This document shows, piece after piece, positions 1-64,000 of a stretch of 64,000 bases of DNA. A program made the position numbers and the translations under genes. The stretch's first letter is position 1, and each line of letters opens with the position of its first letter. The notes beneath the pieces were generated by a model. That model had not been told where the DNA came from, did not search any database, and saw only the letters and a program-made list of their open reading frames with translations. This DNA is from Prosthecobacter fusiformis (GTDB taxonomy: Bacteria > Verrucomicrobiota > Verrucomicrobiia > Verrucomicrobiales > Verrucomicrobiaceae), in contig NZ_SOCA01000002.1 in the NCBI RefSeq assembly GCF_004364345.1, positions 695,711-759,710 on the forward strand, in the 5' to 3' direction.

Positions 1-289
1 CGGTGCAATTTGCAAACACCTAAGGTTAGGGCATGAGGTAATTAGAGACCAGCGGGAGGCGGTGTGGGTTTTTAAATTTTCGCGAGCGGGGCACAAAATT
101 TCTTGTGTTTTCTGGTTTCAGGGTTGATAGTCTGGTCTTGTTGAATTCTTGTTCGTGAGAATTTAGTATTCAATAAGCATGCTAATTTATGGATTCTATG
201 GAATTAGCTTGCGCTTACCTTTGGAGTTGATTACCTTTCACGCAGATATTCAAAATCTTTCGCTCAGCCAGACTTTCAGCTCCCACTTT
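1..289. other. Left-edge non-coding stretch
   Basis: No convincing reading frame is seen in these 289 bases. The stretch is AT-rich from about 60 onward and presumably carries the promoter of the MarR-type gene that follows. I could not identify a specific operator, terminator or RNA gene. Confidence 0.4.
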
Positions 290-739
290 ATGTCCACCCC
301 ACTTCAACCTGAAATCAAGGATCACGCTAAACTGGCTGATTTTATCCTCTTCAGTCAGCGTGAGTTTTTGCTTAACCTTTCGAAGGAGCTGAACCGTGAC
401 AATATCTCTTTTGCGCAGTTTTTCCTGCTGAGCTATCTGGCCTCTTCTAAAGAGCTGACGATGACAGACATTGCCCGTAAAATGGGGCATTCGACAGCGG
501 CGGCGACAGGATTGGTGGATCGGTTAGAGAAGCTGGGATACATGGAGCGGACACACGCGATTGATGACCGCCGCAAGGTGATGGTGCGTGTGACGTCAAA
601 AGGACTGGACCTGGTGAGCCGCCTGCGGGATGAGCTTCAGCATCAGATCGCTGAGGCGATGACTGAGACCGATGCTACTGATGCGGCATCTTTTATGACT
701 TCCTACCGGACGATGGATACGAGCATGGCCAGCCGTTAA
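290..739 (+). CDS. MarR-family transcriptional regulator
   Basis: Winged-helix DNA-binding protein of about 149 residues, the usual MarR size. The central part (leading helix, then AMGHSTAAATGLVDRLEKLG-like recognition helix and the DDRRKVMVRVTSKG wing) is the classic MarR signature. The ATG at 290 is chosen over an in-frame ATG at 179, because the extra 37 residues have no counterpart in the family. There is no obvious Shine-Dalgarno sequence. The neighbours (pgeF, ispE) do not reveal the target or ligand, so the regulated gene is unknown. A strong terminator follows the stop codon, so the gene is monocistronic. Confidence 0.85.
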   Translation: MSTPLQPEIKDHAKLADFILFSQREFLLNLSKELNRDNISFAQFFLLSYLASSKELTMTDIARKMGHSTAAATGLVDRLEKLGYMERTHAIDDRRKVMVRVTSKGLDLVSRLRDELQHQIAEAMTETDATDAASFMTSYRTMDTSMASR

Positions 740-768
740 TTGAGCCAGCGAGTTGATTTTCAAATTTT

Positions 769-805
769 GGCGCACGGAGCGAGTTTGCTTCGTGCGCCTT
801 TTTCT
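769..805 (+). terminator. Rho-independent terminator after the MarR gene
   Basis: GGCGCACG (769-776) pairs perfectly with CGTGCGCC (791-798). The loop can pair further (GAGC/GCTT), and a run of T follows from 799. It ends the MarR transcript just ahead of pgeF. Confidence 0.85.
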
Positions 806-825
806 TTCTGTGCCAGGATCCGCTC

Positions 826-1491
826 ATGGATGATTCTTTGTGGATGACTTTTCCTCTGCTGGAGGCGTTGCCTGATTTTCAGCATCGCTTTATACTGCGG
901 CACCCGACAATACCTGTGGATGCTGAGCGTGCCCAGGTGGTGGAGAGGTTGTGGGAATGGCATCGGCAGCAGGCGGTGGAGATGGGATTTGATGGGCAGG
1001 CACTCTGTACCGCTGAGCAGGTGCACGGGGCCGAAGTGGCGGTGGTGAATGAACCACTGAAGGACGCTATACCCGGAGTGGACGGGCTGATCACCCGTAC
1101 TTCGGGGCTGGTTTTGGGAATCTATGTGGCGGATTGTGGAGCTGTCTTCCTGGCGGACCCGGTGACGGGTGCGTATGGAATCGTGCATTCAGGGAAGAAG
1201 GGATCTGAACTGGGGATCGCAGCTGTGGCGATCCAGAAAATGGTGGAACATTTTGGGTCTGATCCGGCGAATATCCGGGTGCAGGTGGGGCCATGTATAC
1301 GCCCTCCTGCTTATGAGGTGGATTTTGCCGCAGGTATTCGCCAAAGCTGCCTCGCTGCGGGGATTTTGCCCGAGCACTATGAAGACTGCGGTGTATGCAC
1401 ATCCTCAGACTTGCAGCGTTTCTATTCTTATCGGATGGAAAAAGGCCGCACGGGACGCTTGCTAGCGCTGATGGGGCGCCTGGCGGTATAA
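826..1491 (+). CDS. pgeF: PgeF/YfiH-family polyphenol oxidase-like (purine nucleoside phosphorylase) protein
   Basis: Member of the laccase-domain YfiH family, cytosolic zinc proteins shown in other bacteria to cleave purine nucleosides and to proofread peptidoglycan precursors. The 221 residues carry the family metal ligands: His67 in QVHG, Cys104 in VADC and His121 in the IVHSG segment. The GPCI...YEV motif is also present (Cys157). The usual HAGW(R/K)GT motif reads HSGKKGS here, so the Trp is replaced by Lys. An in-frame ATG at 844 is an alternative start. The ispE gene follows 18 bp downstream and is probably co-transcribed. Confidence 0.85.
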   Translation: MDDSLWMTFPLLEALPDFQHRFILRHPTIPVDAERAQVVERLWEWHRQQAVEMGFDGQALCTAEQVHGAEVAVVNEPLKDAIPGVDGLITRTSGLVLGIYVADCGAVFLADPVTGAYGIVHSGKKGSELGIAAVAIQKMVEHFGSDPANIRVQVGPCIRPPAYEVDFAAGIRQSCLAAGILPEHYEDCGVCTSSDLQRFYSYRMEKGRTGRLLALMGRLAV

Positions 1492-1509
1492 TTTCAACCA
1501 ACCTTTATT

Positions 1510-2367
1510 GTGGAGCTATCCTCACCTGCAAAGATCAACTTATGGCTGCGTGTCTTGGGACGCAGATCTGATGGATTTCATGAAGTCGAGACGCGACTTT
1601 GCAAAATCGGGATTGCCGATACGGTACAAATTGATCTTTTAGGAAGTGGAAATGATGTGGAGCTTACGTGCAATGTGCCAGGGATTCCGTTGGATGAAAG
1701 CAATCTGGTGATGAAGGCGCTGCGCGCTTTTGAGCAAAAGACACGGCAGACACGATCCTGGCGAATCCATTTGGAAAAGCGGATTCCATCCGGTGCTGGA
1801 CTGGGAGGCGGCAGCAGTAATGCGGCAGTGGTATTGCGTGCGGTGAATGAGCTATGTGGAAATCCGCTGAAATTGGTAGATTTACTAAAGATCGCCGGAG
1901 GCATTGGTGCGGATGTTCCCTGTTTTCTGCTTGATACACCTGCGGCGGATGGATCGGGTCGTGGGGAGCAGGTAACAGGGGTGGAATTTCCCTGGAAGCT
2001 ACCCCTGGTGCTGATCAAACCGGCATTTCCGATCCCGACACCTTGGGCTTACCAGCACTGGAAGGATTCAAAAGAATTGCGCGGGGTATTGTATGGGCCG
2101 CAAATTTGCCCCTGGGGGGAAATGGTGAATGGGCTGGAGCGGCCCGTATTTGAGAAATACAGGCTGTTACCGGCCTTGAAAACTTGGCTGTTGAGCCAAA
2201 AAGGGGTGACGGCTGCACTCATGTCCGGCTCAGGATCGACGATGTTTGCGATCACTAAATCGGGTGCGGAGGCGGGAGCGCTCGCTGAAGAGGCGAGGCG
2301 CTGGTGTGGTGAGACTGCCTGGGTGCAGGCGACTGAGACGCTAAGTTCTATCGAGAATCCGGCGTAA
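1510..2367 (+). CDS. ispE: 4-diphosphocytidyl-2-C-methyl-D-erythritol kinase
   Basis: ATP-dependent GHMP kinase of the MEP isoprenoid pathway, phosphorylating CDP-methylerythritol at the 2-hydroxyl. At 285 residues it has family length. The N-terminal SPAKINLWLRVLGRRSDGFHE block contains the catalytic Lys8. The GHMP ATP loop (IPSGAGLGGGSSNAA) spans about 92-106. GADVPCF holds the catalytic Asp135, and MSGSGSTMFAI near the C-terminus is the third GHMP motif. The start is GTG at 1510. It lies just downstream of pgeF and ends at a strong terminator. Confidence 0.95.
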   Translation: MELSSPAKINLWLRVLGRRSDGFHEVETRLCKIGIADTVQIDLLGSGNDVELTCNVPGIPLDESNLVMKALRAFEQKTRQTRSWRIHLEKRIPSGAGLGGGSSNAAVVLRAVNELCGNPLKLVDLLKIAGGIGADVPCFLLDTPAADGSGRGEQVTGVEFPWKLPLVLIKPAFPIPTPWAYQHWKDSKELRGVLYGPQICPWGEMVNGLERPVFEKYRLLPALKTWLLSQKGVTAALMSGSGSTMFAITKSGAEAGALAEEARRWCGETAWVQATETLSSIENPA

Positions 2368-2720
2368 AAAACAATTGGGGCCGGACGGCTCCCGATTCCG
2401 TCCGACCCCTTTTTGTTTGCATCAACCTCAACACTGCCTGTGTTTCCACAGGGGTGATGACAACAACCAATCACTCTCAAGACAGCTTTGGGGGACTACT
2501 CCCGCCATCACTGTTGATAGTTTAGATTCTCCTGCGTGGAGGATGTTGAAAGAAAGTGATTTTTTTATCCTGTTTTTTTCACAGGGTTATTTGAGTGTTG
2601 AGGATGAGGGGATTATGTAAAGGAGGGCGGCTTTCTTCTCCTCTTGAATGAAGCGACTGGGGGCGCATGGTGCCGTTGAGGCTGGTTGAAATGACACGAT
2701 TTGCTTCCCCCCTAATTGCC
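2368..2720. other. Non-coding gap between ispE and the SufE-like gene
   Basis: About 350 bases with no credible gene. It begins with the ispE terminator. The remainder is T-rich with a small CCTG...CAGG inverted repeat near 2570-2585, and no identifiable RNA gene or operator. Confidence 0.4.
2377..2418 (+). terminator. Rho-independent terminator after ispE
   Basis: A 12-bp stem, 2377-2388 against 2398-2409 (GGGGCCGGACGG / CCGTCCGACCCC, one mismatch), is followed by TTTTTGTTT. It sits 9 bp after the ispE stop codon. Confidence 0.9.
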
Positions 2721-3164
2721 ATGTCTTATCCGACAGCTCTGAACGAGATCATTCAACTCTTCGAATTCCTGCCTGAGGCGGAGAGGCGTGATTTGTTGAT
2801 CAATTATTCTGAGGCTGTGGCCGGTTACGCTCGAAATGAGGAGAGCTGCTATGATCTGGAGGATGTGCGTAAAGATGAGGAATGCACGGATACGGTGGGT
2901 GTGTTCCTGCGGGTGGATGATGCGGAACGGGTGTCTTTTGCCATTGAACTAGGGCCAAAGGTACAAACGCTGACCAAGGCGATGACGGTCATCCTCTGCC
3001 GAGGGCTAAATGGCAGTACGCTAGCTGAAGTATTGGCTGTGCCTGCGGACTTTGTGCCGCGCATCATCGGTGCTGACCTAGTGAGGCTGCGCAGCCAGAC
3101 AGTTTATTACGTGCTCGGCAGGATGAAGAAGGCGGCGAAAATGTATGTGGAACAAAATCTGTAG
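2721..3164 (+). CDS. SufE-family sulfur acceptor protein
   Basis: About 147 residues resembling SufE/CsdE, which takes persulfide sulfur from a SufS-type cysteine desulfurase for Fe-S cluster assembly. The opening ALNEIIQLFEFLPEAERRDLLINY matches the SufE helix. Cys55 in DEECTDTVGVFL sits where SufE has its GC-S-VW acceptor cysteine. The AMTVILCRGLNGST...LRSQTVYYVLGRMKKAA tail matches the end of the family. The ATG at 2721 is preferred to an upstream in-frame ATG at 2667 on family length. No desulfurase or suf operon is adjacent, and the surrounding GCQSQVWL-type motif is degenerate. Confidence 0.75.
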   Translation: MSYPTALNEIIQLFEFLPEAERRDLLINYSEAVAGYARNEESCYDLEDVRKDEECTDTVGVFLRVDDAERVSFAIELGPKVQTLTKAMTVILCRGLNGSTLAEVLAVPADFVPRIIGADLVRLRSQTVYYVLGRMKKAAKMYVEQNL

Positions 3165-3172
3165 GCCTAACA

Positions 3173-4897
3173 TTAAATGTGGCTGCCTTTTTTCCTGACT
3201 TGAAGGACGGGTTTGAATCTGGTGAGGAACTGATCTTCAGCCTCAATATTGCCGATGAGGAAGATGCGTCCAGAAAGGGGCAACTGATAGTCCGCCGGCG
3301 GATTGATGACGCGTTGACCATCATCTTCTACGGCAATGATGGTGCAGCCTGTCTGGGAGCGCACTTGGAGCTCGCTGATCTTTTTCCCTGCCATGGAAGG
3401 CGGGATTTCAGCGGGGAAAACGTTGACGCCTTCAGCTAAAAGGAGGTGGTCTGAACCCCGGAGGATGTTGAGGATGGTGTTGGCCCCCATGGCAGCATAA
3501 GAGAGGACAAGATCTGCGCCCGCACGCAGGAGCGTGGGAACATTGCGATCCATCGTACTGCGGGTGAGGATCTGCCAATTGCTGCGCAAACGGCGAAAGA
3601 AAATGGTGAGGGCGACATTGGTGTCATCATCATGAGTTGTGATGATGAGAGTGGTGGCCTCACGGGCAAAGGCTTGTTTGAGCACATCCATCTCAAGGGC
3701 GTCGCCGATAACGGCATCGGGGATGGTTTTGACGCGCTCCGGCATTTTTTCAATGAGGCTGATGGAGCAGACGTCCATCTCACGCAAGGCGTGGTAGGTG
3801 GCCCGGCCGACACGGCCACCGCCGATGATGAGGACCCGCGGTTTATCCACTGAATGGGTGGTGAAGGTGGCATTGAACCTGGCCAGTTGTTCCTTGGTGC
3901 CGGCCACGACAAACAAGGTCTGTGCGGTGATGAGCTTGTCCGGCTCAGCGATCTCGAGACAGCCGTGATTCCAGGTGCCGATGATGCTGGCCCCTGTGAG
4001 GGCACGGATACGGCTTTGGGAAAGGGTGCTGCCGACGAGGGAGGTGCCCGCCGCCGAAGCTTCAGCAATCATTAGGCCGTAGATGTTGCCAATCACGTGA
4101 GCATCTGAATCGCGAATACTGATGCGGCGGGCGAGTGTGTTGCCCATGACCTCTTCAAGCCTAAGGGCGAGGGTGACGCCGGCGAGTTCAAGCACATCCC
4201 TTGAAGCATTGGAGGCTGCGGATGCGACGATGGGCATGTGGGGCACCAGTTCACGGGCAGTGAAGGTGACGTTTACATTGATCATGTCACTCCGGGTGGT
4301 GACAAGCATAGCCGCTTTCTCGATGCGCATCTTGCGGTAGGTTTCGGGATCATCCAGATCACCCACTGCGGATTTGATGCCACGCTCGCCCAGCTCCAGG
4401 GCCTCCGCGAGGGTGGGGCAGAGGACCACATAAGGATGCCCGTATTTCTGAAGCATCGGAATGAGTGCGCTGGCCACGGCATCATACGCGGTGAGGATGA
4501 CGTGGTGTTCCATCGTCTCCGGTAGCTCACGGGGGGCTTTGGAAGCGGCCTGTGCCCGCATCCAGGGCGCATAGAAAAATTCGATAAAAGTAAACGGCAG
4601 CAGGACCAGCATGAAGATGACGCCGGTAACAAGGACCACGATGGAAAAGAAGCGGCCGATGTCCCCGGCAAAGGTGATGTCTCCAAAACCCAGCGTGGTC
4701 ATGACGGTGAGTGTCCAATACAAGCCAGTGACCCACGAATGGTGCTGGCCTTCCCTCTCCATGAGGAGATGAAAGACGACCGTGAAGCCGACAATCAGCC
4801 CGAGCAAGACCAGGAGCAGCTTCACCAGTGCCTGCAGATTGGTGCGGCTGGTGCGATCCTGCAGGATGGTGGCGATGACAGAGAAGAGGCCCTTCAT
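3173..4897 (-). CDS. Potassium channel protein with two RCK/TrkA domains
   Basis: Inner-membrane K+ channel of the two-transmembrane type: TM1 about residues 24-46, pore helix, selectivity filter TTLGFGD at 67-73, and TM2 about 82-108. Two cytoplasmic RCK units follow. The first nucleotide-binding lobe (about 131-250) lacks the glycine-rich loop, while the second has GGGRVGR at 359-365. Each is followed by a TrkA-C lobe, the second at about 490-565. This tandem-RCK layout in one chain resembles MthK/GsuK-like channels. Length is 574 residues. The gene overlaps nothing and is convergent with the SufE-like gene. The ligand (Ca2+, NAD or c-di-AMP) cannot be read from sequence. Confidence 0.9.
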   Translation of the reverse strand: MKGLFSVIATILQDRTSRTNLQALVKLLLVLLGLIVGFTVVFHLLMEREGQHHSWVTGLYWTLTVMTTLGFGDITFAGDIGRFFSIVVLVTGVIFMLVLLPFTFIEFFYAPWMRAQAASKAPRELPETMEHHVILTAYDAVASALIPMLQKYGHPYVVLCPTLAEALELGERGIKSAVGDLDDPETYRKMRIEKAAMLVTTRSDMINVNVTFTARELVPHMPIVASAASNASRDVLELAGVTLALRLEEVMGNTLARRISIRDSDAHVIGNIYGLMIAEASAAGTSLVGSTLSQSRIRALTGASIIGTWNHGCLEIAEPDKLITAQTLFVVAGTKEQLARFNATFTTHSVDKPRVLIIGGGRVGRATYHALREMDVCSISLIEKMPERVKTIPDAVIGDALEMDVLKQAFAREATTLIITTHDDDTNVALTIFFRRLRSNWQILTRSTMDRNVPTLLRAGADLVLSYAAMGANTILNILRGSDHLLLAEGVNVFPAEIPPSMAGKKISELQVRSQTGCTIIAVEDDGQRVINPPADYQLPLSGRIFLIGNIEAEDQFLTRFKPVLQVRKKGSHI

Positions 4898-4983
4898 GAA
4901 GGGCTTATCTTCTGCTGCGTTATCTAATCATGCAATGGCGGGCTGGAGCATGTTGCCTCCATGAAGTCGCCAAAGTACCGCAC

Positions 4984-6147
4984 TCAATCCGCGTTATCAA
5001 TCAGCTTGGCGAATTCGTCGAAGAAGTACTTCGCATCATTCGGGCCGGGAGCGGCTTCGGGGTGATACTGGACACTCATGACGGGCGCTTCGCGATGGCG
5101 CATGCCTTCGACGGTGCCGTCGTTGAGGTTGATGTGGGTCACCTCGACATTTGAAGGGAGGCTGCCTGGATCAATGGCGAAACCGTGATTCTGGCTGGTG
5201 ATGGAGACTTTGCCGGTGCGCAGGTCCTTGACGGGTTGGTTGCCTCCGCGGTGGCCGAATTTCAGCTTGAAGGTCTTGCCGCCGTAGGCGTGGCCGAGGA
5301 TCTGGTGACCGAGGCAGATGCCAAAGACGGGGGTTTTGCCGATGAGGGATTTGACTTCTTGATGGATGTATCCGAGGGCGGCTGGATCCCCAGGGCCATT
5401 GGAAAGGAAAACGCCATCCGGATTCCGTGCCAGCACCTCGGAGGCCGGGGTGTGGGCAGGGACGACTGTGACATGGAAGCCACTCTGGCGCAGACCGCGC
5501 AGGATATTCCTCTTCATGCCGAAATCATAAGCCACGATGTGGTGGCGGGCCTCACCCAGGGGATGGAAGGCACCTTCAGGGCCACCTTCGCGGTTCTGGC
5601 TGGGGCTGGGGATGTCCCACTGGCGGCTGAGCTCGCTTTCGGGATCCCAGGTATAAATGCTCTTGGTGCTGACTTCCTTGACGAAATCACTGCCGCTCAT
5701 GGGGGCGCTTTCCTGGGCCAGCTTGACGGCTTCTTCCACGGTCGCGACCTCGCTGGTGATGACGGAGCGCATGGCCCCGAGGGTGCGGAGGTGCTTAGTC
5801 AGGGCGCGTGTGTCGATGCCCTGGATACCGGGGATGTTGTGCTGCTTGAGGTAAGCGTCCAGAGACTGGGTGCTGCGCCAGTTGCTGGGCACATCGCAAA
5901 GTTCTTCAATGACGAACCCGCGCACATGCGGCTCGTTGCTTTCGTCATCCAGGGTATTGATGCCGTAATTCCCGATCATCGGGTAGGTCATGGCGACGAT
6001 CTGGCCACGGTAGGAAGGATCGGTCAGGACTTCCTGATATCCGCACATGGATGTGTTGAAGCAGATTTCTCCCGTGCGGGTGCCGGGTGCGCCAAAGGAT
6101 GTGCCTTCAAAATATCTTCCGTCTTCGAGTGCCAGGATTGCTTTCAT
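4984..6147 (-). CDS. carA: Carbamoyl-phosphate synthase small (glutaminase) subunit
   Basis: Hydrolyses glutamine to supply ammonia to CarB for carbamoyl phosphate (pyrimidines and arginine). From the ATG at 6147 it has 387 residues, as expected. The N-terminal domain starts [10 protein letters not shown]. The class I glutamine amidotransferase triad is intact: Cys278 in FGICLGHQ, His362 and Glu364 in [10 protein letters not shown] low-complexity linker (about 178-200, [14 protein letters not shown]) between the two domains is longer than usual. The large subunit gene is not in the window. Confidence 0.96.
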
Positions 6148-6288
6148 TAAATGGGAAACTTGGGCACCTAGCGCCATTGTACGGGGAATGCAAGGGACGG
6201 ATGAAAGGTCTGCAACTTGTTGGAAGGTTGTTGCGGAATACGGGAATCGGCCTTGCAGGAGGAGGGCGTTGAGGATTCAATTAAAGAA

Positions 6289-6897
6289 ATGATCTCAAGT
6301 CTCATCGCAGGCTCCTTACGTGTGGCCACCGGGGCGCTCGCCCGCTGGCACGGTTGCGGCCCCGAATTGCGCCAGCGAATCTATTTTGCCAACCATACCA
6401 GCAACCTGGACGGCCCCCTCCTCTGGGCCAGCCTGCCCACCCCGCTCCGAGTGCGTACCCGAATGGTGGCCGCCCATGATTACTGGAGCGTGGGAAAACT
6501 GCGTCCTTGGCTGGCCCAGCGGGTATTTAATGCTGTGCTCATCGAGCGGAAAAAGCCTACCGCCGAGTGCAACCCTCTCAACACCATGCTGGAGGCCATG
6601 GGCGACGACCACTCGCTGATCATTTTCCCCGAAGGCGGCCGCCAGACCAGCCCGGAGCCGGAACCTTTTAAGGCGGGTCTTTATCACCTGGCCAAACGCA
6701 GGCCGGAGGTGGAACTAGTGCCGGTGTGGATGGAAAATCTGAATCGCATCCTGCCGAAAGGGGAAATCCTGCCCGCACCGCTGCTGGGCAGCCTCGTCTT
6801 CGGCACGCCTATCCGGCTTCAAGAGGAGGAGACGAAGGTGGACTTTTTGGTGCGTGCCCGTGAATCGGTCATCTGCCTGCGGGGAATGTGCGGTTAA
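6289..6897 (+). CDS. 1-acyl-glycerol-3-phosphate acyltransferase-like (PlsC-type) enzyme
   Basis: About 202 residues with the PlsC acyltransferase motifs: NHTSNLDG (His36 and Asp41 of the HX4D catalytic motif) and FPEGGR at 113-118. Probably transfers an acyl chain to a lysophospholipid or related acceptor. The ATG at 6289 is the first plausible start. A GGAGGAGGG purine tract lies about 25 bases upstream, and an upstream TTG at 6217 in frame is an alternative. It is followed 7 bp later by cdsA, which uses phosphatidic acid, so the pair may act consecutively in phospholipid synthesis. It lacks the membrane helix often seen in PlsC. Confidence 0.8.
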   Translation: MISSLIAGSLRVATGALARWHGCGPELRQRIYFANHTSNLDGPLLWASLPTPLRVRTRMVAAHDYWSVGKLRPWLAQRVFNAVLIERKKPTAECNPLNTMLEAMGDDHSLIIFPEGGRQTSPEPEPFKAGLYHLAKRRPEVELVPVWMENLNRILPKGEILPAPLLGSLVFGTPIRLQEEETKVDFLVRARESVICLRGMCG

Positions 6898-6904
6898 TAC
6901 TTTT

Positions 6905-7870
6905 ATGAATTTCGATCACGAACTGACTTGTCTGATTGCCGGGGTGGTGGGTGTCCTCATCATTGCCTCATTGATCACGCGTATTCTTTTGAAAAAGGCG
7001 CGCAGTGAAGGGGCTAGGATGACTCTGGAAAATGTGGCGGCACGCACCCGGGCCTGGTGGGGGATGGTGATCATTTTTACACTAGCCATCCTGATGGGCA
7101 TCACGGGTACCGTTATCCTCTTTGGCCTGCTGTCTTTCATGGCGCTGAGGGAATTCATCACGCTGACGCCAACGCGGCCGGGTGATCATCGGACTTTATT
7201 CTGGGTCTTCTTTGTGATCACACCGCTGCACTATTGGTATGTGCTGGATGAGTGGTACGGAATGTATTCCATTTTCATTCCGGTTTATGCCTTCATGTTT
7301 GTGCCGATGAGGAGTGCTCTGGCGGGAGATTGTGAGCACTTTTTGGAGCGATCGGCGAAGATCCAGTGGGGGCTTTTGATCTGTGTTTACAGCGTCAGCC
7401 ACGCGCCCGCGCTGCTGTCCCTGCAGATCCCGGGGTATATTGGAGAGAATGCCAAGCTGCTGTTCTGGTTTGTCATCATCGTGGAGATCAGCGACGTGCT
7501 GCAATACGTGTGGGGGAAGACCTGCGGTAAGCACAAGGTGGCCCCCAAGGTCAGCCCGAACAAAACTTGGGAGGGGCTTATTGGTGGCGGACTGAGCACT
7601 GTGGTCATTGGGGCTTCGCTCTGGTGGGTGACGCCTTTTACGCTGATGCAAGCAGCAGCGATGACTGCCATGGTGGTGCTACTGGGCTTTTTGGGCGGGC
7701 TGATCATGTCCGCCATTAAGCGGGACCGTGGGGTGAAGGATTGGGGGCATGCCATCGCGGGACACGGCGGGGTGATGGACCGGCTGGATTCGCTAAGTTT
7801 TGCGGCGCCGATTTTTTTCCATGTGACGCGGTATGCGCTGATTCCCCCAAGCGTGATCGTACTTCCTTAA
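6905..7870 (+). CDS. cdsA: Phosphatidate cytidylyltransferase
   Basis: Integral membrane enzyme making CDP-diacylglycerol from phosphatidic acid and CTP. About 321 residues with multiple hydrophobic segments. The SPNKTWEGLIGG motif is present. The full CdsA signature lies at about 272-297 (KRDRGVKDWG, GHGGVMDRLDS) with the metal-binding Asp residues intact. The ATG at 6905 lies just after the acyltransferase stop, so the two genes form an operon. Confidence 0.93.
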   Translation: MNFDHELTCLIAGVVGVLIIASLITRILLKKARSEGARMTLENVAARTRAWWGMVIIFTLAILMGITGTVILFGLLSFMALREFITLTPTRPGDHRTLFWVFFVITPLHYWYVLDEWYGMYSIFIPVYAFMFVPMRSALAGDCEHFLERSAKIQWGLLICVYSVSHAPALLSLQIPGYIGENAKLLFWFVIIVEISDVLQYVWGKTCGKHKVAPKVSPNKTWEGLIGGGLSTVVIGASLWWVTPFTLMQAAAMTAMVVLLGFLGGLIMSAIKRDRGVKDWGHAIAGHGGVMDRLDSLSFAAPIFFHVTRYALIPPSVIVLP

Positions 7871-7941
7871 CAAGGCTTGGTTTATCGATCTCTGCTGCAT
7901 CCTGCACTTGTCCCCGCGCCTCAGTCGCATCATAGAATCCC

Positions 7942-9009
7942 ATGCCCGAAGACGAATATTCTCCCATGACCCCCTCCCAGGTGCGGCAGCTCCGTGATGA
8001 ACTGGACTCTCAGGGAAAAAAGCTGGTCTTCACCAATGGCTGCTTTGATCTCCTGCATGCCGGGCATGTGCGCTATCTGAATGAAGCCCGGGCGCTGGGG
8101 GATGCGATGGTGGTGGCGCTGAATTCGGATGAATCGGTGCGAGAACTCAAGGGACCATCTCGCCCCATCAATCCGGAGCATGATCGTGCGGAGGTGATGG
8201 CGGCGCTGCGTGCGGTGGATGCTGTGGTGGTCTTTGGCGACAAACGCGCCACCGGTTTGATCGAGACGATCCGTCCGCACATATATGCCAAAGGTGGCGA
8301 CTATACGGTGGAGTCTCTGAATGCGGAAGAGCGGGCGGCTTTGGATGAGGCCGGTGCCAGCATCCGCATCCTGCCGCTGGTGCCAGGACGATCCACGACG
8401 AAAACGATTCAGCGTATGAATACAGATGGGGCAGGGGATCGCTTGCGCATCGGGGTACTGGGTTCTGGTGAAGGATCGAATTTCCGTGCGATCCTCGCCG
8501 CTATCGCGGCCGGTTCTCTGCAGGCGGATGTCTGTGTGGCGATTTCGGATCAGGCGGATTCGCGTTTTTTAAAAACGGCTAGGGAAGCAGGTATCCCGGC
8601 CATCCATGTGGACGGCGGACCGAATCCGCGCCGCTATAACGATGCAGCGCAAAAGGAGATTGCCGAGCATCTGCAGCGTGCGCAGGTGGATGTGGTGGTG
8701 CTCATTGGATTCATGCGAATTTTGAAGGAGCCGACGCTGAGCCTGTATGCGGACCGGATCGTGAATGTGCATCCCTCCCTGCTGCCGAAGTATAAAGGGG
8801 CGAATGCGCCGCAAATGGCGATTGAAGCCGGGGATACGGAAACGGGCTGCACGGTGCACTTGGTGACGGCGGAGATTGATGCCGGCCGCATCCTGGCAAA
8901 GGCGGCGGTGCCTGTGCTGCCGGGGGATACGCCGGAGACTTTGCATGGCCGCATCAAGGAGCAGGAGCACAAGCTGCTGCCGGGTGTGCTGGCGCAGTGG
9001 AAGAAGTGA
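7942..9009 (+). CDS. Fusion: RfaE2/HldE-C-type nucleotidyltransferase + phosphoribosylglycinamide formyltransferase (PurN)
   Basis: Two complete enzymes in one 355-residue chain. Residues about 9-160 are a cytidylyltransferase-like domain with TNGCFDLLHAGH (HxGH at 39-42), AKGGDYT and the PGRSTTKTI motif of heptose-1-phosphate adenylyltransferases (RfaE domain II). Residues about 168-355 are PurN, with GSGEGSNF at the phosphate loop, NVHPSLLPKYKG (catalytic Asn275 and His277), TGCTVHLVT, and Asp313 in the EIDAGRIL segment. The joint is continuous in one frame with a short linker (MNTDGAGDR), not a frameshift. The pathways (ADP-heptose and purine synthesis) are unrelated, so the reason for the fusion is unclear. 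The HldE kinase domain is absent. Confidence 0.85.
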   Translation: MPEDEYSPMTPSQVRQLRDELDSQGKKLVFTNGCFDLLHAGHVRYLNEARALGDAMVVALNSDESVRELKGPSRPINPEHDRAEVMAALRAVDAVVVFGDKRATGLIETIRPHIYAKGGDYTVESLNAEERAALDEAGASIRILPLVPGRSTTKTIQRMNTDGAGDRLRIGVLGSGEGSNFRAILAAIAAGSLQADVCVAISDQADSRFLKTAREAGIPAIHVDGGPNPRRYNDAAQKEIAEHLQRAQVDVVVLIGFMRILKEPTLSLYADRIVNVHPSLLPKYKGANAPQMAIEAGDTETGCTVHLVTAEIDAGRILAKAAVPVLPGDTPETLHGRIKEQEHKLLPGVLAQWKK

Positions 9010-9043
9010 TGTGGCGATGCCGACGACTCGTCGGCGCTCCATG

Positions 9044-10543
9044 TTACAGCTTCGGGGCTGCGGGCTTGAGTGGGGGCTGCTGGCTGCTGATGATGCCGTG
9101 GACTATGGTCGGGCGCTTATAGATGGCATCACCACAGGCGATGAATAGCTCGCTCAAATCTTTGCCGCCGAAGCATACGTCATGAGCGGGCTGGGGTGTC
9201 GGGATGATGAAGTTGACACGGCCCGCCTGATCGCAGACCTGGATGCCGAGAGAGGTCGCGACGTAGAGGCGGCCGTCGGTGTCAACGCACAGGCCTGATG
9301 GGTTCTCGAGGGCAGGCAGACCGAAGGTTTCCAATTGATAGAACTTCTGCCCACTGCGAATCTCACGGCTCGTCGAAATGGGGAAGCTGTAAACAAAACT
9401 GTCTTGTTTGGCTTTCACATAGAGCACAGTCTGATCGGGTGACAGTGTGGTGGAGGCAAATTCAAACTGCTGTGCCGACGGGGGCAAAGGCTTTTGGAGG
9501 TTTCCATGGAGCAGTGTTCTAGCGTTGTGCTCGTCACTTAAAGTTATGCTGCCATCCATCTTTGCCAGGAGCACAGCACCGGTAGGACTTGATGCGTCCA
9601 CGTCGGAATGCTTCTCCCAAAGGTTTTCGGTCACCACTTCATACCCTTTCCACTTCGACTCGTGTTTCGGGTTCGCTTTCACATTGATGTCTGTCTGCCA
9701 GTCCCTCCATAACCAGCGCATCACATCGGGAAAAATCTGACTGGCATGCTTTTGGTTATGTCCGCCTTCGCCCCAGGCGTGATCGACGTCGTAACCGGCC
9801 CAGGTGAGGCTGCGTTCCATCATCTGATTGGCCATCCACCAGTCACCGCAATAGAGGTTGTTATCTCCGGTGCCGCTTTGCAGAAAGATGCGCAGAGGCT
9901 TGGGCTCAAATTTACGGACGATAACAGGGAGCTGGTCTGCACCATGGATGCCCACATACGTTCCTACGCCCGTGAAGACGCGGCGGAAGCGGTCTGGCCG
10001 ATGCCAGGCCACCATGAAGGCGCAGATGCCACCACTGCTGTTGCCGGAGATGGCGGCGTGGTTGGCATCGTGGCTCAGTTTTAAATCATGCTTCTTTTCG
10101 ATCTCGGGCAGGAATTCGTTGATGAGGAATTTTGAATAGGTGTCTGTGATGCTGTCATACTCATAACTGCGGTTAAACCGGGGCAGGGCGTTGTCATTCG
10201 CGGCGGGAACGACGCCGGGCTTGATGAAGATGCCGACGAGCGGTGGGATGTCTTTTTTGGCGATGAGGTTGTCAAAGACGACAGGAGCTTTGTAGATGAC
10301 ACCGTCCTGAAAAACCATGAAGTGGACGGGCTGACTTTTGTCGAAACCGGCTGGCAGATAGATCTGATATTCCCGCGCTGTACCAGGGAAGACGCTGTTT
10401 TCCTGAGCGGTATAGATGTCCTTGAGCAAGGTGCCTTGAGCAATGCCCGGCTGCGGGTTGGAATCAGGCGTGAGGGGGAATTCAGGTTCGGCTGCCTGGA
10501 TGAGCAAGCTAGTTAAACAGAGAAACAAAAGCGCAATTTTCAT
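9044..10543 (-). CDS. Secreted enterochelin-esterase-like hydrolase with SMP-30-like beta-propeller part
   Basis: About 499 residues beginning with a signal peptide (residues 1-18, cleavage near QAAEP). An alpha/beta-hydrolase of the esterase D/Fes type occupies about 40-290, with nucleophile Ser169 in GNSSGG and a probable catalytic His262 in GEGGHN. Residues about 330-490 look like an SMP-30/gluconolactonase propeller (NPSGLCVDTDGRLYVAT). This architecture is common in Planctomycetes and Verrucomicrobia, and the substrate is unknown. The ATG at 10543 is chosen because the signal peptide begins there. It is convergent with the RfaE2-PurN fusion and divergent from the ABC transporter operon. 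Confidence 0.8.
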   Translation of the reverse strand: MKIALLFLCLTSLLIQAAEPEFPLTPDSNPQPGIAQGTLLKDIYTAQENSVFPGTAREYQIYLPAGFDKSQPVHFMVFQDGVIYKAPVVFDNLIAKKDIPPLVGIFIKPGVVPAANDNALPRFNRSYEYDSITDTYSKFLINEFLPEIEKKHDLKLSHDANHAAISGNSSGGICAFMVAWHRPDRFRRVFTGVGTYVGIHGADQLPVIVRKFEPKPLRIFLQSGTGDNNLYCGDWWMANQMMERSLTWAGYDVDHAWGEGGHNQKHASQIFPDVMRWLWRDWQTDINVKANPKHESKWKGYEVVTENLWEKHSDVDASSPTGAVLLAKMDGSITLSDEHNARTLLHGNLQKPLPPSAQQFEFASTTLSPDQTVLYVKAKQDSFVYSFPISTSREIRSGQKFYQLETFGLPALENPSGLCVDTDGRLYVATSLGIQVCDQAGRVNFIIPTPQPAHDVCFGGKDLSELFIACGDAIYKRPTIVHGIISSQQPPLKPAAPKL

Positions 10544-10681
10544 GAGGAGATGATGCTGATTGGAGAACGGAAATGGGAGGAACTTCCTGCACAGAGTTTT
10601 TTTTGTGATAACGAACCGGCATGGAAGTAATGCCGGAATGAGATTGTTAATCTGGTTTAAACTGACGGATAGGGCAGGCGA

Positions 10682-11734
10682 ATGAAACTTCTTACCGCAA
10701 CTTTTCTCTTTGGAGTCTTGTGGCTGGCTCTCATCACCGGGATGCATGGCAAGCTCAATTTGAAGTGGTTTGACACGAAAATGCAGGGGGCTTCATCAGT
10801 CGAGAAATCCAAGATCGGCTTCCTGCCGGTGACGTGTCACCTCACCTGCCCGGTGACGGATTTCATTAACAAGGAAACCACCGGAGAAGGCATTTTTGAG
10901 CCGGTGCGGTTCAATGGCTGGCCGGAGCTTAAAGAAGCCTACCTTTCCGGCTATACCCCGGCGACTTTCATCCTGGCACCCATGGCCATTGCGCTGAGGG
11001 AACAAGGGGTGCCGATCAAGATTGTTTATCTGGGACATCGCGATGGCAGCGCGGTGATGGTGCACAAGGATTCGAAGATTTACCGGATGGAAGATTTGCG
11101 TGGGAAGAAAGTGGCGGTGCCGAATCGTTATTCCAATCAGAGACTGCTGATCTTTCGCGCTCTGAAGCAGGCGGGCATGACGGTCAAAGACATCGAGTTG
11201 GTGGAAATGCCTCCGCCGGACATGCCTGCAGCGCTGTATTCCAAAGCAGTGGATGCCATCTCTAGCGGAGAGCCATTCATGGCGCAAACGGAGCTGGACG
11301 GATATGGGCGGGTGCTCTGGCTGACGAAGGATGTCTGGCCTAACTTCATTTCATGTGTGCTGGCTGTGCATGAGGACATGATTAAAAATGATCGGGCGGC
11401 GGTGCAAAAGCTGGTGGATGGCATCTCCAGCAGCGGCAAGTGGCTGGATGAAAAGATGGACCACCGCATGGATGCGGCTCAGTTTGTGGCCAAAAACTAT
11501 TACAACCAGCACCCGCGCCTGCTCACCTTTGTGCTGAGCAAGCCGCCGGACAGAGTGAAATATACGAATCTGGCACTCCGAAAGGCTGACTTTGAAGAGA
11601 TCGAAGAACTGGGCCGAGAAGCAGGCATCGTGACAGGCAGTGCACGTTTTGAAGACTATACCGATGTCTCCTTTGTGCCGGATGAATCCCTCGTGAAGCC
11701 CTATGTTTTTGAAGGCGTCGGCAAAGAAAAATGA
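10682..11734 (+). CDS. ABC transporter substrate-binding protein, NrtA/CmpA/SsuA-like
   Basis: 350 residues with an N-terminal hydrophobic segment (about 1-22, signal peptide or anchor). A periplasmic-binding fold of the NMT1/NrtA type follows (GFLPVTCHLTCP, then DLRGKKVAVPNRYSNQ and SSGEPFMAQ). These proteins bind small anions or organic sulfonates, pyrimidine precursors or bicarbonate, and the ligand here cannot be told. It is the first gene of a permease-ATPase operon that ends next to a flavin halogenase-like gene. Confidence 0.85.
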   Translation: MKLLTATFLFGVLWLALITGMHGKLNLKWFDTKMQGASSVEKSKIGFLPVTCHLTCPVTDFINKETTGEGIFEPVRFNGWPELKEAYLSGYTPATFILAPMAIALREQGVPIKIVYLGHRDGSAVMVHKDSKIYRMEDLRGKKVAVPNRYSNQRLLIFRALKQAGMTVKDIELVEMPPPDMPAALYSKAVDAISSGEPFMAQTELDGYGRVLWLTKDVWPNFISCVLAVHEDMIKNDRAAVQKLVDGISSSGKWLDEKMDHRMDAAQFVAKNYYNQHPRLLTFVLSKPPDRVKYTNLALRKADFEEIEELGREAGIVTGSARFEDYTDVSFVPDESLVKPYVFEGVGKEK

Positions 11735-11770
11735 AAACGGTGAACTCCACACTTTGTCACCTCACCTCGC

Positions 11771-12535
11771 ATGAATAAATCACTTCGTGGTACGCTGTTA
11801 CCTGTTCTCACTGGATTCGTCTTCCTCGCGCTTTGGCACGTTTTAGTAAAAATATCGGGCAGTGATCTTTTCCCCACACCCTTGGATGTCGCCAAGGGAA
11901 TCAGGGAACTTTTTGATAAAGGTCTGTTGCTCAAATACATTGTGGCTTCGCTTTTCCGTGTGAGCTGGGGATTCATTCTTGCGGTGGTCGTTGGCGTGCC
12001 GCTCGGCTTGGCGTTGGGTTGGTTCCGGCCTGCCTATGAGGCGCTGAATCCGATGATCCAGATCATGCGTCCCATCTCGCCCATTGCCTGGATTCCTGTG
12101 GCCATCCTTTGGTTTGGCATTGATGACACGGCACCGGTCTTTTTGATCTTCCTGGCCAGCGTATTTCCCATCACCGTTTCCTCCATGGCAGCGGTCCAAA
12201 ATATGCAATTGGTGTATTTGCGTGCCGCGCAGAACTTTGGTGTGCAGGGTTCCCAGCTTTTTCGTCGGGTGATCCTGCCCGCTGCGCTTCCTCAGATCAT
12301 CACGGGCATCCGTATTGCGCTGGGCATCGCCTGGCTAGTCGTCGTGGCGGCGGAGATGATCGCCGTGAACAGCGGCTTGGGGTATCTCATCATTGATGCG
12401 CGCAACGCTGGCAAACGCTACGACTTGGTGGTCGCCGGCATGGTGATGATTGGGTTGATCGGGCTGGTGCTGGATCTGCTGGTGCGGCAGTTGGAAAAAT
12501 TTGATGAGGTTCGCTGGGGCTATGGACAACGCTAA
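11771..12535 (+). CDS. ABC transporter permease, NrtB/SsuC/TauC-like
   Basis: 254-residue inner-membrane protein with about six hydrophobic helices. It has the EAA-loop region typical of binding-protein-dependent permeases (RAAQNFGVQGSQLFRRVILPAALPQIITG). This class has one permease type that homodimerises. The gene starts 36 bp after the binding-protein stop, and its 3' end overlaps the ATPase gene by 14 bp. Confidence 0.92.
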   Translation: MNKSLRGTLLPVLTGFVFLALWHVLVKISGSDLFPTPLDVAKGIRELFDKGLLLKYIVASLFRVSWGFILAVVVGVPLGLALGWFRPAYEALNPMIQIMRPISPIAWIPVAILWFGIDDTAPVFLIFLASVFPITVSSMAAVQNMQLVYLRAAQNFGVQGSQLFRRVILPAALPQIITGIRIALGIAWLVVVAAEMIAVNSGLGYLIIDARNAGKRYDLVVAGMVMIGLIGLVLDLLVRQLEKFDEVRWGYGQR

Positions 12536-13304
12536 AACACTTATACAGGTCCGTGATTGTTGGAAGTCTTTCCCAGGTAAATCAGGGGAGATGATCCATG
12601 TGCTGGAGCGCGTGAATCTGGACGTTCATGAGGGGGAATTCGTCTGCATTGTCGGGCCCTCCGGCTGTGGGAAATCCACACTGCTGAACATCATCGGCGG
12701 CTTTTTCAAGGAAACACGTGGAGAGGTGCGCGTTGCGGGGGAACCTGTGACGGGACCCAACCCCAAACGCATCTTTGTGTTTCAGGAGAACGGTGTTTTT
12801 CCATGGCTGACGGTGGAGGAAAATGTGGGTTTCGGCCTGATGTCCAGGCCTAAGGCGGAGCGTGATGAACGGGTGGCGCACTACATTGCGATGGTGGGGC
12901 TGAAGGGGTTTGAAAAAGCGTATCCGCGCGAGCTTTCAGGAGGCATGCGCCAGCGGGTGGAGATCGCGCGTGCTTTGGCGGCCGATGCAGAGGTCCTGTA
13001 TATGGATGAGCCTTTCGGCGCGCTTGATTTCCTGACGCGGCTCAAGATGCGCGCGGATCTGATCCGCATCTGGCAGGCTGAAAAGAAGACGATCATTTTC
13101 GTGACGCATGACATTGAAGAGGCGGTGCAACTGGCGGACCGGGTCGTGGTGATGAGCCGGCGCCCGGCCACCGTGGCAGAGACGGTGACGGTGGAATTGC
13201 CGCGCCCACGTGATCTGGACGCGCCTGGGTACTTGGCCACTCGTGACCGCATTTTTGCCATTATGGGCATGGATGTGCACAGTGGTGGCGACTTATCGCA
13301 TTAA
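12522..13304 (+). CDS. ABC transporter ATP-binding protein, NrtD/SsuB-like
   Basis: About 260 residues. Walker A is GPSGCGKST, the signature motif ELSGGMRQR, Walker B LYMDEPFGALD, and the switch His lies in FVTHDIEEA. All the catalytic motifs are intact. The ATG at 12522 overlaps the permease end, indicating translational coupling. It powers the importer formed with the two preceding genes. Confidence 0.93.
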   Translation: MDNAKTLIQVRDCWKSFPGKSGEMIHVLERVNLDVHEGEFVCIVGPSGCGKSTLLNIIGGFFKETRGEVRVAGEPVTGPNPKRIFVFQENGVFPWLTVEENVGFGLMSRPKAERDERVAHYIAMVGLKGFEKAYPRELSGGMRQRVEIARALAADAEVLYMDEPFGALDFLTRLKMRADLIRIWQAEKKTIIFVTHDIEEAVQLADRVVVMSRRPATVAETVTVELPRPRDLDAPGYLATRDRIFAIMGMDVHSGGDLSH

Positions 13305-13392
13305 AGCATCACAGTGATGCGTTAATTGAATCACAGTTGCATGAAGTGCAGGCGTAGATCTTTGTGCATCTCCCTTCTTTTAAACGTTTCAC

Positions 13393-14649
13393 ATGAATTC
13401 CAATTACGATGTCCTGATCATTGGCGGTGGCCCAGCCGGGGCCAGTGTGGCCACCATTCTGGCGGAGCATGGGCATCGTGCCCTGGTGATTGAGCGCGAA
13501 AAATTTCCTCGGTATCATGTGGGTGAATCGTTGATTCCCTTCACGTTTGGACCGCTGGAACGGCTCGGCATGATCCCGAAGATGAAGAAGAGCCACTTCA
13601 TGAAAAAGTACAGCGTCAGCTTTGTGCAGCCGGACGGGCGGCGTTCCCAGCCATTTTACTTTCACACGCGCTACGATAAGGAAACGATTGCCCAGACATG
13701 GCAGGTCCTGCGTTCAGAATTCGATGAAATGCTGCTGAACAATGCCCGCGAAAAAGGGGCTCATGTCCGCGAAGAAACGACCGTCGTGCAATTGCTGAAA
13801 AATGACAGCGGTGCGGTGATCGGTGTGGAAGTGAAGAACAAGGATGGCTCTATGGAGCAGCTTTATTCTCGGCTAGTGATTGACGCCTCTGGCAAAGAGG
13901 CCTTTGCTTCCAGCCGCCAAGGCTGGCGCGTGGGGGATCCGTTTCTAAACAAGGTGGCCATCTGGACGTATTACAAGGGTTCAAAGCGTGGCGCTGATCT
14001 GGATGAAGGGGCAACGACCATCGCTTTTGTGCCGGATAAAGGCTGGTTTTGGCACATCCCTCAGCACAATGACATGGTGAGCGTGGGAATCGTGGCCGAG
14101 GGTAAATACCTGACGCGCGACGGCGTACGCGATCCCGGAAAAATGTTCCAGCGTGAGATTGGCGAAAACCAGTGGATCAAGGATCATCTCTCCACTGGAG
14201 AATGCACGGGGGAATACTGGCTGACGAGCGAGTATAGCCGCCATTCCAAGTATGGGGCCTCACCCGGCCTGCTGCTGGTGGGAGATGCGTTTGCATTTTT
14301 AGATCCTGTTTTCAGCAGTGGGGTCATGCTGGCACTGAAGAGCGGGGTCTTGGCCGGGGATGCTGTGCATGAGGCTCTGTTGGCCAATGATCCTTCCCCT
14401 GAGCGCTTTGCTGACTATGGAAAACAGATCCGTGAGGGCGTCGAGAACATGCGCAAGCTGGTCTATGCTTTTTATGATCCTAATTTCTCCTTCAAAGATG
14501 TGGTGATGAAGTATCCGGAAGCGGGCGCAGAGCTGACGGATTGTCTTTCAGGTGACCTCAACAAGGACTATACTCCGCTCTGGAACCGTATTCGCGAGTT
14601 TGTGAAACTGCCGGAAGATCTTCCTTATGGAGTGCCCTTGGCGGCATGA
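13393..14649 (+). CDS. Flavin-dependent halogenase-like / geranylgeranyl-reductase-family oxidoreductase
   Basis: 418-residue FAD enzyme. The dinucleotide-binding GGGPAGAS is at 11-18, followed by EREKFPRYHVGESLIP (35-49). A second FAD motif, GDAFAFLDP, is at 297-305. WFWHIP at 218-223 exactly fits the WxWxIP motif that marks flavin-dependent halogenases and their close relatives. Lysines 71-72 before YSVSF lie about where the catalytic Lys of phenolic halogenases falls, but this alignment is tentative. The gene lies 88 bp after the ABC importer on the same strand. Alternatives are a halogenase-fold oxidase or reductase without halogenation activity. Confidence 0.75.
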   Translation: MNSNYDVLIIGGGPAGASVATILAEHGHRALVIEREKFPRYHVGESLIPFTFGPLERLGMIPKMKKSHFMKKYSVSFVQPDGRRSQPFYFHTRYDKETIAQTWQVLRSEFDEMLLNNAREKGAHVREETTVVQLLKNDSGAVIGVEVKNKDGSMEQLYSRLVIDASGKEAFASSRQGWRVGDPFLNKVAIWTYYKGSKRGADLDEGATTIAFVPDKGWFWHIPQHNDMVSVGIVAEGKYLTRDGVRDPGKMFQREIGENQWIKDHLSTGECTGEYWLTSEYSRHSKYGASPGLLLVGDAFAFLDPVFSSGVMLALKSGVLAGDAVHEALLANDPSPERFADYGKQIREGVENMRKLVYAFYDPNFSFKDVVMKYPEAGAELTDCLSGDLNKDYTPLWNRIREFVKLPEDLPYGVPLAA

Positions 14650-15032
14650 GGTCGTGCTTTTTTGATCAAGGTAACGACCAACAAAAAGGCTGCGATGGCG
14701 GCCATACCGATGAGGTTTTCTCGCAAAGAAGGCGGGAAGATCAAAAAGAAACCTGCATCTTTAACTAGAGCGGCAAAGCTGCTCACGCAAAAGGGCATCA
14801 GGAAGAGGCGAAAAGTGACCCACGGGTCCAAGGGTGCTTTTTTTGCACCACTGGGCCGTGTGCTAATGATGAGGGCGGCACCGATGATGGCGCTCAAGCC
14901 CAAGGACGTGAGCCAGATCTGCGGACGGGGATCAAAGTGCGCGGTGATATTCACCCCATACCAGATGGCATAGCACCAGAGGATCACACGACCCGTGGAC
15001 AGTTCTTGAAGATAGTGGAGCAACCCATGCAT
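14625..15032 (-). CDS. Small integral membrane protein of unknown function
   Basis: 135 residues with about four hydrophobic segments (roughly 17-32, 40-57, 70-95 and 106-124) and a basic C-terminal tail. I do not recognise the family. Its last 25 bp overlap the end of the halogenase-like gene on the other strand. The opposite-strand frame here is Lys/Arg-rich and not protein-like, which favours the minus-strand reading. Confidence 0.65.
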   Translation of the reverse strand: MHGLLHYLQELSTGRVILWCYAIWYGVNITAHFDPRPQIWLTSLGLSAIIGAALIISTRPSGAKKAPLDPWVTFRLFLMPFCVSSFAALVKDAGFFLIFPPSLRENLIGMAAIAAFLLVVTLIKKARPHAAKGTP

Positions 15033-15098
15033 TGAATCATACCACTCAGCAGGAAGTGGACTCAGAGAGCAAGCGAATTTCCAAGGGCCACTTTACCA

Positions 15099-18000
15099 TT
15101 AGGGTATCATTGCTGGCATGTTCCATTCCGAGGCTCCTGAGCGCGGGATGATCTTCAAGAAGAAGCAGCGGTGGGCAGGAATGAGGAGAGTGGCACTCAC
15201 ATCAGGAACGGAGGCATTGGCTTTCGGGCTCCATGCTCCCGTGGTGCCGCTTTGACGCAGCCAGTAGATCTCATACGTGGATGAGCCTGGAGTCTGATCC
15301 CCGGTCCAAAATTGCAACTGATCCGCCACGGAGCTGTTTCTGCCGACGGTGAAGCCATGAGTGGCGGCAAAGCGGAGCTGCTGGGGTGTGGAGTCCACGG
15401 GCCAAGGGAGAGCCAGCAGGTTGTGAGTCTGGTCCAGCGGGCGAACAAAGGCACCGGTGCGCACATGTCCGGTGAGGGTATAGGTAACAGCGCGTGAAGC
15501 GAGCTTGACCATAACGCCTGTGCCCGGAGGGATGATTCTGGCGTCTGAGGTGGCGTTTGCGGCTGCGCCGACGGTCTGCCATTGATGACGTGTGGAGGAA
15601 AGCTCCAGCCAGCATGTTTCCCAGACATTCTCTTTGAAGAAGAGGACCTGATCAGCCTGCGGATAAGCCATGGCTCCCTGAAGTTGGGACTTGGGGAAAA
15701 CTTGGTTCAAAGTGACATGCGGGCGGATCACGATCCTGGCTCCGGCAATATCGGCGGGCAGAGTCTGGAGGGTCGAATGAGGTGAATTAAGATCCAGCGT
15801 GATGGTTTGACCACTGATGCTAAGAACGTCATAACGATGGCCTGATTGGGACCCATCGCGGACTTCGAGGTAACAGGGAATATTCTCAACAGGCAAGATG
15901 GTGCCTTCCACATTCACCGAAGTGGCGGAGGCATTCGCCACGAATCCGGAATAGATGGGCGCATTGACCCAGCTTACTCCAATGGTCTGGGTGCCTGGAA
16001 CCAAGGCCTGGCGCTGCCAGCACTGGGGAGAGCTGGCGGCGGAGATGCCACTGCTGTGAGTGACGCGGAGACGCACGATGCCACGCTGGAGAGACTGACC
16101 CGTCAGGTGACTGAGACCCGCCCAGGTGAGCTGCTCTTCATTGTTGCCCAGGTCGGTCACTGTCGGTGCCAGGGCCAGCGGCTGCCAGGTCTTCAGATCG
16201 GTGCTGCTTTCCAGCTTGAAGCTGACATTGGTGATGAAACGTGGCCGAACCAAGTGGGCATCTACGCGACCTTCTGGGGTGGTTGTCAGCCACCAGCCAG
16301 CATCATAACGGTCATTGCTGTTCAACGCGTATTCGATGAGGTCATTGACATCGTCACCATCAAAATCGCGATCTTTGGCATTGGAAGAGCCGAGGGTGCC
16401 ATCGGACGGATTGCTGCCGCCACTGCCTTCGCTACCAGAGGCGGGTGGATTACCGACAATCTGGACGTTGTCAAAAGTCGCGGTGCCAAGTTCAGCTGCA
16501 CGGGAAGAAGTCAGGGCCAGTCCCACATACAGGGTGGATGGCATGTTTTCCAGGCGCACCACGCTGACCGTAGTCCAGCTAGTGCCATTGGCTGAAGCAT
16601 AGGAGGTGAACGTATCCCCCTCACGCACCAGTCGCACCCAGTTGTTAGGGGCTGCGCTCAAGGCCGGACCACCCGCGTAATTGGCAGCAGCATTGGCACC
16701 TGACCTCCAGACAAAACCGAAGCCGTTGCCTGCCCCTGTCGGTGTGGTGAAGGTCATGGCATAGCGGGAACCGGCGGTCAGATTTTCACGGAACATCACG
16801 CCCGCTTTCCCCCACGGGTTCTGATTCGTCTGGCTTGTCACGCGTGCGCGGATTTCACCATTCCCGACGAGCTGGCTGGCAGCATAATGAAAACCATCGG
16901 CTGTGAAGAAGATGTCTTCGCCTGAGCCCTTCATCGTGTAAGTGCCCGTGCTGGTGTTGTAACTGGTGGAGCCTGCCACCAGTCCGTTGCCGATGTCCTG
17001 GCCTTGCAGGCTGATCACCACGGCTGGTAAATAACTAACTACAAGTGTGTTTGAGGCCGTGCTTGGAATGGCGCTGCTGTTTTGCGCTGAGCCAGCAGGC
17101 AGAGTGATGGTCACGTTGCCTTCATTTGTAGGAGTGATGGTCAGGCTATATCCTGTGCCACTGCCGATCAGATTAGAAGCGGTGCCATTGGTGACATTAA
17201 AATCTGTGGGTGCCAGGCCGGTGACGTTTTGAGTGAACTGCGCCTGAACGGTGAAGCTGCCTGTCTCAATGGCGGATGCTGATGAGAGGGTGACTGCGGG
17301 TGCGACGGCACTCTGTGCCCCTACGATCTGCACATTGTCAAAAGTAGCCGTGCTAAGCTGGGTGCGTGAGCCGGAAGTAAGCCCGAGTCCCACATAAAGG
17401 GATGAAGGCAGGCCACTCAGAGTCACAGTGTTTACTGTTGTCCACGATGTGCCGTTGGAGGAGGCATAAGCGGTGAGAGTATTACCCACACGCACCAGGC
17501 GGACCCAGTTGTTCGGTGCTGCCTGGAGGGCGGGGCCAGCCGCATAGTTGGTTGCGGCATTGGCCGTTGGTCGCCAGACCATGCCGAAGCCGTTGCCTGC
17601 ACCCGTGGGGGTGGTGAACATCATCGCGTGGCGTGAGCCGCCCGTGAGGTTTTCGCGGAACATAACTCCGGCTTTGGCCCAAGGATTCTGATTGGTCTGG
17701 CTGGTCACACGGGCGCGAATTTCACCATCGCCATTGAGCTGGGTCAGGGAAAACTGGAAGCCATCCTGATTGAAGTAGATGTCCTCACCAGCCCCTTTAA
17801 GGGTATAAACGCCTGCATTGAAAACCGTTGAGCCAGTCACCTCGACTGAGCCGACATCCTGGCCTTGAAGAGAGACAACGACTGGGGGGGAATAAGTGAC
17901 GCTGAGTGTATTCGATGCCGTGTTGGCGATAGCACCTGCATTAACCACCGAGGAAGCCGGAAGAGTGATGGTGACTGCTCCTGGGGCAGTTGGAGTCAGG

Positions 18001-21000
18001 GTAAGGCTATAGCTGGCACCGCTGCCCGTCAGATTGGAAGGTGAGGCATTGGTGATGGTGAAATCCGTAAGGGCTAGGCCTGTGACTTGTTGGCTAAATT
18101 GCGCCTGCACAGTGAAGGGGCCTGTTTCCAAGCCCGATGCAGCGCTAAGGGTGACCTCAGGTGGCAGCACTGTCTGAGTGCCAGTGATCTGCACACGGTC
18201 AAAGACGGCTGTTGTGCTCTGGTTCATCTGACCGGAGGTGGCGGCAAGACCGATGAATACCTGGCTGGAGAGGCCGGTAAGTGTAGCACTGCTGACAGGT
18301 GCCCAGGCATTGCCATCGGCAGAGACGTAACCAGTCAGCACATTGCCTGCACGGACGATGCGGACCCAGTTGTCCGGCACGGGATTCAGTGCTGGGCCTT
18401 GAGCGTAATTGGTCGTCGCATTGGCGGTGGGCCTCCAGACCATGCCGAAACCATTGCCAGCAGCCGGAGGTGTGATGAAGGTGGTGGCATGGCGTGAACC
18501 TGCGGTCAGATTTTCACGAATCATGACGCCCGCTTTTGACCAGGAATTGGTATTGCCAAAGCTGCGTACACGGGCGCGAATTTCACCATCGCCATTGAGC
18601 AGCACCTTGGTGAAATGAAAGCCGTCTTCTTCGAAGAAAATATCCCTCCCTGATGCAGTGAGTGTATAGGTGCCCGTTGCGGAATCAAAGGTGGTGGAGC
18701 CAGCCATATTCAGCTCTCCGATGTCCTGGCCTACCAGCACCGGGGTTGTTGGTGGAGTGGTGGTCTGGAAGGTGCGGCTGATGACATTGGAGACTAGGTT
18801 GCCGACGTTCGAAGCATCCTGAGCAACGTTGGCCGCCAGACTGAGGGTGACATTGGCGGTCGGTGTAACGGTGAAACTGAAACTGGAGCCGCTACCCGTC
18901 AGGGCACTGACGGTGCCTCCGGTGATCGTGATATCGGTCAGGGCGAAACCGGTGACTGGAAGGCTGAATGTCGCGCTGACTGTGAATGGTGTATTGACGG
19001 TCTCCGGTGCAGTGCTGGCGAGGGTCACTGTGACTGGCACTGGAGCAGCGGTGGGGGCATCATCAATCTGCTGAAGGTAAGCCGTGAGCTTGCTCAAATC
19101 TGCCTCCGTAAGGGTGACGCCGTTGTGTGCGCGGACAGCATCCGCCAGTGTGGTGGCAGATCCGTCATGTAAGTAAGGAGCGGTGCCCCAGAGGCCACGC
19201 AGAGTGGGGACATCGAAACCAGTCAGAGCGCCATTGAGGCGCTTGCCGCTCGATGCTTTGCGGGTGCCGATGTCACTAAAGACATTGAGTGCACTGTTGG
19301 TGAAACCTGTGCCGCTGTGGCAACTGGCGCAGTTTTGCTGGCGGAAGATTTTTTCACCTTCCACAGCGGTGGCTGTAAGGCTGCCATCGCCGCTGCGATG
19401 CGGACTGCGTGGTTCTGTGGTGAGTGATTTTACATAGGCCGCCAGAGCATCCAGATCTGTACTGATACCGGCTTTAGAATCGCCCAGCGGCTGGTTGCGT
19501 GTGCCGGTGTTGAACTGAGCATCGCTCATTAATCCAGTACCACCGGCGAGGTTGCGAATCTGGCCTTCAAAGTCATGCACTTCATCAAAGTTTCCGGACC
19601 AGTGCAGCATCCCTTGATTACCATGACCACGCAGAGTGATGGTATTACGCAGACCTTCGCCAAAACCTGTGAGATCCCAGGTGCGTCCGTCATGACCACC
19701 GTCGTTATGGCAGCCTGCGCAGGAAATGTATTCCTGGAGGGCCACGCGGCTGTCGAGAGCATCGTAGAAGAGCTGCTTGCCATTCAAAAGCTGGGGAGTC
19801 AGCTTTTCGGTAGAAACAGTGCTCACGGTAGCGACCGTGGCCGGGAGCTGTCCGCCACCGCCAAGAATGCCGCTGACGTCATGGACCGTGACAGTGCGGT
19901 CCATAAAATTTTGCACATACAGAGTGCGACCATCTGGAGAAAGGGCGAGTCCCTGTGGGGCGCGACCCACGCTGAAGCGCATCAACTCCTCTTCAGAACG
20001 GGCATCCACAATGGCCACCGAACGGCTGCTTTCCAAAGCGACGAAAAGATAACCACCCCAAGGATCAAAGGCGGCAGCGCTGGGAATGCCGGCATTGTCA
20101 AAGTCCAGCCGGGCAGAAGTATCTTCAGCCTGAGTGGCCAGATTGATGCGGCTGGCGATGGCACGCAACGTTTGGTCATGATTCAGGCCCACTCCATTGC
20201 GCAGCGTACCACGCTTGATGTTATCCTGTTTGGAAGGAACCCAGGCGGAAAGACCGTCGGGAGAGATGGAGGCAGCACCCAGGTAGTTTGGGATGCCACT
20301 GGCTGAGGTGGGGGTGTCTTCAGCATTGCTGTTTTGCAGGATGATGGTGCGCTCGATGGCCAATGAACTGGCGTTGACGACGATGACTTCGCCACCTTTG
20401 CCAGCCGGATTAGGGGTGGCTGTGTTTTCACCCGGAACTGGAGGGGAGATGAAACGGCTGATGTACAAGCGTGTGCCATCGGCACTGACAGATACATGGC
20501 GCGCATGTTGGCCGACTGTCTGGGTGCTGAGCGTGGCACCTGTGGCGGCATTCAGTTTCAAGAGTTGTCCGCTGCCTTCCAGGACCACATAGGCCGCACT
20601 GCCGTTAGGGTCAAAAGCAAGGCCGAAAGGGCGTGATCCACGAGGCAAGGCCACTGTGGCTGCCACCGCATAAGTGCTGCTGTTGAGGATGGAAAGAGTC
20701 GCGCTTTCCACATTTGTCACCCAAGCGCGACCATCGGGAGCGATGGCCACGCTGCGGGGGGCGCTGCCCACGGATGTTTCAGCCAGTTTGGCACGGGTCA
20801 TAGCATCAAGAATCGTTACGCTGTCGCTGTCAGGATTCACCACCCAAACTCGGTCATTCCCTGTCGCACGATCTTCAAAAGCGATGCTGGTAGAGTTCGT
20901 GGGTTTTTTAGCCGTGAGCTGCGGGTGAATGACTTGGTAAGCACTCGTGGAGGTAACGGCGCCTGTGTCATCGGTAGCCGTCAAGGTCACGAGGAAACGG

Positions 21001-23954
21001 CCAGGTGTCGTGTAAGGATGCAGGACGAGGGTGCTGCTGCTGTAAGCAGTGACCGGAGTACCATCGCCAAAATCCCAGCGATAGCGTGGATTGGCTCCAC
21101 CACTGCTGCGCGGGACAAAATTAACACTGACGCCAGCCAGCACGGGTGTGGTGACTAGCGGCTGCAAGGTCAAGGTATTGCTGATGGTCCACGTAAAAGT
21201 GGCGCTGACCGGTGTGGTATAACCATCGGTGACGGTGACGGTAGTCGTATAGATGGCTGCTGCTGTCGGTATGCCAGTGATAGCTCCAGTGCTCGAATTG
21301 ATCGCCAACCCGGCAGGCAGTCCAGTGGCGCTGAAGGTGAGGGTGTCCTGATTGATATCTGTAGCGTTGATGGGGAGATTGACAGCGATGCCCATGACGC
21401 CGGTCTGCGATCCAGGACTGGTGAGGACAGGAGCCGTCGGCAGCGCGAAAGCATTGCTGAAAAAGCTCCAGCTTAGCACTTCATGGGTATTCGTACTGCC
21501 ACCTGTGGCACCGGAGAAACCGATCCACGCATTCGGGCCCACTGAGGCGGGCAGGTCAATGTTTGGTACGGTGAGAACAGGAGTTGCCGGCCTGGTGGTC
21601 ACCACTCCCTGGGCCAAGTAAATCCGCAGTGTATTGGTGGCACCATCGTATTCCGCCCAGAGCGTATGACTGGCACCGTTTTCGAGATCAAAAGGAGCTG
21701 TATAGGTACCGAGGTGAGGAGAGACGATGCCATTGGCCACGACTCCAATGTGATTGGCATTCGGATCCGTTCCTCCGGCGTATGTATCCAGCTCAATCGC
21801 CAAACTTTCCATAATGCCTTCGTAGCCCAGTCCACCACCAGGGCTGCCAAGGGCATCCGCACGATCATTCTGGATCATGAATGTCATGCCATCGGCACCG
21901 TCTCCGGAGCCGTTCATACGGAAGACGAACCGAGTGCTGAAAGAGGTGCCATTGGAAAGGGGCAGGGGAGTCTTCAAGAAAGCTGTGCCTGCCAGATTAG
22001 CTCCATTCGGCGTGAGCTGAAGAATGCTGCCGTTGACGCTGGCGCTGCCGTTGAGCTGAAGGGAGCTGTTGCTGCCGGTGAAGCTGGCAAAGTCATGGGT
22101 GACATTGGCTGGCGTGATGGTCCAGTTGAAGGTGGTGCTGGCGCTGGTGATTCCATCCGTCACCGTCACACGTGGTGTGTAAGCACCCGTGATGGTGGGG
22201 GTGCCGCTGATGATGCCGGTGGTGCCTTGGATGACCATGCCGGGAGGCAGTGAAGAGGCGCTGAAGGTCAGGGTGCCATTGCCTGGGGCCACCCCATAGA
22301 TGGCGAGGACTGTCGCGGCATTTTTAGCACTGAACTGGTCACCCGGACTTGCGATGGAAACGGTGGTCGCGGGGTCCACCTGAATGATCTTCGACTCTGA
22401 ATAGGCTCCGCTGGATCCAATGCCAAAGAGCATCCAGTAGCCTGGGGTCATGACATTGATGTTGGCATGCGCAGTCACGCTGTAGATGCCTGGGGAGGTT
22501 TCAGTAAAAGGCAGGCTGAGATAGCGCAGATCCGTATTCATCGAATGCGTCTGCGAAGACATCTTGATGAAGCTAAACTTGGTCAGTCCAGGGGTGGCCT
22601 GAACGGTGAAAACAGTGCCTGGGCCGATGTAGCTGGGGGCCTGCTGAATCACTGGCCGCACGGCAGCAGAGCCATCCGCAGCGAACAACATCGGTGGCGT
22701 ATAAATCTGGGCATCGCGATGGTCGGCACTGTTGCCTGAAAGGCCACCCCCGCCTGACCAGACGCGGCCATCCGGCAGCAATAAGGCCAGGGAGTGATAA
22801 TTACGCGGCACGCTCATGTCGGTGACTTCACGCCACAGACCAGTGGTCGGGTTCCAGATCTCGGGGGAAAGGATGCTGCCGGTGTCATTGAATTTGAGGC
22901 CTGATGTATTGCCACCGATGACCATCACTTCGCCGTTAGGCAGAATGACGGAGTTCACAAACTGGCGCACATACTTCATGGAAGCGGCAGACTTGACCAC
23001 TGGGGTGCCGCTGCGGATATCAATGGTGAAGGCCAGATTGGTGCTGGTGCCAGTGGAGCTGTCGCTCGGATTCGAATTGGTGTTCAGCGAGCCGCCAGCC
23101 ACTAGGATGCGGCCTTCATCGTACATCGCAAAGCAGCCTTCCTTGGGGAAATGGGTGCCGGGGACATTGACCCCGCTGTAAGTCAGGCTGCCATTGCCAG
23201 CCGTCGTCACCCAGTTCATCTGGCGGGTAGGACCGCCATGGAAAAGACGTCCGTCGGGTGCCACAACCATGAGCGGATGCCAGCGGGTGACGTAGCCAGG
23301 CTGGCTGACGACTGTCGCCCAATTGATGCTGCTCAGGCGTTTCCAGCCGTCAGCGGAGGTCCATCGTTCAGCGGTGTTGGTGCCACCGTCTCCCGTGACT
23401 GTAAAAACGCTGCCATCTGTCATGGCCACGCTCGTGTTGTACCAGCGGCCATCATTCATGTTCGGCAGGGCAGACCACTGACTGGTGCGCCAGTTGAAAA
23501 TGCTGCTCAGACGCACGGTATTGCGCCCGCCGTTGACCACCACGCGACCATCCGGCAGCATGGAAGTACCACCGCAAAACATGTCATGGCGGTTGTTGTT
23601 GATCTCCGTGAAAACACCAGTCGCCGGATTCCAAACGGCAGCATAGGTGAACTCGGCTCCGACCGGGAACGTCGTGCGCTGGTTTGATGAAAACGTCAGC
23701 AGCCTGCCATCCGGCAAGGTGGCGGCTGTCACGGGGATGTGAGGGGTCCAGCTGATCACCGGACCCCACTGACCGACTAGGCTGCGCTGGGTCGGTGTAG
23801 GCGCTGGGCCTGTTGGGGAGATGAAAGCTGGGGCCAGCATCTGGGCATCTGCTGAAAGCTGATCATCCAGACCGTGATCATCCGCAGCGAAAGCCAGGCT
23901 GCTGAGAAACAGCACAGCTGTGAGGCAAAGGCGGGAGTAAAGGAACTTCATCAT
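15099..23954 (-). CDS. Giant secreted copper radical oxidase with lectin, Ig, PKD, beta-propeller and di-heme cytochrome domains
   Basis: 2951 residues. Signal peptide 1-24. Residues 40-530 are a galactose oxidase/glyoxal oxidase kelch fold ending in a DUF1929-like domain. All copper-site residues are present: Cys127 (FCGG) and Tyr172 (WYNTS) for the thioether cofactor, Tyr386-His387 (NYHSLALLLPDG) and His470 (THSMNTD). Their spacing nearly matches the fungal enzyme. Then come an Ig domain (535-616), a legume-lectin-like domain (618-836), Ig (840-923), PKD (925-1011) and a YVTN-type propeller (1020-1365). A di-heme cytochrome c unit (1375-1630) follows, with CAGCH at 1412-1416 and CASCH at 1542-1546. 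After it lie an Ig-like domain, three DUF1349-like modules, an Asp-rich calcium-type motif near 2522 and a C-terminal region resembling TIGR02597-type proteins. The start ATG overlaps the upstream stop. Confidence 0.88.
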   Translation of the reverse strand: MMKFLYSRLCLTAVLFLSSLAFAADDHGLDDQLSADAQMLAPAFISPTGPAPTPTQRSLVGQWGPVISWTPHIPVTAATLPDGRLLTFSSNQRTTFPVGAEFTYAAVWNPATGVFTEINNNRHDMFCGGTSMLPDGRVVVNGGRNTVRLSSIFNWRTSQWSALPNMNDGRWYNTSVAMTDGSVFTVTGDGGTNTAERWTSADGWKRLSSINWATVVSQPGYVTRWHPLMVVAPDGRLFHGGPTRQMNWVTTAGNGSLTYSGVNVPGTHFPKEGCFAMYDEGRILVAGGSLNTNSNPSDSSTGTSTNLAFTIDIRSGTPVVKSAASMKYVRQFVNSVILPNGEVMVIGGNTSGLKFNDTGSILSPEIWNPTTGLWREVTDMSVPRNYHSLALLLPDGRVWSGGGGLSGNSADHRDAQIYTPPMLFAADGSAAVRPVIQQAPSYIGPGTVFTVQATPGLTKFSFIKMSSQTHSMNTDLRYLSLPFTETSPGIYSVTAHANINVMTPGYWMLFGIGSSGAYSESKIIQVDPATTVSIASPGDQFSAKNAATVLAIYGVAPGNGTLTFSASSLPPGMVIQGTTGIISGTPTITGAYTPRVTVTDGITSASTTFNWTITPANVTHDFASFTGSNSSLQLNGSASVNGSILQLTPNGANLAGTAFLKTPLPLSNGTSFSTRFVFRMNGSGDGADGMTFMIQNDRADALGSPGGGLGYEGIMESLAIELDTYAGGTDPNANHIGVVANGIVSPHLGTYTAPFDLENGASHTLWAEYDGATNTLRIYLAQGVVTTRPATPVLTVPNIDLPASVGPNAWIGFSGATGGSTNTHEVLSWSFFSNAFALPTAPVLTSPGSQTGVMGIAVNLPINATDINQDTLTFSATGLPAGLAINSSTGAITGIPTAAAIYTTTVTVTDGYTTPVSATFTWTISNTLTLQPLVTTPVLAGVSVNFVPRSSGGANPRYRWDFGDGTPVTAYSSSTLVLHPYTTPGRFLVTLTATDDTGAVTSTSAYQVIHPQLTAKKPTNSTSIAFEDRATGNDRVWVVNPDSDSVTILDAMTRAKLAETSVGSAPRSVAIAPDGRAWVTNVESATLSILNSSTYAVAATVALPRGSRPFGLAFDPNGSAAYVVLEGSGQLLKLNAATGATLSTQTVGQHARHVSVSADGTRLYISRFISPPVPGENTATPNPAGKGGEVIVVNASSLAIERTIILQNSNAEDTPTSASGIPNYLGAASISPDGLSAWVPSKQDNIKRGTLRNGVGLNHDQTLRAIASRINLATQAEDTSARLDFDNAGIPSAAAFDPWGGYLFVALESSRSVAIVDARSEEELMRFSVGRAPQGLALSPDGRTLYVQNFMDRTVTVHDVSGILGGGGQLPATVATVSTVSTEKLTPQLLNGKQLFYDALDSRVALQEYISCAGCHNDGGHDGRTWDLTGFGEGLRNTITLRGHGNQGMLHWSGNFDEVHDFEGQIRNLAGGTGLMSDAQFNTGTRNQPLGDSKAGISTDLDALAAYVKSLTTEPRSPHRSGDGSLTATAVEGEKIFRQQNCASCHSGTGFTNSALNVFSDIGTRKASSGKRLNGALTGFDVPTLRGLWGTAPYLHDGSATTLADAVRAHNGVTLTEADLSKLTAYLQQIDDAPTAAPVPVTVTLASTAPETVNTPFTVSATFSLPVTGFALTDITITGGTVSALTGSGSSFSFTVTPTANVTLSLAANVAQDASNVGNLVSNVISRTFQTTTPPTTPVLVGQDIGELNMAGSTTFDSATGTYTLTASGRDIFFEEDGFHFTKVLLNGDGEIRARVRSFGNTNSWSKAGVMIRENLTAGSRHATTFITPPAAGNGFGMVWRPTANATTNYAQGPALNPVPDNWVRIVRAGNVLTGYVSADGNAWAPVSSATLTGLSSQVFIGLAATSGQMNQSTTAVFDRVQITGTQTVLPPEVTLSAASGLETGPFTVQAQFSQQVTGLALTDFTITNASPSNLTGSGASYSLTLTPTAPGAVTITLPASSVVNAGAIANTASNTLSVTYSPPVVVSLQGQDVGSVEVTGSTVFNAGVYTLKGAGEDIYFNQDGFQFSLTQLNGDGEIRARVTSQTNQNPWAKAGVMFRENLTGGSRHAMMFTTPTGAGNGFGMVWRPTANAATNYAAGPALQAAPNNWVRLVRVGNTLTAYASSNGTSWTTVNTVTLSGLPSSLYVGLGLTSGSRTQLSTATFDNVQIVGAQSAVAPAVTLSSASAIETGSFTVQAQFTQNVTGLAPTDFNVTNGTASNLIGSGTGYSLTITPTNEGNVTITLPAGSAQNSSAIPSTASNTLVVSYLPAVVISLQGQDIGNGLVAGSTSYNTSTGTYTMKGSGEDIFFTADGFHYAASQLVGNGEIRARVTSQTNQNPWGKAGVMFRENLTAGSRYAMTFTTPTGAGNGFGFVWRSGANAAANYAGGPALSAAPNNWVRLVREGDTFTSYASANGTSWTTVSVVRLENMPSTLYVGLALTSSRAAELGTATFDNVQIVGNPPASGSEGSGGSNPSDGTLGSSNAKDRDFDGDDVNDLIEYALNSNDRYDAGWWLTTTPEGRVDAHLVRPRFITNVSFKLESSTDLKTWQPLALAPTVTDLGNNEEQLTWAGLSHLTGQSLQRGIVRLRVTHSSGISAASSPQCWQRQALVPGTQTIGVSWVNAPIYSGFVANASATSVNVEGTILPVENIPCYLEVRDGSQSGHRYDVLSISGQTITLDLNSPHSTLQTLPADIAGARIVIRPHVTLNQVFPKSQLQGAMAYPQADQVLFFKENVWETCWLELSSTRHQWQTVGAAANATSDARIIPPGTGVMVKLASRAVTYTLTGHVRTGAFVRPLDQTHNLLALPWPVDSTPQQLRFAATHGFTVGRNSSVADQLQFWTGDQTPGSSTYEIYWLRQSGTTGAWSPKANASVPDVSATLLIPAHRCFFLKIIPRSGASEWNMPAMIP
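16450..18745 (-). repeat. Three tandem lectin/DUF1349-like modules alternating with Ig-like domains
   Basis: Within the giant gene, three copies of a roughly 550-bp module (about 18745-18170, 17875-17330 and 17015-16460) encode near-identical runs such as GDGEIRARV, WAKAGVMFRENLT, GNGFGMVWR and NNWVRLVR. The first two are each followed by an Ig-like unit with ETGxFTVQAQF. Copies 2 and 3 are the most alike, which suggests recent duplication. Such modules usually bind carbohydrate or mediate adhesion. Confidence 0.85.
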
Positions 23955-25720
23955 GGGCGTTGAGCGAGCTTGGTCTTGGCTGGGTCGGCGATGAATGCCT
24001 CATCAGTGAGCGTTTTTAGAAAGGCGACGAGGGCGGATTTTTCCTCGGTGGTCAGTTGCAGACCGGCATCGGGATGCTTGGCCAGATTAGGGTCCAGAGT
24101 ATCACTGCGCTTCACGCCACTGCTGTAATGCTCCACGACTTCCTCCAGCGTGGTGAAACGACCATCATGCATGTAAGGAGCAGTGACCGCGATGTTGCGT
24201 AGGCTGGGGGTCTTGAACTTGCCCTTGTCCGCCGGATTGCCTGTTACTATCATGCGCCCCAGATCTGCCGGGGTGAGTTCAAGACCATTGTTCTTGAACT
24301 GATGATCTGTAAAAAGGGTGCCTCCGTGACAATGGAAGCAGTCAGCACCGCGCAGTCCACGGGCGGGGTCAAACTCAGTGACGAAAAGTTGGAGTCCGCG
24401 TTTCTCTTCTTCCGTCATCTGCGCCACTTTGCGTGCGGCACGGTCAAAGCGGGATTCCTGCGAGACGAGAGTTAACAAATATTGCTCCAGGGATTTGGCG
24501 ATGCGTTCAGAGGTGATTTCAGGTGTGCCGAAAGCGTTGTTAAAGCTGGCTGATGTATCGGAAATTTTTTCTACCACGCGTTCCAGCGTTTCGTTCATTT
24601 CGTGCTGGTCCTGAATCGGCATCAGAACTTGCTCACGCAGAGTGCTGGCGCGGCCATCCCAAAAAAAGGACTGGTCCCAGGCCAGATTAAACAGCGGCAT
24701 GGCGTGGCGTTTTCCCACCTGGCCTATGGCACCGATGCTGTATTGGCGTGGATCGCTAAAAGCCGCATCCCGGCTGTGGCAACTGGCACACGACTGACTG
24801 TTATTGATGGAGAGGCGTGGATCGTTAAAAAGTTTCTCCCCCAGTGCCACGCCTTCCTGAGTCAGCGGGTTATCAGCCGGGAACTGCACCCGTGGAAAAC
24901 GGCTGGTGATGGCTATCGGGTAAGGGTGCGTACCCGCTGGCAGTTCCTGAGACTTAGCTTCGCTATTTTTTACCGCAGACTGGTAAAGGTCATATTTGAC
25001 TGAGTGAAGGCTGAAGGCGCGGGCGATGTTTCTTTTCAGAAGGGGGACAATCAGGTCTCCGTCACGGGAGTGAGTGGATGTTCCATCGCGGGTGAAATCG
25101 ATGCCCTCCAACAGGTGGGCGGCATCTAGGACGAGCTTCAAAGTTAGAGGACCGCCACCTTGAAAATTCACCGGGATCTCCACTCGTACATAATTGGGTG
25201 TCCGGGCGAGGTGAAAAGCAAAACCGCCGAGTTCACCATCCGGTCTCATCCATCGGCCTTCCAAAGCCATGAAGACATACCCACCTTGCCAGCCCCAGTG
25301 GAGGCCACAAACGTTGGGATGCAGGGGGTGATCCGCGGGCAGGAGGTTGGGATCTGCCCGGTCTTGGGCGGCGGGGATACCCACATCAAAGCGAATCGCT
25401 TTGAATTCTTCCGTCGGTATGCCGTCTGCGCGGGTTTTTAGCCGACCTTTTTCTAGGCTGAAGAACGCTGACCAGTTCTCGGACTCGATCCAGGTGCCGT
25501 CTATACGTTCAAGAGCGAGTGAAGAAAGAAGAAAGTCCAGACGCTCAACGATAGGTGTCCCCTGAGTGGCTTGGGAACGAGGCGAGGTAGTCTCCAAAGT
25601 ATCCTGATTCCAGGATGGGAGGATCTCAAGATCCAGCACCTGAGCCTGGGCATTGCTCAAAAAGAAGACGGCTAGCCCTGTCAGGCAAAGCCACAATCTC
25701 GTTATTGAACATGAAATCAT
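23951..25720 (-). CDS. MbnP-like copper-binding domain fused to MbnH/MauG-type di-heme peroxidase
   Basis: 589 residues, exported (signal peptide about 1-27). Residues about 28-235 resemble MbnP-like proteins: FDVGIP, a DP-rich HPLHP stretch, and HWGWQGGYVFMALEG (141-155) with Trp142 and Trp144. Residues about 270-585 are a bacterial di-heme cytochrome c peroxidase/MauG domain with CASCH (311-315), CFHCH (461-465), DPRLSINNSQSCASCHS, and a C-terminal TPSLRNIAVTAPYMHDGR. In known systems MbnP and MbnH are separate proteins and MbnH oxidises a Trp of MbnP to kynurenine to make a copper site; here they are one chain. The stop overlaps the start of the copper-oxidase gene (ATGA). Confidence 0.8.
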   Translation of the reverse strand: MISCSITRLWLCLTGLAVFFLSNAQAQVLDLEILPSWNQDTLETTSPRSQATQGTPIVERLDFLLSSLALERIDGTWIESENWSAFFSLEKGRLKTRADGIPTEEFKAIRFDVGIPAAQDRADPNLLPADHPLHPNVCGLHWGWQGGYVFMALEGRWMRPDGELGGFAFHLARTPNYVRVEIPVNFQGGGPLTLKLVLDAAHLLEGIDFTRDGTSTHSRDGDLIVPLLKRNIARAFSLHSVKYDLYQSAVKNSEAKSQELPAGTHPYPIAITSRFPRVQFPADNPLTQEGVALGEKLFNDPRLSINNSQSCASCHSRDAAFSDPRQYSIGAIGQVGKRHAMPLFNLAWDQSFFWDGRASTLREQVLMPIQDQHEMNETLERVVEKISDTSASFNNAFGTPEITSERIAKSLEQYLLTLVSQESRFDRAARKVAQMTEEEKRGLQLFVTEFDPARGLRGADCFHCHGGTLFTDHQFKNNGLELTPADLGRMIVTGNPADKGKFKTPSLRNIAVTAPYMHDGRFTTLEEVVEHYSSGVKRSDTLDPNLAKHPDAGLQLTTEEKSALVAFLKTLTDEAFIADPAKTKLAQRP

Positions 25721-25899
25721 TGGTGAGTCTCGAATTTGAAAGTGTGGGCATGATGCAGGCCGTTGCTGTGGATTCTATAGGAAAAATGTAAAATTCCTGC
25801 AATTAGACCCATTAGAAGATGGGTCCTTTGAGCTTTTAGACTAAAAAAGCCTTGAGGATCTTTGTCAGATGAAGCTCGTTTTGCCTCTCTTCGTAGCTC

Positions 25900-26550
25900 T
25901 TAACTTTCAGGACGATTGAGGGAAAATATCACCCTGCGTAGACCTGAACGCTCTTCGACTTCCCGCTGCACGGAACAGCCAAGGAGCCGCTCCATCATCT
26001 CGCATTCGATTTCTTCGATGAGGGGATAATGCTTCAAAAGATCACCGTATGGACAGTGATAATCCACAATTCGAAGGCCTCCCGCACCGCTCATTTCCAC
26101 GACCGACATGCAGCCGTCCGTACTTCGTAACCGGGCCAGGATGAGTGCTTTGTTCTCCAACTCGGGCTCAACGGTGACCTTTTTGGCATAACGCTCCGCC
26201 TTGGATGCAAAGAAAGCATAGAGCAGCTTTTCTGGAGCCGTCATGCCAAAAAGGCGTTCAGCATGGGTCAAAAGTTCGAGCAGATGATCTGTGGTAGCAG
26301 TGGGAAATAGAGGGTCCAGCCGGGTGGTGAGGCGGTAGATCTTCTCTGGCCGACCATGGGGCACGGGATGTCTCCAGCTATCCAGGTATCCTTTCTCCGC
26401 CAAGGCATCGCAATGCTGCTTCACCCCCATGTAACTCATTTTCATAACGGCGCACAACTCCTTGACCGTCATGCCGGGAGACTGCTTCAAATGCAGAATG
26501 ATTTCCACCACCGGGGTGTGCAGGATATCGCGCAGAATGGGGAAAATCAT
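25900..26550 (-). CDS. SufR-like winged-helix regulator with cysteine cluster
   Basis: About 216 residues. The N-terminal winged helix (about 8-75) has MTVKELCAVMKMSYMGVKQHCDALAEKGYL and a GRPEKIYRLT wing. The C-terminal domain has CPYGD (Cys166), IECEMMERLLGC (Cys183 and Cys192) and Cys147, the pattern by which SufR-type proteins hold an Fe-S cluster. It probably senses iron, redox or Fe-S status. The start could be further upstream (26661), but the family begins near MIFPILRDIL. It is divergent from the radical SAM gene kamA, an Fe-S enzyme that is a plausible target. No suf operon is near. Confidence 0.72.
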   Translation of the reverse strand: MIFPILRDILHTPVVEIILHLKQSPGMTVKELCAVMKMSYMGVKQHCDALAEKGYLDSWRHPVPHGRPEKIYRLTTRLDPLFPTATTDHLLELLTHAERLFGMTAPEKLLYAFFASKAERYAKKVTVEPELENKALILARLRSTDGCMSVVEMSGAGGLRIVDYHCPYGDLLKHYPLIEEIECEMMERLLGCSVQREVEERSGLRRVIFSLNRPES

Positions 26551-26746
26551 AAGCCGCCGGGGTGCCTTTAGGCTATAGAGTTGCGGGCTTTTGCCAACCG
26601 GGCAGTGATATCTTTTTGCGCGAGCGAGTGTCCCATCGCGTGAAAATTTTCTTCCGGCCATTTTCTTTCGGCCGGACGATCTTTTTCAGCAACAAATTTG
26701 ACAGGCCGAAAGCCACAGGCGTAACCTCTTCTCAATCACAACCTCA

Positions 26747-27910
26747 ATGCGCACGCCGCCCCCCTCGCTCCCCGAGAAGGACTTCCGATCTCACGCCCCG
26801 GGCTTTTGGAAAGACAAACTAGTTCCCCAACAAGACTGGAATTCCTCAGCTTGGCAACTCCGCAACCGTGTCACCACCCTAGCGGGTCTGGAAGAGCACC
26901 TCACTTTGACCGACGAAGAGCGGGCCGGAGTGCTGCTCAGCGGAAACAAGTTGGCCATGGCCATCACTCCGCATTACTTCAATCTCATTGATCCCGAGGA
27001 TCCAGAGGACCCGATCCGTCGGCAAGTCATTCCCCGGATTGAAGAGACCTGGGAAGATCCGGATGAAATGGCTGACCCCTGCGGTGAGGACAGTCACATG
27101 CCCGTCCCTGGGCTGGTTCATCGTTATCCAGATCGCGTTCTTTTCCTGGTCACAGACCGCTGCGCCAGTTACTGCCGCTATTGTACACGCAGTCGCGTCG
27201 TCAGCGGCGTGGGTGAACAGGAACTGCACACGGATTACGAAGCCGTGTTCCGATATTTGGAAAAGCATGAAGAGGTTCGGGATGTCCTCCTCAGTGGTGG
27301 GGATCCGCTCCTCTTTAGTGATGGTAAACTTGAGGCCATCCTCAAGCGCCTTCGCGCTATTCCACACATTGAGTTCCTTCGCATCGGCAGCCGCGTCCCC
27401 ATTTTCCTTCCGCAAAGGATCACGCCGGAGCTGTGCCAAATGCTCCAGAAGTATCATCCTTTGTGGCTGAGTATTCACACCAATCATCCGCGCGAACTCA
27501 CGACTGAGGTCAAAGCGGGGCTGGAAATGCTGGCCAACCATGGTGTGCCGCTGGGCAATCAAAGTGTTTTGCTACGAGGCGTCAATGACGATGCGGACGT
27601 CATGAAATCCCTCGTTCATAAGCTGCTGATGTGCCGCGTCAGGCCTTACTACCTGTATCAGTGCGATCTTATCCAGGGCAGTTCGCACCTCCGTGCCAGC
27701 GTCAGCACCGGTATAGAGATCATTGAGCAGTTGCGTGGTCACACCACCGGCTACGGGGTCCCTCAATTTGTCATTGATGCTCCTGGTGGCGGTGGCAAGG
27801 TCCCCGTGAACCCGGATTATGTCCTGCTTCGCGACGAGCAACGCACCATTGTCCGCAATTTCGAGGGTCGCACCTTTGAGTATCCGGAACCTGCGATGGT
27901 AAGAGTGTAA
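26747..27910 (+). CDS. kamA: Lysine 2,3-aminomutase-family radical SAM enzyme
   Basis: 387 residues. The radical SAM cluster motif CASYCRYC (Cys139, 143 and 146) and the downstream SGGDPLLFSD motif are intact. GGGGKVPVNPDY contains the probable PLP Lys351. The family converts lysine to beta-lysine. The shorter EpmB branch modifies elongation factor P, but no epmA or efp is nearby and the N-terminal extension (WKDKLVPQQDWNSSAWQLRNR) is of KamA type. Beta-lysine products can act as compatible solutes. It lies 29 bp before the ABC ATPase gene. Confidence 0.88.
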   Translation: MRTPPPSLPEKDFRSHAPGFWKDKLVPQQDWNSSAWQLRNRVTTLAGLEEHLTLTDEERAGVLLSGNKLAMAITPHYFNLIDPEDPEDPIRRQVIPRIEETWEDPDEMADPCGEDSHMPVPGLVHRYPDRVLFLVTDRCASYCRYCTRSRVVSGVGEQELHTDYEAVFRYLEKHEEVRDVLLSGGDPLLFSDGKLEAILKRLRAIPHIEFLRIGSRVPIFLPQRITPELCQMLQKYHPLWLSIHTNHPRELTTEVKAGLEMLANHGVPLGNQSVLLRGVNDDADVMKSLVHKLLMCRVRPYYLYQCDLIQGSSHLRASVSTGIEIIEQLRGHTTGYGVPQFVIDAPGGGGKVPVNPDYVLLRDEQRTIVRNFEGRTFEYPEPAMVRV

Positions 27911-27939
27911 TCTGGATGTAGGATTGGCGCTGGCCAACC

Positions 27940-28587
27940 ATGCTTTCCCTCCACGATATCCGTTTTCAATACCCAGGCGGTGCTTTCTGTCTGGCGTTGA
28001 AAACGCTGGAGGTCCGGGCAGGGGAGTCACTCGTTATTTTAGGACCCAGTGGCGGTGGTAAAACCACGCTGCTGCGCCTGATGACGGGGCTTTTATCTCC
28101 AGATTCGGGGGAGGTGATCTGCGGGGAGACTCGTTTAAATCGACTTTCGCCCGAACAAAGGAGGCGCTTTCGCTTGGAAAAAGCAGGGCTTGTTTTCCAA
28201 GATTTTGCCCTTTTGGACTATCTGACTGTGGAGGAGAATATCCTCCTGCCTTCTCGTTTCAGCCCTTTATCCGGTACCATTTCTGCCTATGCGCGGGAAC
28301 TGGCGGACCGTCTGGAAATCGCCTCACATTGGCGGAGGCGCGCCGCATACCTTTCCCAAGGCGAGCGGCAACGCGTTGCCATAGCCCGCGCCCTTGCTCA
28401 TCGTCCTCAGTATGTATTTGCCGATGAACCCACCGCCTCCCTGGATACAGGCCGCCGAGGATTGGTGATGGATTTGTTGTTGGACTATACCCAGGAAACA
28501 CAGGCGAGCCTGGTGATGGTGACTCATGATGCGGAACTGATGCCGCTTTTCCAAAAACAATTGCGTGTGGAGGACCTGACGGAATGA
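27940..28587 (+). CDS. ABC transporter ATPase, LolD/MacB-like
   Basis: 215 residues. Walker A GPSGGGKTT at 35-43, Walker B FADEPTASLD at 161-170, and a signature reading LSQGE (139-143) with Gln in place of the first Gly. The switch His lies in MVTHDAEL. This is the ATPase type that works with FtsX-like permeases to move lipoproteins, peptides or signals rather than nutrients. The stop overlaps the permease start by 4 bp (ATGA). Confidence 0.88.
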   Translation: MLSLHDIRFQYPGGAFCLALKTLEVRAGESLVILGPSGGGKTTLLRLMTGLLSPDSGEVICGETRLNRLSPEQRRRFRLEKAGLVFQDFALLDYLTVEENILLPSRFSPLSGTISAYARELADRLEIASHWRRRAAYLSQGERQRVAIARALAHRPQYVFADEPTASLDTGRRGLVMDLLLDYTQETQASLVMVTHDAELMPLFQKQLRVEDLTE

Positions 28588-29759
28588 TCGCGGCCTGCGT
28601 TCACCTCGCCTGGCGTTACGTTGACAGGCATCTGGGGCAGACACTGCTGCTTGCCGCCGCATTGGGCCTTGTTCTGGCACTGCCGCTTTCCATTCGTGTC
28701 ATCGTCCGCGCGGCAGAGACTGCGATGCGTGCCCGTGCGGATTCGACGCCTCAGGTCATCGGCGGGCGTGGCAGTGCCCTGGATCTCCTGCTGAGCGCGC
28801 TTTATTTTAAGCGCCAGCCGCTGCCTGCGCTTACGGTCAAAACTCTTGATGAAGTCCGTTCCTCCAAACTCGGGACTGCCATCCCGCTTTACACCCGGTT
28901 TCATTCTCAGGAGGCCCCCATCGTCGGCACCAGCCTTGACTATTTTCCCTTTCGGAAACTGTCTCTCAAAGAAGGCCGGATGTTTGGCCGGTTGGGGGAC
29001 TGCGTCATCGGTGCGGGGCTGGCCAATAAGCGTGGCTTAGGCATAGGCGATCACATTTTTTCATCCCAGGAGCAGGTGTTTGATCTCGCTGGCATATATC
29101 CTCTGAAGATGCGCATCACTGGTATCTTGGCTGCCAGTGGTACTTCCGACGATGAGGCGGTGTTTGCCGATCTCAAGACCACCTGGCTCATAGAGGGCCT
29201 CGCCCACGGACACGATGATCTCGTCAGCGATGATGCCATTCTGAAAAAGGAAGATGGTAACGTAATTGGCAATGCCAGCGTGCGCATGTTCAACCAGGTC
29301 ACCGATAAAAACCTCAGCGGTTTCCATTTTCACGGAGATACCCATGCCTATCCACTGAGCTCCATTTTAATCAATCCCACCGACGCCAAGGCAGAGGCCA
29401 TCCTTGCAGGGCGTTATCAAAAAAGTGATCATCCCGCCCAGATCATCCGTCCGCTGGACGAATTTCAGGCTCTCATGGGAACCCTTTTTCAGGTCGAATC
29501 TCTCGCGCATGTCATTCTCGCCCTCCTCGCTTTGGCGGCGGGCAGTGTGGCTGTTTTGGTGTTTGCACTGACATTTCGTTTAAGAAAACGCGAGTTTGCG
29601 ACACTGGATGACCTGGGTATTTCCCGAAACGCCCTCGTTTTGACCAAAGGCATGGAGGTTATTTTAGTGACCATCATGGCCCTATTTTTCGCCATGATTT
29701 TGACCTCCATCGTCTGGCTGAATGCGGATAAAGGCGTATCCTTGATGCTGCGATTATAG
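28584..29759 (+). CDS. FtsX-like ABC transporter permease
   Basis: 391 residues. One N-terminal membrane helix (about 18-38), then a large extracytoplasmic domain (about 40-305), then two C-terminal helices (about 312-335 and 354-375), with the RLRKREFATLDDLGISRN coupling segment between them. FtsX/LolC/MacB permeases normally have a further C-terminal helix; this one stops at GVSLMLRL. It may be shortened, or a distinct subfamily. It forms a translationally coupled pair with the LolD-like ATPase. Confidence 0.78.
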   Translation: MIAACVHLAWRYVDRHLGQTLLLAAALGLVLALPLSIRVIVRAAETAMRARADSTPQVIGGRGSALDLLLSALYFKRQPLPALTVKTLDEVRSSKLGTAIPLYTRFHSQEAPIVGTSLDYFPFRKLSLKEGRMFGRLGDCVIGAGLANKRGLGIGDHIFSSQEQVFDLAGIYPLKMRITGILAASGTSDDEAVFADLKTTWLIEGLAHGHDDLVSDDAILKKEDGNVIGNASVRMFNQVTDKNLSGFHFHGDTHAYPLSSILINPTDAKAEAILAGRYQKSDHPAQIIRPLDEFQALMGTLFQVESLAHVILALLALAAGSVAVLVFALTFRLRKREFATLDDLGISRNALVLTKGMEVILVTIMALFFAMILTSIVWLNADKGVSLMLRL

Positions 29760-29867
29760 AGAGGTCCTCTAACATTTGTGAGTTGTTCACAACAGATGCA
29801 CATTCTAGTTTGACAGCTTGGGATGCGTGTTCTATAAACTCCGCCCTCTCTCCAGCAGACTTTTTAT

Positions 29868-30140
29868 ATGGCCAACATTCGTTCTTCAGAAAAAGACATC
29901 CGCAAGACCATCAAGCGTACCGCGGCAAATCAATCCGTGAAGAGCCGTATTCGTACGCTGCGCAAGAAAGTCCTTAGTGCCATCGAAAAAGGTGACGCTG
30001 CTACGGCCAGCTCCATGCTCAACGAGTTCTCTTCCGCCACTGACAAGGCAGCCAAGACCAAGGTGCTTCACAAAAACACCTCCTCCCGCCTCAAAAGCCG
30101 CTTGGCCCTCAAGGTCGGTGCTCTGACCAAGCCAGCCTAA
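29868..30140 (+). CDS. rpsT: 30S ribosomal protein S20
   Basis: 90-residue basic protein with the S20 hallmarks: MANIRSSEKDIRKT, NQSVKSRIRT, then AAKTKVLHKNTSSRLKSRL. It binds 16S rRNA in the small subunit. The gene stands alone with about 108 bp of upstream sequence and a strong terminator just after it. Confidence 0.97.
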   Translation: MANIRSSEKDIRKTIKRTAANQSVKSRIRTLRKKVLSAIEKGDAATASSMLNEFSSATDKAAKTKVLHKNTSSRLKSRLALKVGALTKPA

Positions 30141-30164
30141 GTTTAGGCAGGCAGTTTGATTTTC

Positions 30165-30208
30165 AAAAAAGCCCACCTCGCTACGGCAGGTGGGCTTTTT
30201 GTTTTTTT
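30165..30208 (+). terminator. Rho-independent terminator after rpsT
   Basis: GCCCACCT (30171-30178) pairs with AGGTGGGC (30188-30195). A preceding A-run and a following T-run (TTTTTGTTTTTTT) make it potentially bidirectional. Confidence 0.93.
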
Positions 30209-30267
30209 GCGCCAAGTTGCACTTTTTAGATTTTCAGGAGTACTGTTTCTCGTTTCAATCGCCGCCC

Positions 30268-31182
30268 ATGATCCCCCGAATTTCCCTTTCACCGAACGGC
30301 CCGTCTTTTTCCCGTCTCGTCTATGGCACTTGGAGATTTTTGGATGATCCCGCGACCGCCAATGGAGATGATCTCCTCACGCGCCTCCATGCCTGCCTCG
30401 ACCTTGGCATTAGCACTCTGGACACAGCGGAAATTTACGGTCTTTACCGGGTCGAAGAATTCATTGGCCAGACGCTGAAGAAGGAGCCTGGGCTGCGTGA
30501 GAAATTCGAGATCGTGACCAAATCGGGCATCTATGTCCCATGCGATTTCCACCCGGACCGGAAAGTGGCACATTACAATACGACTGCTGCGCGCATTGTG
30601 AAAAGCGCAGAGAAATCCCTGCGCCTTTTAGGCACCGATTACATTGACCTTTTATTGGTGCATCGTCCTGACTGGCTGACCAGTGCGGACGAAACGGCAG
30701 AGGGACTCAATCGCCTCCTCAAGGAAGGTAAAATCCGCAGTGCTGGCGTATCCAATTACAACGTCCACCAGTTTGATCTTCTCAATTCACGCATGGACCA
30801 GCCTCTGGTGACGAATCAGGTGGAATTCAGCCTGCTACACATGGATCCGATCTATGACGGTACGGCCGATCAGTGCCAAAAGCTGGGGATCAAGCCGATG
30901 GCCTGGTCTCCTCTGGCGAAAGGTGCCTTGATGGACGTGACGCAGCCTGCCAGTTCCCGTCTTCATGCTAAAGCGCAGGAGCTTTCGGCCAAATACAGCG
31001 GAGCCACCCTGGACCAACTGGCGTACGCCTGGATCCTGGCGCATCCCTCACAGCCACTGCCCATCATTGGCACCAACAAGCTGGACCGCCTCATCGCCAC
31101 AGCGCGTGCGGCAGAAATCAAACTCGAGCGTGAAGACTGGTATGGCCTTTGGGAAGCGGCCCAAGGCCAGTCCATCCCGTGA
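30268..31182 (+). CDS. Aldo/keto reductase (YdhF-like)
   Basis: About 304-residue NAD(P)H-dependent TIM-barrel oxidoreductase. The catalytic tetrad is visible: Asp and Tyr in LDTAEIYG, Lys in IVTKSG, and His in LLVHRPD. The C-terminal cofactor motif is PIIGTNKLDR. The length and the WRF, VSNYNVHQ and QVEFSLLH segments point to the YdhF subgroup. The substrate is unknown. The ATG at 30268 lies after the rpsT terminator and fits the family start. Confidence 0.9.
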   Translation: MIPRISLSPNGPSFSRLVYGTWRFLDDPATANGDDLLTRLHACLDLGISTLDTAEIYGLYRVEEFIGQTLKKEPGLREKFEIVTKSGIYVPCDFHPDRKVAHYNTTAARIVKSAEKSLRLLGTDYIDLLLVHRPDWLTSADETAEGLNRLLKEGKIRSAGVSNYNVHQFDLLNSRMDQPLVTNQVEFSLLHMDPIYDGTADQCQKLGIKPMAWSPLAKGALMDVTQPASSRLHAKAQELSAKYSGATLDQLAYAWILAHPSQPLPIIGTNKLDRLIATARAAEIKLEREDWYGLWEAAQGQSIP

Positions 31183-31185
31183 AAC

Positions 31186-31803
31186 CTAGTCCTTGACGCT
31201 GAAACGAATGATCAGGGCTGCCACGGTCGCCCCGATCAAGTTAGCCACCAAATCCCAGCCGGTATTCATGTAACCGCCGACGTTTGTTTTCGGCATGCTT
31301 AATACGGCGATGAATTCGATGACTTCATTCAGTGCTCCGAAGCCGACACCTGCGGCAGCGCATAGGGTGAGCATGCCCAGGGTCGGCCTCAGCCGAAAGC
31401 CTGCAACGCGCAGCAAGGAAGAGCTTAGTGCGTGCCAGCACAGCCAGGTGGTCACACCAAAGCCGTAGGCGTGAACGAGTTGGTCATACTTCAGCTTTTC
31501 AGGTATCAGCCACAAACTGTAGAGCACCGCGTGTTCTCCGTTGTAAGGCCATCCCGCCGGCACCGGGACCAACCCACCGGCCATGTGCAGCATGCCCCAA
31601 ACGGAAAGTGCCCACAACAAAGGTGTTGTTAGGCCAACCTTCTTGTGCACCAGGCACATCACGCCGATGAGCACGAGCATCACCACAATGTAAAAAATGA
31701 ATTCCGTGTTTCCCTGCACCATTGAAGTGGCGACGGAGGCAATCATGTAAGCACCATTAAAAAGGAAGACCGGCAGCAGGCGCGGGGAAGGGGAGTCTCT
31801 CAT
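31186..31803 (-). CDS. DUF2238 (YjdF-type) integral membrane protein
   Basis: About 205 residues with six or so hydrophobic helices. The conserved polar motifs (KLKYDQLVHAYGFG, GALNEVIEF and NTGWDLVANLIGA) match the DUF2238/YjdF family, whose role is unknown. The ATG at 31803 is preferred over one at 31845. Its stop is only 3 bp from the aldo/keto reductase stop on the other strand. Confidence 0.8.
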   Translation of the reverse strand: MRDSPSPRLLPVFLFNGAYMIASVATSMVQGNTEFIFYIVVMLVLIGVMCLVHKKVGLTTPLLWALSVWGMLHMAGGLVPVPAGWPYNGEHAVLYSLWLIPEKLKYDQLVHAYGFGVTTWLCWHALSSSLLRVAGFRLRPTLGMLTLCAAAGVGFGALNEVIEFIAVLSMPKTNVGGYMNTGWDLVANLIGATVAALIIRFSVKD

Positions 31804-31971
31804 GTCCCTATCACACCACGCTCTCACGCTTCTGTCGAGCCGCACTTGCTCAGCTTAAATACTGGCATTGAAAGTCACCCCAGGCTTGAGTCGGCACAAA
31901 AAACGGTGCTGGTTGATTGGTGGATACAGACGCATAGGCGCATTAATCGCCCAAAATCCGAAGTCAAAGAG

Positions 31972-34900
31972 ATGAGCAACGACTTATGGTACAAAGACGC
32001 AGTGATTTATCAACTGCATGTGCGCTCCTTTCAGGACAGCAATGGAGACGGGATTGGCGACTTTCGCGGTCTCATCCAAAGGCTGGATCATTTCACTGAG
32101 CTGGGTGTGACTGCCCTTTGGCTGCTGCCCTTTTATGTGTCTCCGCTTCGTGATGACGGTTACGACATTCAGGATTACTATGCAGTGAATCCAAGTTATG
32201 GAACCGTGGCTGATTTCCGCGAGTTCCTGGAGCAGGCTCATGCTCGTGGGTTGAAGGTGATCACAGAACTGGTCTTAAATCACACCAGTGACCAGAATGC
32301 CTGGTTCCAGCGCGCCCGCCATGCACTGCCAGGCTCTGTAGAGCGTGATTATTATGTCTGGAGTGACACTCCGGAGCTCTATCAGGAAGCACGCATTATT
32401 TTCAAGGATTTCGAACCGTCCAACTGGACTTGGGATCCGGTCGCTAAAGCCTATTTCTGGCACCGTTTTTATTCCCACCAGCCGGACTTGAACTTCGATA
32501 ATCCAAAGGTGCATGAAGAACTGCTGCGCGTTGTGGACTTCTGGCTCAGCATGGGGGTGGATGGCGTGCGCCTGGATGCCGTGCCTTACCTCTATGAACG
32601 CGAGGGCACCAATGGCGAAAACCTGCCGGAAACGCATGCGTTTTTGAAAAAGTTGCGCAAGCACGTGGATGAGCATTTTGATAACCGCATGCTGCTGGCA
32701 GAGGCCAACATGTGGCCGGAGGATTCCGCCGCTTACTTTGGGGATGGGGATGAATGTCATATGAACTTTCACTTCCCGCTGATGCCGCGGCTGTTCATGA
32801 CCATCCAGATGGAGGACCGTTACCCGCTGGTGGACATCCTTCAGCAGACACCTGCCATTCCCTCCAATTGCCAATGGGGCATCTTCCTGCGCAACCATGA
32901 TGAACTGACGCTGGAAATGGTCACGGATGAAGAGCGGGATTATATGTATCGAGTGTATGCCGAGGACACACGTGCGCGGATCAATTTGGGCATCCGTCGG
33001 CGGCTCGCACCACTCCTGGGCAATGACCGTAAAAAGATAGAGCTGATCAATTCGCTCCTGCTTTCCATGCCTGGAACGCCCATCATTTATTATGGGGATG
33101 AAATCGGCATGGGGGATAACTTTTATCTGGGTGACCGCAATGGCGTGCGCACTCCGATGCAGTGGAACTCTGATCGCAATGCTGGCTTTTCCACAGGCCA
33201 TGTGCATCAGCTCTTCCTTCCCGTCATCACGGATGCGGAATACCATTACACTACCGTCAATGTGGACGTCCAGCGGGCCAGCGCCTCATCACTGATGAGC
33301 TGGATGCGGCGCATGTTGCAGACACGTCGGCAGTCCAAGGCTCTGTCTTCGGGGGACTTTGAATTTCTGCATCCAGAGAATGCTCGCATCATTGCATTTG
33401 TCCGCCGGTATGAAGATGAGACCGTGCTCGTGCTGGCGAATCTTTCCCGTTATACTCAATACGTTGAACTGGATCTCAGCGCCTTCGGTGGATTGACGCC
33501 GGTGGAAATGTTTGGGCGTAGCAGAATGCCAGATCTGAAACAAGGGCATACCTCTTTCACGGTCGGACCTCATGGCTTTCTGTGGTATTCACTGCAGCGT
33601 TCTGGAGATGGTCATAGCGTCGTGCAATGGGATCCCCCTGTACTTCCATGTGCACCAGCGTGGGGCCGGGTTTTACAACAATCGCTCGAAAGCCGGGTCC
33701 TGCCTGCCTATCTTCAGCAGTGCCGTTGGTTCGGGGGCAAAGGCCGCACTCTTCGTGAAGTGAAGATGCTTCAATCGGTAATTTATCCGGAGACCCAGGT
33801 TCATCTATTCCTGCTTGAAACTTCCTTTTTGGAAGGTCTGCCGGAGCATTATTTGTTACCGCTCGTCTGGCTGGAGGGTCAGCCTGCCGCCCAGGCCCTC
33901 CTGGATGCGCCACTGAAATGCATCGCCCGTACCGGGGAATCTCATGTTCTCTTTGATGCCCTGCATCATCCAGAATTTCAAACGGCCCTCTTTCATAATA
34001 TGACGGATGGCAAGGTATCTCTTCATCCTCCTTTTGCCGCCAAGCTCGAGCCAACGGCTGAACTGTCGCCTGATGAAGTAAAAAAAGCATCTGCAAACAT
34101 TCGTGTCCTCACGGGAGAGCAATCCAATACTTCCATCAGCTATGGAGACATCTGGCTGCTGAAGTTTTTCCGCAAATTTGAAGCAGGCATTCAGCCGGAG
34201 GTGGAGATGACCCGCCATCTGACTCAGCATGAATTCAATGTGCCTGCACTGATATCTACCTTGTCTCTATCCACCGCCAGACGCGATGGGGAAGGGGTGA
34301 TCGCCATGCTTGCCGGTTATACGCATCATCAGGGAGATGGCTGGACCTACACCTTGGATGCTCTGGCCCGCTACTTTGACCGCGTGTTGGATGCGCGCCT
34401 CATCACTCCTGATACTCCGGTGGAGCAGATGGTGGGGGCTATTTATCCAGAACGCGCTGCCCAGCTTGGGCGCATCACAGCGGACATGCATGCAGCCCTG
34501 TCGCGCCGGACGGATGATGCCGATTTTAAAGAGCTGCCTTTCAGCGTTTACTACAGCCGTTCATTGTATCAGGGCATGCGCGCCAATGTCTCGCGTGTAT
34601 TTCGTGAACTCAGGCGCCAGTTGCCTGGACTGCCAGACGTTGTGAGACAACGGGCAGAATCCGTTCTCGCTCGTAAAGACGATGTGCTCAAAGTGTATGA
34701 AAAGTTGCTGCATGTCACTGTCAGGTCCAGCCTCATCCGCATTCATGGTGATTTCCATCTTGGGCAGGTTTTGAATACAGGACACGACTTTGTGGTCATC
34801 GATTTCGAAGGTGAGCCACGCTTGTCTTTAAGTGAGCGCCGACTCCGACGCCCTGCCTTGCGGGATGTGGCCGGCATGGTGCGCTCTTTCGATTACGCTG

Positions 34901-35190
34901 CTTCTGCCGCTTTGGAAAAAGCCAGTCCAGAGGACCGGGAGTGGCTGTTACCCTGGGCACGGGACTGGACTCAGATCGTGACCCAGGCTTACCTGGATGC
35001 GTACTTCAAATCAGCCAGCGGCAGCGCCTTTGTGCCAGATGATTTAGGAACACTGCAACTGCTTCTGGATCTGCACGTGCTGGATAAGGCGATCTACGAA
35101 ATCGGCTACGAACTCAGTTACCGGCCACATCTTTTGCCCATACCTTTGGAGGCTGTGGAAAAGATCTTGGCTCCTTATCAACAGGGTTGA
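31972..35190 (+). CDS. treS: Trehalose synthase fused to maltokinase (TreS-Mak)
   Basis: About 1072 residues joining two enzymes. Residues 1-550 are the GH13 TreS barrel that interconverts maltose and trehalose. Its catalytic residues are Asp202 (GVDGVRLDAVPYL), Glu244 (LLAEANMWPE) and Asp310 (FLRNHDE). Residues about 570-1072 are a maltokinase (Pep2-like) with the kinase-type IHGDFHLGQVL motif near residue 924 and IDFEGEP after it. The product maltose-1-phosphate normally feeds GlgE, which is not in this window. The ATG at 31972 matches the family MSNDLWYKDAVIYQ start. It heads the treS-treZ-treY cluster. Confidence 0.93.
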   Translation: MSNDLWYKDAVIYQLHVRSFQDSNGDGIGDFRGLIQRLDHFTELGVTALWLLPFYVSPLRDDGYDIQDYYAVNPSYGTVADFREFLEQAHARGLKVITELVLNHTSDQNAWFQRARHALPGSVERDYYVWSDTPELYQEARIIFKDFEPSNWTWDPVAKAYFWHRFYSHQPDLNFDNPKVHEELLRVVDFWLSMGVDGVRLDAVPYLYEREGTNGENLPETHAFLKKLRKHVDEHFDNRMLLAEANMWPEDSAAYFGDGDECHMNFHFPLMPRLFMTIQMEDRYPLVDILQQTPAIPSNCQWGIFLRNHDELTLEMVTDEERDYMYRVYAEDTRARINLGIRRRLAPLLGNDRKKIELINSLLLSMPGTPIIYYGDEIGMGDNFYLGDRNGVRTPMQWNSDRNAGFSTGHVHQLFLPVITDAEYHYTTVNVDVQRASASSLMSWMRRMLQTRRQSKALSSGDFEFLHPENARIIAFVRRYEDETVLVLANLSRYTQYVELDLSAFGGLTPVEMFGRSRMPDLKQGHTSFTVGPHGFLWYSLQRSGDGHSVVQWDPPVLPCAPAWGRVLQQSLESRVLPAYLQQCRWFGGKGRTLREVKMLQSVIYPETQVHLFLLETSFLEGLPEHYLLPLVWLEGQPAAQALLDAPLKCIARTGESHVLFDALHHPEFQTALFHNMTDGKVSLHPPFAAKLEPTAELSPDEVKKASANIRVLTGEQSNTSISYGDIWLLKFFRKFEAGIQPEVEMTRHLTQHEFNVPALISTLSLSTARRDGEGVIAMLAGYTHHQGDGWTYTLDALARYFDRVLDARLITPDTPVEQMVGAIYPERAAQLGRITADMHAALSRRTDDADFKELPFSVYYSRSLYQGMRANVSRVFRELRRQLPGLPDVVRQRAESVLARKDDVLKVYEKLLHVTVRSSLIRIHGDFHLGQVLNTGHDFVVIDFEGEPRLSLSERRLRRPALRDVAGMVRSFDYAASAALEKASPEDREWLLPWARDWTQIVTQAYLDAYFKSASGSAFVPDDLGTLQLLLDLHVLDKAIYEIGYELSYRPHLLPIPLEAVEKILAPYQQG

Positions 35191-35259
35191 GGGATGATGC
35201 ATTTTGTGACTCCTCACCCTCTGTGTTGAGAACTTCATCAAGGCTAAAAGGATACTTCT

Positions 35260-37254
35260 ATGCTTCCGCCTCAGCCTGCTTCCACCCCCTTGCCTTGGGA
35301 ACTTCCTTCAGGGCACCGCGAACGAATTCGCAATCTGGCCCAACAAACATTGCTTGAAGGTTCGATTCTTCCCGTGGAAGAGATCTCGAATCTTCAAACT
35401 TGGCAGCTTCCTTTTGGAGCGAACGTATCCGCCGCCGGTGTGGAGTACCGAGTCTGGGCTCCTGCGCAGCTGGGACTGGAGCTGCATATAGAAACGGCTT
35501 CTGGGGATGCTCGAATTCTTCCGATGCTGCCAGACGGGAAGGGATACCACCATGTGACCGATGGAGAGGGGCAAGCCGGAGATCGATATGCCTGCAAGTT
35601 GGCCGATGGCAGTTTGCAACCCGATCCCGCATCCCGATTCCAGCCAGCAGGTGTGCATGGATACTCACAAGTGGTGGATCCAGCAACGTATTCATGGAAA
35701 GACCAGACCTGGGAAAGGCCGGCCTTTCGGGATCTCGTGCTCTACGAATTGCATGTGGGAACTTTCACGCAGGAGGGGTCTTTTCTTTCCGCGATTGCCA
35801 AGTTGGCTGACCTCCAGAAACTTGGCATCAATGCCATTGAAATCATGCCGCTGGCAGATTTTGCCGGCAAACGTAACTGGGGGTATGATGGCGTATTCAT
35901 CTATGCACCGGCCAATGCCTATGGCACCCCAGATGACTTGCGTGCCCTGGTGGATGCGGCCCATGCCCACGGCATCGCGGTGATTTTGGATGTGGTCTAT
36001 AATCACGTAGGCCCAGATGGCTCCAGCCTCGCAGCTTTTTCACCGGCCTATTTTGATCCGGAGCGGCCTACCCCCTGGGGCATGTCATTCAATTTTGATG
36101 GTGTCGGTTCGGCGGCGGTGCGGGAATACTTTGCCAGCAATCCCCTGTATTGGATGCATGAGTTTCACATGGACGGTTTTCGCCTTGATGCCACCCATGC
36201 CATGAACGATACTTCGAAGCGGCATATCCTGACGGAAATCGCTGCCCGCATCCACTCGTTAGGTGGATACGTCATCGCCGAGGATGAACGCAATTCAGCC
36301 CGTCTCATCGAGCCGGAGGATAAAGGAGGTTACGGATTGGATGCTGTCTGGGCGGATGATTTTCATCATTCAGTTCGTGTCGGGCAGACGCGGGAACAGT
36401 ATGCCTATCTGCAAAACTTCAGCGGTTCTCTGGAAGAAACGGTGGATACATTAAAACACGGCTGGCGCTTTAGAGGGCAGATACTTGCGCCGGGGCGCGT
36501 AGCTCGCGGGACTGAGGTTAGTCACGTGGCGCCATCGAGCCTCATTCATTGTATCTCCAATCACGATCAGTCAGGAAACCGTGCCTTTGGCGAGCGTGTG
36601 AGTGCCAGCATATCCCTGGATTCATACCGTGCTATTTCGATGCTGCTTTGCCTGTCTCCCTATACTCCGATGTTCTTTATGGGACAGGAATGGGCGGCTT
36701 CGACGCCCTTCCTTTTTTTTACGGACCATCATCCTGGACTCGGCCAGCTCGTGACAGATGGGAGAAGGCGGGAGTTTTCAGCCTTCCCTGAATTCAACGA
36801 TCCAGCGACACTCAATGACATACCGGATCCCCAAAGCGTAGAAACCTTTTTACGCTCAAAACTGGACTGGAATGAAACCTTGTTGCCTGCACATGCCGGA
36901 GTGCTGGAGCTATACCGCCAGTGTTTGCTGCTTCGCAAATCCCAGGCTGCTTTCCGCCCGCAGACCAGGCAAGGATGGGATGTCGGGGCAATGCAGCGCG
37001 GCGTCGCCTACATTCGATATGACGACTGGGGGACAAGTTATCTGCTGCTATTTCATTTGTGGCCCGAAGAAGATTTAGTCCAACTGGATCTGGAGCATCT
37101 GCCTTGGATGCAGCAAGGCAGCCCATGGGAGTTTCTGATATCCAGTAACGATGTGGCCTTTGGTGGTGCTGGTTGTTCTCTGTCTGGCAAGGATTCCACG
37201 TATGTCTTCGGTGGTGCTGAAACCCTTTTGCTACGGTCGCCACCCGGCTTCTGA
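35260..37254 (+). CDS. treZ: Malto-oligosyltrehalose trehalohydrolase
   Basis: 664-residue GH13 enzyme that releases trehalose from malto-oligosyltrehalose made by TreY. An N-terminal CBM48-like domain (about 45-140: GVEYRVWAPAQ) precedes the barrel. Catalytic Asp310 lies in MDGFRLDATHAM and Glu341 in VIAEDERN; the transition-state Asp lies in SNHDQSGNRAFG. It starts 69 bp after TreS-Mak and ends 20 bp before treY. Confidence 0.94.
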   Translation: MLPPQPASTPLPWELPSGHRERIRNLAQQTLLEGSILPVEEISNLQTWQLPFGANVSAAGVEYRVWAPAQLGLELHIETASGDARILPMLPDGKGYHHVTDGEGQAGDRYACKLADGSLQPDPASRFQPAGVHGYSQVVDPATYSWKDQTWERPAFRDLVLYELHVGTFTQEGSFLSAIAKLADLQKLGINAIEIMPLADFAGKRNWGYDGVFIYAPANAYGTPDDLRALVDAAHAHGIAVILDVVYNHVGPDGSSLAAFSPAYFDPERPTPWGMSFNFDGVGSAAVREYFASNPLYWMHEFHMDGFRLDATHAMNDTSKRHILTEIAARIHSLGGYVIAEDERNSARLIEPEDKGGYGLDAVWADDFHHSVRVGQTREQYAYLQNFSGSLEETVDTLKHGWRFRGQILAPGRVARGTEVSHVAPSSLIHCISNHDQSGNRAFGERVSASISLDSYRAISMLLCLSPYTPMFFMGQEWAASTPFLFFTDHHPGLGQLVTDGRRREFSAFPEFNDPATLNDIPDPQSVETFLRSKLDWNETLLPAHAGVLELYRQCLLLRKSQAAFRPQTRQGWDVGAMQRGVAYIRYDDWGTSYLLLFHLWPEEDLVQLDLEHLPWMQQGSPWEFLISSNDVAFGGAGCSLSGKDSTYVFGGAETLLLRSPPGF

Positions 37255-37274
37255 TCTTTTAAAGAATTATTTTC

Positions 37275-40085
37275 ATGAGCCCTTTTCCCTCCATTCCTAC
37301 AGCTACTTGCCGCCTTCAGTTTCACCAAGGTTTCCGGTTTGCCGATGCGCAGAACATCGTGCCATATCTTCGAGATCTGGGCATCACCCATATCTATGCG
37401 TCCCCCATCTTTAGGGCCAGCCAAGGCAGTCTTCATGGTTATGACATTTGTGATCATAACGAACTCAATCCTGAATTGGGTAATCGTGACGACTTCGATT
37501 CGCTGACGGAGGAGATGAGGAAGTATGGTCTAAAACTGATCCTCGACTTTGTGCCTAACCACATGGGTATCACAGAGGGCAGCAATCTATGGTGGATGGA
37601 TGTGCTGGAGAACGGTCCTTCTTCCTGCTATGCCAGCTACTTTGACATCGACTGGAAGCCATTAAAAAGAGAGCTGGAGTCCAAGGTGCTTCTTCCGATT
37701 TTAGGGGAGCAGTATGGCCGCACACTTGAGGGGGGGAAACTCTTCATCGAATATGATCAGGGAAGCTTTTGCCTGCGCTATGAAGACCGTTATTTACCGT
37801 TGGCTGTGCACAGCCTCCTTCCGGTGCTGGAGCGTGTGGTATCGAAACTTCATTTGGAGGAAGCTGACGTTCCAGTGGAACTGGAAAGCATCATGTTTGC
37901 CATTGAACATCTGCCTTACACGCAGGAAGCGCTTGGGGGACGCATGGCTGAGCTGGTGCGGGAGAAAGAGGTGATACGCACTCGCATGATGAGACTCTGT
38001 GAGGAACACCCGGAGGTCACAGCAGCAATTGCAACCGCATTGGAAGATTTTAACACCGGCGGCGAGCACAAAAACTTTGATCCTCTGGATGCTCTCATCA
38101 GTGCCCAGCATTATCGTCTGGCCTCATGGCGAGTTGCTGCTGAGGAAATCAATTACCGCCGTTTTTTTGACGTCAATACTCTGGTGGCTTTGCAGATGCA
38201 TTTGCCTGAGGTGTTTGCAGCCACGCATCAACTTGTGGGAGAGCTCCTCAAGTCGGATGTAGTCACTGGACTGCGGATTGATCACATCGATGGGCTACGG
38301 GATCCTCATCGTTATCTGACACTCCTGCAGGAATGCCATGCCAATGCACATGAGGTGAATCCAGAGTCCAAACCTCTTTATCTACTGGTGGAGAAGATTC
38401 TCGGGCGTGATGAAAATCTTCGTGAAGACTGGCCTGTCCATGGCACTACGGGCTATGAGTTTGCCACCCAAGTCATCGACGTGCTGATCGATAGCGATGC
38501 TGAAGCGCAGTTTACCCAAACATATCGTCGCTTCACAGGCATGGCATTGCCATACTCTGAGTTTGCCTATCGTGGAAAACTGCTAGTCATGCGTGCCGCA
38601 ATGGCCAGCGAGGTGAATGTTTTGGCTCACCAGCTCAGCCGCATTGCTGAGACCAACCGCTGGTATCGTGATTTCACCTTGGAGGCTTTGGGTACTGCTT
38701 TGCGTGAAATCATTGCCTGCTTTCAGGTTTATCGCACATACATCACGCCCGAGGGGGAGATCAGCCATGAAGATCACCGCATTATTCTTCGTGCGATCGC
38801 CATGGCCCGAAGGAAAAATGCGGAACTGGAGCGCACCGTTTTTGAGTTCATTCGTGATGTGCTTTTGCCCCCTGCGGATAACCCCCATCCGGTGGATGAA
38901 AATGCCCGCCGGTTGTTTGTCTTGAAGCTTCAGCAATGCACAGGTGCCATTACGGCGAAAGGAGTGGAGGACACTGCTTTTTATGCTTATACACGATTGG
39001 TTGCCCTCAATGAAGTAGGAGGAGAGCCCGGTCACTTCGGCAGTGATGTGGAGAGGTTTCATCAGCAAAATAAAATGCGTGGGGAGAAGCATCCGCATTG
39101 CATGCTAGCCACCTCCACACATGACACGAAACGAAGTGAGGACGTCCGTGCACGCATCGCCGCCCTCTCTGAAATGCCCCGTGAATGGGCGCGGGCAGTG
39201 CGGACCTGGCACCGTGCTAACCGGAAGTTCGCCAAAAAAATGGAGGATTCCGCCGCTCCTGATTTGAATGAAGAATACTTCCTGTATCAAACCTTGCTAG
39301 GAAGCTGGCCCCTGTATCCAATGTCCGAGGAAGAGCGCCAGGAATACATCGGCCGCATCTGCCACTACATGGTCAAATCATTGCATGAGGCCAAGATCAA
39401 TAGCAGTTGGATCGAGCCAAATTTAGAGTGGGACAATGCAGTGAGCGTTTTTGTGGAGCGCATCCTGACCCCGGCAAAAAACAACTCCTTTGAAACCAGC
39501 TTTCTGCCTTTGAGCGAACGTGTTGCAGAGCTCGGGGCCTTCAATGCTCTCACGCAACTCGTGTTAAAGCTCACTTCTCCTGGCGTACCGGATGTCTATC
39601 AAGGCCAGGAATTATGGGACTTCAGCCTTGTCGATCCAGACAACCGTCGTCCAGTGGACTTTAACTTACGGAAGTCCATGCTCGAAGAAAGTTTCCCCAC
39701 TCCTGAGGAAATGTTGAGCCAGTGGCGTGATGGTCGCATCAAGCTTTTCATCACCCAGAAGCTTCTTCATCTCAGGCAGCAGCATTTTTCCCTATTTGCC
39801 TCTGGCTGTTATGATCCGCTAAAGACGAGCGGCATCTACGCTAGAAATGTCATCGCGTATCGCCGCGGGGATCTTGTTGTTGTGGTTCCCAGACTCATCT
39901 CCCAGGTCGGCACTCCTCCTGTGGGGGATTGTTGGCAAGATACCTCGGTTGAGTGGGAAGGATTGCCGGATCTCTTTAATGTCTTCACGGGTGGATGGCT
40001 GGCATCCTGTCCCTCCATGCCGATGTCTCAGCTACTGAAAGTGTTTCCAGTCGGTGTTTTCATCACGAAGGAATCGCCACATTAG
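37275..40085 (+). CDS. treY: Malto-oligosyltrehalose synthase
   Basis: 936-residue GH13 enzyme that turns the reducing-end linkage of maltodextrins into alpha,alpha-1,1. TreY hallmarks are TATCRLQFHQGFRF at the start, DFVPNHMGI, TGLRIDHIDGLRDP (nucleophile Asp), VEKILGRDE (acid Glu) and TSTHDTKRSEDVRAR. At 936 residues it is at the long end for the family. It acts with the preceding TreZ. Confidence 0.95.
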   Translation: MSPFPSIPTATCRLQFHQGFRFADAQNIVPYLRDLGITHIYASPIFRASQGSLHGYDICDHNELNPELGNRDDFDSLTEEMRKYGLKLILDFVPNHMGITEGSNLWWMDVLENGPSSCYASYFDIDWKPLKRELESKVLLPILGEQYGRTLEGGKLFIEYDQGSFCLRYEDRYLPLAVHSLLPVLERVVSKLHLEEADVPVELESIMFAIEHLPYTQEALGGRMAELVREKEVIRTRMMRLCEEHPEVTAAIATALEDFNTGGEHKNFDPLDALISAQHYRLASWRVAAEEINYRRFFDVNTLVALQMHLPEVFAATHQLVGELLKSDVVTGLRIDHIDGLRDPHRYLTLLQECHANAHEVNPESKPLYLLVEKILGRDENLREDWPVHGTTGYEFATQVIDVLIDSDAEAQFTQTYRRFTGMALPYSEFAYRGKLLVMRAAMASEVNVLAHQLSRIAETNRWYRDFTLEALGTALREIIACFQVYRTYITPEGEISHEDHRIILRAIAMARRKNAELERTVFEFIRDVLLPPADNPHPVDENARRLFVLKLQQCTGAITAKGVEDTAFYAYTRLVALNEVGGEPGHFGSDVERFHQQNKMRGEKHPHCMLATSTHDTKRSEDVRARIAALSEMPREWARAVRTWHRANRKFAKKMEDSAAPDLNEEYFLYQTLLGSWPLYPMSEEERQEYIGRICHYMVKSLHEAKINSSWIEPNLEWDNAVSVFVERILTPAKNNSFETSFLPLSERVAELGAFNALTQLVLKLTSPGVPDVYQGQELWDFSLVDPDNRRPVDFNLRKSMLEESFPTPEEMLSQWRDGRIKLFITQKLLHLRQQHFSLFASGCYDPLKTSGIYARNVIAYRRGDLVVVVPRLISQVGTPPVGDCWQDTSVEWEGLPDLFNVFTGGWLASCPSMPMSQLLKVFPVGVFITKESPH

Positions 40086-40177
40086 GCATTGAGAGGCTTT
40101 TACATCCATAGGCAGCCTGTCGTGCGAATTGTTATCGCCCGCCAGACTAAACCTTCTCTGGCCATGGCTCATATTGC

Positions 40178-40975
40178 ATGCACATCCCCCCTCAATCTCT
40201 GCAAGATAAGGTCGCCCTCGTAACCGGGGCAGGTTCAGGTATCGGCAAAGCCTCTGCCAAAATTTTGGCCCATGCTGGCGCGTCAGTGGTCCTTGTAGGT
40301 ACCACTTTAGAAAAGCTGCAGGAAGTGGAGGAAGAAATACGCCACCACGGTGGAAAGGCTGTTTCAATCTGTGCCGATGTTAGCCAGAGCAAGGAGGTGG
40401 AGAAAGCTGTCGAAACAGCTATTCATCACTGGGGCAGACTAGACATCGTGCTGGCCAATGCGGGTATCAATGGAGTCTGGGCTCCTTTGGCAGACATTAA
40501 GGAAGAAGAGTGGGATGCGACACTCGATACCAATCTCAAAGGTACATTTCTGACTTTGAAGCATAGCTTTCCGCATCTGAAAAAACACGGCGGCTCAGTT
40601 ATTGTCACCGCATCAGTCAATGGCACCCGCATGTTTAGCAATACCGGTGCTTCCGTTTACGCCTGCTCGAAAGCAGGGCAGGTGGCTCTTGTGAAAATGC
40701 TGGCTCTCGAATGGGCTCCAGAACGTATCCGCATCAATGTGATATGCCCTGGCGCGATTGAAACGGAGATTGATGACTCTACAGACGTGCGACCTCAGTC
40801 AGGCAAACAATTGACTGTGGATTTTCCAGACGGAACCGTTCCTTTAAATCAAGGAGAAGCTGGCACTGCCGGGGAAGTGGCGCAACTAGTCTGGTTTTTA
40901 GCCTCCGATGCATCGAGCCATATTACAGGAACGGAAATCTTTATTGATGGCGGCCAGTCACTTCTCCAAGGCTAA
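40178..40975 (+). CDS. SDR-family oxidoreductase
   Basis: 265-residue classical short-chain dehydrogenase. The cofactor motif GAGSGIG is at 17-23 and NAG at about 94-96. The catalytic residues are Ser146, Tyr161 and Lys165 (YACSK). The C-terminal ITGTEIFIDGGQS is typical. The substrate is unknown. It follows the trehalose genes on the same strand after 92 bp. Confidence 0.9.
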   Translation: MHIPPQSLQDKVALVTGAGSGIGKASAKILAHAGASVVLVGTTLEKLQEVEEEIRHHGGKAVSICADVSQSKEVEKAVETAIHHWGRLDIVLANAGINGVWAPLADIKEEEWDATLDTNLKGTFLTLKHSFPHLKKHGGSVIVTASVNGTRMFSNTGASVYACSKAGQVALVKMLALEWAPERIRINVICPGAIETEIDDSTDVRPQSGKQLTVDFPDGTVPLNQGEAGTAGEVAQLVWFLASDASSHITGTEIFIDGGQSLLQG

Positions 40976-40995
40976 ATTGAGCCTAACATAAAGTT

Positions 40996-41532
40996 ATGAA
41001 AATTTATTCATTTTTTATCGCCGCTGTTTCGGTGGTGCTGATGAGTTGCTCCAGCACAAAAGACACAAAAACGCTGCCCACGGCGGCGAAGGTGGATATC
41101 CAACGCTATATGGGGCAGTGGTATGAAATTTTCCGGCTGCCCAATCAATTCCAGCGGGATGATTCGAGGGCGGAAGCACTTTATACCATGCAGCCAGACG
41201 GAACTGTTAAAGTCCTGAATACAGAGATACGTCCTGACGGCACCCAGAAGAAAGTTTCTGGTACAGCGACAGCGATCTCGGATGGGAAAAATAGCCGCTT
41301 GAGAGTGACGTTCGAAGGTCTCGCCTCATTGGTGCCAGTCTCAAAAGAGGGCAATTACTGGATCATCCGTGTGGCTCCCGATTACTCAACGGCTCTCGTA
41401 GGCACTCCAGACAGAAAGTACCTTTGGTTGCTTTCACGCACTCCGCAGATCAGCCCCACACGACGCTCTGCTTATGAATCTGAGGCCGCACGGCTTGGCT
41501 TTGATACCAAACGTCTGCTTCATCAAAGATAG
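40996..41532 (+). CDS. blc: Bacterial lipocalin (Blc-like lipoprotein)
   Basis: 178 residues. The lipoprotein signal has lipobox LMSC with Cys18. The lipocalin motif YMGQWYEIFRLPNQFQ and the closing segment YLWLLSRTPQ match Blc, an outer-membrane lipoprotein that binds lysophospholipids and is induced by envelope or osmotic stress. It starts 20 bp after the SDR gene, consistent with a shared stress operon. Confidence 0.92.
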   Translation: MKIYSFFIAAVSVVLMSCSSTKDTKTLPTAAKVDIQRYMGQWYEIFRLPNQFQRDDSRAEALYTMQPDGTVKVLNTEIRPDGTQKKVSGTATAISDGKNSRLRVTFEGLASLVPVSKEGNYWIIRVAPDYSTALVGTPDRKYLWLLSRTPQISPTRRSAYESEAARLGFDTKRLLHQR

Positions 41533-41557
41533 ATTGTCACTTTAAAACTCACCATTT

Positions 41558-41776
41558 ATGATCACTACATCTAACGACCCACAACCTGAACAACCGACTC
41601 CCAATGAGGTGGATGTTGAAGAAATGCCAGTCCGTGAGGACGATACATTTATTGATGTTCCCGTCCCTAAACGTGTGACCCGTGAGGTTGACTCAGGCGG
41701 CTTATCCAACTCTGACAAAGAAGACACTCAACAAGGGGATGAAGGTATTGATGATCCCCAAGAGATAACAGCGTAA
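41558..41776 (+). CDS. Small acidic hypothetical protein
   Basis: 72 residues, rich in Asp, Glu, Pro and Thr, with no hydrophobic core and so probably disordered. I do not recognise a family. Support comes from its position 25 bp after blc, a complete frame with a start and stop, and a terminator directly downstream. Confidence 0.5.
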   Translation: MITTSNDPQPEQPTPNEVDVEEMPVREDDTFIDVPVPKRVTREVDSGGLSNSDKEDTQQGDEGIDDPQEITA

Positions 41777-41797
41777 GCGATAACTGATGATAAGTTC

Positions 41798-41829
41798 CAC
41801 GGTGGCAGCCATCTGCCACCGTGTTTTTA
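41798..41829 (+). terminator. Rho-independent terminator
   Basis: A perfect 10-bp stem, CACGGTGGCA (41798-41807) against TGCCACCGTG (41814-41823), is followed by TTTTTAT. It ends the SDR-blc-small protein transcription unit and separates it from the convergent DUF3309 gene. Confidence 0.92.
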
Positions 41830-41834
41830 TTTCA

Positions 41835-41981
41835 TCACCGGGTCAGGGCCACGATGACAAGAATAATCAGGATAAGGCCAAGTCCGCCGCTGGGATAGTA
41901 TCCCCAGCCAGAACTATATGGCCAGGCTGGCAGAGCGCCAATGAGTAGCAAAATCAGCAGTATAAGCAGGATGTTATTCAT
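41835..41981 (-). CDS. DUF3309 mini-membrane protein
   Basis: 48 residues: a hydrophobic helix (NNILLILLILLLIGALP), the central WPYSSGWGYYPSGGLG motif, then a second helix. This matches the DUF3309 family almost end to end. The family is common in stress islands and its function is unknown. The start at 41981 fits the family, and an in-frame ATG at 42017 would add an unlikely extension. It is divergent from the PfpI gene across a palindromic intergenic region. Confidence 0.88.
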   Translation of the reverse strand: MNNILLILLILLLIGALPAWPYSSGWGYYPSGGLGLILIILVIVALTR

Positions 41982-42000
41982 GGTATTTAATTGGGTTACT

Positions 42001-42027
42001 AAAGGTATCGTATGCACGCATACCTTT
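42001..42027. promoter_or_regulatory. Overlapping palindromes between DUF3309 and PfpI genes
   Basis: AAAGGTAT (42001-42008) is repeated inverted as ATACCTTT (42020-42027). Nested inside is GTATGC-AC-GCATAC (42010-42023). The element lies between two divergent genes and is a reasonable operator candidate; no regulator is identified. Confidence 0.45.
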
Positions 42028-42126
42028 GGCTGTAGGTGATACAGATACCCCAGACAAATGATGACGTTGCCATCAGGAGAAAACTACCCGGCCAATTTAT
42101 CGGCAGATAGCGATGTAACTTTGCTT

Positions 42127-42714
42127 ATGAAACTGCCCCTAGATTCCAGACACGTCGCCATCCTGGTAACCGATGGCTTTGAACAGTCCGAATTGGAACT
42201 GCCACTTCGCGCTCTGGAACTGGCAGGGGCCAAGGTCACCATCATATCCCCTGCGGCAGGTGAGATCCAGGGCATGCATCACGATGAAAAAGGAGATCTA
42301 TTTGATACCGACCTCCGGTTGGATCTTGCAGACCCCGAAGACTTTGACGCTTTGCTTTTACCTGGTGGACTGGCTAATCCTGACACGCTTCGCTCATTGC
42401 CGGCGGCAGTCTCTTTTGTGCGGGAATTCGGTCTCCAAGGAAAACCTATCGCCGCTATCTGTCATGGTCCCTGGATTCTCATTGAAGCGGGCCTGGTAGA
42501 AGGCCGACGCCTGACTTCGTGGCCTGCTATCCAGACCGATATCCGCAATGCCGGCGGTGAATGGGTGGATGAAGAAGTCGTTGTGGACATGAAACTGGTC
42601 ACCAGCCGTCAGCCCGATGACATACCGGCCTTCAATAGCAAAATGATCGAGGTATTCAGTCAAGGGGCAGACATACCTCTGGGCGTTGGAGCACAGCCTC
42701 CACTTGAAGATTGA
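42127..42714 (+). CDS. DJ-1/PfpI-family protein (YhbO/PfpI-like)
   Basis: About 195 residues from the ATG at 42127, the start that matches the family (RHVAILVTDGFEQSE); an ATG at 42058 would add 23 residues. The nucleophile elbow AAICHGPWIL holds Cys112 and His113, and Glu22 belongs to the triad region. Relatives act as glyoxalases, deglycases or stress chaperones. The position in the stress island fits protection against carbonyl or oxidative damage. Confidence 0.88.
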   Translation: MKLPLDSRHVAILVTDGFEQSELELPLRALELAGAKVTIISPAAGEIQGMHHDEKGDLFDTDLRLDLADPEDFDALLLPGGLANPDTLRSLPAAVSFVREFGLQGKPIAAICHGPWILIEAGLVEGRRLTSWPAIQTDIRNAGGEWVDEEVVVDMKLVTSRQPDDIPAFNSKMIEVFSQGADIPLGVGAQPPLED

Positions 42715-42804
42715 TGCTTCACTCCTCCGTAAAGAGGCAGCTTATTGCGCTGCTCCAAGGTTTTTTTCCTTCATTCATAAACGCACTTCTTCTACAAAAA
42801 CCGA

Positions 42805-43260
42805 ATGTCTCAGATGCCACTCTTTAATTCCGCCCACACAGCACCGGCCGCTAGCATTCGCATAGCCGTCGTGGATGATCATTCCATCATGCGTGCTGTC
42901 TATCGCAGTTTGGTCGATGACTGTCCTGAACTCCTGATGGCTTGGAGCGCTTCCACCATCGGGGAGGCCCGTCTCCATGTTGAAAGGGATGAGGCCCCGG
43001 ATGTCATTATTATGGACGTGACTCTGCCAGACGGCACTGGTTATGATCTCGTGCGCGAGGTCCTTCAAAAATATCCCACCATCCCCATTTTGATGGTCTC
43101 CGCGCACGAAGAAAAATCCTATGTGCAACAGGCGGTCGATTGCGGCGCGCGCGGATATTTAGTCAAAGATTCTTCGCCTGCCGAACTCATGGACGCCTTG
43201 GAAACGGTTCTGAGTGGAGAAACTTATTTTAAACCAGCGCTCAACCTGACTTCAGGCTGA
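42805..43260 (+). CDS. Single-domain response regulator (NarL-type receiver without output domain)
   Basis: 151 residues. The receiver has acidic pocket residues in VVDDHS, phospho-acceptor Asp71 (IIMDVTLPDG), a switch Ser at VSA, and Lys121 (YLVKD). The end (SPAELMDALETVLSGETYF) matches the linker of NarL/FixJ regulators, yet the protein stops about 10 residues later with no helix-turn-helix. It may pass phosphate to another protein or act by binding. No histidine kinase is adjacent; a receiver-kinase lies at 52620. Confidence 0.85.
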   Translation: MSQMPLFNSAHTAPAASIRIAVVDDHSIMRAVYRSLVDDCPELLMAWSASTIGEARLHVERDEAPDVIIMDVTLPDGTGYDLVREVLQKYPTIPILMVSAHEEKSYVQQAVDCGARGYLVKDSSPAELMDALETVLSGETYFKPALNLTSG

Positions 43261-43287
43261 GCCGATTCGACTCATTCATAAACTCTA

Positions 43288-43710
43288 ATGAATTCGCAGG
43301 CCAGTCACTCCACATTGAAATCCTATTGGCAGGATTTCAAGTCAAGCGCCCCAGGCCACCGTTTCAAAGACTTTTATGAACGGCGGCAGGAGGAGCGATC
43401 CGGGAGTGGATATGGGAAGCGTTTTCTCTATGTAGGATTGGGATTGGGTCTGGTCATTGCGGGCGTGGTATTCCTGGCACTTCCAGGGCCTGGCCTTCTT
43501 GGCGTCGCACTGGGCCTAGCTCTGATTGCTGGGGAGTTCAGTTTTATGGCTTCCTGGCTGGACAGGGGAGAAGTGATGCTACGGGAAGCTGTCCATGTCT
43601 TGGCTAAATGGTGGGGCCATTTGCAGTCTTACCAGCGCACACTGTGTTGGGTGCTCGGCTGCCTTTTAATACTGGCAATGGCGGGTGTCATTTACGAATG
43701 GTTACGCTAA
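43288..43710 (+). CDS. PGPGW-motif transmembrane protein
   Basis: 140 residues. A soluble N-terminus of about 45 residues is followed by a pair of helices around LPGPGLLGVALGLALIAGEF (the PGPGW-family core) and a last helix near 118-136. The family is a putative transmembrane group of unknown function, frequent near stress genes. The gene follows the receiver gene by 27 bp. Confidence 0.78.
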   Translation: MNSQASHSTLKSYWQDFKSSAPGHRFKDFYERRQEERSGSGYGKRFLYVGLGLGLVIAGVVFLALPGPGLLGVALGLALIAGEFSFMASWLDRGEVMLREAVHVLAKWWGHLQSYQRTLCWVLGCLLILAMAGVIYEWLR

Positions 43711-43781
43711 GCTTTCTCTGCTGAGGCCACACAGCCAGATGTCTTGAATGGGACGATGATTGGATAACCATCTTTTCACTC

Positions 43782-44654
43782 ATGCCCCAGCTACAACAAA
43801 AGAAAAAAGCTCTACGTCCCAGGCAAAAGCAGGCGCAGCAGCCAGGCCTGGAACATCGCATGGATCCCCAGCCGGAATCGAGAGTCTTACAGACTGTCCA
43901 TCAGCCGAAACTCGCTGGGCAAGTGGTCGTTATTTCAGGTGGGGACAGCGGCATTGGACGTGCAGTTGCACTGGCATTTGCTGAACAGGGAGCTAAGACC
44001 GCTATCCTTTATCTGAATGAACGCAAGGATGCCGAGGAAACCGTGCGTTTGGTCAAAGAAGCTGGTTCCGATGCATTCTCTCTATCGGGTGACATTGGCC
44101 GTGAATCCTTCTGCCAACGTGCAATCGCTAAAGTCATTCGTCAGTGGGGTAGGCTGGACATTGTCATTAACAACGCTGCCGAGCAGCATCCGCAGGACTC
44201 CTTGGAGGAAATCACAGCTGTTCAATTGGAAAGAACATTTCGGACCAATATCTTTTCCTATTTCTTTCTCACCAAAGCGGCTCTGCCTCACTTAAAAAGC
44301 GGCAGTTCCATTATCAATACGACGTCCGTGACGGCCTATCGAGGCAGCGCATCACTGATCGATTACTCTTCCACCAAAGGGGCAATTGTTTCGTTTACCA
44401 GGGCGTTGGCTCATTCGGTCATCAAGCGTGGAATACGTGTCAATGCCGTCGCTCCAGGGCCAGTTTGGACACCGCTCATCCCTGCCTCGTTTCCAAAAGA
44501 AAAAGTCGAGACTTTCGGGTCCGATGTCCCCTTAGGACGGGCGGGTCAGCCAAATGAGATTGCCCCTTGTTATGTTTTCCTCGCTTCTGCCGAGGCTTCC
44601 TACATCACCGGTCAAGTATTGCATCCCAATGGCGGCGAAATCATCAATGGTTAG
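43782..44654 (+). CDS. SDR oxidoreductase of the general-stress (YhdF/YghA) type
   Basis: 290 residues with the long N-terminal extension (about 1-45, LEHRMDPQPES) that marks this stress-linked SDR group. The cofactor loop is GGDSGIG (53-59), and the catalytic Tyr195 and Lys199 lie in IDYSSTKG. Substrate unproven; relatives are annotated glucose-1-dehydrogenase-like or general stress protein 39. Its end overlaps the topoisomerase gene by 8 bp. Confidence 0.9.
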   Translation: MPQLQQKKKALRPRQKQAQQPGLEHRMDPQPESRVLQTVHQPKLAGQVVVISGGDSGIGRAVALAFAEQGAKTAILYLNERKDAEETVRLVKEAGSDAFSLSGDIGRESFCQRAIAKVIRQWGRLDIVINNAAEQHPQDSLEEITAVQLERTFRTNIFSYFFLTKAALPHLKSGSSIINTTSVTAYRGSASLIDYSSTKGAIVSFTRALAHSVIKRGIRVNAVAPGPVWTPLIPASFPKEKVETFGSDVPLGRAGQPNEIAPCYVFLASAEASYITGQVLHPNGGEIING

Positions 44655-45741
44655 TCCAAGGCCCCTTGCCGAGAAGGAGCATGCAAAGGAAGCAGGATTA
44701 TCCTATGCTTCTGATCACCGCCCCGGCATTACCCGGCACCTTGCGGGAAAAGAATTCATCTACTCATCTGCCGCAGGGGCTCGCATCACGGATGCGGCGG
44801 TGCTTTCCAGGATCAGGTCATTGGCCATTCCCCCTGCTTGGACGGATGTTTGGATCTGTCCATCAGATAAAGGGCATCTGCAGGCCACCGGACGGGACGC
44901 GCGCAAGCGCAAGCAATACCGCTACCATCCACTCTGGCGTGAATACCGCGACGGAAATAAATTTCAACACATGGTGGCCTTTGCAAGAGCCCTTCCAAAG
45001 ATTCGCCGCACTGTCCGGCGTGATTTGAAAAAACCAGGGATGCCACGTGAAAAAGTATTGGCGGCTGTGCTCAAGCTTCTGGAGACCACTTTGATCCGTG
45101 TGGGAAACGATGAATATGCACGCACGAACCGCTCTTACGGTCTCACCACTCTACACAATAAGCATGTCAAAATCTCAGGGGATAACATCCTTTTCAACTT
45201 CAGGGGAAAGAGCGGAAAGGTGCATGGTATTCGCCTGAAAGACCGGGAAATGGCGCGTATCGTCAAACGTTGTCAGCATATGCCAGGGCAGGAACTCTTT
45301 GCCTATGAAGACGCTGAGGGAAAGTTACACGACATCGGTTCCCAAGATGTAAATGAGTATTTGCGCGCTATCACGGGCAGCGATTTCACGGCAAAGGATT
45401 ACCGCACCTGGGCAGGGACCGTGCTGGCGGCCATTGCCTTGCGTGAGTTTGAAGACGTCGCATCCCAGGCTCAGGCCAAGAAGAACGTGATTGTGGCTGT
45501 CGAGTCAGTGGCCAGAATGCTGGGAAATACTCCTTCGGTGTGTAGAAAATGCTATGTGCACCCCACCATTTTGGATTCCTATTTTGAGGGGCTTACCATT
45601 GCCACGCTGACCAAAAAAGTGGCTGTAAAAATTGATAAATCACTCTCCGCACTGAAGCCTGAGGAGGCTTCAGTGCTTGTGCTGCTACAGCGGCGGCTAA
45701 AGGATAACCGCCGCCGTCTGTCAGCCTCAGGAAAAACCTGA
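44647..45741 (+). CDS. DNA topoisomerase IB
   Basis: About 364 residues, the poxvirus-like bacterial type. The N-terminal part (RHLAGKEFIYSSAAGARITD) and the catalytic part carry the family residues: TLIRVGNDEYARTNRSYGLTTL with catalytic Arg, an Arg/Lys set around KDYRTWAGT, and nucleophile Tyr303 in CRKCYVHP. It relaxes supercoils through a 3'-phosphotyrosine. The ATG at 44647 overlaps the SDR stop, so the two genes are translationally coupled. Confidence 0.93.
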   Translation: MVSPRPLAEKEHAKEAGLSYASDHRPGITRHLAGKEFIYSSAAGARITDAAVLSRIRSLAIPPAWTDVWICPSDKGHLQATGRDARKRKQYRYHPLWREYRDGNKFQHMVAFARALPKIRRTVRRDLKKPGMPREKVLAAVLKLLETTLIRVGNDEYARTNRSYGLTTLHNKHVKISGDNILFNFRGKSGKVHGIRLKDREMARIVKRCQHMPGQELFAYEDAEGKLHDIGSQDVNEYLRAITGSDFTAKDYRTWAGTVLAAIALREFEDVASQAQAKKNVIVAVESVARMLGNTPSVCRKCYVHPTILDSYFEGLTIATLTKKVAVKIDKSLSALKPEEASVLVLLQRRLKDNRRRLSASGKT

Positions 45742-45752
45742 GTGTAACCGGT

Positions 45753-47411
45753 TTATTTCGGCCTCAAATCACTGCGCATGATCTGCCATGCCAGTGTGAG
45801 GCCGCCACCTGTGGCCAGCAAAAACAAGACCATGGCAAACCCAGGATAACCAAAAATGCGGAAGCTCGTATCGATTCGCATCAGTAGAGAAGCTCCCATA
45901 ATCATGGAGGCAAGGATCAAGCCCAGGGTGATGCGATTGGCCACTTTTTGGAGACCAGTCATCACCACTTTTTCATCAATGGTATCCAAATGGATTTTCA
46001 ATTTATTAGAGGCGACCACCTCCAGGAATTGATTCAACCTTCCTGGCAATTTCTCAAACAGTTCCTTGGCATCCAAAAGGGAATTGAGCAGGTTGCCAGG
46101 GGAAAGACTTTTCATGGTCTTTTCCTGCATCAGTTTACCCGCATTGCGGCGGATGGATTCATTGGGGTCAAAGTCGGGATCCAGAGTTCGACCCACGAGA
46201 TCCAGATTGAGCAAGGTCTTGCCTAGCATCGTCAGTTCCTCCGGCATGCTCAGGCCTGTGTTTGCCGCTACCTGAGTCACTCGCATGACGATTTTTCCCA
46301 CCTGCATATCCTGCACCGTTGCACCCTGCTGCTGGCTGATGATCTCTGCAATTTCACGGCGGAAGGTGACTTCATCAAAACCATCCCTTTCCGTGCCCAT
46401 GCTTTGGGCCACTGCCGCTGCCCGGTCGCTCTGCCCATCACTGATGGCGATAAGCAGTTTCAGAAGTTGATCCTGCATCTCCGGTCCGATGCGGGCCACC
46501 ATACCGAAATCCAGCAATGCAACACGGTTGTCCACAGTCAAAAACACATTGCCAGGATGCGGATCAGCATGGAAAACGCCCATGACCAATATCTGGTGGA
46601 GGTAAGATTTGAAAACCTCTTCCGCCAAACCCGCGCCATCGATTTCAAGCCGGGTCAGGGGATGCAGTTTGGTCACTTTGGAGCCATCCACATACTCCAT
46701 CGTTAGCACACGCCCGCTGGAATAATCATCAATCGGGGCTGGGATGACGAGGCGGGTGAATTCGGCTAATTTGGTCCTCATCATGCGCATCGTCTGGGCT
46801 TCGAGGCGATAGTCCAACTCACGCAATAAGGCCTTGCGCAGCTCATTGACGATCTTGGTAAACTCAAACCGACGGCCCATGTCGGTATGCTTATCCAGAA
46901 ACTCCGCAATTTCCGACAGCGCGGCCAGATCCGTGGCCACATGCTCACGCACATCCGGTCTCTGAACTTTCACCGCCACCTCCTGCCCGCTGCGCAGCAC
47001 AGCATAATGAACTTGCCCCAGTGAGGCAGCCGCCATCGGAGTCTCGTCGAACGACTTGAAGGCTTTCGAAATTCTCGCTCCGATCTCGACTCCCACGATG
47101 GCTTCAACCTTCTCATAGGGGAAGGGCTTGATGTGATCTTGCAGCATACTCAGACCCTCCATGTAGGCTGGGGGTATGAAGTCTGAGCGCGTGGATAAAA
47201 GCTGCCCCAGTTTGATGAAAGTTGGACCCAGCGCTTCCAGATCTTTAGCCAATTCTTTGGCGCCTGGCGGGACCGGCGGCGGTGGAGCAAATTCCAATGG
47301 ATCATCCACGATTGGAGCGTTTTTGACCAGATCGCCATGCCCATATTTAATCAGCAGACCGACGACTTGCTTGTAGCGTTTAAGATGCTCGGGATTGAGG
47401 GAGAGAGTCAT
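45753..47411 (-). CDS. ABC1/UbiB-family atypical kinase
   Basis: 552 residues. The ABC1 signatures are KLGQ at 67-70, the Ala-rich loop AAASLGQV at 127-134 replacing a normal P-loop, VAVKVQRP with Lys148, FHADPHPGN near 275-283 and LLDFGMVARIG near 295-305. Two membrane helices end the chain (about 500-545). Homologues (UbiB, COQ8) support quinone synthesis or lipid homeostasis. No ubi or men genes are adjacent, so the role here is open. Confidence 0.92.
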   Translation of the reverse strand: MTLSLNPEHLKRYKQVVGLLIKYGHGDLVKNAPIVDDPLEFAPPPPVPPGAKELAKDLEALGPTFIKLGQLLSTRSDFIPPAYMEGLSMLQDHIKPFPYEKVEAIVGVEIGARISKAFKSFDETPMAAASLGQVHYAVLRSGQEVAVKVQRPDVREHVATDLAALSEIAEFLDKHTDMGRRFEFTKIVNELRKALLRELDYRLEAQTMRMMRTKLAEFTRLVIPAPIDDYSSGRVLTMEYVDGSKVTKLHPLTRLEIDGAGLAEEVFKSYLHQILVMGVFHADPHPGNVFLTVDNRVALLDFGMVARIGPEMQDQLLKLLIAISDGQSDRAAAVAQSMGTERDGFDEVTFRREIAEIISQQQGATVQDMQVGKIVMRVTQVAANTGLSMPEELTMLGKTLLNLDLVGRTLDPDFDPNESIRRNAGKLMQEKTMKSLSPGNLLNSLLDAKELFEKLPGRLNQFLEVVASNKLKIHLDTIDEKVVMTGLQKVANRITLGLILASMIMGASLLMRIDTSFRIFGYPGFAMVLFLLATGGGLTLAWQIMRSDLRPK

Positions 47412-47596
47412 ACAAAAGTGAAATCGAAATGCGCCTCCTCACCGCGTGCATTCTGCAATCGACTTCCTCCATTTTTTAGTTAGACGCATCGCGGCCGTCT
47501 GATCCGATTTGGAGTGAGAAGTTGCCGTGGATTAACTTTCTGAAAGTTCAATTACCCTACTCTTGCCCCAATAACCCGTGTTGACCTGTATTTTCT

Positions 47597-48943
47597 ATGT
47601 TTCCACTGCTCAAGCCAAAGGCTAAAACCTGGGCCAAAAGCTTGGCTCACGTCGGTCGGAATGACGAAAATCATTCCCGCTATGGATGGATGAAATTTGC
47701 AGCCACTGCTCTTTTAAGCGGTGGGGCAGCCATCATTTTTAGCAAAAACTTCCTCGAAACGGAGAAGCGAATTACTCACGATATAGACACGGATTACGGT
47801 GTGATGGATCCCGCTTTTGAACGGGTGATGAGCCACTTGATGGGGCCGCCTCTGGTTGGTGGAAACAAGGTCACCATTCTTGAAAACGGGGCCGAGTTTT
47901 TTCCGCGCATGTTGGATGCCATACGCAAGGCAAAGCACAGTGTCACTTTGGAAAGCTTTGTTTTCATCAAAGGAAAAATCTCCAAGGCTTTTGCGGATGC
48001 GCTTTGCGAAGCCGCACAACGGGGAGTTAAAGTTCACTTCCTCCAGGATGCGATGGGATGCGATTGCATCGACAGTGAATTCGTTCAGCGCATGGCCGAT
48101 TGCGGCGTGGAATTGGAGATTTTCAGACGATTTAATCTGGCGCATTTTAACCATCGCACTCATCGGAAGCTCCTGATTGTGGATGGGCGTATCGGTTTCA
48201 CAGGTGGTGCCGGAATCTCCGATCAATGGGATGGCAATGGAGATAAAGCCGATCATTGGCGAGACACCCAATATGAAGTGGAAGGACCTGTGGTTTCCCA
48301 GATGCAGCAGGCATTTATGGATAACTGGATGCAGACCCGCGCCCAGGTCTTGCATGGCGACCTCTACTTCCCTGAGCTATTCCCTTGTGGGGACAAAACT
48401 TGTCAGATGCTGAAAAGCTCTGTCAGCGAAGGCGCAGACAGTGCGCGTTTGATGTTTCTGCTTTCCATCGCCGCTGCCAGACATTCCATCCGCATCGTCA
48501 ATCCATACTTTGTTCCTGACATGCTGGTGCTGAAGCTTTTGAAAAAAGCCCGCCAGCGAGGAGTGAGTATAGAGATCATCGCTCCTAGCAAGCGTATTGA
48601 TCAGCGGCTCGTTCGGTTTGTCGGGCGTGCTCGCTGGGGCGGGCTGCTGAGGGAAGGGGTGCGTTTCTATGAGTTTCAGCCCGCCTTGCTGCACAGTAAA
48701 TATTTCATTGTGGATGAGCATTGGGTCTCGGTCGGTTCCTGCAATTTGGATGACCGCTCTTTATGCTTGAATGAAGAAGCTAATTTAAACATCCTCGGCA
48801 CTGACTTTGCGAGGGAGCATCTTGAGGTGTTCGAATACGACAAAGCGCAGTCCGTCGAAATCACCTGGGCGACATGGCGAAACCGTCCCCTTCAGGAAAA
48901 GCTTCTCGGTCATGTGGGCGGTATCATGCGTTCGCAAATGTAG
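47597..48943 (+). CDS. Phospholipase D-type cardiolipin synthase
   Basis: 448 residues. One N-terminal membrane helix (about 32-48) precedes two PLD HKD motifs: His189/Lys191/Asp196 (HRKLLIVDG) and His366/Lys368/Asp373 (HSKYFIVDE). This is the ClsB-like layout of a phospholipid transphosphatidylase. It faces, end to end, an endonuclease/exonuclease/phosphatase gene, echoing the E. coli clsB-ybhP association. Confidence 0.9.
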   Translation: MFPLLKPKAKTWAKSLAHVGRNDENHSRYGWMKFAATALLSGGAAIIFSKNFLETEKRITHDIDTDYGVMDPAFERVMSHLMGPPLVGGNKVTILENGAEFFPRMLDAIRKAKHSVTLESFVFIKGKISKAFADALCEAAQRGVKVHFLQDAMGCDCIDSEFVQRMADCGVELEIFRRFNLAHFNHRTHRKLLIVDGRIGFTGGAGISDQWDGNGDKADHWRDTQYEVEGPVVSQMQQAFMDNWMQTRAQVLHGDLYFPELFPCGDKTCQMLKSSVSEGADSARLMFLLSIAAARHSIRIVNPYFVPDMLVLKLLKKARQRGVSIEIIAPSKRIDQRLVRFVGRARWGGLLREGVRFYEFQPALLHSKYFIVDEHWVSVGSCNLDDRSLCLNEEANLNILGTDFAREHLEVFEYDKAQSVEITWATWRNRPLQEKLLGHVGGIMRSQM

Positions 48944-49690
48944 TTAGGCTAGCGCCAGGTCGGCGATGAGTGGCAAGTGGTCGGATGCCGTACGTATTTG
49001 TTTGTCACTGGGCACCTCCACGTGCTCAACGACCAGCCTGTCATTGATAAATATGTAGTCCAGGCGCGCAAGCGGCCAGCGTGAGGGAAAGGTTGCCCGT
49101 GGCCAACGTTGCAGTGTCCAGGGCTGCACGTCATGCAACAATCGGGTGAATGCGCGATAGACCTGGGAACCTGGCAGTGCATTGAGGTCTCCACATAAGA
49201 TGAATCGAGCTTGGCCTGCAGGTTCCCCCATCCACTCAGGCCCCAGAAGTGCCTGGGTCTGGGCTAGGCGCTCGTCCCACGCCAGTCCGAGGTGAGTATT
49301 GAGCAGAAAGACTTCTTCACCCTTCACGTCCAGTCTTACCAACAGCGCCCCACGGGGTTCAAATGCCAGTCGTGAGCTTGTCGTTGGCAATATACCTTTT
49401 TTGACCAGACTCATGGGGAGCTTGCTCAGAATGGCATCCCCGTAGTGTTCGGAAAAGTGACTCAGGGTGGGATGGAACTGGAAGTCCATTTTCAGATGAT
49501 CCGCCAGTAGCCGCACCTGATCTATTCCACCGCTTCGTGCCCTTTCTACATCCAGTTCCTGTAGCGCTACCACATCAGGGTTAAATGAGGCGATGACCTC
49601 CGCGATGCGGCCTTCATCCAGACGCGCATCCGTACCTACACAGCCATGCACATTGTAGGTCATCACACGGAGGGTTGATGTGATGCTCAT
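48944..49690 (-). CDS. Endonuclease/exonuclease/phosphatase family protein (YbhP-like)
   Basis: About 248 residues from the ATG at 49690. EEP-fold motifs: MTYNVHGCVG, VALQELD (metal Glu), LNTHLGL, CGDLNALPGS, LDYIFIN and the final SDHLPLIADL. Members cut phosphodiester bonds in DNA, RNA or lipids. Its juxtaposition with the PLD-type cardiolipin synthase suggests a lipid role, but that is inference. Confidence 0.9.
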   Translation of the reverse strand: MSITSTLRVMTYNVHGCVGTDARLDEGRIAEVIASFNPDVVALQELDVERARSGGIDQVRLLADHLKMDFQFHPTLSHFSEHYGDAILSKLPMSLVKKGILPTTSSRLAFEPRGALLVRLDVKGEEVFLLNTHLGLAWDERLAQTQALLGPEWMGEPAGQARFILCGDLNALPGSQVYRAFTRLLHDVQPWTLQRWPRATFPSRWPLARLDYIFINDRLVVEHVEVPSDKQIRTASDHLPLIADLALA

Positions 49691-49745
49691 GAATGACAAC
49701 TTGGGTCTGACAGTTTCTCGCTGGTCTGTAGTGAGGGTGATGCAT

Positions 49746-49934
49746 TTATCTTTGTGAAGTTTTAGCTGGAGGGGACATCTCTTGCATTTGTTCGAGAGCC
49801 TCTTTGCGGTCTTCATCGGTGACCTTGGAATGATTTTCCTTGTTGGCCAAGTCAGCGGCCATCTGTTCAATCTGATCAGTGCCACCCAATTGAGAGTCCT
49901 GATCCTGGCTCGTAGATGGAAGATGTTTTTTCAT
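49746..49934 (-). CDS. Small hydrophilic hypothetical protein
   Basis: 62 residues, charged and without hydrophobic segments (ADLANKENHSKVTDEDRKEALEQMQE), probably helical. The start at 49934 is inferred from a compact frame. I do not recognise the family. It lies between the EEP gene and the divergent DUF4142 gene. Confidence 0.4.
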   Translation of the reverse strand: MKKHLPSTSQDQDSQLGGTDQIEQMAADLANKENHSKVTDEDRKEALEQMQEMSPPAKTSQR

Positions 49935-50092
49935 AATGTCTGTGGATACAGATACGCATGTGCGACGGCCTTCGGTCCTGCTCGTTTTAAGAGGCACTTC
50001 AATACATCCATGTCCTGTTACGGCGGCGAATCACATGAGCAGCCGAGGCTCTTTCTGTGCCCAGACTGCCAACACTAACCATCCGATATCCT

Positions 50093-50629
50093 ATGAAATC
50101 CTATTCGATTAAAACCCTGGGAGCTGCTCTGGTCTGTGCTTTCGCAGGCCTTTCCCTTGTGACTACACAAATTCATGCTGCAGATCCAAAAAGCACTCTG
50201 AACACTGGCGATGAAGCGTTCGTGAAGGCCGCTTCTCAACACGGCATGGGCGAAGTCCAAATTGCCGCTCTGGGTGTCAAAAAATCTTCTCGTGAAGATG
50301 TGCGGGCACTGGCTGAAAAGCTGGTGACTGATCATGGTGCAGCCAATACCGAGCTTGCCACGCTGGCCAAAACCAAAGGCGTGATGATCTCGGCCGTCAC
50401 GGATCCGAATGATACGGAGACCATGAAGGAACTCGAAAACACGAATTCAGGCGAGGCCTTTGATAAAGCCTTTCTTGCCCAGCTCGAAGACGACCATGAG
50501 GCCTCTATCGACCTCTTTGAAGAGGCTGCTAAAGACTCTGCCGATGCAGAAGTCAAAGCATGGGCTGCTAAAATGCTGCCAACTCTCCGCGCTCATCTGA
50601 GCGAAATTCAGGCAGCCATTAAAAAGTAA
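50093..50629 (+). CDS. DUF4142 periplasmic protein
   Basis: 178 residues. The signal peptide spans about 1-30 (cleavage after IHA, before ADPKS). A four-helix ferritin-like DUF4142 domain follows, with the typical DEAFVKAASQHGMGEVQIAALGVKKS and LVTDHGAANTELATLAK segments. Members are common in stress and biofilm settings with no proven reaction. It is followed by a hairpin terminator. Confidence 0.9.
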   Translation: MKSYSIKTLGAALVCAFAGLSLVTTQIHAADPKSTLNTGDEAFVKAASQHGMGEVQIAALGVKKSSREDVRALAEKLVTDHGAANTELATLAKTKGVMISAVTDPNDTETMKELENTNSGEAFDKAFLAQLEDDHEASIDLFEEAAKDSADAEVKAWAAKMLPTLRAHLSEIQAAIKK

Positions 50630-50672
50630 CCATCCACATCTTCTGACCGCAGTTTGATCTGCCTTTAGAATG

Positions 50673-50724
50673 CCCTGGCGGTGATGACGGACCTTTAGGC
50701 CTGCTCTCACCGCCAGGGTTGTTT
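50673..50724 (+). terminator. Probable terminator after the DUF4142 gene
   Basis: A 12-bp perfect stem, CCCTGGCGGTGA (50673-50684) against TCACCGCCAGGG (50707-50718), has a 22-base loop and only a weak T-tract (TTGTTT). The stem is strong and the U-run modest. Confidence 0.65.
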
Positions 50725-50757
50725 CAGCCTCTCTAGCTCGTTATTCGATTTTTTGTT

Positions 50758-52470
50758 ATGCCTCCACCACCTCCTCTGCCCAAAAAACTCGCTGGCCTAC
50801 TGGTGCCGGTTTTTGCCATGCGCCGCACGGATGACATGGGCATCGGTGACACCCAAGCAGTCATCGAAACCATTGACTTCTGTGCTGCCAATCAATTCGC
50901 CGTCCTTCAGTTGCTGCCTATACACGAAACGGTTGGAGACCACAGCCCTTACAATCCCATCAGTTCTAGGGCTCTTTCACCTGCCCTCCTGACCCTGCAT
51001 CCTGATTGGGTGCCAGGATTGAGTGAGGAAATCATCAAGCGGCATGCTACAGAATCCTGGCTCATCCAGCTCAGGGAAGGACCTGTAAAACACCTGTCTG
51101 TCCATGCCTTGAAATTGCAAATCTTGATGGATGCTGCCAAGTCCTTTGAAGAGCAGATGGATGACTTTACTGCTTTGGCTGAAGACTTCAAAGCATTTCA
51201 AGATCAGGAGGATCAGTGGCTACCGGCCTATACACTTTTTCGCGTGCTCGTTCATGAATATGAAGGCAACACTCATTGGGAGCAGTGGCGGCCGGAGCAT
51301 CATAGCCTAGCTTTGGCAGAGTCTTGGTTTGCAGCCCATGCCGACAATGCGCGCCTAGCTTCACTCAGACGTGCTTTTGCATTCGTTCAATGGGTAGCCC
51401 ATCGGCAGTGGCTGCAGGTGCGGACGCATGCTGAAGCCCAGAGTATCAAGCTGATGGGGGAAATGTCATTCGGTGTCTCCAAAAGCAGTGCGGATGTCTG
51501 GAGCCGACCTGAGCTTTTCGATACAGAATGGAGCATGGGTACACGGCCGGTGTCTTATTTTGATACCAATAAAGACTCCGAGCGCTGGGGACAAAATTGG
51601 GGGTTGCCGCCCTACCGTTGGGAAAACCATCGCTCAGAGAAATTCGCCTGGCTCCGAGGGCGAATGAGTTCTGAAGCAAAGTACTTTCATATCTGTCGGC
51701 TCGACCATCTAAGAGGCTATTTCCGCGCCTACATGTTTCCATGGCAGGGCGGTCCTCAGCATGCCGAATTTGCCACCTTGAGTGAAGAGGAGGCCTTTCT
51801 CAAAACCAATGGTCGCTTGCCCCGTTTTGTCCCTGGGCCAGATGATGAGGAGACCACGGCGCAGATGAATGACCTGCAAGGCCGTGAACTTATCTCCATC
51901 ATGCAGGAGGCTGCTGGCGAAATGGGACTGATGGCCGAGCTGATGGGAATGATGCCAGACTACATGAGACAGGCATTGGAAGACCTCCAGATGCCAAATT
52001 TAACTTTCCCACTTTTGGAGAAGGATGACGAAGGGCATCTTCTTCATCAGGAAAATTTCCGTCCTCTCAGTCTCGTCTCCTATGGGAACCATGACCACGC
52101 ACCGCTGGCAGCAGTCTATGCCCGCCTTCATGAGGGGATGGGAAAGGATATGTCTGAAATGTCTGGAGACCTTCGCAACCTTCTGGCCTTTGCCGGTTGG
52201 TCAGGTTCCCCGCCTGATACGCTCACCAGCGAGCTGCTTTCCGCTTTGCAAAAATCCTTGTTTGAGACGCCCTGCCTGCTGGCTGTTCTCATGTGCACGG
52301 ATCTTATCGGCACTGCACAGCGCTTTAATCTGCCTGGCAGTTATGGAAGCATGACCTGGTGTGAGCGCCTGGAATTGCCCTGGGACGGACTGTGCAGCCA
52401 TCCAGTTTATGGGGCGCGCATTAAGGAAGCTGTCCAATGGGTGTTGCAATCTGGGCGTGCCCCAGATTGA
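50758..52470 (+). CDS. malQ: 4-alpha-glucanotransferase (amylomaltase)
   Basis: 570-residue GH77 enzyme that disproportionates maltodextrins. Family blocks visible are GIGDTQAVIETIDFCAANQF, PIHETVGDHSPYNPISSRA, GEMSFGVSKSSADVW and CRLDHLRGYFRAYMF, with nucleophile Asp316. YGNHDHAPLAA carries the stabilising Asp. It would reshape glucans for TreY/TreZ and TreS upstream, or recycle maltose. Confidence 0.93.
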   Translation: MPPPPPLPKKLAGLLVPVFAMRRTDDMGIGDTQAVIETIDFCAANQFAVLQLLPIHETVGDHSPYNPISSRALSPALLTLHPDWVPGLSEEIIKRHATESWLIQLREGPVKHLSVHALKLQILMDAAKSFEEQMDDFTALAEDFKAFQDQEDQWLPAYTLFRVLVHEYEGNTHWEQWRPEHHSLALAESWFAAHADNARLASLRRAFAFVQWVAHRQWLQVRTHAEAQSIKLMGEMSFGVSKSSADVWSRPELFDTEWSMGTRPVSYFDTNKDSERWGQNWGLPPYRWENHRSEKFAWLRGRMSSEAKYFHICRLDHLRGYFRAYMFPWQGGPQHAEFATLSEEEAFLKTNGRLPRFVPGPDDEETTAQMNDLQGRELISIMQEAAGEMGLMAELMGMMPDYMRQALEDLQMPNLTFPLLEKDDEGHLLHQENFRPLSLVSYGNHDHAPLAAVYARLHEGMGKDMSEMSGDLRNLLAFAGWSGSPPDTLTSELLSALQKSLFETPCLLAVLMCTDLIGTAQRFNLPGSYGSMTWCERLELPWDGLCSHPVYGARIKEAVQWVLQSGRAPD

Positions 52471-52513
52471 GATCGCCATGACTTTATTCGAACCTCCGAA
52501 TTAAACTCGCCTT

Positions 52514-52531
52514 CGATACATGCCGATACAT
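52514..52531 (+). promoter_or_regulatory. Direct repeat CGATACAT x2 upstream of the receiver-kinase gene
   Basis: CGATACAT occurs at 52514-52521 and 52524-52531, a 10-base period, about 90 bases before the start of the gene at 52620. One-turn spacing is typical of side-by-side binding of regulator dimers. No matching regulator is identified. Confidence 0.35.
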
Positions 52532-52619
52532 CCGCGCATCATGCAATAAACGATATTTCAAAAAGTAGAATGTTTAACACGGACCTGTCACCTCCAACGC
52601 TTGAAAATGGCTGCCACTT

Positions 52620-53927
52620 ATGTTAAAAACAAATCAGCATTCCGGCTTAAACGCTCCTAAAAACTCGGCGAAAGAGATCGTGAAAAATCCTCCAAATCCA
52701 TCCGAACCTGGCGCCGGGAAAGAGCAGTCTTTCCCAACTAAATCTTCATCCTTCTCAGAGCCAGCTCTGGTGCTCGTGGTGGATGATCAAGCTAGAAACC
52801 TGCAAATAGTCAAAAAAGTACTTACCTTTGATGGTTATCAGGTGACGACAGCGGAGAGTGGTAGTGAAGCGCTAAAAAGCATTGCTGTTCGTCGTCCAGA
52901 TCTCATTCTTTTGGATGTGGTGATGCCGGAAATGGACGGATTTCAGGTCTGTGAGCAGATCAAAGAAAATCCCGCTACCCACGATATTCCTATCGTCTTC
53001 CTATCAGCGGATACGGAGCATCGTTCCATCATGACCGCCTTCTCCAAAGGCGGCATTGATTACGTGCCCAAGCCTTTTAATAAGGCGGAACTCCTGGCTC
53101 GCGTGCGGACCCATGTGGATCTTTACCGCAGCCAGAAGCGCCATACAAAGGAGATCGCTGAGCGTCAGCGCACTCTTCACATCATTGCTCATGAGTGGCA
53201 TAAACCCTTGCAGCGCATCTTCCTGTTTTTGTCGAAGATCCAGGACCTTTCAGATTCCACCCTGCCAGAGACGCGCATTGCCTTAAGCAAAGAGGCCACG
53301 CGGGACACAGAGCGCATGCTTGCTTCCATTGAAGACTTTCTGCATCAGCAGTCGCCGGATGGCAGCGCTACCGCTGAGTCATCCTCAGGATGGCTGACGA
53401 CAGATGATCTCAAATCCATGGCCGGTAAGTGGTATGTCACGGCCAAGCGCAAACTCGTAGAACTAGTGCTTTTCGCTCCCTCTGTCCCGATTTCCATTCC
53501 TGTGGCGATGCCCTTTGCCATTCACCAAATTGTGGATGCCGTCATCTCCAATGCGGTTAACTTTACTCCCCAGACGGGACGTATCGAAGTCCGTATTTTT
53601 GAGGAAAATCAGCGCATCGTTCTGCGCGTGGAGGATGAGGGTCCAGGTTTTTCTGACGACTATCTGCGCCGTAAATTTCAGCCCTACATGCGCCCTGGCA
53701 CCGAGCCGCCATCGGCCGCCCTCGGAGTCGGTCTCGCCGCTGCCAAACGAATCGCTGACCGTATTCATGCCACACTAACTATTGGCAACCGTGTGCGGGC
53801 CGACGGCGGTGGATGTGTGACTGTGGAATTTCCTGCGGCCGATGAATTGGCCCAGCTCAAAGCAGCCCCCGCTGTAAAACCACGCAAAGCTTCAGCAAAT
53901 GGGCGTAAAAAGGTCGCTGGCAGTTAG
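52620..53927 (+). CDS. Receiver-histidine kinase hybrid (REC-HisKA-like-HATPase)
   Basis: 435 residues with no membrane segment. Disordered N-terminus, then a receiver domain at about 48-165 with Asp99 (LILLDVVMPEMDG). An H-box-like IIAHEWHKPLQRI follows, with candidate phospho-His191. An HATPase domain spans about 295-410, with N-box DAVISNAVNFTP, DEGPGF and the lid loop LGVGLAAAKRI. A basic tail of about 20 residues resembles a DNA- or RNA-binding or disordered extension. A cytosolic signalling protein that could work with the lone receiver at 42805. Confidence 0.85.
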   Translation: MLKTNQHSGLNAPKNSAKEIVKNPPNPSEPGAGKEQSFPTKSSSFSEPALVLVVDDQARNLQIVKKVLTFDGYQVTTAESGSEALKSIAVRRPDLILLDVVMPEMDGFQVCEQIKENPATHDIPIVFLSADTEHRSIMTAFSKGGIDYVPKPFNKAELLARVRTHVDLYRSQKRHTKEIAERQRTLHIIAHEWHKPLQRIFLFLSKIQDLSDSTLPETRIALSKEATRDTERMLASIEDFLHQQSPDGSATAESSSGWLTTDDLKSMAGKWYVTAKRKLVELVLFAPSVPISIPVAMPFAIHQIVDAVISNAVNFTPQTGRIEVRIFEENQRIVLRVEDEGPGFSDDYLRRKFQPYMRPGTEPPSAALGVGLAAAKRIADRIHATLTIGNRVRADGGGCVTVEFPAADELAQLKAAPAVKPRKASANGRKKVAGS

Positions 53928-53947
53928 TTAGACCTTTATTCGTCTTC

Positions 53948-54877
53948 TTATTCGACTGGCACTTCCAGCCAGCTTAAATCCGGTCCTGAGGGGACAATTT
54001 TGGACGGATTGATATCTTCATGCGTCATGTAATAATGGCGCTTGATATGGTCCATATTGACCGTCTCGGAAATGCCGGGCTGGTGGTATAATCGCCGAAG
54101 ATACCGCGAAAGCTGGGGATAGTCTTTGATCTGCCGGATGTTGCACTTGAAGTGCCCATGATAAACGGCATCGAAACGGATCAGAGTACAAAACATCCGC
54201 CAGTCTGATTCCACGGCCTCTTTCCCCATGAGGTAAGGCTCGTTCCGGTTGGCTAGACGTGATTCCAATTCATCGAGTGCTATAAAAAGCTCCCGCACCG
54301 CCTGTTTATACACCGCTTGCGAGGTTGCAAACCCAGCTTTGTAAACGCCGTTGTTGACCTTCTCGTAAATGAAGGCACTCAAAGCTTTCTGCTCTTCTGC
54401 ATGCTCAGTCGGGAACAGGTTGCAGCGGCGAGTATGGCAAGTCTCGAACCCGTGGACAAACATTCGGCAAATATCGTCCTCCGAGTTGTTGACGATCAGT
54501 TTTCTTTCGCGATCCCACAACACCGGCACTGTGATCCGGCCTTTGAATTGAGGATCAGTTGCGTGATAGGCCTCCGATAAGAATTCAAAGCCGTTGACCT
54601 CATCTCGCGAATGTCCATCGCCTTCATGAAAAGCCCAGCCCCGCTCATCTCTTACGGGATCTGCAACAGTCACGCTGACAGTCTCCTCGAGTCCCAAAAG
54701 ATGCCGCACAATCAAGGTGCGATGAGCCCATGGACAGGCCAGCGATACATACAGATGGTAACGCCGCTTCTCAGGGGGAAATCCAGTCACACCATCAGGG
54801 GTGATCCATTGACGGAATGCATCTTCCTGGCGGGTGAATTCGCCATCATTACTTTGTTCGTTAGGGAACTGGGCCAT
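53948..54877 (-). CDS. Glutathionyl-hydroquinone reductase (YqjG/Xi-class GST)
   Basis: 309 residues. The Xi-class GST motif CPWAHRT with catalytic Cys48 is present, as are the NNSEDDICRM segment and the long C-terminal helical domain with the EPYLMGKEAVESDWRMFCTLIRFD block. It reduces glutathionyl-hydroquinones to hydroquinones. Whether this organism makes glutathione cannot be seen here. Confidence 0.93.
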   Translation of the reverse strand: MAQFPNEQSNDGEFTRQEDAFRQWITPDGVTGFPPEKRRYHLYVSLACPWAHRTLIVRHLLGLEETVSVTVADPVRDERGWAFHEGDGHSRDEVNGFEFLSEAYHATDPQFKGRITVPVLWDRERKLIVNNSEDDICRMFVHGFETCHTRRCNLFPTEHAEEQKALSAFIYEKVNNGVYKAGFATSQAVYKQAVRELFIALDELESRLANRNEPYLMGKEAVESDWRMFCTLIRFDAVYHGHFKCNIRQIKDYPQLSRYLRRLYHQPGISETVNMDHIKRHYYMTHEDINPSKIVPSGPDLSWLEVPVE

Positions 54878-54898
54878 CGCAATTCAATGTTAAGGTGT

Positions 54899-55357
54899 TC
54901 AGTCTGGAGGAGCTACAAGGATATCTTGTGAATGGCTGATCTTAGGGGTAGCAGAAGCCGGTGCTGGCAGCCAGGTGGCGTGGCATTTCCGGCAGTAAAA
55001 CTTCTTTTTGAAAAGCCCCAGATCGCTTGCCCACTCGATCAAGAGAGGCGTGATGAGAAACTTGCGGGTAAACTGGGGGTATTCCACCGCAAGGGAGCTG
55101 CATTCAGGGCAGCTAAAGATATGATTGCAAATGGGGTCATTTTCATCCTGTAGATCTTGAATGATGGATACCGCCTGGGAGTAAGCGGCCTCATCCACCT
55201 GAAGAATGAAATGCCCGAGTGGTTTTGTGAGGAACAGAAAGCGCTGCATATCACTTTCGTCATGAACGCGGGTTTTGATGCCTCGCCCCGCGAGTTTCTC
55301 GGCCAGTTGTTCCGCTTCCCGCAGACGATCCATGGTTGCCAGATTGATGATGTTCAT
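54899..55357 (-). CDS. DUF2007-like protein with zinc-ribbon cysteines
   Basis: About 152 residues. The first 80 residues resemble the DUF2007 signal-transducing-type fold (ATMDRLREAEQLAEKLAGRGIKTRV, then ILQVDEAAYSQAVSII). A C-terminal zinc ribbon is formed by SCPECSS and YCRKCHATW. Function unknown. The start at 55357 fits the fold. Confidence 0.65.
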   Translation of the reverse strand: MNIINLATMDRLREAEQLAEKLAGRGIKTRVHDESDMQRFLFLTKPLGHFILQVDEAAYSQAVSIIQDLQDENDPICNHIFSCPECSSLAVEYPQFTRKFLITPLLIEWASDLGLFKKKFYCRKCHATWLPAPASATPKISHSQDILVAPPD

Positions 55358-55650
55358 AATAGTGAAAAGTGATTTGAAAGGATTCGTGCGGCTCAACGTG
55401 GCCGCGCTTGCTGAAATTCGTCACGGCCAGCTTGGCGGCTCCAAACGATACGGTTTTCGCAAGCTGCAATGCTTTGGCCCATGCAAATCGTCATACCATG
55501 CAGGTCTGCATGATGAGGGATGATTATTAATGTGTTGAAAATCAACAATTTAACCATCGTGGCACACGAGGTATGGGCTGTGCATAAGAGGAAAGGGACA
55601 TCGTGCTTCACTGCACATCTCCACAATTAACCATTGCGCTCACTTTCCTC

Positions 55651-56247
55651 ATGAACATTGCCCCTACTTCCTCCTACGTTGATAAAGATGATGAAACTCT
55701 GATGGCATGCTTGGCCGCCAAAGAGCCAAATGCACTCTGGGTCCTCCATCAGCGTTATCATTCAATCCTGAAGTCCATCATCATCTCAGTGATTCACGAT
55801 GAAACGGATGCCGATGATGTGCTGCAGGAAGTCTTCATTCAGATCTGGACGCATGCGGCTAATTTCTCCTCCTCGAAAGGTAAGGCTGCAGGCTGGCTTA
55901 TTACCCTGGCTCGTCGCCGCGCCATTGACCGCCTTCGTCAGCGTCACGCCTACCACCTCGCTACTGAGCGTCTGGAAAAGGCATCCAAGCCTTCCAACGC
56001 TTATGAAATCGAAAGCGCTGAGCATGATATCGAGCGCCAGGATACCCAAAACTATCTCAACCAGCTTCTTCAGCAATTGCCAGTGCCGCAAAAGGAAGTG
56101 GTCATCCTCGCCCACCTGCACGGCATGAGCCAGCGCCAGATCGCAGTGCACATGAGCCTGCCTCTGGGCACAGTCAAAACACGCCTTGAACTGGGCATGC
56201 GCAAACTTTGCCACGTCGCTTGCGCCGCTCATCACAAGGTGATGTAA
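55651..56247 (+). CDS. ECF-type RNA polymerase sigma factor
   Basis: 198 residues. Sigma region 2 spans about 15-90 (DETDADDVLQEVFIQIW, then WLITLARRRAIDRLRQR), and region 4 about 130-185 (LPVPQKEVVILAHLHGMSQRQIAVHMSLPLGTVKTRL). It resembles the SigK-type group. No anti-sigma gene is adjacent: the next gene is on the other strand and the previous one is divergent, so its control is not evident. Confidence 0.9.
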   Translation: MNIAPTSSYVDKDDETLMACLAAKEPNALWVLHQRYHSILKSIIISVIHDETDADDVLQEVFIQIWTHAANFSSSKGKAAGWLITLARRRAIDRLRQRHAYHLATERLEKASKPSNAYEIESAEHDIERQDTQNYLNQLLQQLPVPQKEVVILAHLHGMSQRQIAVHMSLPLGTVKTRLELGMRKLCHVACAAHHKVM

Positions 56248-56262
56248 TTGATTCCTAACTCT

Positions 56263-56310
56263 GACTGAACCGAATTCTGGAAAACTCCGGGATTCGGTTC
56301 AGTCGTTTTT
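56263..56310 (+). terminator. Rho-independent terminator after the ECF sigma gene
   Basis: A perfect 13-bp stem, GACTGAACCGAAT (56263-56275) against ATTCGGTTCAGTC (56292-56304), is followed by GTTTTT. Its downstream arm overlaps the stop codon of the convergent TIM-barrel gene. Confidence 0.93.
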
Positions 56311-57135
56311 ATTGATAGCGACCAAATAATCAAAAGCGCGGCGGGCACGCACAAGAGTGTCATGGATGGATTCTCCATGATATCCTGCCAGCTCCAGAAT
56401 GAGGGATCCTTTGAACTGATTCCTCTTCAGTTCGCCCAATAGCCAGGGCCAGTCGATCCTGCCTTCCCCCGGATTAAGATGGGCATCACTGTTTCCCAGG
56501 TTATCATTCGCATGCAGCATCTTGAGATGCCCGGAAAGCTTGTGCACCACCGACCCCAGCTCTCCTGCCAGATTAGCATGCCCCGTGTCCAGGCACGTAC
56601 CCACATTGCATTCCCGTATCTGGCCTAACAAATAAAGCATATCGCTTGTGTGGCCGAACAAAAGATGCGGAAGCATGTTTTCCAGCAGCAGATTCACGCC
56701 CAGATCCGTGCATCGTCGGGCCACCAGGTTTAAGGATTCCGCCGCGTGGTTCATGTGCTGGAGGAATTCCTCCTCCGGTGGTCGGCCCTCCCTTTCTGGG
56801 CCAGGGTGCAGCACGATGTTGCGCGCTCCCATCACCGCCGCTGCCTCACAGGCCACGATGAGCTCATTCACCGCTCCACGCCTCGTCGGCTCATGCAGGG
56901 AGGTGATGTCAATGTGGTCAGCAAAAGGCGCGTGAAAGGAAAAGGGATGCAGTTCCAGTGCACGCATGCGTTCGCCCGCTTCACGCACCTGATCCTTTTG
57001 ATGATAGTCCAGATGCTTTGGAAATGAGCAGATTTCGATCTGGCGAAATCCGCTGGCGTGGATGTCATCCAGCACTTCAAAAATACTGCGATGATAAAAG
57101 CATCCGGTGGAAAGTCCGATGGGCCATTGGTTCAT
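56299..57135 (-). CDS. Sugar phosphate isomerase/epimerase-type TIM-barrel protein
   Basis: About 278 residues of the xylose-isomerase-like AP-endonuclease-2 fold. Metal-ligand-like residues lie in LHPGPE, LLLENMLP, CLDTGHANLA, MLHANDN and the final LELAGYHG. The substrate is unknown; the fold covers sugar epimerases and endonuclease IV relatives. The start at 57135 overlaps the stop of the primase-like gene by 4 bp, so the two are translationally coupled. Confidence 0.85.
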   Translation of the reverse strand: MNQWPIGLSTGCFYHRSIFEVLDDIHASGFRQIEICSFPKHLDYHQKDQVREAGERMRALELHPFSFHAPFADHIDITSLHEPTRRGAVNELIVACEAAAVMGARNIVLHPGPEREGRPPEEEFLQHMNHAAESLNLVARRCTDLGVNLLLENMLPHLLFGHTSDMLYLLGQIRECNVGTCLDTGHANLAGELGSVVHKLSGHLKMLHANDNLGNSDAHLNPGEGRIDWPWLLGELKRNQFKGSLILELAGYHGESIHDTLVRARRAFDYLVAINKND

Positions 57136-58526
57136 AACATGGGATGGGTGAGGAGGGTTTGACGAAGGGGTGCCAGGCAACTCCCAGCATCACAGGGGGA
57201 AAGACAAAAACCTTTTTCGCGCGTGGAGACGCAGTTGAAATCCACCAGCTCATCCAGGCCGGTGGCGCGCAGTCCCGCAAACACCCGCGTATAAAAATCC
57301 GCCCGGATAGCCGCACTGTAGTCTCCCCAGTTCATCCCCCAGCCATAGCCAGAGTTTTCAAACTTGGAGCGGATATAGCCGGCGATATGTCGCGGATGCC
57401 AGCCTTTCGCTAAAAGGCTCCGGGTGATGAGTTGCATTCCGGCTGGTTTCAGCAGTCGATCATTCGGATCTTCCACCAGCGAGCGCATGCACGGCGGCAG
57501 CAGATACCCCGGAGTCTGGTGATAAGTCTCCGGCCAGCGTTCTTCCGGGTCATGATGATCGGAGTAAAAGTATTCGTGAAAGCGCTTCAGCGGAGAGCCC
57601 AGGTATTCATCCAGCAGCTTGCCCGTACCATGAGTTTCATCAGGGATGCGTACACAGGCACGCTTGGCCAGTTCTCTCACTTCCGCTTCCACCTGGCGCA
57701 CTTGGAGCGCCAGCTTCACATCCATTTCATGCAGCGGCACCACTCTCACCAGGGGGATTTGGTCGCGCACATCATCTCCCAGTCCCTGCATCCACGGCTT
57801 TAAATAATAAGTGAATGGCTGGCGGATCATCCGAGAGTAAAGCGGATCTCCATACTCAGAAATGTCCACGGAGACGATTTCCCTCCGCCCCGTGCGCCCA
57901 GGCCCCACGTGCACCGCCGTGATCTCCACGGGGATGTCCATCAGCGATGCCGCATCCGCTTTGATCCTTTGCGCCATGTACTCCAGCAGCAGTGACTGAG
58001 CGCCAAAGGCACTTTGGGCTTTCGCATCGATCTGCTGGGCAAACTCCGGTGGCACCTGCTCCACACACTGGCTGCGAAATTCAGGGGCAGGGTCCAGCAA
58101 CTCCAGTCGCCTGGCCACATCGGAATCGCGTCCGATCCGCCACACAAAATGGTGTCCTTGACCCGTCAGGATGTGCAGCGGACGGATGCCCCAGTGCAGC
58201 AGCAGGCACTCGATCACCTTCACCACCGGCTCTTGGATTTCAAAAGCACGCACTGGGTCCAGGTGCGCCTCAGCAGGTGAATCGAAGTTCACATACTCAA
58301 TGTCCAGGTGGAACAGCAGGGAATGGGTATCCCCCAGCGATCTCGCGATATCCAGGTCCCGTTCCAAAAACCAATCCAGCTCCTGGGGTGGACGCAACTG
58401 GCTTCGGTGGAAAAGGCATCCATCAGAATGGGTGACATAAGCAGCCGTCACTTGATCCAGCGTTTCACCGCCTAAAAATTCGATCAAACGCTGCCGGATA
58501 GCATCATCCCGGTAAAAAGGTGTCAT
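57132..58526 (-). CDS. Putative archaeo-eukaryotic-type primase: PriS-like core with PriL-like Fe-S C-terminus
   Basis: 464 residues; I recognise no bacterial family name. The N-terminal half carries AEP primase motifs. LLFHLDIEY (Asp75 and Glu77) resembles the metal-binding motif I. HILTGQGHHFVW (121-128) resembles the SGGxGxHxW motif II. VSVDISEYGDPLYSRMIRQP (Asp221 or Asp227) resembles motif III with the R-IR-P run of PriS. The C-terminal part (about 338-464) looks like the PriL iron-sulfur domain: LLPPCMRSL (Cys346), a helical block, and Cys432, Cys441, Cys445 and Cys450. In archaea and eukaryotes these are two subunits. This is pattern matching by eye, and a different helical zinc protein is possible. 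Coupled to the TIM-barrel gene. Confidence 0.55.
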   Translation of the reverse strand: MTPFYRDDAIRQRLIEFLGGETLDQVTAAYVTHSDGCLFHRSQLRPPQELDWFLERDLDIARSLGDTHSLLFHLDIEYVNFDSPAEAHLDPVRAFEIQEPVVKVIECLLLHWGIRPLHILTGQGHHFVWRIGRDSDVARRLELLDPAPEFRSQCVEQVPPEFAQQIDAKAQSAFGAQSLLLEYMAQRIKADAASLMDIPVEITAVHVGPGRTGRREIVSVDISEYGDPLYSRMIRQPFTYYLKPWMQGLGDDVRDQIPLVRVVPLHEMDVKLALQVRQVEAEVRELAKRACVRIPDETHGTGKLLDEYLGSPLKRFHEYFYSDHHDPEERWPETYHQTPGYLLPPCMRSLVEDPNDRLLKPAGMQLITRSLLAKGWHPRHIAGYIRSKFENSGYGWGMNWGDYSAAIRADFYTRVFAGLRATGLDELVDFNCVSTREKGFCLSPCDAGSCLAPLRQTLLTHPML

Positions 58527-58657
58527 CCAGGTTAATCGTGTCAGGCACCTCCTCCGCGTGCTGCTCCCCGCAGCTTATTCCTCCCACCGGATGTTAAACG
58601 GATCCAGCCATACGGGGCAGGGGATGCGAACCCTCCTTGAACCCCACCCCCAATACC

Positions 58658-58900
58658 ATGAACAACACTGCCCCCTGCGAAACCTGCGGAAACGTTTACG
58701 ACAAAGCCTTCACGGTGACTCTCCACGGTCAGCCACATGTTTTTGACAGCTTTGAATGCGCCATCCATGCCTTGGCTCCTATCTGTGAGCATTGTGATTG
58801 CCGCATCATTGGCCACGGGGTGGAGTCGGAGGGTAAGATCTTCTGCTGTGCCCATTGTGCCACCCATGCTGGGGAGCGCGGGCTCAAGGATCGTCAGTGA
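58658..58900 (+). CDS. Small Cys-rich metallothionein-like zinc protein
   Basis: 80 residues. CETCGNVYDKAF at 7-18, FDSFECAIHALAP, CEHCDCRIIGHGVE and FCCAHCA form a Cys-rich protein that matches the group often labelled prokaryotic metallothionein. It probably binds zinc. The ATG at 58658 is chosen over an upstream TTG at 58637. Confidence 0.82.
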   Translation: MNNTAPCETCGNVYDKAFTVTLHGQPHVFDSFECAIHALAPICEHCDCRIIGHGVESEGKIFCCAHCATHAGERGLKDRQ

Positions 58901-58936
58901 AAAAAGAAGGAGTGAAGGCACAGCCCTCACTCCTTC
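58899..58936 (-). terminator. Rho-independent terminator after ilvN
   Basis: A perfect 10-bp stem, 58906-58915 against 58927-58936 (GAAGGAGTGA / TCACTCCTTC). The A-run at 58899-58905 becomes a U-run on the minus strand, so it terminates the ilvN transcript. It also overlaps the 3' end of the convergent metallothionein-like gene. Confidence 0.88.
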
Positions 58937-58960
58937 AAATAGAATACTCGTATTTAAGGA

Positions 58961-59506
58961 CTAGGTCGTCTCCAGCCCACGTGCCATCACCACTTTGCCG
59001 GTGCGCACGGTTTCCACGATCTCGAACTTGCTCAGCAGGCGCACCGCCGCATCCAGCTTGTCTGTGTTGCCACTGATCATGGCGATCAGGCTGTCCTCCT
59101 GGAGGTCCACCGTCTTACCGTTGTAATGCTCCACGATTTGCAGGATTTCCGTGCGCTGCTCTGGACCGGCGGCGACCTTGATCAGCACCAGTTCCTTGGC
59201 CACCGCATCGCGGTCGTTGTGCTCGATGCCGTGGATCACGTCGATGAGCTTGTTCACCTGCATGATGATCTGGTGCAGACCTTCAGGATGGCCGCTGATG
59301 CCGATGGTCATCCGGCTGAAGCGTGGATCACGCGTCTGGGATACCACTAGGGATTCGATGTTAAAGCCACGGCGGCTGAACACGGCGCAAATGCGGCCGA
59401 GCACGCCAGGCTGGTTGTTCACCAGCACGCTCAGCGTGTGGATGTTGACGATGTCTGCCTGGGGTGAAGGCTTCTTGTCAGTGGTGGCAGGGATGCGGTC
59501 GCTCAT
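58961..59506 (-). CDS. ilvN: Acetolactate synthase small (regulatory) subunit
   Basis: 181 residues. The ACT domain begins THTLSVLVNNQPGVLGRICAVFSRRGFNIESL, and a second small-subunit domain includes LVLIKVAAGPEQRTEIL. It confers valine feedback inhibition on IlvB. The large subunit gene lies upstream on the same strand, separated by a DNA methyltransferase gene. A terminator follows. Confidence 0.95.
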   Translation of the reverse strand: MSDRIPATTDKKPSPQADIVNIHTLSVLVNNQPGVLGRICAVFSRRGFNIESLVVSQTRDPRFSRMTIGISGHPEGLHQIIMQVNKLIDVIHGIEHNDRDAVAKELVLIKVAAGPEQRTEILQIVEHYNGKTVDLQEDSLIAMISGNTDKLDAAVRLLSKFEIVETVRTGKVVMARGLETT

Positions 59507-59546
59507 GGTATCGTTGATTTGAAAATAAGGTTTGGAAAAAGAAAGG

Positions 59547-60335
59547 TTAGGAAAGGGAGGCTCGGAATTTTTTCAGTCGCTGTCGGGCCATTTGGGTATA
59601 GGCGGCATTGCATTCGATGCCCATCCATTGCCGCCCTTGACCTTCCGCTGCGATGGCCGTCGTGCCGCTGCCCAGAAAGGGGTCCAGGACTAGGTCATTT
59701 TCATCGCTCGCACAGGCCACCAGCTTGGTGATGAGTGCCAGCGGCTTCTGGCTGGGATGTCCGCACTTTTCCTTGGTCAGTCCTTTCAGACTGGGCACTC
59801 GCAGAATGTTTGTGGCGAACTTTCCTTTCTCCAAATGTGACTTGCGGGCTTCCAGGTCTTTGTAACGAGGATCTCTCAGATAGGCCGTGATGGTCTGCGC
59901 ATCATACGGCAGGCGCACCGCGTCTTTGTTAAACTTCACGTCCTCACTTTTGCGCAATACCAGGATCATCTCGTACTGCGGGGTAAAGCTGTCCCGGCGT
60001 TCATTGTAGCCCACCGCACGGTCCCAGATGATGAGATCGTGAAATGCATGCTGATGACAGAGCCGGGACATGAGGTGGATAAAAGTATGCTCGCGTTTAC
60101 CTAGCTGGCCGAAGATGAAGCAGAGGCCGTCCTCTTTGAGCACACGCAGGCATTCCCCCACCCACACCTCGCACCAGGCGAGGTAAGCTTCGGGCGTCTT
60201 CCATTGCGTGTCCCAGGCTTCATCTTCGAGGACGTTATAATAAGGCGGATCAGCGATCACTGTCTGGAACGTGGCATCGGGGAGCTTTTTCAGCGCCTTG
60301 ACCACATCACCCTTGATGACAGTGTTGACTTTCAT
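59547..60335 (-). CDS. DNA adenine/cytosine-N4 methyltransferase
   Basis: 262 residues. Motif IV DPPYY is at 29-33, and the SAM-binding FxGxG motif, DPFLGSGTT, at 218-226 is preceded by HPSQKPL. The order DPPY first, SAM loop last is that of beta-type amino-methyltransferases. No restriction gene is next to it, so it is probably an orphan methylase. It lies between ilvB and ilvN, 60 bp after ilvB and 40 bp before ilvN. The target site cannot be told. Confidence 0.9.
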   Translation of the reverse strand: MKVNTVIKGDVVKALKKLPDATFQTVIADPPYYNVLEDEAWDTQWKTPEAYLAWCEVWVGECLRVLKEDGLCFIFGQLGKREHTFIHLMSRLCHQHAFHDLIIWDRAVGYNERRDSFTPQYEMILVLRKSEDVKFNKDAVRLPYDAQTITAYLRDPRYKDLEARKSHLEKGKFATNILRVPSLKGLTKEKCGHPSQKPLALITKLVACASDENDLVLDPFLGSGTTAIAAEGQGRQWMGIECNAAYTQMARQRLKKFRASLS

Positions 60336-60395
60336 AGGGAGGGAAAGGTGTGCGGATGAATTTCTTCATCCGACACCTGTTCACGAAGGGCTCAA

Positions 60396-62123
60396 TTACG
60401 TGGAACCGGTTGGCTTCTCCATCTTATGCTTCGGTGCTTCGATGATCATGTCTTCCAGGGCAGCGCCAGCAGGAATCATCGGGAACACGTTTTCATACTT
60501 GATGCACTCAGCTTCAATGATGCACGGGCCTTCATTGTAATCCAGAGCCTGTTGGAGGATGCGCTCCACGTCAGCCGGACGGCGTATGTGGAAGCCCTTG
60601 ATGCCATAGGCTTCACCCAGTTTCACGAAGTCAGGGTTACCCACCAGATCCACCCCGCTCTCACGGTTTTCGAAGAACAGTTCCTGCCACTGGCGCACCA
60701 TGCCCAGGTAGCTGTTGTTCAGGATCAGGATCTTGATCGGCAGCTTGTGGATCGCGGCTGTCGCCAGTTCAAATAAGGTCATCTGGAAACCACCGTCGCC
60801 GGAGATGGACACCACCAGCTTGTCAGGGCAGGCCAGCTGCGCACCGATGGCCGCCGGGAAACCAAAGCCCATCGTGCCAGCACCGCCGGAGCTGATCCAG
60901 TGGTAGCTTTCGTCGTTCTTATAGAACTGCGCGGCCCACATCTGATGCTGGCCCACGTCCGTCGTCACGATTGCCTTGCCCTGGGTCAGGGTATAGAGTT
61001 CGTCGATCACCTGCTGCATGCGCAGGCCACCCTGCTTCTTATAGCTGAGAGGGAACTTTTTCTTGTAGCCGTCCACATGCTCCACCCACTCTTCAGTCGG
61101 CAGCTTTTGCACCAGCGGCAGCAGTTTGGACAGAGCAGCTTTCGCATCGCCTTTGATGGTCACGTCCACCTTGATCATCTTGTTAAACTCAGCCGCATCA
61201 ATGTCGATGTGGATGAGCTTCGCATTGCGGCCGAACATGTGTGGTTTGCCAATGATGCGGTCATCAAAGCGGGAACCAACGTTCAGGATGAGGTCAGCTT
61301 CGCAAATCGCCTTGTTCGCATACGCAGTGCCGTGCATGCCCAGCATGCCCAGGGAGAGTGCATGCGTTTCAGGGAACACGCCTTTGCCCAGCAGGGTCGT
61401 CGTCACGGGAGCACCCAGCGTCTCTGCCAGTTGCTTCAGTTCTTTGTCCGCACGGGCGATCATCGCGCCTTGGCCAGCGAGGATCACTGGGCGCTTGGAC
61501 TGGGAGATCAAGCGAGCTGCCTCCTCGATGCCCTTCATGTCAATCTTCAGCGACTCTTCAGGATGATACCCTGGAAGGTCGATAGGCTCGTCATAGTTCC
61601 CGGTAAAGGGAGCCTGGCTTTTGTCCTTCGGAATATCGATCAGCACCGGGCCTGGACGACCTGTGGTGGCGATATGATACGCCTCACGGGCAATGCGCGG
61701 GATGGCATTGGTATCCTTCACCAGATAGTTATGCTTCACCACCGGAGCGGTGATGTTAAAGATGTCTGCTTCCTGGAAGGCGTCCTTGCCCAGCATCCAG
61801 CTCACCGTCTGGCCGCACAGCACGATCATCGGCACGCTGTCCATCTGTGCCGTCATCAGACCTGTGATCGTATTGCCAGCACCAGGGCCCGAAGTCACCA
61901 GCACCACCGCAGGCTTGCCTGTGGCGCGTGCATAGCCGTCAGCCATGTGAACCGCACCCTGCTCATGGCGGACGAGGACAAACTTCATGTTCGTCTTCAT
62001 AGTTTCCAACGCGTCGAAAATCGGGATCGCGGCGCCGCCGGAATATCCGAACACGTACTCGATGCCGAGGTCGGCCAGCGTTTTGATTAGCGCTTGTGCG
62101 CCATCCATTTGGGGTGTGCTCAT
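60396..62123 (-). CDS. ilvB: Acetolactate synthase large (catalytic) subunit
   Basis: 575 residues, thiamine-diphosphate enzyme of branched-chain amino acid synthesis. The catalytic Glu lies in [21 protein letters not shown]. The FAD-region motif LLGKGVFPE is present, and the ThDP motif [16 protein letters not shown]...[13 protein letters not shown]. The ATG at 62123 is preferred over an upstream in-frame start at 62258, because family members begin [12 protein letters not shown]-like. Confidence 0.96.
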
Positions 62124-62445
62124 AGGTTGTCTGGTGAAAATTGCGTTTTCGAGGGCTATTTTATCATTTGAATCATAAAATGCAATCCAAAGTTTGATGT
62201 TTTTCGACCAAGTTCGGTTAAATCCGACTTCCAGCGGGTCAAAAATAATGAAATTCAATCAAAGATCGTGCATCCGAATCGGTTGGAGGACTCGAAGTTG
62301 CCGATTTTTTGGAGAACAACGCCCGACTGATATGGATTAATCCCCAAATGTGGAATGGGCATTCGTACTTGCCGTCTTCTCCTGTTCCTGATAACCACAC
62401 CCACTAGGAACTTACACAATGCTCTCCACAAAATCGCTTTCCGCT
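62124..62445. other. Divergent intergenic region between ilvB and the DUF5713 gene
   Basis: About 320 bases presumably holding the ilvB promoter on the left and that of the DUF5713 gene on the right. I saw no leader peptide of the ilv-attenuator type. A short GTTCCT/AGGAAC inverted repeat lies at 62384-62411. Confidence 0.4.
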
Positions 62446-62784
62446 ATGCCCGTCAGCAATCCTCAGATATTGGCCCATCCCTTCCTGGAAAAGATGTATT
62501 CAGATGAATACTTCCCACCCGCCTTGGTGGATAAGCTCAAAGACATTCTCATGAAATGGTGCGAGGAAATTGAAGCGGTAAAGCCCGCCGACCTTCCGGC
62601 CCTTTATGAGCTTTCCCATGAGGCCACTGAACAGATCAATCAACTCGCAGAAGAATTTGAAGAAAACGAAAGCGAAATTGAAACAGCCGCCCGCGAGGCC
62701 ATCGCCGCAGATTTTAGGTTTATTGCCGCCGCCTACGGTTACGAGGCCGATATTGAAGAATTGATCGCACCCCGGGATTGGTAG
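62446..62784 (+). CDS. DUF5713-family protein
   Basis: 112 residues, acidic and all-helical. NPQILAHPFLEKMYSDEYFPPALVDKLKDIL, then EETAAR-like acidic helices and the terminal IEELIAPRDW, match the DUF5713 pattern; function unknown. An ATG at 62419 is an alternative start. A small Cys-rich gene follows 12 bp later. Confidence 0.75.
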   Translation: MPVSNPQILAHPFLEKMYSDEYFPPALVDKLKDILMKWCEEIEAVKPADLPALYELSHEATEQINQLAEEFEENESEIETAAREAIAADFRFIAAAYGYEADIEELIAPRDW

Positions 62785-62796
62785 TTCACTTCATTC

Positions 62797-62979
62797 ATGA
62801 GCACCCAATGTCCCACCGCTGCCCGCAGTCTTACCCCCACGGCGGCAGCCTCACTGCCCTGCCATTTCTGCGGACACCCCGACACCCATCAATTGGACGA
62901 TCTCCACATCTGTGATGAATGTTACATCGCCAAAGGCTCGTGTTGCGCTGGCGAAGACGAGGCGGAGGCAACTCTTTGA
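62797..62979 (+). CDS. Small CxxC zinc-type protein
   Basis: 60 residues with CHFCGHPD, CDECYIAKGSCC and an acidic tail. The Cys pairs suggest a zinc site. I recognise similar short CxxCG...CDxCY...SCC proteins in other bacteria, without a known function. It is probably co-transcribed with the DUF5713 gene. Confidence 0.62.
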   Translation: MSTQCPTAARSLTPTAAASLPCHFCGHPDTHQLDDLHICDECYIAKGSCCAGEDEAEATL

Positions 62980-63480
62980 ATTGAATCCTGCGACAGATGA
63001 ATTTTGGTTTAAGGGTGGCCGGCTCCCTGCAACCGGGTTCAATCGCCACTGGCCTAGCCCATCCCCCCTGTATTCGTAGTGACCCGTAGCCCGCACAGTC
63101 CCCCGGTGCGGAAAGCCGGATCGCAACCGAAACCCATCCCGAGCTGGATGCCATCCCGCCCACGCCCCGGCCCACTTCCGTCCGGTTTACAAATGTCAGT
63201 AAACATCGTATAATAATGCGTGAAATTTTCTTCCCGTTTGCCGCATTTGAAATCTCCCCTTGCTGCCAGCCAGCCTCCCAAATGTCCCCAAATGGGGGAT
63301 TGGGGACGCCGTGGGGATTCAATGGGGAAACAAATCCCCATGGATATCTTGTTTGAAACCAACGAGTTACGATAAAAAATCCCCAAATGGGGAAAATTTG
63401 AAATTCATCCCCAAATCCCCATCGCTGGCTGCGTATTGTTATTCCCCCTCATTAGACCGGAATTAACCGGCCTGCTCCTC
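62980..63480. other. 500-base gene-free region with CCCC/GGGG repeats
   Basis: No credible gene. The first half is GC-rich and unremarkable. From about 63270 to 63425 there is a cluster of CCCCAAAT/GGGG words in both orientations, described separately. It probably carries the promoter of the cytochrome gene starting at 63481. Confidence 0.55.
63284..63420 (+). promoter_or_regulatory. Cluster of CCCC-A/T-GGGG inverted repeats
   Basis: GTCCCCAA (63284-63291) is inverted at TTGGGGAC (63300-63307). ATGGGGA (63322-63328) is inverted at TCCCCAT (63335-63341). CCCCAAATGGGG occurs at 63286-63297 and 63381-63392, and TCCCCAAATCCCC at 63408-63420. The words recur six or more times in about 140 bases directly upstream of the cytochrome gene, so multiple binding sites for one regulator are plausible. 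Confidence 0.5.
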
Positions 63481-64000
63481 ATGGTCCGCTATATCCTTAC
63501 AGTCCTTTCGTCCGCGCTGCTTTTTAGCCATTCCGCCATGGCTGCGGATGCACCACATCCAGGCAAGGTCATTTATGAAAAGCTATGCTTGGAATGCCAT
63601 GGTGATAAAGGCCAGGGCGTGGATGGAAAATATGACGAGCCTCTGATTGGCGACCGTGCTTTAGAGGTCCTGGCTCGCAAGATTGAGCGCACCATGCCGG
63701 AGGAAGACGTCGGTGCCTGTGTGGGGGAAGATGCCAAAGCGGTGGCTTCTTATATCTACGACGCCTTTTACTCACCTGAGGCCCAGGCCCGCATACGTCC
63801 CCCGGAAAAAGACCTGACCCGGCTCACCATCGCCCAGTATCGCACCAGCGTGATGGATCTCATTGGTCGTTTTCGTCAAGGGCCAGGTTTCGATCGCCCC
63901 ATCAAGGAAGACATGGGTGTAAAAGCCTTCTACAATGGTTTTGAACCCCTTCAGCCTGAGCCGGAACAGCCGGATGAAAAACTGCCTCAGGAAACAAAGC
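63481..64000 (+). CDS. Secreted planctomycete-type cytochrome c / DUF1587-like protein, 3' end outside window
   Basis: 173 residues are visible before the window ends. Signal peptide about 1-22 (HSAMAADAP), then a cytochrome c domain with CLECH heme motif and a long linker. RLTIAQYRTSVMDLIG resembles the DUF1587 start of planctomycete/verrucomicrobial proteins that continue with DUF1592, DUF1588 and DUF1585 domains. Function unknown, probably periplasmic or surface redox. The remainder lies beyond 64000. Confidence 0.8.
   Translation, partial: MVRYILTVLSSALLFSHSAMAADAPHPGKVIYEKLCLECHGDKGQGVDGKYDEPLIGDRALEVLARKIERTMPEEDVGACVGEDAKAVASYIYDAFYSPEAQARIRPPEKDLTRLTIAQYRTSVMDLIGRFRQGPGFDRPIKEDMGVKAFYNGFEPLQPEPEQPDEKLPQETK

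Follow-up and report, generated by a model that had tools for sequence, protein, structure and literature searches.

In a 64,000-nucleotide window of the Prosthecobacter fusiformis genome (contig NZ_SOCA01000002.1), we identified a gene pair that may form a secreted two-gene oxidase system, in which a MbnP-MbnH fusion, P0002, would be the dedicated maturation and activation partner of a giant copper radical oxidase (CRO), P0001; we put the probability of this reading at about one half. The pairing appears to be undescribed, both of its parts coming from known families, and a literature search of partial coverage found nothing relevant on the combination of a CRO with MbnP-MbnH. CROs are of biocatalytic interest and often need activation by a peroxidase. 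Both open reading frames and the ATGA overlap reported in the preliminary description were recovered, on the minus strand.

15099..23954, minus strand: P0001, giant predicted-secreted CRO, 2951 aa (ORF and translation; Pfam/NCBIfam domains)
23951..25720, minus strand: P0002, predicted-secreted MbnP-MbnH fusion, 589 aa (ORF and translation; Pfam MbnP and CCP_MauG, TIGR04039)
23951..23954, minus strand: ATGA overlap of the P0002 stop and the P0001 start (sequence)

The ATGA overlap predicts translational coupling of the two genes, and it is not a chance arrangement, since the same -4 gap recurs in 21 of the 28 linked oxidase/MbnP-MbnH pairs found in the gene orders of relatives. Signal-like N-termini suggest that both proteins are secreted. 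The flanking genes, which encode an ABC transporter and Trp-halogenase-like, winged-helix and lysine aminomutase-like proteins, were rejected as members of the system because they are not constant neighbours in relatives.

Pfam and NCBIfam matches in P0001 comprised GO-like_E_set, Kelch, legume lectin, He_PIG, PKD, YVTN/YncE propeller, CCP_MauG/cytochrome c, Big_12 and three DUF1349 domains, the whole comprising a CRO domain, lectin and Ig domains, a seven-bladed propeller and a di-haem domain. The oxidase and accessory features are as follows.

22365..23864, minus strand: galactose-oxidase-like CRO domain, residues 31-530 (PDB 9g8h 333 bits, 1gof 231 bits; 21 homologues aligned)
23574..23576, minus strand: C127, thioether partner in the Cys-Tyr cofactor (aligned to galactose oxidase HDMFC; invariant 21/21)
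23439..23444, minus strand: W171-Y172, second-shell Trp immediately before the crosslinked Tyr, the glyoxal/aldehyde-oxidase arrangement (invariant 21/21; PMC13094651)
22794..22799, minus strand: Y386-H387, axial Tyr and His copper ligands (alignment to galactose oxidases; 21 homologues)
22545..22547, minus strand: H470, copper ligand in the E-set domain (alignment to galactose oxidases; 21 homologues)
21435..22109, minus strand: L-type (legume) lectin domain, residues 616-840 (Pfam Lectin_legB 5e-39; only some homologues have it)
16449..19034, minus strand: three Big_12 and DUF1349 (concanavalin-like) repeats (Pfam/NCBIfam)
15102..16394, minus strand: conserved C-terminal region, residues 2521-2951 (present in most family homologues)

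Alignment to solved galactose oxidases bore out the earlier claim of an intact galactose-oxidase copper site: the crosslinking Cys-Tyr pair and the Tyr/His/His ligands are kept, and the cofactor residues are invariant in all 21 aligned homologues. At the sequence level P0001 has the marks of a CRO, namely Kelch and GO-like E-set (PF09118) domains with the Cys-Tyr pair, the axial Tyr and two His ligands. It also has the Trp directly before the crosslinked Tyr that marks the glyoxal/aldehyde-oxidase type and is found in GlxA and FgrAldOx (PMC13094651); by PDB sequence comparison, the CRO domain overall is nearer to galactose oxidases. P0001 is probably a CRO of the aldehyde/glyoxal type, acting on aldehydes or alcohols.

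P0001 further contains a propeller and a di-haem domain.

19845..20894, minus strand: seven-bladed YVTN/YncE-type propeller, residues 1021-1370 (Pfam/NCBIfam repeats; AlphaFold2 model, Foldseek match to hydrazine synthase beta 5c2v_B)
19059..19829, minus strand: di-haem domain, residues 1376-1632 (CCP_MauG/cytochrome c matches; closest PDB sequences hydrazine synthase gamma 5c2v_C and CCP 3o5c)
19707..19721, minus strand: haem-binding CAGCH, residues 1412-1416 (Cys/Cys/His invariant 38/38)
19317..19331, minus strand: haem-binding CASCH, residues 1542-1546 (Cys/Cys/His invariant 38/38)
19125..19127, minus strand: H1610, at the MauG Tyr294/CCP Met position (alignment; invariant 38/38)

The oxidase had been described as carrying its own di-haem unit. 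The unit itself stands, with a di-haem domain match and exactly two CxxCH motifs in P0001, at 1412 and 1542; the description needs refining at the sixth-ligand position, which is not MauG-like. Trp1452 and Gln1465 are kept in 38 of 38 homologues, but His1610 (38/38) stands where MauG has Tyr294, and the Glu expected ten residues past Gln1465 is missing, an arrangement that departs from MauG/CCP peroxidases. Because of this His and the missing pocket Glu, the domain resembles an electron-transfer module more than a classical peroxidase. An oxidase that carries a fused cytochrome module of its own is in itself unusual. Identity with hydrazine synthase beta-gamma was rejected, P0001 scoring 88.7 bits against the 1250 cut-off of the NCBIfam fusion model.

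These features bear on the possibility that P0001 is a dehydrogenase, whose copper-site electrons would exit through the fused di-haem to P0002 as the next carrier, with little H2O2 produced. Such a role would suit a di-haem in which the two haem motifs, Trp1452 and Gln1465 are conserved but the MauG-type Tyr and the Glu are lacking, and the propeller-then-di-haem order resembles the hydrazine synthase beta and gamma subunits; P0002-like fusions also adjoin GSDH genes, and PQQ-linked GSDH relatives need an electron acceptor. We nevertheless consider it very unlikely, given that known CROs use O2 directly, that about 850 residues of linker domains lie between the copper and haem domains of P0001, and that the di-haem part of the AlphaFold2 model is of low confidence, too poor for judging haem geometry.

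P0002 combines a copper-binding and a di-haem half.

25082..25636, minus strand: MbnP domain, residues 29-213 (Pfam MbnP 1e-23; model matches MbnP 7l6g, Z 17.6)
25289..25297, minus strand: W142-G-W144 motif, candidate kynurenine precursor (W142 35/35, W144 34/35; aligned to MbnP WNW)
23975..24880, minus strand: MbnH domain, residues 281-582 (TIGR04039; model matches MbnH 6e1c, Z 24.8)
24776..24790, minus strand: haem-binding CASCH of MbnH, residues 311-315 (Cys/Cys/His invariant in 35 homologues, and in 28)
24326..24340, minus strand: haem-binding CFHCH of MbnH, residues 461-465 (Cys/Cys/His invariant in 35 homologues, and in 28)
24125..24127, minus strand: Y532, MauG/MbnH-type sixth haem ligand (invariant 35/35; aligned to the Tyr of MbnH 6e1c)

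The copper-binding/di-haem maturation pattern previously noted in P0002 was recovered as matches to MbnP (84 bits) and MbnH (TIGR04039, 247 bits; PDB 6e1c, E 3e-46), with the refinement that the MbnH half scores below the NCBIfam equivalog cut-offs (247 against 363 for TIGR04039); the TIGR04052 (MbnP) score is also below its equivalog cut-off. By this measure the MbnH half is a fused, divergent member of the family. The MbnP half exceeds the Pfam cut-off, matches the 7l6g fold and has the WxW motif in 34 of 35 fusions. The MbnH half has its two CxxCH motifs, the Tyr sixth ligand and the pocket residues Gln364 and Glu374, all invariant; Trp354 of MbnH and Trp142, His170 and His217 of MbnP are likewise invariant in the 35 fusions, and the candidate copper ligand His131 and Trp144 of the MbnP half are not fully so. 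The P0002 model has a pTM of 0.63, the placement of MbnP relative to MbnH being uncertain in it.

P0002 could instead be mainly a peroxidase partner and not a copper donor, converting the resting Cu(II) oxidase to the active radical and removing H2O2. We find this unlikely, as it leaves unexplained why nearly every fusion retains the MbnP domain and, in it, the WxW and His residues, and the class II-type partner peroxidases of fungi are of a fold unrelated to MbnH. In its favour are the invariant MauG-type residues of the MbnH half and the fungal tandem pairs, in which the peroxidase activates its paired CRO dose-dependently, with EPR support (PMC9770985).

Genome surveys found the pair to be widespread and its genes usually adjacent, so that neither of the two genomic conditions named as refuting the earlier proposal, confinement to one strain and rare adjacency in relatives, holds; its presence in other genomes of the family and in the phylum sample ruled out a strain-specific curiosity. 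Among 388 genomes drawn evenly from the phylum, the CRO family occurred in 7 and MbnP in 22, and all 7 CRO genes, from three families, were immediately preceded by a same-strand MbnP-MbnH gene (Fisher 7e-10, without correction for relatedness, which inflates such statistics). Within the host family, the matching MbnP-MbnH clade and the CRO family occurred together in 34 genomes, singly in 2 and 3, and not at all in 29 (p 1.6e-13, likewise inflated by relatedness), and contig edges or short fragments account for two of the five mismatches. Other MbnP-MbnH clades showed no association with the CRO family in the host family (p 0.34), which ruled out that all such fusions are alike. Four genomes retain the MbnP-MbnH gene at the shared locus although the giant gene is missing there; in these, a giant oxidase lies unlinked elsewhere. 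Plain CROs without propeller-di-haem (G061, Colwellia) were met in genomes without MbnP, ruling out a general association of MbnP with any CRO. One MbnP-MbnH clade tracks the giant fused oxidase, not CROs in general, even when unlinked.

This clade-specific association, in linked and unlinked genomes alike, and the start-stop overlap in 21/28 pairs exceed what general copper homeostasis would produce. They make it distinctly unlikely that P0002 is an independent copper scavenger, paired with the oxidase through co-regulation under copper limitation and making no contact with it, even though CorA, an MbnP-like protein, binds copper at the surface and is repressed by it (PMC3912023) and MbnP-MbnH fusions are found in many other contexts.

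In the maturation-partner reading, the CRO of P0001 would be tethered to glycan-binding domains and to the propeller-di-haem electron-transfer module. With peroxide, the MbnH half of P0002 would oxidise one Trp in the MbnP half and so create a copper site; P0002 would then pass copper to the oxidase, allowing the Cys-Tyr cofactor to form, and/or its haem oxidising power would bring the oxidase into the radical state or hold it there, consuming oxidase-made H2O2. We infer the Trp-to-kynurenine chemistry, copper transfer, radical activation and H2O2 coupling. The earlier proposal that the fusion serves the oxidase is partly supported by the widespread, usually adjacent pair and by the precedents (PMC4736821, PMC9770985), copper delivery, radical activation and H2O2 use being conjectural in direction and chemistry.

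The maturation-partner reading is favoured by the invariance of the CRO residues (21/21) and of the MbnP/MbnH residues (35 fusions), the 7/7 pairing in the phylum, the clade-specific co-occurrence in the host family, the four unlinked genomes and the plain CROs in genomes without MbnP. It is also favoured by the GlxA precedent (Sco and DtpA) together with the absence of DyP and PCuAC from the seven host-genus genomes tested, this one included. Against it, other MbnP-MbnH fusions adjoin genes for PQQ-type GSDH, DUF1501/DUF1800 proteins and lactate permease, which means that such fusions do not serve CROs alone; copper could come from the Sco protein that the host genome encodes; His131 and Trp144 vary; and relatedness inflates the co-occurrence statistics.

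MbnP/MbnH pairs are widespread, and their settled context is only methanotroph copper uptake; a clade that follows one defined copper enzyme provides a concrete client for them. Tentatively, and with some doubt, one may imagine a self-sustaining loop, in which CRO-made H2O2 drives MbnH to build the MbnP kynurenine copper site, loading and activating more oxidase, and a general rule whereby MbnP-MbnH proteins found beyond the methanotrophs serve giant secreted oxidoreductases, of CRO type here and GSDH type elsewhere, as maturation partners. If true, this would explain a protein pair called mysterious in role.

Among known systems, Streptomyces GlxA with Sco/ECuC and the DyP DtpA likewise joins a bacterial CRO to a copper carrier and to a haem peroxidase that is secreted, and the two enzymes exchange peroxide, as is proposed here. 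To mature, GlxA requires Sco as copper chaperone and DtpA as haem peroxidase, and DtpA reacts with GlxA-made H2O2 (PMC4736821); by analogy, P0002 would unite both functions in one chain. Unlike the pair here, Streptomyces divides the roles among distinct proteins from unrelated families (Sco, ECuC, DyP) and has no single overlapping gene pair, GlxA is without the propeller and di-haem fusion, and nothing in the host genome matched DyP or PCuAC. The beta and gamma subunits of hydrazine synthase, which in sequence are among the nearest relatives of solved structure to the P0001 di-haem, share the propeller-then-di-haem order but have no CRO, the likeness being one of domain order and sequence. 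Methanotroph MbnP/MbnH (and MopE/SACCP, CorA/CorB) share families and folds (7l6g, 6e1c), the candidate kynurenine Trp and the Tyr-ligated di-haem with P0002, but are two proteins, whereas here one chain is coupled to a CRO; such pairs accompany methanobactin operons or TonB transporters, or are linked to copper uptake (PMC3621798, PMC3912023). The tandem peroxidase-alcohol oxidase pairs of fungi also have a conserved CRO gene beside a gene for a secreted haem peroxidase, which activates the oxidase (PMC9770985), but they are eukaryotic, with a class II peroxidase, head-to-head genes and no copper-binding MbnP-type domain. After Streptomyces Sco and DtpA and the fungal tandem peroxidases, the pair suggests a third independent solution to CRO maturation and activation.

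P0001, a giant copper radical oxidase (CRO), and P0002, an MbnP-MbnH fusion, are encoded in a 5.8-Mb genome that is 99.9% complete:

15099-23954, minus strand: P0001, 2951 aa, with a galactose-oxidase-like CRO domain
23951-25720, minus strand: P0002, 589 aa, MbnP-MbnH fusion, upstream of P0001
13393-14649 and 26747-29759, on either side of the pair: gene for a Trp-halogenase-like flavoprotein; gene for a lysine-2,3-aminomutase-like radical SAM protein, then an ABC/MacB-type transporter

The two genes share the ATGA at 23951-23954. Both proteins are probably exported, since their N-terminal hydrophobic leaders end in Ala-x-Ala. In relatives, the flanking genes did not consistently accompany the pair.

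Among 68 genomes of the host family, 49 had MbnP and 37 had the CRO E-set. By gene coordinates, an MbnP-MbnH gene lay immediately upstream, in the same orientation, of at least 24 CRO genes. A -4 overlap was present in 21 of 28 linked pairs examined. A scan of named species genomes yielded 54 relatives, 53 of them from Verrucomicrobiota records; the same pair was present in Roseibacillus, Haloferula and one Spartobacteria MAG, and Colwellia contained one CRO without MbnP. In a phylum-wide set of 388 genomes, the CRO family occurred in seven, from three families, and MbnP-MbnH was directly upstream in all seven. Partial literature coverage returned no prior description of the pair, an absence that speaks weakly for its novelty.

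In a tree of 99 MbnP-MbnH sequences, one well-supported branch held all CRO-linked members. A per-genome count, which ignores relatedness, found this clade and the CRO family both present in 34 genomes, both absent from 29 and mismatched in 5; the other clades showed no association with the CRO family in this count. One mismatch genome (G008) contained a truncated clade member on a different contig, and in another (G006) the oxidase apparently lay at a contig edge (L147). Four genomes carried the MbnP-MbnH gene without the giant at the shared locus and an unlinked giant elsewhere. Unlinked giants (loci L130-L141; L104, L105, L112) had their own constant neighbours: either a divergent gene of ~700 aa, identified as gyrase/topoisomerase IV A in the one member checked (L134), or an isopropylmalate dehydrogenase family gene (L105, L112).

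MbnP-MbnH fusions also occurred in other contexts. A different clade lay directly upstream of a gene for an ~840-aa PQQ sugar dehydrogenase-like protein (GSDH; L063, L066, L067, L073, L074, L189, L195), with DUF1501 and giant DUF1800 genes nearby on the opposite strand, and members of a further clade had an oppositely oriented L-lactate permease gene next to them (L077, L078, L164, L169, L185). In one genome (L128:410-7516, L182) a second giant, containing GSDH, two CxxCH motifs and five DUF1349 repeats, lay directly upstream of the MbnP-MbnH/oxidase pair.

Sequence comparison matched residues 31-530 of P0001 to galactose-oxidase-like structures (PDB 9g8h, 333 bits; 1gof, ~231 bits). C127 and Y172 aligned with the crosslinked Cys-Tyr of galactose oxidase, Y386 with the axial Tyr, and H387 and H470 with the His ligands; these residues and W171 were invariant in 21 aligned homologues. 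W171 directly precedes the crosslinked Tyr, an arrangement reported for GlxA and FgrAldOx, not galactose oxidase (PMC13094651), which suggests that P0001 is an aldehyde/glyoxal-type oxidase, although galactose oxidase is nearer by overall sequence similarity. The CRO domain is followed by Ig, lectin, Ig and PKD domains, then by a seven-bladed propeller and the di-haem domain. CRO, propeller and di-haem were kept together in nearly all homologues of judgeable length; the lectin and Ig parts varied. In the L116 homologue (8953-15702), the oxidase and the propeller-di-haem lay on two adjacent ORFs in the same frame, 30 bases apart, either a natural split or a nonsense mutation.

In a PDB sequence search, the closest solved relatives of the P0001 di-haem were hydrazine synthase gamma and bacterial CCPs. 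H1610 aligned with the CCP Met and MauG position 294 and was invariant (38/38); in this search engineered MauG Y294H scored slightly above the wild type (22.0 against 19.4 bits), which fits His being the equivalent residue at that position. W1452 and Q1465 were retained, and the alignment showed no Glu ten residues past Q1465. H1610 and this missing Glu suggest an electron-transfer or specialised redox module rather than a standard peroxidase. The giant could also be read as a dehydrogenase with haem wiring, which we favour less than an oxidase matured by P0002.

The N-terminal half of P0002 matched Pfam MbnP and structure 7l6g (Z 17.6, 200 residues) and contains W142-G-W144. Structure comparison matched the C-terminal half to MbnH (6e1c, Z 24.8); TIGR04039 scored 247 bits, under its 363-bit cut-off. 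Y532, Q364, E374, W354 and both haem motifs were invariant in 35 fusions and in a second alignment of 28 sequences from named genomes and the window. In methanotrophs, MbnH oxidises a Trp of MbnP to kynurenine so that copper can be bound. By analogy, the MbnH half of P0002 would form a copper site on its MbnP half in this way. A related site is that of CorA/MopE (PMC3912023).

In Streptomyces lividans, GlxA maturation requires the copper chaperone Sco and the haem peroxidase DtpA, copper rescues both defects, and DtpA compound I is formed with GlxA-made H2O2 (PMC4736821); in fungi, a CRO is activated by the secreted peroxidase of an adjoining gene (PMC9770985). Neither DyP nor PCuAC was found in 7/7 genomes tested, including that of P. 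fusiformis. These precedents, this absence and the joining of a putative copper site to a haem enzyme in P0002 argue, at roughly even odds (about 0.5), that P0002 may be a dedicated maturation and activation partner of the giant oxidase. The P. fusiformis genome does encode a Sco protein, which could supply copper. We consider P0002 less likely to be a pure peroxidase partner or an independent copper scavenger than a maturation partner. P0002 combines in a single chain a haem enzyme that uses peroxide with a putative copper site, whereas Streptomyces GlxA relies on Sco and DtpA.
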